47,272 nucleotides of DNA from contig MHFT01000104.1 in assembly GCA_001804315.1 (NCBI GenBank), positions 1 to 47,272 on the forward strand. The letters run 5' to 3'. Shown here in pieces: positions 1 through 47,272 of this stretch. The position numbers and the translations under genes are program-made. The stretch comes from Omnitrophica bacterium RIFCSPLOWO2_12_FULL_50_11. GTDB lineage: Bacteria; Omnitrophota; Omnitrophia; Omnitrophales; Danuiimicrobiaceae. Under the pieces are notes generated by a model that did not search any database, was not told where the DNA came from, and was given only the letters and a program-made list of their open reading frames with translations. Positions within the stretch are counted from its first letter, which is position 1. Each line of letters opens with the position of its first letter.

Positions 1-3000
1 AGCTTGGTCCTTGTCGGAGAAGTCTTTGGCGTACACGGTCACGTGAAAGAGGTCTTGGCCGTCAAACTCAGTCCCTGTCCCGGTTGTGAGCTTGGTCCTG
101 AGCGCAGGGTCGTTTATCTTTCTCTGTTCAATCCAGGTTACGTCGAGTTGCAGGCTATTTGTCGGGTCGCCGTCGGCGTCTGCCGCGGTTCCGTTTTCGT
201 AGCGGATGGATTGAATTCGGATCAAACTGCCATCACCGAAGACGTCGAGCTGGGTTGTTTCGCCCGTGGCGAAGTTGAAAGTGTTCGTATTGTAAGTGAT
301 GAGGTTTACTGCTTTCGCAAAAGGATCGAAGCCCACTGGGAGGTTGCCACGGAGATCCTCGAATTCAGCGATCTTAGTGAGATACGTTTGCTTAGCGAAG
401 GTATGTTTTCCCGTTTCTTCGTGATTTTCGATCTCCCAACTTTTTATGTAAAAAACGTTGTCTTGGCCCTTCTCCGCAACTTGGAATGTATGACTTTGAA
501 GTTCGGTGAAATTTGAATATTGTCGGGTGGTCTCGTCAAATACGGCGCTGTCGTAGACAAAAAGTTCCGTTCCTTTGGCTTCCAGATTGACACCGGCAGG
601 ATTGAGCTCGGAAACATTGTCCCTCCGAACTTGACGCGTATAGGTGTCGTCCGGCGTTCCTTCCTTGAAATCACTTCCGAAGTCGTGGATGACAAAGCTA
701 TCGTTGCCAATTTGCTGCTGGCGGAAGGAACTGATCTCGCGGTCTTCGGAACCCTCTTTCCTCTTTAAGTTAGAATCCAGTTCAATCTTGAACCGTCTCG
801 TAAAATCGTAATCATTCGTCTCATTCGTCCCATCTTTCATGTACTGGAGCACATCATACGAGGTATGAATGACAGCGGTAAGCTGCGCCTCAGGTCGTGG
901 ATCCTTCTCGAAATAATTAATCTGCTTCACGCGATCTGCGCGAAAAAGACCGACTTCATAAACCGTCTCTTGCACTTTGATACAGGAGGTCGAATTCCCG
1001 GAACACTGAGATGTCGCAAGAGCTTCAGAATTTGTCTGAGTGTCAATCGGCGTCAAAAGTTCATAAGTGGTGACTTTGTCAATCCGGTGAGCGCCGAGGT
1101 AATCGTAAACGGACTCGGAAAGCAGTTTGCCGCCGTCATCGAAACTTTGGATAAAGTCGACAAGGCCGATTCCAAATACGTCGGCTCGGCCAGTCGTCCC
1201 GCGAGGAAAGTAATGAATCGAGGTCTCAAGCCAGCCACCGGCAGCAGGAGGGACCGCTTTCTCAGCCGAAACATTCCATTGCTCCAAGCGGGCGAGCAGC
1301 CGAAAGTCTTCATGGTTTGAATCGGTGCCGCGATAGAAATAATCGCTTCTCGTAATAATCTTAGCGCCCTCGAAGTCATATATATAGGAAGTCGAGGCGC
1401 GGCCATCGGCGTCATATTCGGTAACATTCACATTCAGACGCTCTGTACCTGAACCCAGTTTCGTTTCAAGGGTCTTACGAAGCCGGAAACCGGCCGGGTC
1501 TTGAGGATCGGAATACTCATACTGGACACGATTTCCATCCGGCCTTTCCACGCGGTCGATCACCGGAGGATTCTTTGTATCGGCGTGGGGCTTGTAATAG
1601 GTCCTCGTTCGAAGTTTGAATGTTGACATCGGGCCGTCGTCTCGGATCGCGTAGTCAAGGTCCGGATTCCAACGCTCCGTCTCTGGAACACCATCTCCGT
1701 TATCATCGTTGTAAACATATGTTTCCACAGCGCCATAAACATCTTTGACAGAGTCAATTTCGTACTCGCCGCCCTGCTGGGAATATTTAACTTCCCTGCC
1801 ATCGCTAAATCGCACCGTTAACTTGCCATCGTTAGGATCCCTCACAATACTCTGAACAAAATCGGTTCCAATCACGCTTGTGACCGTGAAGTTGGTCACT
1901 TGATCTAGATTCTCATCCAACCAGTATTGGACAACGACGCCATTCGAATAGACGATCTCACGGTGGCGACAATTCGGAACGTCACTCAAGCAATTGACGA
2001 CCGAGGTCAAAGCACTTTTGTCAAATCCGACATCGCTTAAACGTCGGGATCTCGGATCGATCACGTGCTGAAACTCCTGCAAAATGTTGCCGTCTTTGTC
2101 CACGACGGCCGCGATGGCACCATTCTTAAAAAAGGTGGTAACGCCATTTTCATCGGTCACCGAGGTCAGAGCGCCGCTCTGATCCCACCTTCTAAAAAGA
2201 TCTTTTCGCCGCTCCTCAATTAAACGGGCAAAGTGCAAGTCTCCGGGATGAGCTTCATCGAACTGGTAGGTTTGCGAGACGTGTCCAAGACTCGAGGTAA
2301 TCGTGACCGTTTTCTTCACATCATCGTAGGCGTAGTGCAGGGTATCCCCGGTTCCCAAGTTACGGTACACACTGACACGACCTTGTTCGTCGTACACTTC
2401 CTCAACAAACACCTTTTTGACGGCATCGTAGACAAGCGCATTCAATATACGGTCATCGAAGGGTCCAAATACACCATCTGTACCTAATGAATAGGTAAAC
2501 CGAGAAATTGGGTCAATGCTAAGGTGGCCCGCCTGATCATAACGAAACGCGGTGACGGTTATCGTCCCGCGGTTCGGATCTTGTGCGTAGCGAGTTAATT
2601 GGCGCACGAAATCAAACGCGGCCTCTCGTTCGGTCAATGCGTACGAACCGTCCGCTCGAAGCAAACGTCCCATGTCATCTCGCCGGAACACCTTGGCGTA
2701 CCCATCGTAGGTCAAAAGATTTCCAGCGGAGTCAAAGGTTTCAACAAAAGATCGACCCTGCTCAAAGCCGAATACGGAACGGAACACGTCATCTCTTGCT
2801 CCGATTTTTCCGTCAGCACCCAACGCAAGTTCTGTCGTACTCAAAAGAGGGCCAGCAACGAGATCGGCGCTGATCGTGCGAACTTCAACGGTGACATCCC
2901 CGGCACCGTTATATTGATACGTGGTCATCGTTCCTGCGACAGGATCCACAATTTCCTTGATCCGATTGAAGCTGTCGAAACGCTTGACCAACTCACTCGC

Positions 3001-5286
3001 CAGCCTGTCATTTCCACCGCCCAACACGCCATCGACTCCCATGTCGATCGTAACCGCGGCCTGAACGGTATCGGTACTGTCTCGGAGAATAAGGGCTGCC
3101 TGATTGGTACCGACACCGAAATCGTACTGGATGGTTTCCCCAGTCGCCGTATTGCGGGAAGAAATCAATACGCCGCTCTGATACGTATGAATGATTTCTT
3201 CGCCATCCGCGTTGACTCTCGTTACGATCACCGTGCCACTGCCTGGAACATTCGCCCGCGGCATTTCGCCAAAGATTGCTAACGCTTGAGCAACGTCAAA
3301 GGTACTAGCAGTCGCTCCAACCAGAAAGTCGTCCGCATTACCGAACTCTCGGTCGCCGCCCATGCTGATCACACGGGCCGCCCCGCCAGGTAACGTGACG
3401 GTCACCACATTTTGAGCCGTGTCGTACGAATAGGAAGTAAGCTGTGCGAGCGTTTCATTGTAAGAGGAGACGATCTGGCCGTTTTGGTACGTTTCGACAA
3501 TTCGGTAACTGCGATCGTCCAAGTAGGAAAATTGAACCAGCTCAGGTTCGTCAAAGGGATTTTCCTCTGAGCGGTATCGGTACGTGTAAATCGAACCGTT
3601 CCTCGCGTGAACCGTAAACGTGCGATCTTGATGAAAGGTATAGGTGGCAAGCGTCTCGCCGGTGGTTAAATTCTTCGCTTCGATCGGCCGCCTTGTAAAA
3701 GGACCATAAATAAATTCGACGATTTCGTTCGCTTGATTGGTTTGCTGCAAGGCCAAAAGCGTATCGCTGCCTTCCCCTAATGACTTTCCTTCCTCCGGCC
3801 TCCAGAGCTGACGCATGCCGTTGAGCTCGATCCAAAACGTGCCGTCCCGATTGTCGAGGACGACCGCGCCTTCGACGCCGACCGGCGCACCTCCAAAACC
3901 AGCTATCTCCGGCATCAAAGCCGGCGCCGGCGGCGGATTGTGAAAGTTGGTGTCGCGGATGTCGAGACGTTCTTCTCCGCCCGTAGCGCCGCTAGCACCT
4001 TCGATAACGCCGCGGCCGCTCATGCTTGCGTTTTCAATTTTCCGCTGAAGGTCTTCGATATTTTTCCGGATTCTTTCGCAGTCCTCCGGATCCTCGGTAC
4101 TCTCTGTCGCGCATTGAATGAAGGAACGAATCATCCGTTTCAAAAGTTTGATTTCATTTTCAAGATCCGGCGCACCGCCCCCGCGTACGCGCAATGAAGA
4201 AAAGGCGGAACCGGCCGAACCCGGAGCGCCTTGCGGCACCTGATCTGGAGAAGGTTCCGGACACGTGATTTCCTGATCGTCCGATGTCAAGAGATTGCTG
4301 TCGGTGCCAAAGTTAAAGCATGTGATTTTCTCGCTCCCAGCCGCTTGCTTGGAATAATAGGTCTCGGAAAAATTGACGTAGCCTTCGAAAAGAAGTTCCT
4401 CGGGTGTCACGCCGTCTTCATTCAACCGATGAATCGCAATCGTATTCGTCACGTAATTGATCCGCGTAATTTGATGCGCGGTATCGTCATAACGAATCTC
4501 GTAGTTGTCGAAGGCGTTAGGATCAGGATCATCCGCCTTGGGAGCCCGATGGCGAAGCAAACGTCCGACGCTCCCGTCCGAAAGCTGCTCGTACTCAAGA
4601 AGAATGGATGTTTGCTCTGTACCAGCAGCGTCAAAAATTCGATATCTGCCGTCGGCCGCAACAAACTTTAGATTCGGTTGGTTGGATAACGTGGAGACGG
4701 CGACCGATACGGTGGAAAGAGGAGTTCCTGCTGGTGCGAGTCCCGCATAAATGGAAATGGTCCTGTCGATGTAGTTCAAAAAGGCAACGGTTGGTGGAGT
4801 AGTATCGGTAGCAGCGTTGTAAATGAGGGCATAATCTGAGAGTCCTAAACTGAGGGGGTCGCCTTCAGGAGGACCACGGTACCGGAGCAAGCGGCCGAAA
4901 TCTCCCGCTGGTAGCGCTTCGTATTCTGTGAGAACCTCTGGGTGGTCCGGATCGAGGATTTGGTAGACGTCGCCGGCTCGTTTCAGGGTGACTTTGAACT
5001 CTTTTGTGCCCACAGCCGTAAAGGTGCCGCTCTCGATGAGGTCGCCCGTCGATTCGTAAAATCCGGAGGTTTCATTGAGGCGAAGCTGGGTCCGGTAAAA
5101 GGTTCCCTGATCGTAATCAAGATAAGTTAGGATTCCATCTTCATCATCGTAGACGTATTCGACGTGGATCCATCGGGCGGCGTCTTCCGGGTCGGGACCT
5201 TGATATTCGAGAAGTCTTCCGACCCCGCCTTCCGCCAGCCGTTCCGTTACTTGGAGGTACTGCGCATTCGCAATATCATAAAAGCG
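1..5286 (-). CDS. Giant YD-repeat/Rhs-like protein, continuation after an internal stop (C-terminus off the left edge)
   Basis: I checked the frame codon by codon: it is open from the window edge to 5286, about 1,760 codons, and is the same frame as the 5287-6387 ORF upstream. It continues the tandem units of roughly 100-115 residues seen upstream, each ending in a motif like VGRLLEYQG, FGRLLRYRG or VGRLLRHRA. Around 3960-4230 there is a Gly/Ala-rich linker with a short charged helical stretch. After it come degenerate YD-type repeats such as YQYNGAGDVTVEV, LHYAYDDVKK and VQYEYSDPQD. No ATG, GTG or TTG occurs in frame for about 270 nt after the stop (first is GTG at 5013), and I see no ribosome site there, so this part probably depends on the upstream start. 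YD-repeat proteins form secreted beta-shells around toxins or act as surface filaments; the tip domain here lies outside the window, so no toxin can be named. Confidence 0.8.
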
Positions 5287-6387
5287 TTACGTATCACCAT
5301 CTACTTCCGCGAGCACTTTAACTGTGACAGCGCCTGCACCGTCATGCACGAGAACGCCGGAGGCGATGAACTGGCCGTCTAAACGCCGCATGACAAACGT
5401 TTTGTCGGCATAGTCATAGTACGTAACGCGATCCTCTTCATATTGAAATTGGACATCGATTTGAATATCGGGCGTCAAGGGATTGTGGTCCTGGTCATAA
5501 AAACCCTGAAAGGCAAGCAGCCAACCTGTTCCGTTCTCCGTCAGCTGCCACACCTGCGTCGCAGCCGTGGCGGGGTCGAGAACAAGGAGCTCACGATTCT
5601 CCCAGTCGTAGATCCTGAGGTCAATTCCAACGAGCTCGCCGTTCTTCTCGATGATGATACCGGACCTGAGGAGCCTCCCTGGATCTGAAGTTCCCGGCAT
5701 AACTTCGTATACCTGAAAGGAATCGACTTCATCGGGAGCATGTGCCCGTGTAATGATCTGGACCTCGCCACTCGAATCATCATAGGAAAATTCTCGAACC
5801 ACGAGCTGGTCGGGATGTTCTGGATCCGTGAAATCCCCTATCTCCAGAATTCGATTGGTCAAAAGATCCATCTGAAAGTAAGCACAGGCAGCATCCGCAC
5901 GAGAGCAATCAGGGTGATCTCGATTCGGTGCTGTACACGTTTGAATTTGGCCGCTGCTTTCACAACTCATTTCCGTACTGGCAAAATCCAACGACTTGCC
6001 AAATTCAACAAAATCCGAAACTGTTTCCGCAGGCGGTTCCGCCCTCTCCGGCTCTTCGAAATCTTTGACTCCGATTTCAGGGTGATCGACACGCGTACGC
6101 GTCGAAAAATCCCGTGAATAGCGGACGTCACCGAATAGCTTTTCCTTGTTCAGGACGTCACTCACGTCATCCATCCAATCAGGTCGTTCCGTGAGAGGGA
6201 CCTGCGGAATGGAATATCCCATCGCGATCGGCAAGTCGAGTTGTGTGGTGATAAACGTCACGATCACGGCCACCGAAATCATTCTCATCAGCGGCCAATA
6301 AGTCGGCGTTCTGAGCGGCGTGAAGATTTTTTGTCGATCCATCGTTCTACAGGTTTTGATAAGTCTTGGAAATCCTTTCAGCCCCAA
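5287..6387 (-). CDS. N-terminal part of the giant YD-repeat/Rhs-like protein, ended by an in-frame TAA
   Basis: This is a 366-codon ORF. It starts at TTG 6387, but ATG 6342 (MDRQKIF) is a better-looking start although neither has a strong ribosome site. A basic N-terminus is followed by a hydrophobic segment (MISVAVIVTFITTQ), a signal peptide or membrane anchor. Next is a Pro/Glu-rich region with several cysteines (about residues 145-170), then the first beta-rich repeat units (GWLLAFQG). The ORF stops at TAA 5289-5287 in the middle of a repeat unit. Alignment with the next units (DGDT-stop-RFYDIANAQYL against DGRYRIFDAAG) shows that the stop replaces a normal residue, so the whole gene is a nonsense allele, a readthrough gene or an assembly error. 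No neighbouring gene shares its transcript within the window. Confidence 0.75.
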   Translation of the reverse strand: MGLKGFPRLIKTCRTMDRQKIFTPLRTPTYWPLMRMISVAVIVTFITTQLDLPIAMGYSIPQVPLTERPDWMDDVSDVLNKEKLFGDVRYSRDFSTRTRVDHPEIGVKDFEEPERAEPPAETVSDFVEFGKSLDFASTEMSCESSGQIQTCTAPNRDHPDCSRADAACAYFQMDLLTNRILEIGDFTDPEHPDQLVVREFSYDDSSGEVQIITRAHAPDEVDSFQVYEVMPGTSDPGRLLRSGIIIEKNGELVGIDLRIYDWENRELLVLDPATAATQVWQLTENGTGWLLAFQGFYDQDHNPLTPDIQIDVQFQYEEDRVTYYDYADKTFVMRRLDGQFIASGVLVHDGAGAVTVKVLAEVDGDT

Positions 6388-6392
6388 GACAT

Positions 6393-6437
6393 AAAAAAAT
6401 GCTAGCCGCCCAGCATACGCTCGCCTCCGCTAGCATT
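6393..6437 (-). terminator. Terminator-like hairpin in the leader of the giant YD-repeat gene
   Basis: On the minus strand a perfect 9-bp stem (AATGCTAGC / GCTAGCATT, arms at 6429-6437 and 6398-6406) is followed directly by a run of T, as in an intrinsic terminator. A second perfect 7-bp stem (GTCTTGG / CCAAGAC, about 6364-6390) follows and contains the AAAGGA sequence. Both lie between the candidate promoter at 6517-6545 and the coding start, so this could be an attenuator. I recognise no known riboswitch core. Confidence 0.45.
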
Positions 6438-6516
6438 AATCTGATCCAGAAAGACTCATGTTTGTGTTTGTCACAAAGTTAATCTATTTATAAAAACATC
6501 AACTACAAGTGATATA

Positions 6517-6545
6517 AGTATACCCGAACTTCTTAAATGATGCAA
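6517..6545 (-). promoter_or_regulatory. Candidate sigma-70 promoter for the giant YD-repeat gene
   Basis: On the minus strand TTGCAT (6545-6540) and TATACT (6522-6517) are separated by 17 bp in an AT-rich stretch; the -10 matches five of six consensus bases and the -35 three of six. It points at the YD-repeat gene and its leader hairpins. The rest of the 6388-6685 gap shows no gene that I can support. Confidence 0.35.
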
Positions 6546-6685
6546 TATTCTAACAAGGAAAATATCCTGCATTCGGATAACATACGATTCCGCTCCAAAC
6601 TACCAGGGAGGGATAAGTAGACTGTAGCAAAAAGATACAATATTTACAGGTAGGCTTACTGAAACTACCCCTCCATAGGGAACGC

Positions 6686-8080
6686 TCACACACTAATAAG
6701 GGTTTGAACGTAGAAAAACTCGGCCGCGTCATGAACGCCCGTGTCTTTGACGAAAGGGCCCGCGTGAAAGTGAGAATAGCCGATTAAAAACCCAATGTGC
6801 TTAGTCACCTCCCACCTGGCCAGCAGATCCAATTCTTGACCTACAGTCGTACTCGCGCCTGATCGGGCGGGACGGATGACATTCTGCCCTGCACCAAACC
6901 AGGCACTGCGATTTGTATCCAAGAAAAACCAATGATAATCACAACTCAATTTAATCTTTCTGTGCGGCTTCAAGTCTGTCCCTATTGTTACATCGTTCAT
7001 ATTCCTGAGACTGGCAAAATCCATATAGCCATAGAAAAAGTGATTGGTCGGAAACAAATTGTCAAAATTTTTAAAGTCCCCATCTCGCGGATCATCATCT
7101 CCCGAACCATGATTATATTCGAAGTGAAATCTTGGTTCCCACGGCAGGACCACAAAGGTATAACCAACTTCATTGTGCCAAGCCCACGCTTTGATGTCAT
7201 CGTGCGAGCGCGATCCAAACTGCCACGCCCACTCAATTCCGTAGTCAAAATTCCACTTCTTCCCTTTGAACCGGTTTCCAGCCGTATACTCTTTGAGCTG
7301 CCCAAACGCTCCCGCTTTTTCCCCCACAATTTCATTATTCCGGTTGTGCCGGATGAAAAGAAACGTGTCAAAAACATGATCAAGAAGGGGTCTCAAACTT
7401 GTATAAACGCCGTATAAATTGTCCTCATGCGCTCCTGAGTCTGCTCGATTGCGCCTCACACGAGTGACTTGGCTGAACCAAGCATCCGCTTGAAGCCAAG
7501 GAACAGGATCATAAATTACCTTGGCGGCATCAAAAACCCGCCCGACGTTCGACCAACCAAAAGGGCCAACGAACCGTTGGTCCCCATAGCTTAATTCTTG
7601 TCGTCCTGCTTTAAGGGTCAGAGGAACCTTCTTCCACGGACTTTTCAGCTCCCCATAAAGCTGGCGGAGATCCATCCGATCAACGAAAGCAGTGGTGCGA
7701 TTAAGACTGCTGTCCGCAAAACTTTCCGCATCTTGACCTTCAATAAAAACTCTGAAATATGGGTCGAAAGCAAGATCGGCATTCAGGCGATTCCTAAAAA
7801 GATGGACAGCATCATCCTCATTCGCAGCGTCATTAAAATTGAAATCGTCACGAAGTTCAAGACGGTAACGGAACTCGCCTCCGAATTTAACTCTCACTCG
7901 ATCTCCATGCAGCGGAACCGGTCTCGTCAGACCATCCAGGAAGCCATCTGATACGCTTAACATCTGAGAAGCAGGGTGAAGTGTTCGTGTAGGCTCTTCA
8001 GCAAAACTTGAACCTGCTGAAAGGGCGAAAACAACAATCACTAAAACGGCCCTCCTTATATTTTGAACGAGGGAGTCCAT
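6686..8080 (-). CDS. Alginate-export (AlgE-like) family outer-membrane porin
   Basis: 464 residues with a signal peptide at 1-27 ending in SSFAEE, then a protein full of alternating aromatic and polar strands, as expected for a single-chain outer-membrane beta-barrel. Segments such as FGGEFRYRLELRDDFNF, AGRQELSYGDQRFVG and FGWSNVGRVFDAAKV are typical of the Alginate_exp (PF13372) family. The family name comes from alginate export, but relatives near respiratory gene clusters are likely general anion porins. It is the last gene of the long molybdoenzyme/Moco operon; its ATG overlaps the end of mobA by 25 nt and has AGAGGA nine bases upstream. I infer that it lets a small anionic substrate or product of the periplasmic enzyme cross the outer membrane. 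Confidence 0.8.
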   Translation of the reverse strand: MDSLVQNIRRAVLVIVVFALSAGSSFAEEPTRTLHPASQMLSVSDGFLDGLTRPVPLHGDRVRVKFGGEFRYRLELRDDFNFNDAANEDDAVHLFRNRLNADLAFDPYFRVFIEGQDAESFADSSLNRTTAFVDRMDLRQLYGELKSPWKKVPLTLKAGRQELSYGDQRFVGPFGWSNVGRVFDAAKVIYDPVPWLQADAWFSQVTRVRRNRADSGAHEDNLYGVYTSLRPLLDHVFDTFLFIRHNRNNEIVGEKAGAFGQLKEYTAGNRFKGKKWNFDYGIEWAWQFGSRSHDDIKAWAWHNEVGYTFVVLPWEPRFHFEYNHGSGDDDPRDGDFKNFDNLFPTNHFFYGYMDFASLRNMNDVTIGTDLKPHRKIKLSCDYHWFFLDTNRSAWFGAGQNVIRPARSGASTTVGQELDLLARWEVTKHIGFLIGYSHFHAGPFVKDTGVHDAAEFFYVQTLISV

Positions 8081-8646
8081 GATTTCATGTCCTCTTTGGT
8101 ATTGATATTAAAGAAAAAGTTGGAACTAAATTCGGACCGAATCAGCTTCTTTTCGGGCACCGTCGATAGAAAATCATGCATCGAAAATTTATTCTTTTCA
8201 ATCGCCTCTTTTTTTATGGAACCAGACAGCCGAGATTCATACAGGCCGGGAAACGGCTGCGTTTGATTCCCACTCGTGCAAAACAATGTGACCAGACTTT
8301 GCCGGTCATGCTGATTCAAAAGCGTCTCAAGCACAAATGTCGTGAGCGCGGGCATATCGCAAGTCAGAACCAAGAGTGAAGTGTTTGGAAAAGTGAGACA
8401 CGCCGTGTACAAACCGCCAATGGGCCCACAGTTTGGAATCAGATCTTTTTCGATGCGGCAATTTAAAAATGAGTGTTCCCGCTCGCGGCTGGTCATCACA
8501 ACCGGCTCAAGATTGAGTTTCCTTAAAAGTTTGACCGCTCGCTCAAGAAGGGTCACCCCGTCGAGGCGAGCCAGTGCCTTATCCTGCCCAAAACGGGTGC
8601 TTTTTCCACCCGCAAGCACAATTCCTTTAATGCCGTCGCGCCTCAT
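8056..8646 (-). CDS. mobA: Molybdenum cofactor guanylyltransferase
   Basis: 196 residues, the usual MobA length. It transfers GMP from GTP to molybdopterin to form the MGD cofactor of DMSO-reductase-family enzymes. The N-terminal nucleotide-binding loop LAGGKSTRFGQDKA is at residues 11-24. GPIGGLYTA and the metal-binding LTCDMPAL follow, and there is a late FFNINTKEDM (family form: NINTPEDL). It overlaps moaE upstream by 20 nt and the porin downstream by 25 nt, so it is translationally coupled. Its presence fits a bis-MGD enzyme such as the NxrA-like protein in the same operon. Confidence 0.92.
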   Translation of the reverse strand: MRRDGIKGIVLAGGKSTRFGQDKALARLDGVTLLERAVKLLRKLNLEPVVMTSREREHSFLNCRIEKDLIPNCGPIGGLYTACLTFPNTSLLVLTCDMPALTTFVLETLLNQHDRQSLVTLFCTSGNQTQPFPGLYESRLSGSIKKEAIEKNKFSMHDFLSTVPEKKLIRSEFSSNFFFNINTKEDMKSWTPSFKI

Positions 8647-9070
8647 GAATCAACTCCGCTGGATCATCGCAACGCATCCACTCCGAAGTTCCATCTGCAT
8701 AAACTTCCTTTTTCCAAATGGGTACGCGCTCTTTAATTTGATCGACCACGGCTCTCACCGCGGCGAAAGCCTCATTCCGATGAGGGGCAGTGACCGTAAT
8801 GGCCACCGCTACCTCGCCCACCTCAAGCCATCCGACACGATGCAGGACCCTAATCTCGTGTGCTTCGTACCGCCCTTTAACTTCATCGATGATGGAACGA
8901 ATTGCCTTCTCTGCCATCGAAGAGTAAGAGTCATAATAAAGTCCTTTGACGCGACATTCTTCCTCGTGACTACGCACGACGCCGATGAACGAAGCGACGG
9001 CTCCGCAGGATTCATCAGGCTGTCGGCTTAAGAAATCGGAAGCAGAAATAGGTTGATCGGTAAGATACAT
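8627..9070 (-). CDS. moaE: Molybdopterin synthase catalytic subunit
   Basis: About 147 residues, normal for MoaE. With MoaD it converts cyclic pyranopterin monophosphate to molybdopterin by adding two sulfurs. Family signatures are GAVASFIGVVR near the start, LYYDSYSSMAEKAI, the VLHRVGWLEVGE strand, TAPHRNEAFAA and the catalytic-lysine region VPIWKKE. The ORF can be opened at TTG 9073, but ATG 9070 with GGTGG seven bases upstream is better. It follows the moaD stop by only three bases, so the two synthase subunits are made together. Confidence 0.95.
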   Translation of the reverse strand: MYLTDQPISASDFLSRQPDESCGAVASFIGVVRSHEEECRVKGLYYDSYSSMAEKAIRSIIDEVKGRYEAHEIRVLHRVGWLEVGEVAVAITVTAPHRNEAFAAVRAVVDQIKERVPIWKKEVYADGTSEWMRCDDPAELIHEARRH

Positions 9071-9073
9071 CAA

Positions 9074-9319
9074 TTAACCACCCGACATGGGGGGCAAAAT
9101 AGCCAAGACATCTTGATCTTTCAACTTTGTATCCGGCGCTACGAATTCCTCGTTCACCGCATATCGAAGAGACATTAATTTCCATGGATCTCGATCGACG
9201 CCGCTAAATAATGACTGTGCAAGTTCCCCTACAGTCGTACACGCTTCGACTTGAAGCATTCGCTCTCCAGTGCCAAACACGTCCTTCAATTGAGCAAAGA
9301 AAAGAACCTTGACGGTCAT
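9074..9319 (-). CDS. moaD: Molybdopterin synthase sulfur-carrier subunit
   Basis: 81 residues with a ubiquitin-like pattern: VKVLFFAQLKDVFGTGE at the start and a C-terminal ILPPMSGG ending in the Gly-Gly that is adenylated and thiocarboxylated. It pairs with MoaE, encoded immediately downstream. The ATG is placed directly after the sequence AGGTGGTGGG, which doubles as a possible ribosome site and as one end of the CCCACCAC/GTGGTGGG repeat family seen elsewhere in the window. Confidence 0.93.
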   Translation of the reverse strand: MTVKVLFFAQLKDVFGTGERMLQVEACTTVGELAQSLFSGVDRDPWKLMSLRYAVNEEFVAPDTKLKDQDVLAILPPMSGG

Positions 9320-9351
9320 CCCACCACCTGTTTTTCTGCCGTTTCCATCAC

Positions 9352-10572
9352 CTATCCGCCTGCCAGAAACGGCAGAACATGCGTCACCACCTTCTCACCC
9401 TTTTTTACCCCTCTGCCATTCGGAGGAATCAGGACTAAAGCATTGGTGTCACACAAGGAAGAGATCATGTGAGAACCCTGATGAGGCAAAGGGGTTACTG
9501 CTCTTCCATTTTGCGAGGGTTGAACCTTCGCCTTCAAAAAAACAAGTTTCTGGCGATCAGATGCAACCGCTTTTGAAAGCTTTTGCTTTTCCGTGCGTAG
9601 ACCAGGATTCACAAATCCAGACATGGAGCGAATTGCTAAATAAACGTATTCATAAAAACAGGTGAACACACTCGCAGGATTCCCTGGGAGGCCAAAGACG
9701 ATGACGTTTCTCCTCTTCCCAAAATAAATGGGTTTGCCTGGTTTTTGATTCACCTTCCAAAAAATTTGACGAACCCCTAATCCCCGTAGAATGTCTTTCA
9801 CATAGTCATAATCACCAACTGAAATTCCCCCGATGAGAATCACAAGATCGCTTGAACGAAGCGCCTTGCGGACGATTTTCCTCAAAATTCCTGGTCTGTC
9901 CTGAACGGTCTTAACCAAGAAAGGCTCTACCCCAAGCAATCTGAGCGCAGAAGAAATCATCACGGAATTGCTGTCATAAATTTTCCCACGCGTTAATTTC
10001 GTCCCCGCCTGAATCAATTCACTCCCTGTCGCAATCACCGAAACTCTTGGGCGTGCAAAAACTTGTACCTTTCCTTTTCCGAGTGACGCGAGGATCGCCG
10101 CGACCGCTGGATGAATGACGGTGCCGTTAAAGACCACTTGGGCTCCTTTTTTTAATTCCTCACCTCGCAAACGAATATGCGCACCGGGTGCCACCCGTTT
10201 TGTGATAACCAGATCCTTGCCTTCTACTGTAGCTTCCTCTTTCAGAAGGACGGCATTGCCCCCGCGAGGAATCAATGCGCCTGTCATAATTCTGTAGGCC
10301 TTTTTGGGAGGTAAGAATTTAGGAGGATCCCCTGCTTTAAGAGCGCCCGCGATTTTAAGAAAAATTGGATTCTTCTTCGAAGCAGAATTTATATCCCGCG
10401 ATCTCAACACATACCCATCCATTGCTGAATGATCATATTGAGGCAGCGGAAAAGGCGTCTTAACGTCCTCCGCAATGACATAACCTAAAGAATCCGCTAC
10501 CCGAATCGTCTGTCTCTTTGGCCCTGGGGTATTTTTTTCGATCAATCGTTGCGCTTGTTGAAAGGAAATCAC
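9352..10572 (-). CDS. moeA: Molybdopterin molybdenumtransferase
   Basis: 406 residues, a full MoeA. It inserts molybdate into adenylylated molybdopterin. Visible signatures are YDHSAMDGYVL near residue 50, RIMTGALIPRGG, VIATGSEL, KIYDSNSVM, ILIGGISVGDYDYVKD and VFGLPGNPAS, followed by a complete C-terminal domain ending in LAGG. The start is GTG, overlapping the stop of the upstream permease gene (GTGA), so it is translationally coupled. The 30-nt gap to moaD contains a short inverted repeat (CTGCCGTTT / AAACGGCAG). Confidence 0.94.
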   Translation of the reverse strand: MISFQQAQRLIEKNTPGPKRQTIRVADSLGYVIAEDVKTPFPLPQYDHSAMDGYVLRSRDINSASKKNPIFLKIAGALKAGDPPKFLPPKKAYRIMTGALIPRGGNAVLLKEEATVEGKDLVITKRVAPGAHIRLRGEELKKGAQVVFNGTVIHPAVAAILASLGKGKVQVFARPRVSVIATGSELIQAGTKLTRGKIYDSNSVMISSALRLLGVEPFLVKTVQDRPGILRKIVRKALRSSDLVILIGGISVGDYDYVKDILRGLGVRQIFWKVNQKPGKPIYFGKRRNVIVFGLPGNPASVFTCFYEYVYLAIRSMSGFVNPGLRTEKQKLSKAVASDRQKLVFLKAKVQPSQNGRAVTPLPHQGSHMISSLCDTNALVLIPPNGRGVKKGEKVVTHVLPFLAGG

Positions 10573-11315
10573 AAGAGACCCAAAAGTAATCTCACAGAAA
10601 CATATAAAATGAGAACCGCGAACATTTGCTGGAGCCGTATTTTTGGCAAATGATACGCCCCGAGTCGAGAACCAATTTGCCCTCCAATGAAAACAGCCAA
10701 TCCCAGGGGCAGCATCGAACCCACCTCCACTGTCCCTTTGTGAATTTGTCCAAAGAGACCCGCAAGCGAATTCGCCGCAATAAATAAACTAGCCGCGGCG
10801 GCTGCTTCCTTTACGTTCACCCATTTCATCAGAAGCAGTAAGGGACTTAAAAAAATTCCGCCGCCGATTCCAACAAGTCCTGAAAGAAATCCAATGAAGC
10901 CACCTAAAGGTAAGCCAATCGTCCACGCTTCTTTCGCTGAGACCTGCCTTGAAACCTCAAACAACTTTTCAGGGAGCAGCATTCTTAAAGCAACAACAAA
11001 AAGCGAAAGTCCTAAAAGAAGTGAGAACACATCCTTGCCGATCGACGTCCGTCCGCCAAGATACGCCATCGGAATGGATAAAACAAGATAGGGCAGCACC
11101 CGTTCAAACTTAAGGTACCCTCCGCGGTAAAAGTGCCAAAGCCCGCCTCCTGTCACAATGATATTACAAATCAATGCGATCGGAGGAATGTTTTGATACG
11201 GAAGACCCGCGAGCGCAAGAAACGCAAGATAGGACGATCCTCCGCCAAATCCCATCATGGAATAAATGAGCGCAATCGCAAAGAAGACAGGCAGCAGCCA
11301 AAATGGAATTGTCAT
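10569..11315 (-). CDS. TSUP (TauE/SafE) family membrane anion permease
   Basis: 248 residues with about eight hydrophobic segments and two internal copies of the family repeat: YSMMGFGGGSSYLAFLAL at residues 19-36 and FLSGLVGIGGGIFLSPLLL near 138-156. TSUP proteins move sulfite, sulfonates, sulfur compounds or other small organic anions across the inner membrane. It sits between moaCB and moeA in the operon, overlaps moeA by four bases, and has AGGTG nine bases before its ATG. A role in moving the enzyme's substrate or product is inference; the family does not predict nitrite transport specifically. Confidence 0.85.
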   Translation of the reverse strand: MTIPFWLLPVFFAIALIYSMMGFGGGSSYLAFLALAGLPYQNIPPIALICNIIVTGGGLWHFYRGGYLKFERVLPYLVLSIPMAYLGGRTSIGKDVFSLLLGLSLFVVALRMLLPEKLFEVSRQVSAKEAWTIGLPLGGFIGFLSGLVGIGGGIFLSPLLLLMKWVNVKEAAAAASLFIAANSLAGLFGQIHKGTVEVGSMLPLGLAVFIGGQIGSRLGAYHLPKIRLQQMFAVLILYVSVRLLLGLL

Positions 11316-11340
11316 ATCTAAAACACCTCAAGAAATCCCT

Positions 11341-11452
11341 GTCATCCTGAGCCCTTCGCCGTCATCCTGAGCGGAGCAGCGGCTCAGGACAGGCTCCGCG
11401 AAGGATCTCACGTTCCGAGATCCTTCGGCCTACGGCCTCAGGATGACGTCTT
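11341..11452. repeat. Dispersed GTCATCCTGAG-type repeat (copy 1)
   Basis: The 110-bp spacer between the permease and moaCB starts with GTCATCCTGAGCCCTTCGCC and ends with the complementary CCTCAGGATGACG. Inside are further inverted copies around GAAGGATCT and GAGATCCTTCG. This is a palindromic dispersed element also present at 13577-13702 and 16077-16203. Confidence 0.8.
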
Positions 11453-11460
11453 GTTAATTC

Positions 11461-12369
11461 TTAATGTCCCAATCCATCCATCATCTGATACGCGTGCAGG
11501 ATGGACGGAAACATCGCGTCCAGTGACTCACGAACGCCACGAGATGAACCCGGAAGGTTAACGATCAACGTATTTCCTTTTTGAGCGGCAACTCCCCGTG
11601 AGAGCATCGCGTAGGGTGTCCGTCTCTGCCCATAGGCGCGGCAGGCTTCTGTAATGCCTGGAATTTCGCGGTCCATAATTTCCTGAGTTGCTTCAACGGT
11701 TACATCACGTGGTCCGAGACCGGTTCCCCCCGTAGTCAAAATCAAAAGCACACCTCTTTCACAAAGCTCCTTGAGTTTGGCTGCGATCACGTGTTTGTCG
11801 TCCGGCAATACGTCAACGCTGGGATGAATCCCGTACGCCTCAAACCTTTCCTTTATCATTTTTCCCGATTGATCCTCGCGCGTGCCTCGAAATGTGCCAT
11901 CCGAGGTAACGATGACAGCGGCAGAAAAATTCTTTGGAATCCACTCCTTCTCGCCGGATTTTCCACCTTTTTTCTTGATCAATTTCGTAGAAACGATCTC
12001 CATCCCCTCGTCCACGGGTTTCAACATATCATAAATCGTGAGCGCCGCTACCGAGGCGGCCGTTAAAGCTTCCATTTCAATTCCGGTTTTCCAAACCGTT
12101 TCAACGGAAGAGGTGATCACCACACGATCCGCTTGAACGTCAAAGTTAATTTCAACGGAATCAATTGGAATCGGATGACAATAAGGAATGAGCTCACTCG
12201 TCTTCTTGGCCGCCATCACCCCCGCTGCTTTCGCGATTGCTAATACATCTTTCTTAGGAAGATCATTTGCTTTTAAGCGTTCCAACGTTTCTGGTTTCAC
12301 GAGGACGGTACTCGCTGCGACTGCCTTCCTCAATGTGTCTGTTTTATCCGTAACCGATTTCACGGTCAT
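11461..12369 (-). CDS. moaCB: Bifunctional MoaC-MogA/MoaB fusion for molybdopterin biosynthesis
   Basis: 302 residues with two domains. Residues 1-140 are MoaC-like (LIPYCHPIPI, WKTGIEMEALTAAS, IYDMLKPVD), the partner of MoaA in making cyclic pyranopterin monophosphate. Residues 155-302 are a MogA/MoaB-type molybdopterin adenylyltransferase (TSDGTFRGTREDQSG, LTTGGTGLGPRDVTVEAT, NLPGSSRGVRES). The same domain order is known as a bifunctional protein in several bacteria. A MoaC with a short N-terminus is typical of these fusions. It follows moaA by ten bases and has GGAGGG directly before the ATG. No separate moaC, mogA or moaB lies nearby, so the fusion supplies both steps. Confidence 0.92.
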   Translation of the reverse strand: MTVKSVTDKTDTLRKAVAASTVLVKPETLERLKANDLPKKDVLAIAKAAGVMAAKKTSELIPYCHPIPIDSVEINFDVQADRVVITSSVETVWKTGIEMEALTAASVAALTIYDMLKPVDEGMEIVSTKLIKKKGGKSGEKEWIPKNFSAAVIVTSDGTFRGTREDQSGKMIKERFEAYGIHPSVDVLPDDKHVIAAKLKELCERGVLLILTTGGTGLGPRDVTVEATQEIMDREIPGITEACRAYGQRRTPYAMLSRGVAAQKGNTLIVNLPGSSRGVRESLDAMFPSILHAYQMMDGLGH

Positions 12370-12379
12370 GCCCTCCTAT

Positions 12380-13372
12380 TTATCCGCCCACTTGGCACAT
12401 ATAAGCAACAGCTTCGTCTTCCACGGAACCCGTAAACTGATGTCCCTTTGGTTTCAACTGGGCTGCCTCACGAATCAACTGGACAAGTTCCGCTTTCGAT
12501 TTTCCTCCGCGGAGCGGCGTTCTCAAATCGAACGTCTCTTCCCCATGAAGACAAAGTTTGAGCGTTCCATCTACACGCAGGCGGATGCGGTTGCACTCGG
12601 AACAAAACGGATGAGAAATGGAACTGATGAAGCCAATTTTTCCGACGCCATGGGCCGGCCGATAAACTTCTGATACATCTCCTGGAAGCCGCGGCTCTGG
12701 CAGGAGAACTGCCCATTTTGCGATTTCATTCTTCACCCAGTCATTCGAAACGAAGTATTTTTTCTTTGCGACGAAAGAATTATGAGTCGGCATGAGTTCG
12801 ATAAAGCGCACTTCCACAGGATGCTCCATGGCGAAAGCGACGAAGCTTTCAATTTCATCGTCGTTGATTTCCTTCATGATGACCGCATTGATTTTAACCG
12901 GATGAAATCCAACCTGAATTGCTTTTTCGATTCCCGTTACCACCCGATGGTGCACATCCCAACCGGCAATCTGTCGGAATTTTGCGGAGCTGAACGTGTC
13001 CAAACTGATATTGATCCTCTTAAGCCCTGCCTCGAAAAGGTCTTCTGCCTGGTCGGCAAGGAAAATTCCGTTGGTCGAAAGAGAAAGGTCTTTAATTCCT
13101 GGGATTTGACTTAAAGCGTTGACCAAAGAAGAAAGATTTCGACGCGCAAGCGGTTCCCCGCCCGTCAGCCGAATCTTATCAATACCCAAGTCCACGAAAC
13201 ATTCACTCAGGCGGAGAATCTCTTCATAACTCAAAATGTCTGTGCGACAGGTGAATGGAAATCCGCCAGGCGGGATGCAATAGCAGCAACGCAAATTGCA
13301 GCGATCCGTTACGGAAATTCTCAGGTAGGAAATTCCGCGGCCGAAAGAATCGACGAAGTCGTCCTGAATCAC
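12380..13372 (-). CDS. moaA: GTP 3',8-cyclase, radical SAM enzyme
   Basis: 330 residues with the start chosen here. MoaA performs the first step of molybdopterin synthesis. Its SAM-binding [4Fe-4S] motif is C25-x3-C29-x2-C32 (CNLRCCYC). The second cluster near the C-terminus is CSECNRIRLRVDGTLKLC, and the protein ends in Gly-Gly, needed for activity. TGGEPLARR and LSLSTNG are also present. The ORF can be extended ten codons to GTG 13402, but GTG 13372 has a perfect AGGAG seven bases upstream, and the extension runs into the end of a palindromic repeat. Confidence 0.94.
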   Translation of the reverse strand: MIQDDFVDSFGRGISYLRISVTDRCNLRCCYCIPPGGFPFTCRTDILSYEEILRLSECFVDLGIDKIRLTGGEPLARRNLSSLVNALSQIPGIKDLSLSTNGIFLADQAEDLFEAGLKRINISLDTFSSAKFRQIAGWDVHHRVVTGIEKAIQVGFHPVKINAVIMKEINDDEIESFVAFAMEHPVEVRFIELMPTHNSFVAKKKYFVSNDWVKNEIAKWAVLLPEPRLPGDVSEVYRPAHGVGKIGFISSISHPFCSECNRIRLRVDGTLKLCLHGEETFDLRTPLRGGKSKAELVQLIREAAQLKPKGHQFTGSVEDEAVAYMCQVGG

Positions 13373-13394
13373 TTCTGCTCTCCTTTCCAATTCT

Positions 13395-13515
13395 CCCACC
13401 ACCTGCTGGAGCGCCTACGCCACCAAAAACGGCGGATCCGCCCCGCTGTTTGGCGGAGAAGCCACCTCGGCTTTGAGCCGAGATGCCGCTCTGCAGCAAA
13501 ACACGAGGTGGTGGG
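13395..13515. repeat. CCCACCACCT...AGGTGGTGGG palindromic element (copy upstream of moaA)
   Basis: A 121-bp element bounded by CCCACCACCT and AGGTGGTGGG, with an internal stem around CCTCGGCTTTGAGCCGAG. Similar ends bound elements at 21172-21268, 30454-30509 and, less perfectly, 38696-38771. It lies between tatA and moaA and touches the extended moaA ORF. It is GC-rich and contains no gene. Confidence 0.65.
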
Positions 13516-13576
13516 ATCGGGAGGCGTACGTCATTTCTAACGTCGCCCTAACGTTTTAGAAACCCTAGCACCGGCC

Positions 13577-13702
13577 GTCATCCTGAGTCCCGCCTTCGGC
13601 GGGACGAAGGATCTCGAGATTCTTCGCCGATCCGACCGATCGGTGCCAAATGACCGAGCGGCCGTCCGCCGCTTGACCGACTGGCGCTCCTCTCAGAATG
13701 AC
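13577..13702. repeat. Dispersed GTCATCCTGAG-type repeat (copy 2)
   Basis: Starts with GTCATCCTGAGTCCCGCC and ends with CTCAGAATGAC, the inverted complement of the family end. Inside are GGATCTCGAGATTCTTCG and a GACCGATCGGT palindrome. It lies in the roughly 230-bp spacer between tatA and the palindromic repeat upstream of moaA; there is no gene in this spacer. Confidence 0.75.
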
Positions 13703-13745
13703 AAAGGCTAAGCCTTAGGCATCTAAAATCGGAGATCGTTTTTGC

Positions 13746-13901
13746 TCAACTATCGTGCTTGGTAAGCTCCGAAAGTGATTTTTTAAATTCCTTGATTCCT
13801 TGCCCTAGCCCCTTCGCTATTTCTGGTATTCTCTTAGCACCAAATAAGAGAACCACAACAAGGAAAATAAGCAGGAGCTCCATAGGACCCGGCATACTCA
13901 T
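13746..13901 (-). CDS. tatA: TatA/TatE-like twin-arginine translocase subunit
   Basis: 51 residues: an N-terminal membrane helix ([19 protein letters not shown]) followed by the classic [20 protein letters not shown] amphipathic helix and a short charged tail. TatA oligomers form the pore that exports folded, cofactor-loaded proteins. Its ATG overlaps the stop of the ferredoxin gene (ATGA) and has GGAGG seven bases upstream, so the start is secure. An operon-borne TatA next to a Tat-signal molybdoenzyme and its chaperone suggests dedicated export. No tatC is visible in the window. Confidence 0.92.
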
Positions 13902-14506
13902 AGCACTTCCTCCGCTTGAGCCGTCGTTTTGGACTCGCTCGACTTCGATAAAACCATCTCAATAGCAGGAAAATTATTAACGGTTCGGCAGGCGGCTTCA
14001 CACATGGCACAACCGTCACAAGCAAAAGAATGAACGACCGGCTTTTGATCGCACATTTCTATTGCCCGATCCCGCAAAGGACACGCAAGATAACACAGTT
14101 GACAATTAGCTCCTCCCCACGCAAGGCAGCGAGAAATGTCAAGACGTGCGATCCGCGGCCCTGTATCCAAGCAATCGTCAATGCGAGGGTACGAACCTAA
14201 CGTAGGGGCGCCATTTTCCGCCATACAGCGCGGCGGATGCGCCGAGATTTTTTCCGCCAAAAGACGCGGCGGACCCGCCACGTTTTCTGGCGGGGGCGGA
14301 ATGGCGCCCGACGAGACGGGCGCGATGAATCGCGCCCCTACGTCGTATGGCTTGCTGTCTCGTCCGCCAAAGGACGGACCCGCCTTCTTTGTGGCGGGCA
14401 ATGACGTCGCTGTTAGGATTTGCCGAAACCCATCAAGCAACCGCTGAGGAAAGCTTTTTACAAACTCTCGCCGATTCATGTGATTTACCTTTTGTGCAAC
14501 GCTCAT
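13898..14506 (-). CDS. NapF-like ferredoxin with an in-frame repeat insertion
   Basis: 202 residues from ATG 14506, or 193 from ATG 14479, where AAGGT lies seven bases upstream and the protein begins [10 protein letters not shown]. The C-terminal half has two cysteine groups ([17 protein letters not shown] and [13 protein letters not shown]) that can hold two [4Fe-4S] clusters. The N-terminus has a Tat-like RR but no hydrophobic core behind it. Residues about 55-105 ([14 protein letters not shown] to NGAPTLG) are the translation of a dispersed GC-rich repeat read in frame. It overlaps its neighbours on both sides by ATGA junctions. I infer an accessory electron-transfer or maturation role for the NxrA-like enzyme. 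Confidence 0.75.
14201..14349. repeat. Dispersed GTAGGGGCGCG-type repeat inside the ferredoxin gene
   Basis: The element begins CGTAGGGGCGCC and ends CGCGCCCCTACG, giving perfect inverted ends, with internal CGCCAAAAGACGCGGCGGAC-type stems. A related copy is at 32211-32310 between gltX and the IOR gene. Here it is translated as part of the ferredoxin ORF without breaking the frame. Confidence 0.75.
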
Positions 14507-15333
14507 ACAGAAACGTTCACCCTTGAACGATAAAGTTCAAAACACTGGCGGCAAATTCCTCTCGATCGCTCCCAGCCTGGATGATCCCTTTCAATTTTCC
14601 GGAAAACGGCTGCCTCTCTCCCCTGCCCATCAGAAATCTGCTCGTAAGAATGAAATCTGCACAGAGGGCACTCAAATCCGCCTTGAGCCGACATTTCCGA
14701 AGCCCGCCCATTTTTTGCGAGCTCAAGAAGCTGTCCCTGAGTCCAGTGCCTCCGCTTTCCAATTTCTTGAAACGCTTTTGAGGCGGGGAGATTTTGTACG
14801 AGGCGGCGATCGATGTAAAGGTCCCAGAGAAAACGGAACCGGTCGCGGATCAAATTCTCTTCCGCGGGAGAGTCTCCTCCTAAAGGAGTCTTTGGGGAAT
14901 ACTCGAAGCCGGGATCGAGCATGTCCGAAATCCTTAGGAGTTCATGCCGCACGAAAGCATGAAGAAAGGGACGCTCCAGAACGCGCTTAGTCTGGAGGCT
15001 TAAAAACACAGTTTTTAAATCACCCTCCCAATAAAGTTCAGATCCTTCTTCTTTTTTTCCAAAAGCGCGTCTGATCAGAACCATCGTGTTAAGATCTAAA
15101 CGTGTAAACTCCGCGAGGAGTTCCTCAAAAAGAGCGCGAAGACCCAGCGTTACAAAAAAACTCGCAGCCAATTCCTGAAAAGCTTCCTCGCTCCTCGCGC
15201 CCTCATAAATTGAATTTCTCTCGGTATGATAAGCGCTCGCGATCGAACGGTCTCCCGCGGCTTCAAGAGACCTCACGGTCCAGAACACTGCTTCTTCCAC
15301 AAAAGAAGGTTCAAATTCTAAGCGATACGTCAC
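14503..15333 (-). CDS. Unknown protein with a C-terminal zinc-ribbon-like cysteine set
   Basis: 276 residues from GTG 15333, which overlaps the chaperone stop (GTGA) and has GGAG five bases upstream; the longer ORF to 15381 has no ribosome site. The protein is largely helical and charged. Near the C-terminus CPLCRFHSYEQ and ICRQCFELYR form a CxxC...CxxC pair that could bind zinc. I do not recognise the family. Its position between the TorD-type chaperone and the ferredoxin, with overlaps on both sides, suggests a role in maturation of the molybdoenzyme. It could instead be a second, degenerate chaperone, since helical content and size are similar. Confidence 0.7.
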   Translation of the reverse strand: MTYRLEFEPSFVEEAVFWTVRSLEAAGDRSIASAYHTERNSIYEGARSEEAFQELAASFFVTLGLRALFEELLAEFTRLDLNTMVLIRRAFGKKEEGSELYWEGDLKTVFLSLQTKRVLERPFLHAFVRHELLRISDMLDPGFEYSPKTPLGGDSPAEENLIRDRFRFLWDLYIDRRLVQNLPASKAFQEIGKRRHWTQGQLLELAKNGRASEMSAQGGFECPLCRFHSYEQISDGQGREAAVFRKIERDHPGWERSRGICRQCFELYRSRVNVSV

Positions 15334-16259
15334 GAAAACTCCATTGAAGCAACCGGCCGGGCAAACTCGCAAGAGACACAAGCGGCCTCAATTTTCTCTT
15401 GGACCGCACGAAGCGGAAGATCCTGGGAGCCCGGTTTGATGTTTTGGGCAAGACAATCCTGAACGACAAATTCAAAGGCGAAATCAGCAATTCCTTTCAA
15501 AAGTCCTTTCGAATATTTGGACACGCGAAGGCTAAAAGCGGGAAACCAGTAACTTAAATGCTCCGAGAGGAAATGGCGGCTCGCCTCCATCGAAATTTGA
15601 GCTTTTTCTTCTTTGCCGTCCTCCAAAGCAAGTATTTCTTTATAGAGAAGGAAGTACATGAATTCTAATTCAACCGAGGCATGATCGGCCCGCTCATGAG
15701 AACGGTTTGAAAGCTTAAGCCCGAAGGCGCTGTAGAACGCTGTGATATCCGCCAATTGGTGAGGCTCGCGGTGGGTATGCTCCTCACCATATTCCAATTC
15801 ATAAGCTGAGGCGACTCCTTTTACCGTATGGCCTAAAAGTTTTTCGTACTCCTCCGCCCATTCTTTGGGCGTTGTGTTTTTTAACCTCCCGAGAAGCGCG
15901 TCCAAAAGCCCTCTTAATCTGTCTCGGTTGTGGAAAGGAAGTGTATCGACTGCCGCTTGCCAGATGCCCCTCGTCTTATCGACGAGAGAAAGGTCTTGAG
16001 CAAGATCAGGACGTCTGAAGAAGAACGAAAGCGCCTGATAGAGAATGCTTCGTGACAGGAGTACGGCTACGTCAACGTCATTCTGAGCGCAGCGAAGAAT
16101 CTCGAAACACGGAGATCCTTCGGCCCGGAGCCTGTCCTGAGCCAGAGATCCTTCGCCCCTTCGGGGCTCAGGATGACTGGCGAAGGAGGCCTCCGGATGA
16201 CGGGAACTCCTGCCGGCGTTCCCGTCAAATTGAGTTTTGGTGAATGTTCGGTCTGACAT
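15330..16259 (-). CDS. TorD/DmsD-family chaperone with a repeat-derived N-terminal insertion
   Basis: 309 residues, about 50-80 longer than usual for the family. From about residue 66 it is a typical redox-enzyme maturation chaperone: LLSRSILYQALSFFFRRPD, EEYEKLLGH and the signature RADHASVELEFMYFLLYKE. Such chaperones hold the apo-molybdoenzyme and its Tat signal until cofactor is inserted. Residues about 20-64 are the in-frame translation of a GTCATCCTGAG-type intergenic repeat. I see no alternative start after the repeat, so the insert should be translated. The ATG overlaps the end of nxrB by 35 nt, with GGAAG nine bases upstream. Confidence 0.82.
   Translation of the reverse strand: MSDRTFTKTQFDGNAGRSSRHPEASFASHPEPRRGEGSLAQDRLRAEGSPCFEILRCAQNDVDVAVLLSRSILYQALSFFFRRPDLAQDLSLVDKTRGIWQAAVDTLPFHNRDRLRGLLDALLGRLKNTTPKEWAEEYEKLLGHTVKGVASAYELEYGEEHTHREPHQLADITAFYSAFGLKLSNRSHERADHASVELEFMYFLLYKEILALEDGKEEKAQISMEASRHFLSEHLSYWFPAFSLRVSKYSKGLLKGIADFAFEFVVQDCLAQNIKPGSQDLPLRAVQEKIEAACVSCEFARPVASMEFS
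16077..16203. repeat. Dispersed GTCATCCTGAG-type repeat inside the chaperone gene (copy 3)
   Basis: Starts GTCATTCTGAGCGCAGCG, contains GGAGATCCTTCGGC and GAGATCCTTCGCCCC, and ends with CTCAGGATGACTGG plus a partial second copy to GGATGACGG. It encodes the extra N-terminal part of the TorD-type protein in frame. Confidence 0.8.
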
Positions 16260-17463
16260 GAAAAGGTTCTTCCACTTGGGTTCGAATCACTTCTGTTCCT
16301 AGGTCATCATAGCCGATCACGGTGTCGTTATAAAGCGTAAAAGGCTTGCCGTGAATCTCGGTTTCAAACACTTTTGGGCCTTCCTTGATTTCATAGCGGA
16401 AGATCACACGGGTCGTTTTTCTAAAAAGTTGAAGCACTGCTAAAAGTTCCCGTTCCGGCACCATGTAGGTCTCAATGGCATGATCCACTCCCGGACCAAA
16501 CATCTGCTTCAAATAAGCACGCGGAACCCAACGCGGAGGGATGTAATAGCCGTTTGGCTCTGTCCCAAATTGCGGATAAAGAGGAAGGGCTACTTTCGCA
16601 ATTTTTACAAGATAATAAATAGGATGGTAACGATCTTCCGCCCACCCGCCGTCCTTTCCAATCTTGACTAAGCCCTGAAGACGAATCTGCCCAATACATT
16701 CGACCATGCAGCGGGTCTCCATCGGTCGTCCCCCTGTTTCCGGATCCCTTCCTTCAAGCCGCGGATAGCAGGCAATGCATTTTTCCATAATGCGGGTGGT
16801 CGGCCGGTACATTGTCTTTTTATAAGGGCAGCCTTCCATACATTTCCGGTAGCCGCGGCAGCGTTCCTGATCCACAAGGACAACGCCATCTTCAGGCCGC
16901 TTGTAAATCGCGTTACGCGGACAGGCGGCGAGACAACCGGGGTAGGTGCAGTGATTGCAAATTCGGGCGAGATAAAAAAACCAAGTCCTGTGTTCTGGCA
17001 GCTTCACTCCCTCTTTGTCATAAGCATCGGGCACGCCTTTTCTACTCAGAGCGGTATCTTCGTAAATATTCGGGAAGCGCCACTCTTCATCGGTTGGAAG
17101 ATAGCCGAGAACGCGCTGCGGTTCTTCGCCGATATGTTTTTGGGCTGCCTCAAAAATCGTTTTTCCTTCAAAGGTCTTTCCATTCCACTTCTGTCCGCCT
17201 GGATTTGTTTCTTCCAGCATATTCAACAATTTGACATCCCAGAATTGGGGATAGCCTCCGTAGGGCTTGGTTTCGACATTGTTCCACCACATGTACTCCT
17301 GACCTTTTGAAAAGGTCCACGTGGACTTACACGCAAAGGTACACGTTTGACAGGCAATGCAGCGATTCAAATTAAACACAAAAGCAAATTGCCTCTGGGG
17401 ATGATGCTCCGCATGGGGATATTCCATCCTTCGATGAATCTGCCAGTTATAGACTTGTGCCAT
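16225..17463 (-). CDS. nxrB: NxrB-like iron-sulfur beta subunit of a type II DMSO-reductase-family enzyme
   Basis: 412 residues. It starts with VYNWQIHRRMEYPHAEHHPQ and contains GQEYMWWNNVETKPYGGYP, which I recognise from nitrite oxidoreductase beta subunits of the Nitrospira type. Four cysteine groups would hold four Fe-S clusters: C35-x2-C38-x2-C41-x3-C45, CNHCTYPGCLAACP, CRGYRKCMEGCP and a late CIACYPR...CMVEC. The C-terminal half (PLYPQFGTEPNGYYIPPRW, PERELLAVLQLF) is also characteristic. It carries electrons between the Mo subunit and the haem subunit and lacks its own signal, so it is probably carried through Tat with NxrA. It follows the 95-residue gene with a one-base overlap. The substrate direction (nitrite oxidation or nitrate reduction) cannot be read from sequence; the symbol gives the clade. 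Confidence 0.88.
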   Translation of the reverse strand: MAQVYNWQIHRRMEYPHAEHHPQRQFAFVFNLNRCIACQTCTFACKSTWTFSKGQEYMWWNNVETKPYGGYPQFWDVKLLNMLEETNPGGQKWNGKTFEGKTIFEAAQKHIGEEPQRVLGYLPTDEEWRFPNIYEDTALSRKGVPDAYDKEGVKLPEHRTWFFYLARICNHCTYPGCLAACPRNAIYKRPEDGVVLVDQERCRGYRKCMEGCPYKKTMYRPTTRIMEKCIACYPRLEGRDPETGGRPMETRCMVECIGQIRLQGLVKIGKDGGWAEDRYHPIYYLVKIAKVALPLYPQFGTEPNGYYIPPRWVPRAYLKQMFGPGVDHAIETYMVPERELLAVLQLFRKTTRVIFRYEIKEGPKVFETEIHGKPFTLYNDTVIGYDDLGTEVIRTQVEEPFHVRPNIHQNSI

Positions 17464-17750
17464 TAAATTCTCCCCTCATCTGGGCGCCACATCCTGATGG
17501 CGTCACCAATCACCGAGCGAATGAACTCATCTCCTTTTTGCTTCCAAGCAAGATAAGGACCCTGATAAAATGGATTCCGAAAGACGGCGAAAATTTTTTC
17601 CTCATCCCAGCCTTCACGAACAAATTCTTCGGCAAAGCAAAGGGTCATGTCACGAAGCGCTGCTTCGCTTTGACCTCGCAACTGAACACCAATAAATTCA
17701 ATGGGGTCTTCTGGATCAAATTCGCTCTTTGGCATTTGCTTACTGAACAA
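17463..17750 (-). CDS. Small conserved-looking unknown protein between the alpha and beta subunit genes
   Basis: 95 residues, soluble and acidic, with ESEFDP-like charged start and FRNPFYQGPYLAWKQKGDEF in the middle. It has no cysteine pairs suited to cluster binding, no signal peptide and no membrane segment. It overlaps the 3' end of nxrA by 11 nt and nxrB by one base, so it is made with the enzyme. I do not recognise the family. A private assembly factor or small accessory subunit is the natural guess from position. Confidence 0.7.
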   Translation of the reverse strand: MFSKQMPKSEFDPEDPIEFIGVQLRGQSEAALRDMTLCFAEEFVREGWDEEKIFAVFRNPFYQGPYLAWKQKGDEFIRSVIGDAIRMWRPDEGRI

Positions 17751-20700
17751 ATCCTCCGCTCAGATACTTTTTCATTACCTCATTCTCGCTCGCCGGTGTA
17801 AAGCCGGTGGTAGCGGGCGCCCAAATTCCTTTTCCTCCCAAGCCGCCGTCTTCAGCCTTACTCACCCGTACCAGTGTTTCTTTGGGAACCGTGTTCACGG
17901 CATGATTGTCTGCTTCACCGCCGAAGATAAACGACATAGATACCTTTGCCTTATGAAAGAGCGTATCGGTTTGGTGCATCGGCATATGCCAATTGCGCGT
18001 GACACTCTGTTGGGAACCGTAGCGGAAATTCGCTTGGTATGCGCCGCCTTCGGACAATGCCCTTTTATCCGGGCGCGTTTCATGAGCCTTCACGGTTTTC
18101 TCCGTTGCGATGTTGGTTCCATGTTTCATCATCACCGTGTTGTAAGGAAACGCGGGATTATATTTCACTCTGAGCATGAGACGCGTTACCTTGTAGAAAG
18201 GATCATCCGGTTTTGCTCCGATATAGGGGCGGTCCGCTGGATTGGCGTCCACGTAGACATAATCCCCGTCATTAATCCCAAAATCCTTCGCTGCTTGGGG
18301 ATTCATGTGAAGTTGTTGCTCGCCCACTCCGGGCGTGCGTTTATCCATCCGATAGGGATCACCGAAATTGGAATCCCAAATCTCATGCCAATCGACATTG
18401 CTCCACATAGAATGAACCCGATGCCGGCTTTTGGGTGTAAGGCAAAAAAATTGAAACCCTCGTTCCCAGAGAAAATTCTTCGTCTTCTTCACTTCGGCCC
18501 ACGGCAATTTGACGTTGCGAACGGTTCGCGCGTCCCAGTGCTCCGCCTCGAGAGGAAGTCCGTAATCATTCGGACGAACGTAAGGATTGGACGTCACAAT
18601 CACATTCGGTAGATAGGGTGTCGCTTCAGGTCCCTCACGGTGTACAATGAAGTTCTCGCCGTATTCGATCGCTTCAGAGACATCCGTATAAGCTTGGAGG
18701 CGCCCCGTTTCGGTATAGAAGGGATAATCCTCATGAATCTGTTCCCAAAAGGGGATGCGCGGATAGGTTCTAAAAAGCATCAGGGCGCCGCCTGAAGGCC
18801 CGTATTTACCAGCCATGATGTCTTCCAGTTTGTAGCCTGCTGTCGTCGTCGAAGTGTCAAGAAGCCGTTGGATATAAACCTCGCGTTTACCTTCTAAGGC
18901 AAATTTCCAGTAGTCGTAGAATCGTTGGTCGCCGGTGATCTCGCCCAGCTTCTGCGCGATGCCGGCGATAATCAGGAGGTCATCTCGGCTGTCAAAAACG
19001 GAGGGAATTCCACCTTTCCAAATCTGAAGAAAGGGGTTTGAACACGAGGCTGTCACCTCAAGCCCTTCAGACTCAACCCAGCTATTCGCGGGAAGTCCAA
19101 TGTCTGCATACTCAATGGAGGCGGTCATTTGAATATCAATGGAGACAATCATCTCCACATTCGGATTGACGTTCTTGATCATGTCGTAGACATGTTTGGC
19201 ATTGTTGATGAGATTCACATTCGTAAACACCATTGCTTTTGTAGGAGTCGGCATGTGGGTTTTGCCCGTGAACACCCTCCTTCCCTCCTTTGGCGTCTCA
19301 ACGATGAGCGGCCGATCCCCGTGATTCCAATAGGCGGGTTCCTCATCTTTGAAAAACGCTTTCACATGCACGTCCTTCCCGTGTGCGTTCGGATCGAGCA
19401 ACGGATGAAAAGGATCTTCAGCCACCCAACCTTTAAATCCGTGTCCTGTCCAAGGAGACCCCTGGAAGAGGGCGGCTTTATAATTGCCGGCCCACGTATG
19501 ACAGCCGGCACCTGGCTTTCCAATGTTCCCCGTGAGAATTAAAGGCAGATAGGCAGCGCGGTTCATTTCTGTCGCATGAAAATAGTGATTGATTCCTTCT
19601 CCTTGGTGGATCGCCGCCGGTTTAATCGTCGCGATGTCTTTGGCAAGCTGCACAATTAATTCCTTAGGGGCATGGGTCATCTCAGCAACGGTTTCGAGGT
19701 CGTAGTCCATAAGATGAATCCGGTAAAGAGAAAAGAGCGTCATCACCTCGATTTCTTTTCCATCAGTTGTTTTCACCTTGAACGTTCCGTGAAGAGCCAG
19801 CTTGATTCCTTTCTCGGCGAATCGCCTGCCAATTTCATCCCGCGTGAGGGCGACGGGTTCATTGTTCCCTTCGTCCCACGCCACAAAATCACCGAGTTTC
19901 TCATACTGCTCATCTTTCAACCCTTGATACTGATAACTTGGACCCTCTTTAGAAAGACCGTGCCGATAGTTGGGGAAAATCTCCTGAGCCCTGAGGCGTT
20001 TTAGATTATCGGTTCTGACGAGGAGCGGAAAATCGGTGAACCGGGTCACAAAATCCCGGTCATACCAATGGTTCTCGATCAGGAGGCGCGCAAGGCCTAG
20101 GAATAAAGCTGCGTCGGTAGCGGGACGAATGGGAAGCCAATAATCCGATTTCGTGGCCGGCGGACTGTACTCGGGAGTGATCGTAACAAGTTTTGCACCG
20201 CGCTCCATACATTCGATGAACCAGTGGCTGTCGGTCAGCTTATTCTCAACTAGATTTTTGCCATCTTGAATAATCAGTTTTGTGAAGCGGAGATCGTTGA
20301 AATCACAATCTGAAGCTTGGAGCCCATGAACCCATGGATGCCCCGGTGCTTGATCTCCATGCCACGTATAATTGGACCAGGCTCTGCCCGCTTTTGCTTC
20401 CTCCTCACCAACGCCCCGGATACGAGTGTCGAGCAGCGCCATCGTATTCGCAAGCCGGTACATCCCATATTTCCCAAAAACCCCTAACAGTCCCATCCCG
20501 CCTCGGAATTTCATCGTACGAATGCCTGAACCTTCCATCGGCGCGAGCATTTCCTCAGGATATCCTTCGGCGAGAAGTTTCCTTTTCCCTTCTTCACCAC
20601 TGTAGCGCTTTCCAATCGCGATCAAGGCTTTCGCAATGTACGTATTGGCCTCGTCCCACGAAATTTTTTCGAACTGATCCGTGCCGCGCGAATCGAATTT

Positions 20701-21171
20701 GTATTTCGCTTTATTCTCCGACGTCAACTCCGGAAAGCCGGCGTCCGCCCACTCGCGCCAACCCCGCCGGACAATGGGATACTTCAAGCGATACGGTCCG
20801 TAGAGCAACCGATGAAAACTAAGACCCTTCTCACATTGACGCGGATTCCAGTTCGGAGTGGCTTTGTTTCCATAAAGGTCGGCATAATTCTGGTAGTCAT
20901 ATTGGGAACCGATGCGGACCACGATCCCATTCCGCACATAAGCCTGAACGCGACAGGCATGAGTATCATTGGGAGAACACACCCAGGAAAAGGCGCGGTC
21001 GTAACGGTATTGGTCCCGGTAAATCTTTTCCCAATTCCGATTGGGATAATAAGCGAGTGGGTTTTCAATCTCTTCGACGGGCTCAAGCGCCCAAAGGGGA
21101 AGGCCTTTCGAAAGAAGGGCAAGACCCATCCCCGTCAGCCCTGAAAGTTTCAAGAATTCACGACGTGTCAT
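17740..21171 (-). CDS. nxrA: NxrA-like molybdopterin catalytic subunit with a Tat signal
   Basis: 1,143 residues from ATG 21171. The protein opens with the Tat motif RREFLKL (3-9) and a hydrophobic stretch; the longer ORF upstream only translates a palindromic repeat. The FS0 cluster motif is C65-x3-D69-x3-C73-x39-C113, with Asp in place of the second Cys, as I recall for NXR. Clade-typical segments include RTMKFRGGMGLLGVFGK, GRAWSNYTWHGDQAPGHP, KLIIQDGKNLVENK and ITPEYSPPATKSDYWLPIRP. The Asp-rich SDCDFNDLRF may supply the Mo ligand (inference). It binds bis-MGD and acts in the periplasm. The relatives I can bring to mind are Nitrospira/Nitrospina/anammox NxrA; perchlorate or other oxyanion reductases are the alternative reading. 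Confidence 0.9.
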   Translation of the reverse strand: MTRREFLKLSGLTGMGLALLSKGLPLWALEPVEEIENPLAYYPNRNWEKIYRDQYRYDRAFSWVCSPNDTHACRVQAYVRNGIVVRIGSQYDYQNYADLYGNKATPNWNPRQCEKGLSFHRLLYGPYRLKYPIVRRGWREWADAGFPELTSENKAKYKFDSRGTDQFEKISWDEANTYIAKALIAIGKRYSGEEGKRKLLAEGYPEEMLAPMEGSGIRTMKFRGGMGLLGVFGKYGMYRLANTMALLDTRIRGVGEEEAKAGRAWSNYTWHGDQAPGHPWVHGLQASDCDFNDLRFTKLIIQDGKNLVENKLTDSHWFIECMERGAKLVTITPEYSPPATKSDYWLPIRPATDAALFLGLARLLIENHWYDRDFVTRFTDFPLLVRTDNLKRLRAQEIFPNYRHGLSKEGPSYQYQGLKDEQYEKLGDFVAWDEGNNEPVALTRDEIGRRFAEKGIKLALHGTFKVKTTDGKEIEVMTLFSLYRIHLMDYDLETVAEMTHAPKELIVQLAKDIATIKPAAIHQGEGINHYFHATEMNRAAYLPLILTGNIGKPGAGCHTWAGNYKAALFQGSPWTGHGFKGWVAEDPFHPLLDPNAHGKDVHVKAFFKDEEPAYWNHGDRPLIVETPKEGRRVFTGKTHMPTPTKAMVFTNVNLINNAKHVYDMIKNVNPNVEMIVSIDIQMTASIEYADIGLPANSWVESEGLEVTASCSNPFLQIWKGGIPSVFDSRDDLLIIAGIAQKLGEITGDQRFYDYWKFALEGKREVYIQRLLDTSTTTAGYKLEDIMAGKYGPSGGALMLFRTYPRIPFWEQIHEDYPFYTETGRLQAYTDVSEAIEYGENFIVHREGPEATPYLPNVIVTSNPYVRPNDYGLPLEAEHWDARTVRNVKLPWAEVKKTKNFLWERGFQFFCLTPKSRHRVHSMWSNVDWHEIWDSNFGDPYRMDKRTPGVGEQQLHMNPQAAKDFGINDGDYVYVDANPADRPYIGAKPDDPFYKVTRLMLRVKYNPAFPYNTVMMKHGTNIATEKTVKAHETRPDKRALSEGGAYQANFRYGSQQSVTRNWHMPMHQTDTLFHKAKVSMSFIFGGEADNHAVNTVPKETLVRVSKAEDGGLGGKGIWAPATTGFTPASENEVMKKYLSGGFVQ

Positions 21172-21268
21172 CCCACCACTTGCTTGACAAGACTCCCCCT
21201 TTAAAGGCGGAGTCTTGTCTTCCTTAGGTGATCCGCCGCCCTCGGGCGGCGGCCAAGCAGGTGGTGGG
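21172..21268. repeat. CCCACCAC...GTGGTGGG palindromic element directly before nxrA
   Basis: Arms CCCACCACTTGCTTG (left) and CAAGCAGGTGGTGGG (right) match at 14 of 15 positions. Inside are two further stems, CAAGACTCCCCCTTTAAAGG / GGCGGAGTCTTGTC and CCGCCGCCCTCGGGCGGCGG. On the minus strand the element ends GTGGTGGG immediately before the ATG of nxrA, so the start region of the mRNA is highly structured. Confidence 0.75.
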
Positions 21269-21292
21269 ATCATCCCCATCGTAGCGCCCTGT

Positions 21293-22987
21293 TCATTTTT
21301 CGAGTGTCAGCTCATCCCAAATGGAAACCATCTTTTGACCATTTCGATCCTTTTCAAACCCATCCCACACGGCAAAAGCGATGTTCATGGGTTTGCCGAC
21401 TGCAAACTGCAAAGCATCTTTCTCCGATGCGTTCATAGATCGGAGGAAAACCACTCGCCAACCTTCATCCTGCCAAACGCCTTTGGCATCCGCCTTTCCA
21501 ACTTTTGGAATCTGAATCGTTAAGGAACCAAACCCTTTTGCTCGAGCTTCTTCGGCTGGCCTTCTTTTTTTAGGGTTTGAAAGTGGATTTCCCGCACCCC
21601 AACCGGTTATAAAAAGCGGATCGTGAAACTCGGTTTTCGAATCCCGCGTTTCAAAAGGACTGCCAGGCTCGTAATTCGTCTGATCCGGGTACCAATCGAT
21701 GGCCGTGTTGGGGTATGCCGTTTCAACGTCCACATGTTCGGCAACATCCTTCTGCCAAGATGCCTTCCAATGCCAAATATAAACGGGCGATGTGCTGCTC
21801 CCCATCGCAAAGAAAGGCGGATCTTCTTCCATGGAAAACTGTAACGCGGCCCCATCGGAAAAGGATTGTGGCGCTATGATCGAATCATCCTGCGCTGCAT
21901 CCCTCCAACTCAGGAGAATCGCAATCTGGGTTCCATTATGGAGTGCCCTTACCTCGATACCTTCAATCCGATCGTTTCTCCACCAAAGAGGCGTGACCGA
22001 TACAAATACGGGTTCAATGTTTGACCAGTAACCTGCCAATGGATCAACCGTCAAAGTCTCTTGTGCTCGGTGCGCCACGATTTTAACACGGCGCAGACGA
22101 GCTCGCTCTTCAGCACCCGGTTTTGGAAGTGTCCGAACGTAATGAATCAAATCCCAAATTTGCTCTTCCGTAAACGCACCGTGATAACTCGGCATCGGAG
22201 AACCGGGCAGCCCGCCGACAATCCGGCAATACAATTCTTCCGGACTCGACGCTCCTTTAAAAATTCCTGCTGTCAAATCGCGGGGTTTTAAGGGAACTCC
22301 CAAACTATCCTTCATAATTTGTCGGCCATCTCCGCGTCCCATGTTTCCATGGCAAGCAGCGCACGCCTTCACAAACAACTCACGCCCGAGCGTAAGACCC
22401 TCTTCTTTAACGGACGGTTCTTGAGAAGCCTTGATGATTGCCTCCGGATCTATTTGCGCCGTTGCCAGTTTCTTCTTTTGATCCCACAGAAGACCTTTCT
22501 CAATCCTTTCGTTTGTCATCTCGCCTTTTTCTTCACTCATACCCAGCTCGATCAAATATCGAACATAATAAACGAGACCCCAGCGATCTCTCTCATTTAG
22601 AAATTCCCACGGGGGCATGACCGAGCCTGGCATTCCGCGTGTGATCGTTTTAAATAAATCCTCATCTCTCACGGTCATGTCCGTGGTCGAAACCAGGCGA
22701 AACTCACCGCGCGTGAAATCCCTCGGTTTCGGATACAAAAGATAAGCAGCTTCGCCGTCTCCCGCTCCCAAGGCTCCGTGGCAGCTCACACAGTGCTTTT
22801 GATAGAGAGCCTCTCCCTTTGAAAAAAGCGCTTCGGTCAAAGGAGGCTTTCCCAGAAATGGGACTTGGGATTGTGCAATTGACGTCCGAGGAGACAAATC
22901 AAAAAAGAAAAACAGAATTAATATGAGGCAGGCACCAACCAGAAAAAGTTTTACCGGATCGAACTTCTTTATCGTAAGGTCATTCAT
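21293..22987 (-). CDS. Fused dihaem cytochrome c / ethylbenzene-dehydrogenase-type haem-b gamma subunit (NxrC-like)
   Basis: 564 residues with a membrane anchor or uncleaved signal at about 12-30 (LFLVGACLILILFFFF). Two class-I cytochrome c domains follow: C66-x2-C69-H70 with distal Met in GMPGSVMPPW, and C209-x2-C212-H213 with distal Met in GLPGSPMPSYHG. Residues from about 315 to the end form a domain like the haem-b gamma subunit of ethylbenzene dehydrogenase, chlorate/perchlorate reductases and NxrC (PLWWRNDRIEGIEVRALHNG, FSDGAALQFSME, GWRVVFLRSM). It is the first gene of the operon and should take electrons from NxrB through haem b to the two c haems. The fusion gives an enzyme with its own electron outlet and no NarI-type membrane subunit. 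Confidence 0.87.
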   Translation of the reverse strand: MNDLTIKKFDPVKLFLVGACLILILFFFFDLSPRTSIAQSQVPFLGKPPLTEALFSKGEALYQKHCVSCHGALGAGDGEAAYLLYPKPRDFTRGEFRLVSTTDMTVRDEDLFKTITRGMPGSVMPPWEFLNERDRWGLVYYVRYLIELGMSEEKGEMTNERIEKGLLWDQKKKLATAQIDPEAIIKASQEPSVKEEGLTLGRELFVKACAACHGNMGRGDGRQIMKDSLGVPLKPRDLTAGIFKGASSPEELYCRIVGGLPGSPMPSYHGAFTEEQIWDLIHYVRTLPKPGAEERARLRRVKIVAHRAQETLTVDPLAGYWSNIEPVFVSVTPLWWRNDRIEGIEVRALHNGTQIAILLSWRDAAQDDSIIAPQSFSDGAALQFSMEEDPPFFAMGSSTSPVYIWHWKASWQKDVAEHVDVETAYPNTAIDWYPDQTNYEPGSPFETRDSKTEFHDPLFITGWGAGNPLSNPKKRRPAEEARAKGFGSLTIQIPKVGKADAKGVWQDEGWRVVFLRSMNASEKDALQFAVGKPMNIAFAVWDGFEKDRNGQKMVSIWDELTLEK

Positions 22988-23047
22988 GTCCTTCGGTATC
23001 CATCTCGCTCATCGACCGAAAGAGTAAATGAACCGACAAAAATATGC

Positions 23048-23063
23048 CGTGACGGACGTCACA
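23048..23063. promoter_or_regulatory. Crp/Fnr-like operator upstream of the molybdoenzyme operon
   Basis: On the minus strand TGTGACGTCCGTCACG matches the Crp-type palindrome TGTGA-N6-TCACA at nine of ten half-site bases. It lies about 60 bp before the ATG of the first operon gene. A site centred here would put a class II start point near 23014, where only a weak -10 (TACTCT, 23026-23021) is visible, as expected for an activator-dependent promoter. It is the only such site I found in this spacer. Confidence 0.45.
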
Positions 23064-23108
23064 TGCGCTTCTAAGAAAACCGTCATCCTGAGGAAGCGCC
23101 CTAAATAG

Positions 23109-23254
23109 GGGGACACAATACTTAATTCACCCCGCTCCACGGCTTGACAGCCGTGGCCTCAAGGTCATTACCCTTCTGGCGAGCGGTACCATTCCTCCCC
23201 GCCTTGACAGGCGGGACTTCCTATGGAGCGGGGTGAATTAAGTATTGTGTCCCC
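23109..23254. mobile_element. 146-bp element with perfect 31-bp inverted ends (MITE- or REP-like)
   Basis: Arms 23109-23139 and 23224-23254 are exact reverse complements, beginning GGGGACACAATACTTAATTC. The interior has two smaller hairpins (GGCTTGACAGCC and CCCGCCTTGACAGGCGGG) and no ORF. It sits upstream of the operon leader, next to a short GTCATCCTGAGG fragment at 23083-23094. The end sequence resembles those associated with IS200/REP-type tyrosine transposases, but no such transposase is in the window. It accounts for most of the gene-free stretch 22988-23392. Confidence 0.75.
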
Positions 23255-23392
23255 TTTTACCTCCCGTTCATAAATGCTCACCGCCTCGCGGAGTTTTTCT
23301 GAACACGCCTCACCGGCACTTGCTCGAGTGACTTCAGGAGGTAGGTCGCGTTGTAACCGGCATTATGATTGTGCCTGAAATGTGATTCATCT

Positions 23393-23622
23393 TCATAACT
23401 TCAAAGACCCTAAAATGATTTCTGCGTTATGCTGTCTGCCCATGTCCGTAACTTCAAGCTCAAGCGTAGACAGAAGGGCCATTCTAATTGGTGGCAGATT
23501 GCTCACCGGAGCATTCTGAGGAACGGTGATATGAAAGATAGGAACGTCCTCTTTTAAAACGCTAAAGGTATTATCTGGATTCAAAATGGCCGCTTCCGAT
23601 AAAAACAATTTTTAAGAATCAT
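23393..23622 (-). pseudogene. Frameshifted DUF6941-like gene
   Basis: The reading frame 23608-23393 encodes FLSEAAILNPDNTFSVLKED and later RMALLSTLELEVTD, which resemble the N-terminal half of DUF6941 proteins. It only opens with TTG right after a stop. If one T were added to the T5 run near 23604, it would join an ATG at 23622 (MILKNC...) that overlaps the upstream gene's stop as ATGA, a normal coupled start. I therefore read it as a gene with a one-base homopolymer deletion. It is also short for the family. Confidence 0.55.
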
Positions 23623-23807
23623 TTTTCTGACTCCTTCTTTGCCTTGATTGGTTTTATCTCGGACAGGGGTTTTGCCGACAACTCAAACCATTCAAAGACA
23701 TTTTCTTGTGAAATTTCATTTCGGGCAATTTGTTTAATGATATGGTAATAACCGTCCAAATCAGATACGTCATGGGCATTCAATCGAAGAAAAACCCTTC
23801 CGCACAC
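23619..23807 (-). CDS. Unknown small protein, probably truncated by the IS3-family element
   Basis: 62 codons from a GTG at 23807; no ATG lies in frame. The C-terminal half is charged (IKPIKAKKESEK) and its TGA overlaps the ATG of the DUF6941-like gene, which suggests a former two-gene operon. The IS3-family element begins about 28 bp upstream, so the N-terminus may have been lost. I do not recognise it. Confidence 0.4.
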   Translation of the reverse strand: MCGRVFLRLNAHDVSDLDGYYHIIKQIARNEISQENVFEWFELSAKPLSEIKPIKAKKESEK

Positions 23808-23895
23808 AAAGGATGTCCGCTTGTTTCCCGCTAGCCCCCTGATATAATTGGACCGCCGATAGCAGAAAGTCAGCGGGCGGGAAAGGGGCTAAGAA

Positions 23896-24190
23896 ATGCC
23901 GAAACGGAAATGGAGTGAGGATGAAAAAAAGCTTGTGGTTTTGGAGCTTTTGAAAGGGGGCAAAAGCGCGAGCCAGATTTCAAAAGAACGCGGAATCAGC
24001 GACGCTTTAATCTATCACTGGCGTGATCAAGTCTTGAAAGCGATCGATGGCGCTTTCAGGGGGGAACGGACGCAATGGCGGATCTGATTTTTCTGCGGAG
24101 CGCGACCGGCTCTTGAGGATCATCGGCGAACAGGCTTGCCTCATTGAAACGCTAAAAAAAATCTCGGCGATGCGTTCACCATTGGTTTAA
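23896..24190 (+). pseudogene. IS3-family orfA with a one-base frameshift
   Basis: The first frame (23896-24087) encodes MPKRKWSEDEKKLVVLELL and a helix-turn-helix (SASQISKERGISDALIYHWR), typical of IS3 OrfA. It then leaves frame at a run of six G at 24059-24064. With five G it would continue to 24190 as GSDFSAERDRLLRIIGEQA...LKK, the expected leucine-zipper-like end. An A8 run at 24154-24161 in the restored frame is a normal IS3 slippery site for -1 frameshifting into orfB. So a programmed shift is present and an unplanned indel disables it. Confidence 0.65.
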
Positions 24191-24222
24191 AACGCAAGAT
24201 CATTACCGAACTGAGGAAATCG

Positions 24223-25050
24223 ATGACCTTGAGTGCGGCTCTGGAATACATGGACTTAAACAAAAGCAGTTATTGCTATGAAGGCCGGCCGAGATCAGAG
24301 GACAAGCGGGTTTTCCCTCTGGATTCCGAGCTGGAGACGGCGCTGAAAGAAATGGCCGGTTATGAACTGACCTTAGGCTATGACAAGGCAACGGATTATC
24401 TGCGGGCCAAACACGACAAGATCTGGAACCGCAAGAAAGTCTATCGGCACATGAAGATCTTGAGATTATTGCAGCCTCGCCACATCAAGTGCTTATGGAG
24501 GAAAAACAAGCGCCTGGCAACCTTCTGTCCGCTCCAAAGCAATGTACGCTGGGAAGCCGATCTGACATGGGTCGCGACACGGATGGGCATGATGTATCTC
24601 GTTGTGATCGAAGATGTCTATGACCGGGAAGCGCTTTCCGGGCACATGAACATTCGTGCCGGTGCCGAAGAGGCGATTGAATGTCTGAAGGAGGCCTTGA
24701 GAAAGCGATTCGGCCGGGAACAGGCTCTGGGATTGCGCCTGACTGTCCGTGTCGATCGCGGCTGTCAATTCACCGCAGAAGCGTTTGCCGAGTTTGCGCA
24801 CTTGGCCGGCATTGAGCTTGAATTTTGCGGTGTTCAGACGCCTAATGACAAGCCGTACATCGAAAGTTTCATCGGCTGCTACAAACTTGAAGAGGTGTAC
24901 CGCAACGATTACCAAGCATTCTTTGAAGCTTACGAAGGTTGGAACAATTACATGACCTGGTACAACACGGCCCGGCCGCACGGAAGCTTGGATAACCTAT
25001 CGCCGGCAGCGTTCCGGGAACAGAAAAAAGTGTCTGCTAAAACCGGCTGA
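24223..25050 (+). CDS. IS3-family transposase OrfB (integrase core)
   Basis: 275 residues with an rve fold. The DDE residues are visible: Asp in RWEADLTWVATRMG, Asp in RVDRGCQFTAEAF and Glu in NDKPYIESFIGCYKLEEVY. The end NTARPHGSLDNLSPAAF is the usual OrfB tail. In frame the sequence extends upstream to the A8 slippage site near 24158, so the native product is probably an OrfAB fusion. The catalytic part looks intact. Confidence 0.85.
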   Translation: MTLSAALEYMDLNKSSYCYEGRPRSEDKRVFPLDSELETALKEMAGYELTLGYDKATDYLRAKHDKIWNRKKVYRHMKILRLLQPRHIKCLWRKNKRLATFCPLQSNVRWEADLTWVATRMGMMYLVVIEDVYDREALSGHMNIRAGAEEAIECLKEALRKRFGREQALGLRLTVRVDRGCQFTAEAFAEFAHLAGIELEFCGVQTPNDKPYIESFIGCYKLEEVYRNDYQAFFEAYEGWNNYMTWYNTARPHGSLDNLSPAAFREQKKVSAKTG

Positions 25051-25079
25051 TTTTGGTCCAAAAATATGGGGGTTGACAC

Positions 25080-25966
25080 GAGAAGGATGAGCAGACGGGT
25101 GATGCGGAGGCCAAAAGGCGCTGTCCGTGTTGCGGCGGGATCGGCAAGAGCCGAGAAGAGGCGAAAGAGCATCGGGATTTGATCGGCGAACGCGGCTCGG
25201 TTGGTTTTGAGCGGGAAGGCTATTATTGCGGCCGCTGCCGGAAAGTTTTTTTTCCCTCTGGAACGGCGCATGGAAATCGGGGCGGAAGGATATAGTCCAA
25301 GCGTGCTCGAGAAGATTGAATATGCGGGAGCCAAGGCAGGATCGTTTCAGGAAGCGGCTGAACATATGAAGGTATTGGCGGAGATAAAAATCAGCGATCG
25401 GCATATCGGAAGGCTGACGGAACGGATTGGAGCTGAAAGGCAGAAGAAGTGTAATCTGGAAGTGGAGTTGATGAAGCAAGACAAACTTGAAGTCAAAGTG
25501 CTCAATAAGCCTGAAGTCTGTGCGGTTTATGTGGATGCTGGTAAGGTACAGACGAGAGCTGATGACGGCGGGGGACCCGGAGTGCGCGGACAGGCTTGGG
25601 CGGATACGAAAGTGGCATGTCTTGTAACGTATCAAGCTAAGGAACACTTAGAAGATCCGCAGCCTGAGGTGCCTTCGAAACTTATGGATCGCCAGACGGT
25701 CAAAGAAATCTGCCGTCAGATGGCGATGATTCACGGCAAGACCCAAGAGCCGTCGGCCGAATCCAAAGTGGCATCGACGAAGGTGAAGGATAACAAAGAG
25801 CCCGAAGAAAACAAGCAGGACTTTGAAAAGCCAGAGCCCTTGGTGCGCACGGCGGTAGCAACCCAGCAGAAGGTCGATGAATTTGGCTACATGGTGGCAG
25901 CAGAGGCCCAGAAGCGAGGCTTTTATGAAGCCAAACGCAAGGCCTTTGTTGGGGACGGAGGCAATT
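25080..25966 (+). pseudogene. ISKra4-type transposase, 5' part (frameshifted and interrupted)
   Basis: The frame from 25080 encodes a zinc-finger-like CPCCGGIGKS...YYCGRCRKVFFP. It then must change frame at a T8 run (25246-25253) to continue as PLERRMEIGAEGYSPSVLEKIEY, IKISDRHIGRLTERIG and KAFVGDGGN. The longest single ORF here is 25201-25977. It breaks off at the insertion point of the IS1634-type element, and removing that element with one copy of the 12-bp duplication restores KAFVGDGGNWIDSFGALHF. The 5' end is cut by the IS3-family element. Confidence 0.8.
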
Positions 25967-27830
25967 CCCGACTTTGACACTTGTCTGAGCGTTTTCACCT
26001 TATAATTTTTGGAAAAATCGGTTTGTGATACCACGCTTTCAAGTCTCTTTCAGCACTTTGGGCGGCAGCCGCATTCCGATGGCTGTAAACAGCTGAGCTG
26101 CGTTTCCATTAATATCGGTTCTCACCCAAAGGGTTTTTTCCGCTCCGAATCGAACCGGGACAACCCTGACTTCGCATAATTCTTTCATGATTTCTGATAC
26201 CGTTAAAGGCCGTTCCTTGATGATTCCGTCTTCGATTGATTTGGAAGTCAACCGCTTTGCTTTTTGGCGCAGCACCTTTGTCATGTGTGCTTCGCAGAGA
26301 TAAGCCAGAAAACATAAGGTTAAATGTCCAACAATCCGGCGGTCTTTCCAATGAAATACGGGTCTGGTTTTCAGCGTACTCCCTTTGAATTCTCCAAACG
26401 CATCTTCGATCTTCCATAAATCCTTATAATGCATCACAATCTCATCCGCCTTTAAATCTTTTACACTCGTGACCACTCCGAAGAATCCGTCCTTTTTCTC
26501 ATCTTCTTGAATCGCTTCTTCATTTAAAACAGGTTTGCTCTTTCCGTCCAAACGCACAAACCGCCGGTAACTCCGGTTGGATATAAACGTTTCGGCCTTT
26601 ACTTTTTTTGACCCGAGTTTTTTGAGAATCTTTTCCAGGATATCTCCGCGCGCTTTCTGATCCCGCTCGTATCGAGCGCGAGACCATGTCACGATCAGCC
26701 GATCTCCTTCATATTCGGTCTCATAGACATAAAGCGATTCGTTAATGGGACGGAATCGATTCAGATCATAAAATTCTTCGTGTCTTTTGCGGACCACACC
26801 CAGCTTCATCCCCACGATGAATTCCGTTCCGTCTTGGCTTAATAAATCCAGGTTCTTCTTGGAGAAGATTCCCCTATCTCCGACAAAGATAAACCGGCGC
26901 ACCTCGAATTTAGCTCTCATTTTCTCGACGATATCCTTCAAGGTCTCTCCCTCGAAGGTATTTCCGGGATACACCTCAAATCCCAAAGGAATTCCATCCG
27001 TATCTACCAATAAGCCAAACACCACTTGGGTGCAGTCGGTCCGCATCTCTTTGGAGTATCCAAACTGCCTCAAGCGTCCCAAATCAGTGCGCGTGCTTTC
27101 AAACCTCAAGGTCGTCAGATCATACAGCACCACATCTACCGGCATATTTAAGAGATCGCGCCCGTGCCGGTACAGCTTCTTTTCGATTTCCTCTTTATGA
27201 GCGGCCAACAAATCCATGGTCCGATAAAGTGTATGGACTTCGATTTTATCCTTTATCATTTCGGGATAAAATTTCTCAATCCAATGGTCATACACCTTTA
27301 ATTTTGAGCTCGACCGGACGAACCGCGAGGCAACCAGTGCGAACAACTGCGTCATTAAGTTGAACCCTAATCTCGGATGTTGATCCTGAATGTGGTTCAT
27401 GACTGTACGGATTCCCAGCTTCTCAAATAAATGCTCCAGCACGAGCAAAGGCCCCAGAATGAATGTTTCATCCACCGACACCTGCTTGGCTAAATCGCAA
27501 GCGGTGAGTTGTTTTCGATGGCGGCTGATTGCGCCGGCAAGATCTTCGATTTTGTGATCTTCAATCCGTCCCAAGGTAAGCAGCACTCGTTTCCTGACTT
27601 GGCCGTTATAACGGAAGGATTCCACCAGCTGATAATATGCCTGCCCGGAATTATTTTTAACGGTTCGGATATACATGCTCGTAGTGTACCCATATATTAA
27701 TAGAGAGTCAAGATAAATAACAAATAATATTCAAATATTATGCTCTATTTCGTGTACCCACATTTTCAATTTTTATGGAAATTATAAGGTGTAAAGCTTT
27801 CCCAATCGCGATTTAAGTGTCAAAGTCGGG
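25967..27830 (-). mobile_element. Complete IS1634-type (IS4-related) insertion sequence
   Basis: 1,864 bp with identical 16-bp inverted ends (CCCGACTTTGACACTT), one intact transposase gene and a 12-bp target duplication. It has split an ISKra4-type transposase. The exact duplication and intact ORF suggest recent arrival. Confidence 0.9.
26039..27676 (-). CDS. IS1634-family transposase
   Basis: 545 residues, full length for the family, opening with MYIRTVKNNSGQAYYQLVES. The DDE residues are likely Asp in VVLYDLTTLRFES, Asp in FIFVGDRGIFSKKN, and Glu in the YKDLWKIEDAFGEFKG signature. HLTLCFLAYLCEAH follows, as usual in this family. It is the only protein of the element and is uninterrupted. 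Confidence 0.92.
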   Translation of the reverse strand: MYIRTVKNNSGQAYYQLVESFRYNGQVRKRVLLTLGRIEDHKIEDLAGAISRHRKQLTACDLAKQVSVDETFILGPLLVLEHLFEKLGIRTVMNHIQDQHPRLGFNLMTQLFALVASRFVRSSSKLKVYDHWIEKFYPEMIKDKIEVHTLYRTMDLLAAHKEEIEKKLYRHGRDLLNMPVDVVLYDLTTLRFESTRTDLGRLRQFGYSKEMRTDCTQVVFGLLVDTDGIPLGFEVYPGNTFEGETLKDIVEKMRAKFEVRRFIFVGDRGIFSKKNLDLLSQDGTEFIVGMKLGVVRKRHEEFYDLNRFRPINESLYVYETEYEGDRLIVTWSRARYERDQKARGDILEKILKKLGSKKVKAETFISNRSYRRFVRLDGKSKPVLNEEAIQEDEKKDGFFGVVTSVKDLKADEIVMHYKDLWKIEDAFGEFKGSTLKTRPVFHWKDRRIVGHLTLCFLAYLCEAHMTKVLRQKAKRLTSKSIEDGIIKERPLTVSEIMKELCEVRVVPVRFGAEKTLWVRTDINGNAAQLFTAIGMRLPPKVLKET

Positions 27831-28405
27831 ACGGAGGCAATTGGATCGATTCCTTTGGAGCGCTGCATTTTCCCGCTCCGGATTGGATGCATGTTTTGGA
27901 TTTCATGCACGGGATGACCCATTTGTGTGGCGCAGCCTCTGCTGCTTACGGCAAAGACACGAAAGAAGCCTGGGAGTTTTACAAACGGCTTGTCACGAAA
28001 GCTTGGCAGGGAGAGACTGGGAGCGTGATTCGGATGTTGGAGAATCAGGTGAAGCAAGTCGGCAAGCCGCCTGAAGGCACCGCTCCAAGTGATTCACGAA
28101 AGATTGTTTCCTTGACGCTGGATTATGTGCGCCGGAATGCGCACCGGATGGATGATCCGGCTTGCAGGAAATTAGGGTTACCGATCTCAAGCGCCCCCGT
28201 CGAATCTTTAATCAAGCAATTCAACCAGCGGGTCAAAGGGACGGAGAAGTTTTGGCATCGGGACAGGGTGGAAGCTGTGTTGCAGAGCCGAGCCGCGCAT
28301 TTAAGCCAAGACGGCCGTGCTTAGAAATTCTGGTTTGAGCGAAAACCGGCTGGCAGAGCGGCTGGTAAAAAACGTTTCTGTCAGGGTGCCATCCCCGTTA
28401 TATGA
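27831..28405 (+). pseudogene. ISKra4-type transposase, 3' part with an in-frame TAG
   Basis: After the IS1634-type element the frame resumes with NWIDSFGALHFPAPDWMHVL. It continues through LPISSAPVESLIKQFNQRV and KGTEKFWHRDRVEAVLQSRA, the conserved C-terminal signature of ISKra4 transposases. It meets TAG at 28322-28324, where relatives have GRAE-x-FW. The frame then goes on as KFWFERKPAGRAAGKKRF to TGA 28403-28405, so a Glu codon appears to have mutated to a stop. About 90 bp of nondescript sequence follow before the toxin-antitoxin pair. Confidence 0.78.
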
Positions 28406-28494
28406 CTTAACAATTCCGGTCTTGCACCCCCTTATCATTGCGCAGTTGACCTGACCAAATCAATGTGTTGCAACGCCTTACAAGAGGTGCCCTT

Positions 28495-28713
28495 ATGGAA
28501 TCTAGCCTTACCATTCGGATTTCCCGCAAGCTCAAGCAAAAGCTCTTGGCAGTCAGCAAAGCTCATCACATTCCTATTAGCGACCTGGTGCGAAGCTCGA
28601 TTGAAGGGATGGTGGCAGTCCGTCAGTTCCGGACTTTAAGAGGAGAAATCTTACCTCATGCTGAAGCGCAAGGCATTTTGACCGATGAGGACGTGTTTGA
28701 CAAGCTTCAATGA
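28495..28713 (+). CDS. Ribbon-helix-helix (CopG-like) antitoxin
   Basis: 72 residues from ATG 28495, which has AAGAGGTG six bases upstream; the longer ORF from 28465 lacks a ribosome site. The start SSLTIRISRKLKQKLLAVSK with HHIPISDLVRSSIEG is a ribbon-helix-helix DNA-binding domain; the acidic tail would contact the toxin. It overlaps the PIN toxin gene by ATGA. Such antitoxins repress their own promoter; I could not pick out an operator. Confidence 0.8.
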   Translation: MESSLTIRISRKLKQKLLAVSKAHHIPISDLVRSSIEGMVAVRQFRTLRGEILPHAEAQGILTDEDVFDKLQ

Positions 28714-29114
28714 AAGTGGTCTTAGATGCAAACGTGCTGATCGCAGCTTTTGCAACCAGAGGTTTCTGCCAGAGCGTTTTTGAACTTTGCGTCGCACCGC
28801 ACGAAATTGTCCTGAGCGATGGCATTTTGGATGAGGCAGAACACAACCTCAGGACCAAAATGAAGCTGCCGGAAACCAAAGTTCAAAGCGTACTCGCTTA
28901 TCTACGAGAATATACCCAAATCACCAATCCAAAAGAGATTGCCATTCCCGAATGTCGTGATCCCAAAGATGTTAAGATTCTGGGTGTTGCTGTTGGCTCA
29001 CAAGCGCGTGCGCTTGTCACCGGCGATCACGATCTCCTAATACTCAAGAAAATTGGCTCCACTCCTATTTACTCGCCAAGACAGTTTTGGGAGAAAGTTC
29101 GCAGAAGAATTTGA
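28710..29114 (+). CDS. PIN-domain toxin (COG1569 type)
   Basis: 134 residues. The acidic residues of the PIN nuclease site are visible in VVLDANVLIAAF, SDGILDEAEHNL, CRDPKDVKILGVA and LVTGDHDLL. The family consists of RNases held by the partner antitoxin. The gene follows the antitoxin with a four-base overlap and is the only clear plus-strand gene pair outside the IS elements. Confidence 0.88.
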   Translation: MKVVLDANVLIAAFATRGFCQSVFELCVAPHEIVLSDGILDEAEHNLRTKMKLPETKVQSVLAYLREYTQITNPKEIAIPECRDPKDVKILGVAVGSQARALVTGDHDLLILKKIGSTPIYSPRQFWEKVRRRI

Positions 29115-29160
29115 TTGATTCCGAACGCGAGATACGATCACTCACCCATTGATCAACAAC

Positions 29161-29242
29161 TGCGGCGAGAGGGAGTTGAACCCCCACCCCTTTCGGGACA
29201 AGATCCTAAGTCTTGCGCGTCTGCCAATTCCGCCATCGCCGC
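29161..29242 (-). tRNA. tRNA-Leu (anticodon TAG)
   Basis: Acceptor GCGGCGA pairs with TCGCCGC plus discriminator A. The anticodon stem CAAGA/TCTTG closes the loop CTTAGGA, giving TAG. A long variable arm (TCCCGAAAGGGG) and TTCAACT T-loop fit a class II leucine tRNA. CCA is not encoded. Confidence 0.93.
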
Positions 29243-29324
29243 AGAAAAGAAATGAAAAAAAATTTAAAATGCGAAATTAATGAAGGTTTGCGGAATCCTT
29301 TGGTTTCCTCGTCCTCGTGAGCCT

Positions 29325-30044
29325 TCACCGCTGTTTGCCGCGCCGACCTCGTATTCGCCGAGCGGTCCAAGTATAAACAACGGTCATCGTCAAGCCAATC
29401 GCGAATATTGAAACTGCGAGCGTCGAAACACTCAAGGCTCGGTGTTCCTGGTAGAACTCTTGGCGCAAATAGAGCCCGAGAAATAAAACGACGATCGCAA
29501 GAATCGTAATCCCTTCCCCGTGGCCCCCAACCCGATGCAACGCGAACCGTGCGTTCTGACGTCCCGGATAAGGAGTTACACGCGGAAGAAATCGAGGAAC
29601 TGCCGCGGCATAATCCGAGTAAGGCTTCCCGAATCTGAAAGCTAAACGCTCCTCTTCCCCTTTCACCGTAACCCAATAAACCAAAAAGAAACCGACTACA
29701 AAAAAGGTGAAGATCAGCGGATTCCAAATGACGGCGCAGAACCCAAGTCCAAGCAGAAAATTTCCTAAATAAAGCGGATTTCGTACGTAGGCATAAGGAC
29801 CGTTCGTAGCAAGCGCTCTGATTTTCCTGAGGTAGCCGTGAGACCAAAGCCGCAACGCTTCGCCAAGCACGATCGGAGGGATTCCGATCCAAAAGCCCTG
29901 TGCTGAACTCTCCGCATAAATCGCAAGAATGATGGCAAATGGCCACCCCAACCAAAGGCGTAGTTTTCGCAAGCGGTAAAAAACGGTTTTAGGAAGGTGG
30001 TCGCCGATCTTCCGGTAAAATCGGCCTTGAGCGTCCTCGATCAC
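29325..30044 (-). CDS. Isoprenylcysteine carboxyl methyltransferase (ICMT)-like membrane protein
   Basis: 239 residues with about five or six membrane segments. The SAM-binding signature is GPYAYVRNPLYLGNFLLGLG, and KGEEERLAFRFGKPYSDYAA with VPRFLP follows, both typical of ICMT/PEMT-type methyltransferases. The second half adds two more helices. The natural substrate in bacteria is usually unknown. It lies between tRNA-Leu and a small secreted protein. Confidence 0.8.
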   Translation of the reverse strand: MIEDAQGRFYRKIGDHLPKTVFYRLRKLRLWLGWPFAIILAIYAESSAQGFWIGIPPIVLGEALRLWSHGYLRKIRALATNGPYAYVRNPLYLGNFLLGLGFCAVIWNPLIFTFFVVGFFLVYWVTVKGEEERLAFRFGKPYSDYAAAVPRFLPRVTPYPGRQNARFALHRVGGHGEGITILAIVVLFLGLYLRQEFYQEHRALSVSTLAVSIFAIGLTMTVVYTWTARRIRGRRGKQR

Positions 30045-30057
30045 CGGGGTCCGAGGG

Positions 30058-30435
30058 TCATGAGTCGTAAGAACTCGCAGTTTTTATGTACACCAGTTCC
30101 GGCAATTCTTCTTCGGCGGATTTCCGATAAATGATAGTAGCCATCGACCCACTTACGAGATCGCGGACCGACTGCATACGATCTCCGCCTTGAACAGTCG
30201 CCCGATGGGAGTCGGCCGATAGTCGAAGGACTTTCTCGGAAAGAACATCTCGAACGTTGAGGATGAGCTTGCCATCCGGTTCATCCAATTCTTCGATATC
30301 CATAATCTTCCCCTCCAAGACCAAAAATTCGCCACGCTCAAGATTCGTCTCCTCCTGAGCGGATCCAGTCGTAGGGAGGGTGAAACAGAAAGAGAACACA
30401 ATCACAAAAAAAAAGAATTGTTTATTCATACACAT
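30058..30435 (-). CDS. Small secreted protein of unknown function
   Basis: 125 residues from ATG 30435 (AGAGG nine bases upstream) or 123 from ATG 30429. A clear signal peptide (KQFFFFVIVFSFCFTLP, cut near GSAQ) is followed by an OB-like beta-rich region (FLVLEGKIMDIEELDEPDGK, LRLSADSHRATVQGGD). The ORF extends upstream to 30489 only through a palindromic repeat. I do not recognise a specific family. It overlaps nothing and precedes the ICMT-like gene by 13 bases. Confidence 0.7.
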   Translation of the reverse strand: MCMNKQFFFFVIVFSFCFTLPTTGSAQEETNLERGEFLVLEGKIMDIEELDEPDGKLILNVRDVLSEKVLRLSADSHRATVQGGDRMQSVRDLVSGSMATIIYRKSAEEELPELVYIKTASSYDS

Positions 30436-30453
30436 TTTTCGCTGCCTCTGATC

Positions 30454-30509
30454 ATCCCCCACCACTTTAAGTTTCATCCCAAGGGACATCCCTTAAAGTG
30501 GTGGGGGAT
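30454..30509. repeat. CCCACCAC...GTGGTGGG palindrome with perfect 17-bp arms
   Basis: ATCCCCCACCACTTTAA at 30454-30470 is the exact complement of 30493-30509. It lies between hinT and the secreted-protein gene and touches the hinT stop codon. It may act as a terminator or RNA stem; there is no T run. Confidence 0.85.
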
Positions 30510-30850
30510 CAACCGGGCGGCCACCACATACGCCTGCCGCCAAGCAGATGGAGATGAATGTGAAAAACGGACTGGCCGGCTTCCGGTCCGTTGTTAAAAA
30601 CGAGACGATAACCTTCTTCCAAACCTTTTCGACGCGCGAGATCTCTCGCGCAGAGAATGAGATCTCCGATCAACAAAGCGTCCTTCCCATCCGTATCGCT
30701 GATTCTACCAATGTGCTTTTTGGGTATCACGAGCACATGCGTCGGCGCCTGAGGATTGACGTCCTGAATGGCAATCATCGCATCATTTTCAAACTCCACT
30801 TTTGAAGAGATTTTCCTCGTGATAATTTGGCAAAAAAGGCATTCGCTCAT
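30509..30850 (-). CDS. hinT: HIT-family nucleotide-binding protein
   Basis: 113 residues, the usual HinT size. CLFCQII at the start and the histidine triad HIHLHLLGG near the C-terminus are complete; THVLVIPKKHI is also typical. HinT proteins hydrolyse phosphoramidates of purine nucleotides such as aminoacyl-AMP. It overlaps gltX by ATGA, an interesting pairing because GltX makes a glutamyl-adenylate. Confidence 0.92.
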   Translation of the reverse strand: MSECLFCQIITRKISSKVEFENDAMIAIQDVNPQAPTHVLVIPKKHIGRISDTDGKDALLIGDLILCARDLARRKGLEEGYRLVFNNGPEAGQSVFHIHLHLLGGRRMWWPPG

Positions 30851-32199
30851 GCTCCCGCTCCCATGGAAGCGACCTTAGAATAATTCATTGTAACATATCC
30901 GATTCGCTCGATCACCTCCTGTTTACCGAGGATCGCCATCACTTCGAACAAATTAGGTGTCACTGCGCGTCCGCTAATCGCTACACGCGTCGGATGGATC
31001 AAGTCACGGGCTTCAATCCCCATCTCGTGCGCCGTCTTCCGCAAGATCTCTTCCAGCGCTTTCGGATCTTTAAAATCTCCTTCTTCTTGCAAGACATTCT
31101 TCCACTGCTCAAGATGGACTCGCGTCTTGTCGCCTGTTAAATATTTCCGAACTGCTGCAGGATCAAACTGAACCCGATCCGTGAAGAAAAAAGCGCATTG
31201 CTCTTTCAACTCACCGAACGTTCGAAAACGCTCTTTGTAGAGCAACGCGATGGCGGTCATTTTCTTGGGATCCTCAAAAGCGACCGGCTCCATAAACTTT
31301 TTAACTTCCGCGTTATAATGGTCAGGCGGCAAATGCCGGATGTGTTCGCCATTGAGCCACTTGAGTTTCTCCGAATCGAAGCAAGCGTTCGTCTTGTGAA
31401 CGTCTTCGAGCCGAAACGCCCGGAGAAGTTCCGCACGAGTCATGAACTCTTGGTTTCCACCGGGCGACCATCCCAGGAGGGCCAAGTAATTTAAAAGTGC
31501 TTCTGGAAGATAGCCTTCTTCCCGATAACTAGCAAGTGACACTGCAGTATGCCGTTTTGAAAGCGGGGTGCGGTCAGGCCCGAACACAAGAGGCAAATGA
31601 GCAAATTCAGGCGGTTTCCAGCCCATCACGTCATAAATGGCGAGATGCCTGGGTGTATTGGAGATGTGGTCATCTCCGCGGATCACATGCGTAATTCCCA
31701 TTTCGTGGTCGTCTACCACGCAAGCTAGATGATACGTCGGAAAGCCATTCGATTTCTGGATCACGAAGTCACCAAGTTCCTCACCTTCAAATTCAACCGC
31801 CCCATGTACAAGATCCCGATAGCCAATCTTAGCTTTTGGCATTTTCAGCTTGACCGCTCTTCCACCACCGGCGACGGAAGCTTGAGACACGTCTACCGCG
31901 GGCTCCTCACTCCAGTAAGCGAGCCCTTGTTGGATGAGACCCTTTGCAATCTGTTGATAAAGGTCAAGATGTTCACTTTGCCGTCTCACCTCCCCATCCC
32001 AGTCGAGACCAAGCCAGTGCAAAGAGTCTAAAATTTCCTCCTCGTACTTCTTCTGCGAACGTTCCCGATCCGTATCTTCGATTCGAATTAAAAAAGCGCC
32101 TTGTTCCTTCCGGGCAAAGAGATAATTAAAAAGGGCGGTTCGGACGCCGCCGATATGAAGGGTGCCTGTGGGAGACGGAGCGAAACGAACTCGAACCAT
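30847..32199 (-). CDS. gltX: Glutamyl-tRNA synthetase
   Basis: 450 residues, slightly short of the usual 465-490. The class I signature is SPTGTLHIGGVR (9-20) and the KMSKS equivalent is PLSKRHTAV around 214. FLIRIEDTDRERS and VIRGDDHISNTPRH are present. The C-terminal anticodon-binding region is compact. It charges tRNA-Glu in the cytoplasm. It ends by overlapping hinT. Whether it is discriminating or not cannot be told here. Confidence 0.96.
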   Translation of the reverse strand: MVRVRFAPSPTGTLHIGGVRTALFNYLFARKEQGAFLIRIEDTDRERSQKKYEEEILDSLHWLGLDWDGEVRRQSEHLDLYQQIAKGLIQQGLAYWSEEPAVDVSQASVAGGGRAVKLKMPKAKIGYRDLVHGAVEFEGEELGDFVIQKSNGFPTYHLACVVDDHEMGITHVIRGDDHISNTPRHLAIYDVMGWKPPEFAHLPLVFGPDRTPLSKRHTAVSLASYREEGYLPEALLNYLALLGWSPGGNQEFMTRAELLRAFRLEDVHKTNACFDSEKLKWLNGEHIRHLPPDHYNAEVKKFMEPVAFEDPKKMTAIALLYKERFRTFGELKEQCAFFFTDRVQFDPAAVRKYLTGDKTRVHLEQWKNVLQEEGDFKDPKALEEILRKTAHEMGIEARDLIHPTRVAISGRAVTPNLFEVMAILGKQEVIERIGYVTMNYSKVASMGAGA

Positions 32200-32210
32200 T
32201 TGAAATGGTT

Positions 32211-32310
32211 ACGTAGTGGCGCCATTTCCGCCACACAACGCGGCGGATCCGCCGCGGCTTTTGGCGGACATGGCGCCCGAGGGCGCGATAAATCGCGCCC
32301 CTGCGCCCGT
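32211..32310. repeat. Dispersed GTAGGGGCGCG-type repeat (copy between gltX and the IOR gene)
   Basis: Begins CGTAGTGGCGCCATTTCCGC and ends AAATCGCGCCCCTGCG, with a GCGGCGGATCCGCCGC palindrome inside. It matches the ends and interior of the copy inside the ferredoxin gene (14201-14349), including the CGTATGG that follows both. Confidence 0.75.
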
Positions 32311-32323
32311 ATGGTGTGTTTCC

Positions 32324-35300
32324 TTAACGGCGGAGGTGGTCAAGGCGCTGGCTGCCTGCAACGTGCGCTTCGAGAGACAGGGAAGATAATAACTGTTCCG
32401 CCTTTTGTCTCGCAGCTTCCATCTTGGGATAACGAACGTCCCGGTACCCGTTGACCGCGTCAGGAACTCTGAGTGCCTCCACATAAGAATCATAGGAGTC
32501 GCGATCTTCGTAGTGAAAATTCTTGACCAGTTCAATATACCAATCGCGGAATGCCTTCTCACGTGCATGCCAGCCAGGCAACAAGCGGCGCAAGAATTTC
32601 ATCCGTTTCATCACGTTGAGCTGCCAATCTCTCGTCACCATATCGAATCGAATACGACAGCCAAACAGGACAAATTCAGGTCGTGTCATATGGCGATACG
32701 TCACCCGGTCACCCCGATTCGGATCAATACGATACCGTTTAAAATCGCGCTTCCGCTTCTCAACACTTGTCAAAAGATGAGCAACAAAAACCTCGTCCTT
32801 AATGGCCATCACCTTGTAGAGAAGATGAATCACCGCTTGAGTCGCTTGAAAACCGTAGTCCGACCGGTCCACGCGCTTCACCTCTCGCACCAAACGAGCG
32901 TAAGATCGGGCGTAGCTCAAATTTTCGTACTGGATGAGATCGTAAATACGAAGAGCAAGGTGCATATTCGTCTCATCGTCCATTTGCAGTGCCGCAACCG
33001 TCCGCACCACAAAATTTCGATACGCACGAGATAGGGGTTTCCCACGCCAGCCCTTGTGGGCCAAGATTTCCTCCTTTTCCGCCAGTACCGACTCATACGT
33101 GTCGGCTTCTCCGATGCTGACGCGCCCCGGGTTTTGGACATAGAGACGCCCTAAATGGAATGCATCCATGTTTTCCTTGATCGCATCTTTTGGAACGGAT
33201 TTCTCAATCGCCCAAAGGAGGTGCTCGAGGTGGATCGGCAGCATTCCCCTCTGATAAGTTATGCCGAGCATCACCAGGTTGACAAAGACCTTGTTCTGGA
33301 AATACCGTTCCGCAACTTCCGAAAGGTCAGCACTGAAATAGCATCCTGGCTGGCTCACACGGCGAATCAAATCTTCTAGATCTTCCAGTTTGACATCTTC
33401 TTTGCCAAGCAACATCGTGACGGTCGGCGTCTTATGTGTGTTCACAACCGCCGTCGTCCATCGCGGACTGGCAACACGCAAGTTCACCTTCGGGTCCACG
33501 CTTCGCGCCGCTTCTAGAAGATCGAGTCCGATTAAGAGGTTCGCTTTTCCATAAGGCGTGATCGGTGAAATCGGTCTTCCGTCCTTCGAGAAAAAAATGT
33601 GAGAGTAAACCCCGCCGTTCCGGATCGCCAGACCTTTTTTGTCTGCGAAGCAAACTTGATAACCCTGTTTCATCCCGGCTTGAACGAGAATCGCCGTCAC
33701 AACTCCGATTCCCATTCCGCCCACCCCAGCGATATACGCGCTCCAAGTACCTTCAAAGCTGGGGACTTCCGGTTTTGCGAGCGATTCGCCCCGAACATCG
33801 GCAAACGATTTATCGGGAGGTCGGCTGCGCTCAAGCACAATCTCTTCAAATGAGGGACACGCGTGAACTTTGGTGCAAGCACCGTCCGATTTACACCAAC
33901 TCAAATCCGTGACCAATTTAGGACCATAATGGGTTTTTTGAACCGTCAAGCCGGGACAACCAGTTGCCTTCGTGCATTCGAGGCAATATTCGCAGACTTC
34001 AGGTGTGATGTTGATGTACCTTTTTTTCGGAAGGAATCCTCGCTCCCGGATGACCTTCTTTTCTTCACGTTGTACCTTTCGGTCGTAGGTAATGCCACAC
34101 TCCTTATCCGCAATAATGACCTTCACGCCGTCCTTTAAGAGTGTGTCTTCGATCAGATTGCGATACGCTTCTCGATACGCAGGATTGATCCGCTCGACGG
34201 GAATTCCGGCCCCTTGGGCCATCCCACGGATGATTTCTTCTATCTTCTGAACCACCGTGGGATTCCCCATCAGGTCTAACTCTTGAGCGGGCGTTGGTTG
34301 GTGGCCCGTCATCGCGGTGGTCCCGTTATCCAAAATAATGAAGGTAATGTCTTGATTGTGTTTGATTGCATCGGAGATCGCAATCATGCCGCTGTGAAAA
34401 AACGTCGAATCGCCCATGAAGACCGCTTGTTTATTCGTAATGAACGGGTCGATGCCGGCTCCTGTTCCGCCGCCAAGACCCATTCCCGAATAGTTGTGCA
34501 TGAGCTCGCTGTTCGGTTCGAACATGAGCATCGTGTAGCAGCCGGTATCCCCATGAAAGACCAAATCCACCGGCTCACGCCGATGCCGTTTGCTCATGTA
34601 CGTCGCATCTCGAAATTTTCGCTTCACTTCCAAGAGTACGCTTGATGAATCCCGATGGGGGCAGCCGGGACAAAACGTGGGCGTCCGCTGGGCGAGTGAA
34701 ACGTCAAGCGTCCCAGTCTCGCGAATCAGAGCCAATTCTCTTTCCAAAACTTCCAAGTTGAGATCAGATGAACCCAGGCACCGCTCTTTGAACAAGGGGA
34801 CCAGACGCTCGATCAAAAGCGAAGGATTGAGACCGCGTGTGGACGGGATACCCTGACAGCCGTTGGGAAATCGCTTGCCCCACAGAGGAACAAAGCGTTT
34901 CGACTTCCCTTCTTGATAGGCACGAGTGATGATCGTTCTAATCTGCGATTCAAGAAAATCGCGCTTCTCCTCGATCACGAACACCTCTTCTAGCCCATCG
35001 CAAAATTGTAAAACGAGTTCTTCGTCCAAAGGATAAGTAATCCCCAGCTTCAAAATTGAAAACTGACCCTGAAGCCCTAGTTCGCGCAAAGCATGTTCCA
35101 GGTAACTGTACGCAAGTCCGGAGGTGATAAAACCAATTTTTGCTCGGCTGCTTTTATAGAGCATTTGATTGACCTCGTGAAGCTGGCTAAAACGGATGAG
35201 CGCTTGATATCGATCCGCCAGACCCTCTTCACGCGCGGCAGTCCTCGGCGACAGCACTACGGTTTCCTCAACCGGAATTGACTGTGTATCGATTTCAACC

Positions 35301-35902
35301 GGACGCTTCGTATTGATTCTCGGGTATTGATTCGGATACACCCTGACGGTCCCGCCACCGTCTGCAAGATTCGTCGTGATGAGGTACGCAACGTACAAAC
35401 TGGATTTTGCGGACAGGTCGAGTCCGACGGAAACCCAATCCTTCAATTCCTGAAACGTAGCGGGTTCCATGACCGGCATGTGAAGATGTTTTGCAAGGAA
35501 CCGCGAATCGCTTGGAACCTGCGTGCTTTCGGACCAAGGATCATCGCCGATCACAACGAGGGCACCTCCTCGATGAGAAGACTTTGATAAATTCCCTAAA
35601 GCAAGTCCGTCGCTCGCCACATGCGCTCCCACACTCTTCATGGCAGCGATCGCTTTGATATCTTCCATCTGAGAGCCGTTCAAACGCGCGGCACTCAGTG
35701 CTTCGTTGTTCGCAACCTGAAGCACAATACCCTTTTCTTTGAGTAAGTCTCTCACGCTGCGCGCCACATTGAAGAAATCAGCGATGGGAGAACCCGGATA
35801 GCCGGTGAGGAGACTCACTCCGCTTTCTAGTGCCCCCTTTAAAAGAAGCTCCATGCCCGTGTAAACCTGAATACCGCGTTCCTGCACAAAGCGTGGGTCC
35901 AT
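32324..35902 (-). CDS. Fused indolepyruvate ferredoxin oxidoreductase (alpha-gamma fusion)
   Basis: 1,192 residues. The N-terminal third is the pyrimidine-binding IorA-like part. The TPP domain follows (FHGDTGCYTMLMFEP, GMGLGGGTGAGIDP, FIILDNGTTAMTGHQPTP). A ferredoxin-like group lies around residues 645-690 (CEYCLECTKATGCPG, CKSDGACTKVHAC). Then comes the IorB/gamma domain (GVGGMGIGVVTAILVQAG, LAIRNGGVYSHIFF) and a long C-terminal DUF6537-type region (KRYRIDPNRGDRVTYR). It oxidatively decarboxylates aryl-pyruvates, or acts in reverse, with ferredoxin and CoA. This single-chain form is known from several Proteobacteria and deep lineages. Confidence 0.9.
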   Translation of the reverse strand: MDPRFVQERGIQVYTGMELLLKGALESGVSLLTGYPGSPIADFFNVARSVRDLLKEKGIVLQVANNEALSAARLNGSQMEDIKAIAAMKSVGAHVASDGLALGNLSKSSHRGGALVVIGDDPWSESTQVPSDSRFLAKHLHMPVMEPATFQELKDWVSVGLDLSAKSSLYVAYLITTNLADGGGTVRVYPNQYPRINTKRPVEIDTQSIPVEETVVLSPRTAAREEGLADRYQALIRFSQLHEVNQMLYKSSRAKIGFITSGLAYSYLEHALRELGLQGQFSILKLGITYPLDEELVLQFCDGLEEVFVIEEKRDFLESQIRTIITRAYQEGKSKRFVPLWGKRFPNGCQGIPSTRGLNPSLLIERLVPLFKERCLGSSDLNLEVLERELALIRETGTLDVSLAQRTPTFCPGCPHRDSSSVLLEVKRKFRDATYMSKRHRREPVDLVFHGDTGCYTMLMFEPNSELMHNYSGMGLGGGTGAGIDPFITNKQAVFMGDSTFFHSGMIAISDAIKHNQDITFIILDNGTTAMTGHQPTPAQELDLMGNPTVVQKIEEIIRGMAQGAGIPVERINPAYREAYRNLIEDTLLKDGVKVIIADKECGITYDRKVQREEKKVIRERGFLPKKRYINITPEVCEYCLECTKATGCPGLTVQKTHYGPKLVTDLSWCKSDGACTKVHACPSFEEIVLERSRPPDKSFADVRGESLAKPEVPSFEGTWSAYIAGVGGMGIGVVTAILVQAGMKQGYQVCFADKKGLAIRNGGVYSHIFFSKDGRPISPITPYGKANLLIGLDLLEAARSVDPKVNLRVASPRWTTAVVNTHKTPTVTMLLGKEDVKLEDLEDLIRRVSQPGCYFSADLSEVAERYFQNKVFVNLVMLGITYQRGMLPIHLEHLLWAIEKSVPKDAIKENMDAFHLGRLYVQNPGRVSIGEADTYESVLAEKEEILAHKGWRGKPLSRAYRNFVVRTVAALQMDDETNMHLALRIYDLIQYENLSYARSYARLVREVKRVDRSDYGFQATQAVIHLLYKVMAIKDEVFVAHLLTSVEKRKRDFKRYRIDPNRGDRVTYRHMTRPEFVLFGCRIRFDMVTRDWQLNVMKRMKFLRRLLPGWHAREKAFRDWYIELVKNFHYEDRDSYDSYVEALRVPDAVNGYRDVRYPKMEAARQKAEQLLSSLSLEAHVAGSQRLDHLRR

Positions 35903-35909
35903 ATCTTAG

Positions 35910-36776
35910 TTAAGCCGGGAAATCAAACTTCTCTCGTAAGGTTCCAAAGTACGTGCGCTTTGAACTTTTCACGAGCTTGAAACGATTCTCCGATCGAGTC
36001 ACCTCAACCGTGGACTGCTCGTCAATTTGCGCGTCCATTTGCCCATCGGCCGTGAGCAGTGCCTTTTCCTGATTGCCTGCACATTTGATTTGGATTCGAA
36101 TGGACTCTCGTCCGGGAACGACAAGCGGCCGAAGTGCTGACGCATGAGGACAAATTGGCGTGATCACGATACTGTCTAATGACGGATGAACGATGGGTCC
36201 CCCAGCAGAAAGTGAATAGGCTGTTGAGCCGGTCGGCGTTGCGCAGATCACACCGTCCCCAAAAAAACGGGTGGCACACTCACCGCCTACGTCGATTTTG
36301 ATCGTCATGTAACGCGTCAGTCCCTCACGGTTAATCACAATGTCATTGAGAGCCTGAAATCTTTGCTCCGACCTTTTCTTGCCCTCTCCAAACGACCAAA
36401 CGCGCGCACTTAAAAGCATCCGTTCCTCCACGTCAATTTCACCCGCGAAAATCAACTTCAACTCCTCATAAAGTTCCTCGCTTCGCACCTCGGTCAAAAA
36501 TCCGAGACCCCCTAGATTCACTCCGAGCACCGGAACCTGACGGTCGATCATCCTGCCTGCCAAATGCAGAATCGTTCCGTCCCCACCAAGGCAGACAAAG
36601 AGATCCGCATGGGGAACCGTTTTTTCAAGCGGCGTTTCGATCGAATCAAACACCTCGACATTGCGTTTGCGAAGCCACTCGAGCAGCTCCTCGCGCACCT
36701 GATTCGCATTCGGCTTTCGCGAATTCGTAATAATTCCAATCCGATGGATCGAGGTCGTGGTCATCGACTGGGTCAC
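35910..36776 (-). CDS. nadK: NAD kinase
   Basis: 288 residues, normal for NadK. It makes NADP from NAD and ATP. Signatures are LFVCLGGDGTILHLAG, GVNLGGLGFLTEV, GDGVICATPTGSTAYSLSAG and SIVITPICPHALR-like SIVITPICPHASALR. It overlaps the dxs stop by four bases (ATGA) and precedes the IOR gene by seven. Confidence 0.95.
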   Translation of the reverse strand: MTQSMTTTSIHRIGIITNSRKPNANQVREELLEWLRKRNVEVFDSIETPLEKTVPHADLFVCLGGDGTILHLAGRMIDRQVPVLGVNLGGLGFLTEVRSEELYEELKLIFAGEIDVEERMLLSARVWSFGEGKKRSEQRFQALNDIVINREGLTRYMTIKIDVGGECATRFFGDGVICATPTGSTAYSLSAGGPIVHPSLDSIVITPICPHASALRPLVVPGRESIRIQIKCAGNQEKALLTADGQMDAQIDEQSTVEVTRSENRFKLVKSSKRTYFGTLREKFDFPA

Positions 36777-38671
36777 GTCGTCTGGTGATGCAGCTGCGTT
36801 TCGTGCTTGAGCGTTTGGTGAATCGTCTGCGCGATTTTTTCGCCAGAGAGACCATTCGCTTCCAACAACTTCTCACGCGAGCCATGTTCAATAAACTCAT
36901 CCGGAAGTGCGAGGCGCCTCACGTGGCAACCTTCGACTCCCTTTCGTTCCATAAATTCAAGTACTTTCGAACCAAATCCGCCGGTGAAGACATGCTCCTC
37001 AACCGTAAACACAAATGGTGTTTTGGTCATCGCCTCTAGGATCAACCCTTCGTCAAGAGGTTGTGCAAACCGGAGGTTACAAACCATTGCTTCTACCCCG
37101 TCAGCAGCCAGCAATTCTGCTGCTTCGAGCGAAGGCGAAACCATACTTCCCAACGTGAAAATGGCAAGATCCACTCCTTCACGCAACACCTCCCCCTCGC
37201 CGATCTGAAACAGTTTCGGCGGCGTTTTCATGTCCGCTGGAATTGTCGCTCGCGGATAGCGTAGAGCAAAAATGTGCGGATAGGCAATCCCTAGTTTTAG
37301 CATGTGGTACAGTTCTACGTCATCCTTCGGTGCGGCAATCACGGTTCTCGGGATATGTCCGAGATAACTGATGTCGAAGACGCCGTTGTGTGTTGCACCG
37401 TCGGCACCCACGAGACCTGCCCGATCCAAACACAAAGTGATATTCAGACGTTGGAGCGAAACATCATGAATCAACTGATCCTGAGCCCGTTGAAGAAACG
37501 TTGAGTAAATCGCACAAACCGGTTTCATGCCTCCTTTAGCGAGTGCCCCGGCAAATGTGACGGCATGTTGTTCCGCTATGCCGACGTCAAAAAAACGATC
37601 TGGGAATTTTTTCGAGAATTCAACCAAACCAGTGCCGGAGGCCATGGCAGCTGTGATTGCGATGACCTTTTCGTCCTCCCGAGCGATTTGAAGCATCGCC
37701 TTTGTAAACGCTTCTGTGTACGTCATCGTATTTTTCTTCTTCAACTCTGAAGGATTTTCGATCTTTTCTCCTGTGATAATGTTAAACGGTGTCACCCCAT
37801 GGAATCTTTCCTCATCTTTCTCCGCAAAGTCATAACCTTTTCCCTTACGCGTGACAATATGGAGCAAGCAAAGTTGATCCAATTCCAGGACATTCTGAAT
37901 CGTTTTAACGAGCGCCATTACATTGTGTCCATCTACAGGGCCAAAGTAGCGAAATCCCAACTCCTCAAACATCAGGCCAGGGACGATCAGGTGTTTCAAG
38001 CTCTCAAGGGTGTAATCTGCCAGTTTTCTGATTCGCGGGAACCGCCGAAGTTGTCGCTCCACCTCCGCACGAATTCGATTGTACAAAGGATTCGTGATTA
38101 CCTTGTTCAAATATTTGCTGATCGCACCCACGTTCCTTGAAATAGACATCTCATTATCGTTTAAAATAATGAGCATTCGTTTTCCAAGATGGCCGGCATT
38201 ATTCAAGGCTTCATAAGCCAGCCCGCCGGTCAGTCCGCCATCGCCGATCACGACCACGATTTTTTCACTCCGGTTCCGTAAATCGCGCGCTACCGCCAGA
38301 CCTAATCCTTGGGAAATCGCCGTACACGCATGTGCGACGATAAATTGATCATGAGAACTTTCAAACGGCGACGGAAAGCCGCTCAAGCCGCCGGCTTGGC
38401 GAATCGTCGGCATTCGGTCGCGCCTGCCTGTGATCATCTTGTGGACATAGGCTTGATGGCCGACGTCCCAACAAATCTTATCTTTCGGGGAATCCAAAAC
38501 GTAATGGAGCGCGACGTTGAGTTCCACCGCACCCAGGCTCGCTCCCAAATGCCCGCCCGTCTTCGAGACAGCTTCAATTAAGGATGTACGGTATTCCTCG
38601 CACACGTTCGGCAGCTGGGATAAAGGGATTTTTTTAAGGTCTCTGGGGGAATCAATTTGTGAGATATACAT
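36773..38671 (-). CDS. dxs: 1-deoxy-D-xylulose-5-phosphate synthase
   Basis: 632 residues, full length. First enzyme of the MEP isoprenoid pathway, TPP-dependent. GHLGASLGAVELNVALHYV, WDVGHQAYVHKMITGR and VIGDGGLTGGLAYEALNNAG carry the TPP and Mg sites; FFDVGIAEQHAVTFAGALA and YSTFLQRAQDQLIHDV are typical of the pyrimidine-binding domain. It lies downstream of the polyprenyl synthase gene, in the common isoprenoid arrangement. Confidence 0.96.
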   Translation of the reverse strand: MYISQIDSPRDLKKIPLSQLPNVCEEYRTSLIEAVSKTGGHLGASLGAVELNVALHYVLDSPKDKICWDVGHQAYVHKMITGRRDRMPTIRQAGGLSGFPSPFESSHDQFIVAHACTAISQGLGLAVARDLRNRSEKIVVVIGDGGLTGGLAYEALNNAGHLGKRMLIILNDNEMSISRNVGAISKYLNKVITNPLYNRIRAEVERQLRRFPRIRKLADYTLESLKHLIVPGLMFEELGFRYFGPVDGHNVMALVKTIQNVLELDQLCLLHIVTRKGKGYDFAEKDEERFHGVTPFNIITGEKIENPSELKKKNTMTYTEAFTKAMLQIAREDEKVIAITAAMASGTGLVEFSKKFPDRFFDVGIAEQHAVTFAGALAKGGMKPVCAIYSTFLQRAQDQLIHDVSLQRLNITLCLDRAGLVGADGATHNGVFDISYLGHIPRTVIAAPKDDVELYHMLKLGIAYPHIFALRYPRATIPADMKTPPKLFQIGEGEVLREGVDLAIFTLGSMVSPSLEAAELLAADGVEAMVCNLRFAQPLDEGLILEAMTKTPFVFTVEEHVFTGGFGSKVLEFMERKGVEGCHVRRLALPDEFIEHGSREKLLEANGLSGEKIAQTIHQTLKHETQLHHQTT

Positions 38672-38695
38672 TTAGCCCATATGTTGCTGCTGTCC

Positions 38696-38771
38696 AGTCC
38701 CCCACCCCTTTTAAGTTTGGTAGTTTGAACAGCTTATTTGATGACTCATCCGAAAAGTGGTGGGGGGGACT
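38696..38771. repeat. Imperfect CCCACC...GTGGTGGG palindrome between ispA and dxs
   Basis: AGTCCCCCACCCCTTTTAAG on the left pairs with AAAAGTGGTGGGGGGGACT on the right with a few mismatches, enclosing about 40 bp. The right arm overlaps the TAG stop of the polyprenyl synthase gene. It is the most degenerate member of the palindrome family. Confidence 0.65.
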
Positions 38772-39702
38772 AGGTCGTCCGATTTCCAATCCAGTCTGCC
38801 ATTTCCAGTAACCTTTGGTTCATCTTAAAGCTACTCAGTTCTTTCTTCGCTTTCGTGATCAGATCACTGGCTTTTTCCCTCGCCTTATGTGCACTCATAA
38901 AGTGCAGGTAACCATTCCTGTCCAGTATATCATCTACGATTTGGAACGCGAATCCCAAATATTCTCCAAACTTGAGAATCCGTGTTTCGGCATCCTGATT
39001 CGCACCGCCCATAATCGCCCCAACCATACCGCTGACTCGAATCATTTGTCCTGTTTTATTGATATGAATCGCATCGAGCGTTGGCAGATTCATCTCAAGA
39101 CTTCCTGAAATCAAATCCATCGCCTGCCCGCCTACCATCCCAAAAGTCCCGGCAGCTTGAGCGAGCTCGCGCGTGAGCCGCTGTCCCTTCCTTTCATCTT
39201 GAAGCTTTCCAAGCAGATGAAATGCAAGGGTCAAAAGACCGTCTCCCGCGAGCAGCGCCATCGCCTCACCATATTTCTTGTGGCACGTCAGCTGTCCCCG
39301 TCGCCATTCATCGTTATCCATGCACGGTAAATCGTCATGAATCAATGAATAGGAATGAATCAACTCAATCGAACATGCAGGAATCAAAATCTGCTCTGAG
39401 TCTCCCCCAAACATGTCGCAAACCGCCATCGCAAGCAGTGGACGGATCCGTTTTCCGCCATCTAAAACTGAATAGCGCATCGCTTCATGGAGCACCGCCG
39501 GATTCTGGTCCGCGGGAGGTAAAACTCGATCGAGCGCGGCTTCCAGCCGAGCCATCTGCGCCTTCACGTATTGATTTAGAGAGTCTGACTTTAAGGATTT
39601 CTGGGCCAAATTGTGCACCTCACAACGTTTCCGCCATATCTGACGGGCGTGATCAGTCTCGCCTCTGCGATTACAATAATAAATTGTCGTCGGTTTGCTC
39701 AA
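38770..39702 (-). CDS. ispA: Polyprenyl (farnesyl/geranylgeranyl) diphosphate synthase
   Basis: 310 residues as the longest ORF. The first Asp-rich motif is HDDLPCMDNDEWRRG and the second is FQIVDDILD; GGKRIRPLLAMAV and GQAMDLISG are also present. The region after the second motif is shorter than usual. The listed start lies 32 bases inside xseB. The N-terminal 31 residues look non-native, and TTG 39609, with TGAGGTG five bases upstream, would give about 279 residues and a normal beginning. The product length cannot be set from sequence. Confidence 0.9.
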   Translation of the reverse strand: MSKPTTIYYCNRRGETDHARQIWRKRCEVHNLAQKSLKSDSLNQYVKAQMARLEAALDRVLPPADQNPAVLHEAMRYSVLDGGKRIRPLLAMAVCDMFGGDSEQILIPACSIELIHSYSLIHDDLPCMDNDEWRRGQLTCHKKYGEAMALLAGDGLLTLAFHLLGKLQDERKGQRLTRELAQAAGTFGMVGGQAMDLISGSLEMNLPTLDAIHINKTGQMIRVSGMVGAIMGGANQDAETRILKFGEYLGFAFQIVDDILDRNGYLHFMSAHKAREKASDLITKAKKELSSFKMNQRLLEMADWIGNRTT

Positions 39703-39979
39703 ATGATGGCTGAACCTTTTTTGGTTTTTTGGGTCCTCCTTTTCTTAGGCTGTTCTCACGATCGGCGGATTCGGGCTCAAGGGCACTGTTTAAGGTACGC
39801 GTCAACTCCTCGATTTTCGTTTGCGCCTGTTCGAGTTTTTTGCTGCAGTCCCTGGAAAGCCTTACCCCTTCTTCGTACTTTTTAAGCGCGTCCTCAAGAG
39901 GCATATTGCCGCTTTCCAAATCCTCCACAATCTTCTCAAGCCGTTCCAACGCCTTTTCAAACTTGATTTCCTGCTCCAT
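39671..39979 (-). CDS. xseB: Exodeoxyribonuclease VII small subunit
   Basis: 102 residues. The conserved core is KFEKALERLEKIVEDLESGN with LEDALKKYEEGVRLSRDC and LEQAQTKIEEL, forming the helical hairpin that binds XseA. The tail after residue 70 is basic and of low complexity (RKGGPKKPKKVQP), longer than usual. It follows xseA by two bases. Confidence 0.94.
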   Translation of the reverse strand: MEQEIKFEKALERLEKIVEDLESGNMPLEDALKKYEEGVRLSRDCSKKLEQAQTKIEELTRTLNSALEPESADRENSLRKGGPKKPKKVQPSFEQTDDNLLL

Positions 39980-39981
39980 GG

Positions 39982-41205
39982 CTACGCTCCTAGTTCCAGC
40001 ACTTTTGACTCAATCGTCCCCTTCCTCAGCCTTGTCCGGATCACCTCTCCTATTTCGGTTTGTTTCGCATCTTTCAACAAACGACCCTCCGCATCAAAAG
40101 TAAGACTGTATCCCCGCTCTAAACTTGCCAATGGACTTAACGCATTTAATTTGCCCATAAGATTTTGAAACTGCTGCCTTTTCGTTTCGACAAACCCCCT
40201 CAGATAATTTTGCAGTTGTCTTGCCAGTTCGTCGACACGCTGAGCAAGTTGCTGGAGGTAAGCTTTCGGCTGCCGAAATGCATAGCTATCCTTCAGGCGC
40301 GCCAATGCTTCGCGTTTCATGTCAAAAATAACCTTCATTTGATTCCGCATCCGCTCCCGCAGCTGGCGAAGTCGCATCTCAAGCTCGTCCCAGTGGGAAA
40401 CAACCTGTTCGGCAGCTGCTGTTGGTGTATGAGCTCGGAAGTCAGCAACGAAATCTGCAATCGTCCAGTCTACCTCATGACCCACTGCAGAAATAACGGG
40501 GATCCTGGAACGCGCAATAGCGCGCGCGACCACTTCCTCATTAAACGCCCACAAGTCTTCGAGACTCCCTCCACCCCTGCCCACAATCAAGAGATCGAGT
40601 GGTTCAAATCGACCGAACCAATCAATCGCGTCGCTGATTTCCTGTGCAGCACCGTCACCTTGAACCCGGACCGGAAGTAAGAACACATGCAAGCCGAACG
40701 TTCGCTTGCGAAAGATCTTGAGCATGTCTTGAATCGCCGCACCCGTTGGTGACGTGATGAGCCCGATTCGTCTGGGATACAAAGGAATGGGTTTCTTTCG
40801 TTCGGGAGCAAAAAGGCCTTCTTTTTCAAGCCGTTCCTTTAATTGCAAAAAGGCAAGCTGAAGCGCGCCCAGCCCTTTAGGTTCCATCCTCTGAACATAT
40901 ATCTGGTATTGGCCTCGTTTGTCGTAGACCGAAACACGGCCGATGCAAATCACCTGGAGCCCGTCCTTCAACTCAAATTTCAAATGACGATTGTCACCTG
41001 CAAAAAAGACTGCGTTGATTTGAGCCAATTCATCTTTTAAGGTGAAATAAATATGGCCAGAACTGTGGCGTTTGAAATTGGAAACTTCTCCTTCGATCCA
41101 GACCACCGAATACTTGGATTCCAAAAGAGCGCGAATTTGGCGGGTGATCTCACTGACCTTGAAGATCTTTTGCGTACCCACCTGTTCACTTGCGATCTGA
41201 TTCAC
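39982..41205 (-). CDS. xseA: Exodeoxyribonuclease VII large subunit
   Basis: 407 residues, close to typical. An OB domain at the start (IEGEVSNFKRHSSGHIYFTL) is followed by the nuclease core: RRIGLITSPTGAAIQDML, DLLIVGRGGGSLEDLWAFN, and ISAVGHEVDWTIADFVADFR with AHTPTAAAE. A long coiled coil follows and the end is SLERGYSLTFDAEG. It cleaves single-stranded DNA from both ends. Four-base overlap with the ymdB-type gene. Confidence 0.96.
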   Translation of the reverse strand: MNQIASEQVGTQKIFKVSEITRQIRALLESKYSVVWIEGEVSNFKRHSSGHIYFTLKDELAQINAVFFAGDNRHLKFELKDGLQVICIGRVSVYDKRGQYQIYVQRMEPKGLGALQLAFLQLKERLEKEGLFAPERKKPIPLYPRRIGLITSPTGAAIQDMLKIFRKRTFGLHVFLLPVRVQGDGAAQEISDAIDWFGRFEPLDLLIVGRGGGSLEDLWAFNEEVVARAIARSRIPVISAVGHEVDWTIADFVADFRAHTPTAAAEQVVSHWDELEMRLRQLRERMRNQMKVIFDMKREALARLKDSYAFRQPKAYLQQLAQRVDELARQLQNYLRGFVETKRQQFQNLMGKLNALSPLASLERGYSLTFDAEGRLLKDAKQTEIGEVIRTRLRKGTIESKVLELGA

Positions 41206-42005
41206 GGGAGCCTCTCATGAATCCGCCGAATGGCTCGGGCGCGGCCGCTTTCTGCTTCTATTTCGATCAGAGCCCCTGAAATTCTGGCGTCTTCCTCAGC
41301 CACGTCCATAGGACCTGGCATCTGAGTCCGAAACCGGTGAACGACTTGATCGATCCGGCGGCCAATCACGGATCGATAGGGCCCGCACATGCCGAGTTCC
41401 GTGATGTATGCTGTCCCTTCGGGAAGAATCGTTTCGTCTGCCGTCTGGATGTGGGTATGCGTTCCGTAAACGGCGCTCACTCGGCCATCCAGAAACCAAC
41501 CCATCGCCACTTTTTCGCTCGTTGCCTCTGCATGGAAATCCACGAGGATGATTTTCGCTTGCGAACGAATCAATGTCAAGACAGACTCCATCGTTTCAAA
41601 GGGACAGTCGAGCGCTTGGAGAAAGACGCGGCCCAGCACGTTGATGACCGCTATTTTGATTCCGTTACGGGTGGTACACAAAGCAAATCCACGTCCAGGC
41701 GTTCCTTTAGGATAATTGATCGGCCGGAGGACGTTCGGATGATTTTCGATGACAGGCAATGCCTCTTTTTTCCGAAAGACATGATCGCCGGTCGTGATGA
41801 CATCCACGCCATGAGAAAAAAGCTCTGCGGCCGTATCTTTCGTGAGCGAAGAACCGTGAGCCAGGTTTTCTCCATTGACCACCACGAAATCAACTTCGTT
41901 TTCATCTCGTAGCTTCGGAATGAGCGCACAACATGCTTTCCTTCCTGGACTTCCGACGGTATCTCCAAAAACTAAAACCTTAACCAGTTCTACCATGACG
42001 TTCAC
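41202..42005 (-). CDS. ymdB: YmdB-type (TIGR00282) metallophosphoesterase
   Basis: 267 residues from GTG 42005; ATG 41996 is an alternative. Metal-binding motifs of this calcineurin-like family are GDTVGSPGR, VVNGENLAHG, TTGDHVF, VDFHAEATSEK and YGTHTHIQTAD. Homologues hydrolyse 2',3'-cyclic nucleotides and influence biofilm formation. It overlaps the cyclo-ligase gene by four bases, within a block that continues to xseA and xseB. Confidence 0.88.
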   Translation of the reverse strand: MNVMVELVKVLVFGDTVGSPGRKACCALIPKLRDENEVDFVVVNGENLAHGSSLTKDTAAELFSHGVDVITTGDHVFRKKEALPVIENHPNVLRPINYPKGTPGRGFALCTTRNGIKIAVINVLGRVFLQALDCPFETMESVLTLIRSQAKIILVDFHAEATSEKVAMGWFLDGRVSAVYGTHTHIQTADETILPEGTAYITELGMCGPYRSVIGRRIDQVVHRFRTQMPGPMDVAEEDARISGALIEIEAESGRARAIRRIHERLP

Positions 42006-42574
42006 GCATTGGTGATCACGCGATTGACTGTTTCATCGTCTTTGGCAAACGGAATTGAATCAAACAGCTGAAAATCAAACGCGAGTCCGATCCGTTTCAC
42101 GTGAGGAAGCAACGACTTAAGAAACCGATCGTAATAACCTTCTCCCCGCCCCAGACGGTGACCCGCTCGATCAAATGCAAGGCCAGGTACGAGCACAAGA
42201 CCGAGACGGCTCACATCAAAACGATGCCTTCGATCGAGCCGCGGTTCACGAATGCCGTACGTTCCCGGGATAAGGTCCTTGTCCGGATTGCGGATTTGAA
42301 CGGCATCAATAGACCCCGTCATCCGCTGAACAACCGGAACGGCCACGCAACAACCCCTTTGAAGCACCTCCTTCACCAGCGGCAAGGTATCTACTTCTAT
42401 CTCCGTCGCCACATAAAACATGAAAGCGCGGCTGCTTGAAAATGACGGGGCTTCGCGCAACCGAGACATAATGATTTCGCTTTTCTTTTTTCGTGCAAGC
42501 TGGGATTGCTGCCTCAACTGCTCCAGCACCAACTTCCTCAGCTTCGCTTTCTTATCCTGAATCGACATGATCAC
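42002..42574 (-). CDS. 5-formyltetrahydrofolate cyclo-ligase
   Basis: 190 residues, normal size. The signature VLVPGLAFDRAGHRLGRGEG with GYYDRFL is complete, and the N-terminal KKKSEIIMSRL with FMFYVATEIEVDT fits the family. It converts 5-formyl-THF to 5,10-methenyl-THF. The gene starts about 10 bp downstream of tRNA-Arg and is the first of a block running to xseB. Confidence 0.93.
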   Translation of the reverse strand: MIMSIQDKKAKLRKLVLEQLRQQSQLARKKKSEIIMSRLREAPSFSSSRAFMFYVATEIEVDTLPLVKEVLQRGCCVAVPVVQRMTGSIDAVQIRNPDKDLIPGTYGIREPRLDRRHRFDVSRLGLVLVPGLAFDRAGHRLGRGEGYYDRFLKSLLPHVKRIGLAFDFQLFDSIPFAKDDETVNRVITNA

Positions 42575-42583
42575 TCGGATTCC

Positions 42584-42656
42584 TGCCCCTGACTGGACTC
42601 GAACCAGTCTCCCCGGCTTAGGAGTCCGGTGCTCTATCCGCCTGAGCTACAGGGGC
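42584..42656 (-). tRNA. tRNA-Arg (anticodon CCT)
   Basis: Acceptor GCCCCTG pairs with CAGGGGC plus discriminator A. The anticodon loop CTCCTAA gives CCT; the T arm ACTGG/CCAGT encloses TTCGAGT. One mismatch (A-G) closes the anticodon stem. It borders the accessory island on its 5' side. Confidence 0.93.
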
Positions 42657-42663
42657 GATAATC

Positions 42664-43018
42664 TTAAGCTGTTTCATATAAACGACTTACGATTTCATCA
42701 AATTTGTCGTTTTGCTCAACCACCGGCTTGGTGTCCATATAGGTGTCCATCAAATTCCCTATACGTTGCACTGCCGACGCTTTGTGATCGCCTGATAGAT
42801 GAGCATATCGCTGGGTCATCTGAATCGTTTTGTGTCCCAAAAGGTCCTTTATCGTCATCAGATCCACACCAGACATTGCCAGATGACTCGCAAAGGTGTG
42901 CCTTAAATCGTGGAAGCGGAACTTATGGATCTTGGCTGCTTTGAGGGCCGTTTCAAACGACTTTCGAATATTATACGGAGAGCCGTCCTTTTTGCACAAG
43001 ATATATTCGCTCTCAGGA
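42664..43018 (-). pseudogene. Tyrosine recombinase/integrase, C-terminal remnant
   Basis: About 118 residues of a phage-type integrase. The catalytic HDLRHTFASHL, LGHKTIQMTQRYAHLS and the nucleophile Tyr are present, but the first part including the first catalytic Arg is gone, cut by the end of the ISAs1-type element at 43019. The apparent ATG at 43032 lies inside the IS end. The stop is 8 bp from tRNA-Arg, so this is probably the remnant of an element that integrated at that tRNA. Confidence 0.85.
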
Positions 43019-44254
43019 CAGGGCAATCGCATCTAAATTATCTGAATAATATTCTCTCCAGGTATTCATGACTCCATCCTGCCCTTAGCCTTCTTGTTTT
43101 AACTCCCAGCTTTGCAGCCTTATCTCGTTTCAGCAGATTCAAGGCAAGACGCCTGAGAAGTGCAAAATTCTGAGCTGCATGCCTTTGGCGGACCCGGCAC
43201 TCATCCTCTCGGAAACTGATATCCAACACATAATGCAGTCCATTTTCCACACCCCAATGTCCGCGTACAGCTCTGGCAAATTCTTTAGCATTGGCATCCA
43301 AACTGGTTAAGTAGCAACGCTGCTCTACACGTGATTCTTCTCCAATGGTCCGCTCTGACTCCACCATCCCAATGCTTTTAAGTTTTGCCCATTCTGGTTT
43401 TGCATCCATCCACTCAGTGTCTGAAGTAATCCAGTAGCCACGCTTCTCAATCCGGCCATGGTCCTTTTCTACGGTTTCATAGTGATCCGCTTCTTGCTTG
43501 AGTGTTTCGTCCTGCCAGTAGAGCTTTACCTCTTCATGGATCGTCTCTTGATTGCCCTTCAGTGAAAATACATAATCGCCACCTTGCTCTGTGATCTCCT
43601 TGGCAATTGTCTTCTGGCAGCCCATCGCATCGATGGTCACAATCGAGCCTTTTAGGTCGAGCATCTTCAGGAGCTTGGGGATGGCTGTAATCTCATTGGA
43701 CTTGGTATCTGTTTCCACCTGGCCTAAGAGCATGTGATTCTCACTGGCCCAGGCATGGACCAGATGCAATGCCTCCTTAGCATTTTTGCGGTCATGGGAT
43801 CTCCTTGCTGTCTTGCCATCCAGGGCAATCACTTCCCCTTGCGTTTTCTTGTGGATGGAACGAACCCAGCTTAAGAAACCCTTGTCAAACTCCCTTGGAC
43901 TCAGAAGCGCAAAGAAACGGCCATAGGTGTCGTGGGAAGGAATCCCATTTGGAAAGTCAACGTACTCGGAAAACCACGTCTGTTTGTCTTTTGCAAACTG
44001 CGCGACTTCCGTCCAATGCTCTGCGCCTGCAATGACGGCACAGATAGCCGTAAAGACAATGGTATTGAGGGGATGCCGCTGGGTCCGATCCATTCTTGGG
44101 TCTCGGATGATACTGAAATGACTGATAAAATCACTTGCTTCTCCTTGCATCGCGAAACTTCCTCCTTTCTTTCCGCTTTTTCTCATTATCGGAAAGAACT
44201 GCTGGAAGTTTCCTATCTACCTGGCCTAACTGGATTTAAGATGCGATTGCCCTG
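43019..44254 (-). mobile_element. ISAs1-family (H-repeat-like) insertion sequence
   Basis: 1,236 bp bounded by CAGGGCAATCGCATC and its complement GATGCGATTGCCCTG, 15-bp perfect inverted ends. It carries one intact transposase. The two flanks are from different genes (an integrase and a YD-repeat gene) and I see no target duplication, so the element sits at a rearrangement junction. H-repeats of E. coli Rhs loci belong to this IS family. Confidence 0.88.
43038..44186 (-). CDS. ISAs1-family transposase
   Basis: 382 residues as the longest ORF; ATG 44150 (MQGEASDF) with AGGAGG ten bases upstream may be the true start. Typical segments are HPLNTIVFTAICAVIAGAEH, VIALDGKTARRSHD (first Asp), IVTIDAMGCQKTIAKEI (second Asp), YVFSLKGNQ, and the late VRGHWGVENGLHYVLDISF with Glu. 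It is uninterrupted. Related DDE proteins (YhhI-like) occur beside Rhs genes in enterobacteria. Confidence 0.93.
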   Translation of the reverse strand: MRKSGKKGGSFAMQGEASDFISHFSIIRDPRMDRTQRHPLNTIVFTAICAVIAGAEHWTEVAQFAKDKQTWFSEYVDFPNGIPSHDTYGRFFALLSPREFDKGFLSWVRSIHKKTQGEVIALDGKTARRSHDRKNAKEALHLVHAWASENHMLLGQVETDTKSNEITAIPKLLKMLDLKGSIVTIDAMGCQKTIAKEITEQGGDYVFSLKGNQETIHEEVKLYWQDETLKQEADHYETVEKDHGRIEKRGYWITSDTEWMDAKPEWAKLKSIGMVESERTIGEESRVEQRCYLTSLDANAKEFARAVRGHWGVENGLHYVLDISFREDECRVRQRHAAQNFALLRRLALNLLKRDKAAKLGVKTRRLRAGWSHEYLERILFR

Positions 44255-44390
44255 ATTATCGTAGCCATAGATTGTGACTACTCCACTAAAGTGCGTGAGG
44301 CTTACGAGTCTTCCGGCTTCATCGTATCGATAAGCGGCCCTTTGGTTGAGCCAGTTGGTGCATGCCCGCCACCCAGAGTAACGGTACCGT
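44255..44390 (-). pseudogene. YD-repeat (Rhs) remnant
   Basis: On the minus strand the frame reads RAAYRYDEAGRLVSLTHFSG then VVTIYGYDN and meets the IS end, where CAGGGCAATCGC still reads QGNR, the expected continuation. An in-frame TAG lies just upstream of the fragment, so it cannot be expressed by itself. It is a leftover of a third Rhs tip or core. Confidence 0.75.
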
Positions 44391-44416
44391 CCCTATGGCA
44401 CCGTCTGTACCCTTGC

Positions 44417-44429
44417 GGTGCCTGGCACC
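44417..44429. repeat. GGTGCCTGGCACC palindrome
   Basis: A 13-bp perfect palindrome in the spacer between the YD remnant and the HEAT-repeat gene; nearby GGTACCG and GGCACCG are partial repeats. It may be a stem of a small dispersed repeat. Confidence 0.4.
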
Positions 44430-44448
44430 TTCACGTTTCAGAGCGTCC

Positions 44449-45000
44449 TTAAGTAGAACGTCTACTGTTTAATGCATGCTTGGTGTTTGCCATCTCTCTT
44501 TCAATTCTCGATACATATCGGGATACTTCGCTAAGCAAGAGCGTGTAACCCTTGCACTTATTTTTTCTTTTCCGATACTTTTTGATCAGTTGTCGTGCCC
44601 TCTCAATCTCCTTAGGCGTTGTCATAAACTTCTGTTCACTGAGTATAATTAGAGCATGACATTGGACTTCATAATCGCCATACAATGCGAGCTTTACCAT
44701 CGGAAAAAACAAATGATTACAGTTGTGAGTCTCTAATGCATAAACGAGAGTACCATTAAAGTGACGGTTTTTAGGATTCCTAACAGCCTCCATCAAAGAC
44801 GCAGCTGCGCGACTGTCACCAATCTCACGCAGTGCAAGAGCCACTGAATTTCTCACGCTAGGCCTTCTGCTCTTCAACATAGGAATCAACACATTCAAGA
44901 CTTCGTCACCGCCCATGGCTGCAAGCCTATCTGAAGCGGCTAAACTTACGTCCCAGTTTCTAGACAGTAACTGCTTCTTTAACCTGGCCAGTTGTCTCAT
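44449..45000 (-). CDS. HEAT-repeat protein, candidate immunity protein for the adjacent Rhs tip
   Basis: 183 residues from ATG 45000 (GGGAGGA just upstream). The first half has HEAT-type helical repeats (RNWDVSLAASDRLAAMGGDE, LIPMLKSRRPSVRNSVALAL, REIGDSRAAASLMEAVRNPK). The rest is helical and basic (IKKYRKRKNKCKG). It has no signal peptide, so it acts in the cytoplasm. It starts 18 bases after the stop of an Rhs C-terminal tip. HEAT-like proteins are known among immunity proteins of polymorphic toxins. The partner assignment rests on position. Confidence 0.72.
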   Translation of the reverse strand: MRQLARLKKQLLSRNWDVSLAASDRLAAMGGDEVLNVLIPMLKSRRPSVRNSVALALREIGDSRAAASLMEAVRNPKNRHFNGTLVYALETHNCNHLFFPMVKLALYGDYEVQCHALIILSEQKFMTTPKEIERARQLIKKYRKRKNKCKGYTLLLSEVSRYVSRIEREMANTKHALNSRRST

Positions 45001-45021
45001 CAATCCTCCCTTCTCATCTTT

Positions 45022-46224
45022 TTAGGAAGATCCACCACGGGAGCCGAACCGTTGATACTCCTCGTAATAAGACTGTGCTTCTTCTGTGCTGCTAATGTTC
45101 GGCGACCCAGCCTTTTGTTTGTACCGATGCCGCCACTTCCAAAATCCCAAATCTTTTATACCCCAGTCTCTATCACGCCGCCCACGCTTACCGCCCTTGA
45201 ACTTCCCTCCACCTTTTCCACCACCTCTCGTTAGTACACCACTTCCTGGCAGACCAGTTATTCCAGGTCCAGGTGTGGGAACTGGAACTGCAACACCAGG
45301 CCCACCCGCTCCCGGAACAGGGACAGGTGTTCCAAATGGAGGTATGCCAGGCGGTATCTCGATACAGCGACCGCCGAGAAAGCAGGCTATTCCGCCGCCT
45401 TGTGGTCCCTGTGCTTCGAGCCCCAAAGGATCGATCCAATTGATGGGGTCATTGGATACATAAGCATATAAGTTCACATCGCCTGCAGCAAAGTGAATAG
45501 GGTCTTCTGAAATGAACCTTCCGATGATGGGATCGTAGTAACGGGCACGCATGTAATAGAGGCCGTTTGGTTCTTGGGTGACGCCATATTCTCCTGAAAA
45601 GGTAAAGGGCTGATCAAAGGTTTCATTCTCGGTTGTGATCCCGAATGGGGTGTAGGCATAGGTGTTTTGGATGTTTCTTGCTTGATCCGTGATGGCGATC
45701 GTGTTGCCGGTGCCGTCATAGTGATAGGTGAAGGTTTCATCTTGAGGTGTGACCATGGCAAGGAGGCCGAGACCATAGACATAATAGGTGAAGATTTCAT
45801 TATTTGCATTTGCTTCGGCTAAGAGGTTTCCTTCAAGGTCATAGATGTATCTGGTTTCAATGCCAAAATGGATTGAGCGCAAACGTGTGCCAACGCCATC
45901 GTATTCATACGTTGAAATTCCAACACTGGTAAGCCTGTGCTCATAATCAAAGGCATGAGTGAGGCCACCCATTGTGTGTAACTGTCCTTCATCGTCATAG
46001 GTCAATGTGACTCCTCCGACCTCGATGAGTCTATTCTTCTGGGGATTATAGGTGTAGGGCACATTCATTGTCTCGATCGTGGGCACAAGAGGCGCAAGCA
46101 TGTCGATAGAGGTGCGGTTGCCGTTACCGTCTAAGGCATAGGTATAACGGGCGATGATGTTATTGGTTGCAGCATCTTTATGCTCAAGACTGGTCAGGCG
46201 ATTTGCATCGTTGAAAACAGGCAA
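45022..46224 (-). CDS. Orphan Rhs C-terminal tip (B) with a basic candidate toxin domain
   Basis: 400 residues from TTG 46224; the frame is open back to TAA 46284-46282 and no good ribosome site is visible, so it may be silent. YD repeats (YTYALDGNGNRTS, FDYEHRLTSVGISTYEYDGV) lead to the Rhs core end YYMRARYYDPIIGRFISEDP, then YAYVSNDPINWIDPLGL. A Pro/Gly linker follows (PVPTPGPGITGLPGSG). The last 65 residues are basic and variable: KGGKRGRRDRDWGIKDLGFW, KWRHRYKQKAGSPNISSTEE. That position is where Rhs toxins lie; the domain is short and I cannot name its activity. The HEAT-repeat gene follows. Confidence 0.82.
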   Translation of the reverse strand: MPVFNDANRLTSLEHKDAATNNIIARYTYALDGNGNRTSIDMLAPLVPTIETMNVPYTYNPQKNRLIEVGGVTLTYDDEGQLHTMGGLTHAFDYEHRLTSVGISTYEYDGVGTRLRSIHFGIETRYIYDLEGNLLAEANANNEIFTYYVYGLGLLAMVTPQDETFTYHYDGTGNTIAITDQARNIQNTYAYTPFGITTENETFDQPFTFSGEYGVTQEPNGLYYMRARYYDPIIGRFISEDPIHFAAGDVNLYAYVSNDPINWIDPLGLEAQGPQGGGIACFLGGRCIEIPPGIPPFGTPVPVPGAGGPGVAVPVPTPGPGITGLPGSGVLTRGGGKGGGKFKGGKRGRRDRDWGIKDLGFWKWRHRYKQKAGSPNISSTEEAQSYYEEYQRFGSRGGSS

Positions 46225-46271
46225 AAAAACAGCTGCCCAGCACTTGTTGTTGTCATGAAGACTCGCATACG

Positions 46272-46292
46272 GCGTTAGTGTTTAGCTAACGC
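46272..46292. repeat. Short hairpin between immunity gene A and orphan tip B
   Basis: GCGTTAG and CTAACGC form a perfect 7-bp stem around a 7-base loop, overlapping the TAA of the DUF4288-like gene and the stop codon preceding tip B. It lacks a T run. It may mark a recombination or termination point. Confidence 0.4.
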
Positions 46293-47003
46293 ACTCCTAG
46301 TATAGGAATTTAATCGGGTTAATAAACGATGGACAGCGCGCCTTGATTTGTACCGTTGCACCGTTCTATCCAACTCCATACCGTCTTCCACCTTTCGGTA
46401 AATCGGGATTATGTCATCGATGCCCGCAAATTCGGCAATAGATGACGGTTTGCCATCTCTCCTGATCTTGATCACCATTTTCTTTGTCTTCTCTTGAACA
46501 GCGAGGCGATAAGCATTTTCTATGGCTTGGTGTCTGTTTGTAGCCTTTACTATGCATTCACAAGTTGTAACTTTTCCAAATTTGGATTCTAAACGAGGTC
46601 GCACAAAATAAACTAGTTTTACGCGACACAAATTTTCAGATGATGGCTTTCTCTTCCATTCAAACATACTCAACTCAAATTTTGATTCCGGCGCCACAAA
46701 TCGAAGCGCATCCTGCCATGTTTTTCCGAAATCCTTGAAGCAGCCAAGCATTCCTCCAGCGACAGGTGGTGTAAAACACTCATAAACATGGATTGGCCCG
46801 ACATATTCCCATTTTGCATTGGGAACTCGACCATGAGGATGTGACGCGTGCTTCCAAAGCCTTACTGCTTTACGTAAGGCACGCTGAGGAGAATTTTCTT
46901 TCACTAGTGTTTCGATTCTAAAAGCGGTATGTTGATTTCTTTTTGTTTCAAGAAATAAAATTTTCACGCCATACCACTTTCTAAATCGTTTTAACCTTCT
47001 CAT
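46275..47003 (-). CDS. DUF4288-like protein, candidate immunity protein for Rhs tip A
   Basis: 242 residues from ATG 47003, which has GGAGG eight bases upstream; the longer ORF to TTG 47030 overlaps the Rhs stop. The N-terminal half (RKWYGVKILFLETKRNQHTA, WEYVGPIHVYECF) matches the general pattern of DUF4288 proteins. A second, weaker copy seems to begin at LCRVKLVYFVRPRLESKFGK with RHQAIENAYRLA. The C-terminus is basic. It lacks a signal peptide. Its position directly after an Rhs C-terminus makes it a candidate immunity protein (inference). Confidence 0.68.
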   Translation of the reverse strand: MRRLKRFRKWYGVKILFLETKRNQHTAFRIETLVKENSPQRALRKAVRLWKHASHPHGRVPNAKWEYVGPIHVYECFTPPVAGGMLGCFKDFGKTWQDALRFVAPESKFELSMFEWKRKPSSENLCRVKLVYFVRPRLESKFGKVTTCECIVKATNRHQAIENAYRLAVQEKTKKMVIKIRRDGKPSSIAEFAGIDDIIPIYRKVEDGMELDRTVQRYKSRRAVHRLLTRLNSYTRSALAKH

Positions 47004-47026
47004 CCGATATACCTCCCTCCGATCGC

Positions 47027-47272
47027 TCAAGCACTTGGTCCGCCTCCAGCTCTCTTTTTAGGAAGCCACTTCATCCGTGGATCCTTTTTCTCCCCACCTT
47101 GATCTCTTCGTCTTCTTTCATCCCCTTTCTCATGCTTTTCTTTTGTGCTCGGACGCTCACCCGTCGTATGTCCACCTCCTTTGGTAAGCACTCCACCACC
47201 TGGCAGACCAGTTATTCCAGGTCCAGGTGTGGGAACTGGAACTGCAACACCAGGCCCACCCGCTCCCGGAAC
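47027..47272 (-). CDS. Rhs C-terminal tip (A), partial at the right edge
   Basis: 81 codons remain in the window. The first 27 repeat the Pro/Gly linker of tip B almost exactly (VPVPTPGPGITGLPG). The end is different: GGGHTTGERPSTKEKHEKGD, ERRRRDQGGEKKDPRMKWLP, then KKRAGGGPSA. This short, very basic Lys/Arg/Glu/Gly-rich end is the candidate toxin or nucleic-acid-binding domain; I cannot assign an activity. The stop lies 24 bases before the DUF4288-like start. Confidence 0.8.
   Translation of the reverse strand, partial: VPGAGGPGVAVPVPTPGPGITGLPGGGVLTKGGGHTTGERPSTKEKHEKGDERRRRDQGGEKKDPRMKWLPKKRAGGGPSA

Follow-up and report, generated by a model that had tools for sequence, protein, structure and literature searches.

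The closest described system to the locus considered here is the nitrite oxidoreductase (NXR) of Kuenenia stuttgartiensis, NXR-ABC (structure 7b04), in which the gamma subunit, NXR-C, ends at a single haem b ligated by Met155C and Lys305C (PMC8387239). This haem lies behind a positively charged groove that opens toward an unknown partner, and the acceptor of its electrons is not known (PMC8387239). The nxr cluster of Kuenenia also includes a diheme cytochrome, Kustd1711, whose haems have potentials of about +350 mV and an edge-to-edge distance of 12.9 angstrom (PMC11791136). A different arrangement is seen in Nitrospina gracilis and Nitrospira moscoviensis, where alt_NxrC proteins combine c-haem motifs and a gamma-like haem-b domain of the DMSO-reductase type in one periplasmic chain; these are accessory proteins, encoded beside or away from nxrAB; they have one to three c sites, and alt_NxrC_2 has a C-terminal transmembrane helix as well (PMC3578206, PMC6606698). 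A c haem and a gamma domain in one chain are therefore not new, since alt_NxrC already has both. Here, we describe an Omnitrophota nxr operon whose only gamma gene, nxrC, encodes two cytochrome c domains followed by an NXR-C-type haem-b domain, and we consider what this fused subunit would mean for the path of electrons out of the enzyme.

A gamma subunit with three predicted haems

The nxrC gene is a 564-residue open frame that fills positions 21293-22987 of the window (the whole stretch of 47,272 nucleotides analysed) exactly; it runs on the minus strand, as do all features given by position in this section, and a plus-strand reading is ruled out by stops throughout the frame. The earlier note had read this chain, without giving its strand, as two CxxCH domains with Met ligands ahead of an ethylbenzene-dehydrogenase-type haem-b domain, and Pfam, the ligands and the homologues all agree with it. 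The first cytochrome c domain spans residues 56-142 (22562..22822; E 7e-23) and the second residues 200-287 (22127..22390; E 6e-22), while the EB_dh domain covers residues 321-552 (21332..22027; E 2e-27), all three matches lying above the Pfam gathering cut-offs. Each c domain has a CxxCH motif, CVSCH at residues 66-70 (22778..22792) and CAACH at residues 209-213 (22349..22363), together with a methionine in a GSxMP context, and both elements are kept in every homologue that covers them. The predicted distal ligands are Met124 for the first c haem (22616..22618) and Met265 for the second (22193..22195), both present in all covering homologues, so that the N-terminal half has two CxxCH motifs with a distal Met each, as in class-I diheme c-type cytochromes.

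The C-terminal domain has the EB_dh fold of NXR/EBDH-type gamma subunits (PF09459) and, by alignment to 7b04_C, both ligands of the haem b, Met395 (21803..21805) corresponding to Met155C and Lys552 (21332..21334) to Lys305C. Among solved structures its best match is Kuenenia NXR-C itself (7b04_C; 114 bits, E 6e-32), and it also matches the gamma subunit of ethylbenzene dehydrogenase, EbdC (2ivf_C), a single-domain soluble subunit with the same Met/Lys ligation but no c haems and another substrate. The N-terminal part matches 6h5l_B, the diheme partner of the Kuenenia Kustc0457/0458 complex, across both of its domains. This chain and Kustd1711, the latter likened here by its description only, have two tandem class-I c domains like those of NxrC (PMC11791136) but are free-standing, whereas in NxrC the pair is fused to the gamma subunit. 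The nearest NCBIfam family is TIGR03477 (DMSO reductase type II haem-b subunit), at 113 bits against a curated cut-off of 169.85, which leaves NxrC outside that subfamily.

An AlphaFold2 model built from 13 sequences has a mean pLDDT of 71.7 and a pTM of 0.63, residues 419-473 being unreliable, and compares with the solved chains at TM-scores, by target length, of 0.69 (7b04_C), 0.77 (2ivf_C) and 0.66 (6h5l_B). Judged by sequence and model, fold and ligands of the haem-b pocket appear intact, in keeping with the gamma subunit proposed in the earlier note, which had named a C-terminal domain lacking such a pocket as an outcome that would refute it. Between the c domains and the EB_dh domain, at about residues 290-320, lies a linker some 12-30 residues long. 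At the N-terminus, a hydrophobic segment (residues 14-30; 22898..22948) could be either a cleaved signal peptide or an uncleaved anchor; anchoring is plausible, and as seven or so homologues have a lipobox at this end and others a hydrophobic segment, membrane tethering of the fused gammas seems to be general.

The nxr operon and its surroundings

In the operon, nxrC is the first gene and is followed, on the same strand, by nxrA (17740..21279), encoding the catalytic subunit with a Tat motif (TRREFLK), and nxrB (16225..17463), encoding the Fe-S subunit, assigned by Pfam and by a match of 609 bits. NxrA aligns with Kuenenia NXR-A over its full length (1834 bits; 63.7% identity over 900 residues) and keeps the Mo ligand (Asp275, here Asp309), the substrate-side residue (Asn70, here Asn104) and the FS0 ligand (Asp71, here Asp105). 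The earlier note had placed Fe-S clusters, haem b and two c haems together in one subunit; the three haems do fall in NxrC, but the Fe-S clusters sit in NxrA and NxrB. The remaining operon genes, again on the minus strand and supported by their conservation in the operon, encode a TorD-like chaperone (15330..16259; Pfam, NCBIfam) whose true start probably lies inside the open frame, a Cys-rich, zinc-finger-like protein with no Pfam match (14503..15381) and a NapG-like ferredoxin (13898..14506; NCBIfam). Repeats, interspersed or palindromic (16070-16259, 11381-11449 and 21186-21219), continue in frame into torD and nxrA at their annotated starts, and the true starts of both genes are probably downstream of the annotated ones, that of nxrA near 21171.

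Further along the minus strand lie moaA (12380..13402), a moaC-moaB/mogA fusion (11461..12369), a gene for a TauE/SafE-type anion permease (10569..11315), moeA (9352..10572), moaE (8627..9073), mobA (8056..8646) and a gene for an alginate-export-type outer-membrane porin (6686..8080), of which a 63% identical copy is found just upstream of the operon in a Desulfobacterales-labelled genome (locus L006). The region of the operon is flanked by a number of transposase genes, at 24223-27676 and 43038-44186.

The full-length kinship of NxrA, its catalytic residues, its Tat signal and the absence of NarI are together the features of a periplasmic NXR of the Nitrospira/Nitrospina/anammox type. In a tree, NxrA groups with Kuenenia NXR-A, apart from a second NXR/NAR-like copy encoded in the same genome. 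This second operon, on contig 75 (L038, 2659-8861), has NxrA and NxrB proteins 43% and 50% identical to those of the window, a simple single-haem Met/Lys gamma and a TorD, and close to it are genes for a free-standing diheme c protein and for one that is flavodiiron-like. A second enzyme of this kind counts against a firm assignment of roles to either.

Separating the core gamma from alt_NxrC look-alikes

In domain content, a diheme c part joined to a gamma-like part, NxrC resembles alt_NxrC, though not in position, being within the operon rather than accessory or away from nxrAB. The two haem-b ligands also differ: Met and Lys are both kept in 25 of 25 operonic fused gammas scored, but not in any of the 18 diheme look-alikes, whether accompanying or stand-alone, a comparison that rests on look-alikes found here, the alt_NxrC proteins of Nitrospirota and Nitrospinota themselves not being among those scored. 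One group of look-alikes, class A (the second gene of L014, L086, L087, L089, L098, L099 and L103), has lost both ligands and is split from the fused and simple NxrC proteins in the gamma-domain tree at 100/100; most class-A genes adjoin the oxidase gene COX1. A second group, class X, comes from Desulfobacterota and, in one case (L137), from the Verrucomicrobiota phylum set; its members are without the Met/Lys pair, and in six of 11 the Lys is replaced by His while Met is present. The stand-alone Desulfobacterota proteins with diheme and EB_dh parts and a Met/His pair (L129-L133, L141) point to a possible switch of haem-b ligand from Lys to His. In many Omnitrophota (among them L098, L099, L103, G059, G065, G257, G287 and G339), diheme proteins whose gamma-like domain is degenerate, without haem-b ligands in those aligned, are encoded within a few kb of an aa3-type COX1, and these are possible oxidase-side acceptors. 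On its ligands, the gamma tree and its operon position, an alt_NxrC identity was rejected for NxrC, and the ligand test offers a simple sequence rule for separating the core gamma from such look-alikes.

Spread of the operonic fusion

The nearest named relatives of NxrC are in metagenome-assembled genomes (MAGs) of Omnitrophota, at 72% identity. Matches were found in 36 of 384 Omnitrophota genomes, 17 of which have the operonic fused type, some of these 17 being counted from fragments at contig ends. The order gamma-nxrA-nxrB-torD-Cys-rich protein-NapG-like ferredoxin recurs among relatives. Outside the phylum, the fused gamma adjoins nxrA or nxrB/torD in genomes of Desulfobacterota (L126; L127, whose contig is 1.70 Mb long; and L128, where it is placed after torD), Verrucomicrobiota (L136, 278-kb contig) and the Zixibacteria phylum (L138, 2.12-Mb contig). 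The search for the same domain order that the earlier note had called for thus returned it beside nxrA in more than 20 loci, and at least four bacterial phyla share the fusion in this operon. One copy, that of L006 (also L144), nests inside an Omnitrophota family in both the NxrA and gamma trees, and may be a recent transfer or a mis-binned contig. A variant occurs at L014 (7510-8799), where the NXR gamma has one C-terminal c domain instead of two N-terminal ones, in an operon that also includes a class-A look-alike. Elsewhere (L140, 9454-11073), beside a NarGH-like pair, NarI is fused to a C-terminal diheme cytochrome with two CBB3-type c domains; here the gamma is of the membrane NarI type and the c domains are C-terminal, a parallel solution in another type of enzyme.

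Electron sinks and the direction of catalysis

NarI was not found in a search of the genome in which control genomes were positive, and it is absent from 16 of the 17 fused-type Omnitrophota. The earlier note had regarded NarI as dispensable on account of the fused haems; its absence bears this out, although periplasmic NXRs do not use NarI in any case. The gene for COX1 of an aa3 oxidase is present at a contig end, adjoined, by sequence, by haem-A synthesis genes and subunit III. Among the Omnitrophota, COX1 occurs in 15 of 17 genomes with the fused NxrC and, among the others, in 64 of 367 (Fisher p 1.5e-9, kinship ignored); the two fused-type genomes without it have the lowest completeness as well (66% and 56%).

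The same note had supposed that the fused haems would make a separate cytochrome partner needless, a stronger claim that we do not adopt: the genome encodes four other class-I c proteins (the C75 diheme, C64, C20 and C72), and the oxidase subunits near COX1 in relatives showed no c-haem motif, so that CuA must still be reached by a c haem in some way. A genome-wide count of CxxCH motifs in the DNA (91 and 120, against 39 and 47 for a reversed-pattern control) contains a large chance share and was set aside. Other possible components of electron transfer were noted. Contig 20 (L107, 4794-10616) encodes a Rieske protein, a split cytochrome b and an octahaem protein of about 950 residues, as do L092, L096, L102 and L105, and similar octahaem proteins are found near COX1 in relatives. 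Contig 72 (L108, 1-4876) encodes a membrane protein with several spans and a c haem at its C-terminus, which may be a bd-like oxidase of the type known from nitrite oxidizers, followed by two antiporter-type (NuoL/M/N-like) proteins.

Enzymes of this class are reversible, and NXR and nitrate reductase are indistinguishable by sequence alone. With COX1 present in the genome and associated with the fused type, and NarI absent, the enzyme more probably oxidizes nitrite with oxygen, nitrate reduction being the main rival direction.

Proposed mechanism and alternative readings

Taken together, these features make it likely that NxrC is the gamma subunit of a periplasmic NXR of the Nitrospira/Nitrospina/anammox type, in which haem b hands its electrons on to two c haems, mostly in nitrite oxidation. 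In such a scheme, NxrA would be exported by Tat, presumably taking NxrB with it, and NxrC by Sec, its hydrophobic segment either holding it or being cleaved. Electrons from nitrite would pass from Mo to FS0 and then through FS1-FS4 of NxrA and NxrB to the haem b (Met395/Lys552) of NxrC, where the fused class-I domains would replace the external acceptor used by Kuenenia NXR-C and hand the electrons to cytochromes or to the CuA site of the aa3 oxidase. The fused domains are natural candidates for the place of the partner at the haem-b groove. We infer haem insertion, the order b to c to c, the docking of the c domains over this groove, the direction of flow and the oxidase as end acceptor. A bolder version, in which the three-haem gamma binds at the CuA of the aa3 oxidase itself, so that the chain from nitrite to oxygen needs no soluble cytochrome, and in which Omnitrophota and other groundwater phyla harbour a large unrecognized guild of nitrite oxidizers, we regard as distinctly doubtful.

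The rival readings differ in which part of this scheme they replace. The arrangement itself could be an artefact of frameshift-joined neighbours, mis-assembly or mis-binning, a concern raised by the 107 contigs of the MAG to which the window belongs and by several transposases close by, yet the one-chain architecture recurs at the same operon position in many independent genomes, among them those with contigs 278 kb, 1.70 Mb and 2.12 Mb long; the long contigs rule out assembly artefact as the source of the architecture, and for this gene the idea is barely credible. That NxrC might be an accessory of the alt_NxrC type, acting as an oxidase- or membrane-side acceptor rather than as the core gamma, draws on the joining of c haems and a gamma-like domain in Nitrospina and Nitrospira (PMC3578206, PMC6606698) and on the Omnitrophota look-alikes encoded beside COX1. 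It is made improbable by the retention in NxrC of both haem-b ligands, which the tested look-alikes have lost or changed, by the grouping of its gamma domain with true NxrC, and by its being the sole gamma gene of its operon, when in L014, the operon with an alt-type gene, a Met/Lys gamma is encoded separately.

More weight attaches to readings that accept a core gamma but change how, or in which direction, it works. The enzyme could be mainly a nitrate reductase, electrons passing from Rieske/cytochrome b through c cytochromes to the c domains, haem b, the Fe-S clusters and Mo; the reversibility of NXR (PMC8387239), the Rieske/cytochrome b and octahaem-c locus of this genome and the close relative in the Desulfobacterales-labelled genome all speak for this, some relatives (L006, for example) belonging to groups usually thought anaerobic. 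We nevertheless hold it to be unlikely, given that NxrA sides with Kuenenia NXR-A and not with the genome's second NAR/NXR-like copy, that the fusion is strongly linked to the haem-copper oxidase, and that a high-potential Met/Lys haem b with Met-ligated c haems would fit electrons from nitrite. Alternatively, and somewhat less unlikely, the c domains may lie too far from haem b for transfer within a fixed complex, a distance the earlier note had wished to see checked, and instead act as a tethered shuttle that swings to a membrane acceptor, or as a module for membrane attachment. The length of the linker, the low-confidence loops of the model and the hydrophobic segment or lipobox at the N-terminus of homologues all speak for such a reading, while the conservation of CxxCH and Met for both c haems in all covering homologues would be needless in a purely structural part.

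Implications

No description of NXR in Omnitrophota, or of a three-haem operonic gamma, was found in the open-access literature searched, and while the fusion of c haem and gamma is already known as alt_NxrC, the operonic three-haem gamma appears to be a new arrangement. Occurring naturally, and in an operon that several phyla conserve, the fusion suggests a tandem class-I diheme cytochrome c as the acceptor for the haem b of NXR, and it offers a single polypeptide in which the step from haem b to haem c could be measured. Omnitrophota that combine nxrABC with an aa3 oxidase and no NarI are, in turn, testable candidates for nitrite oxidation.
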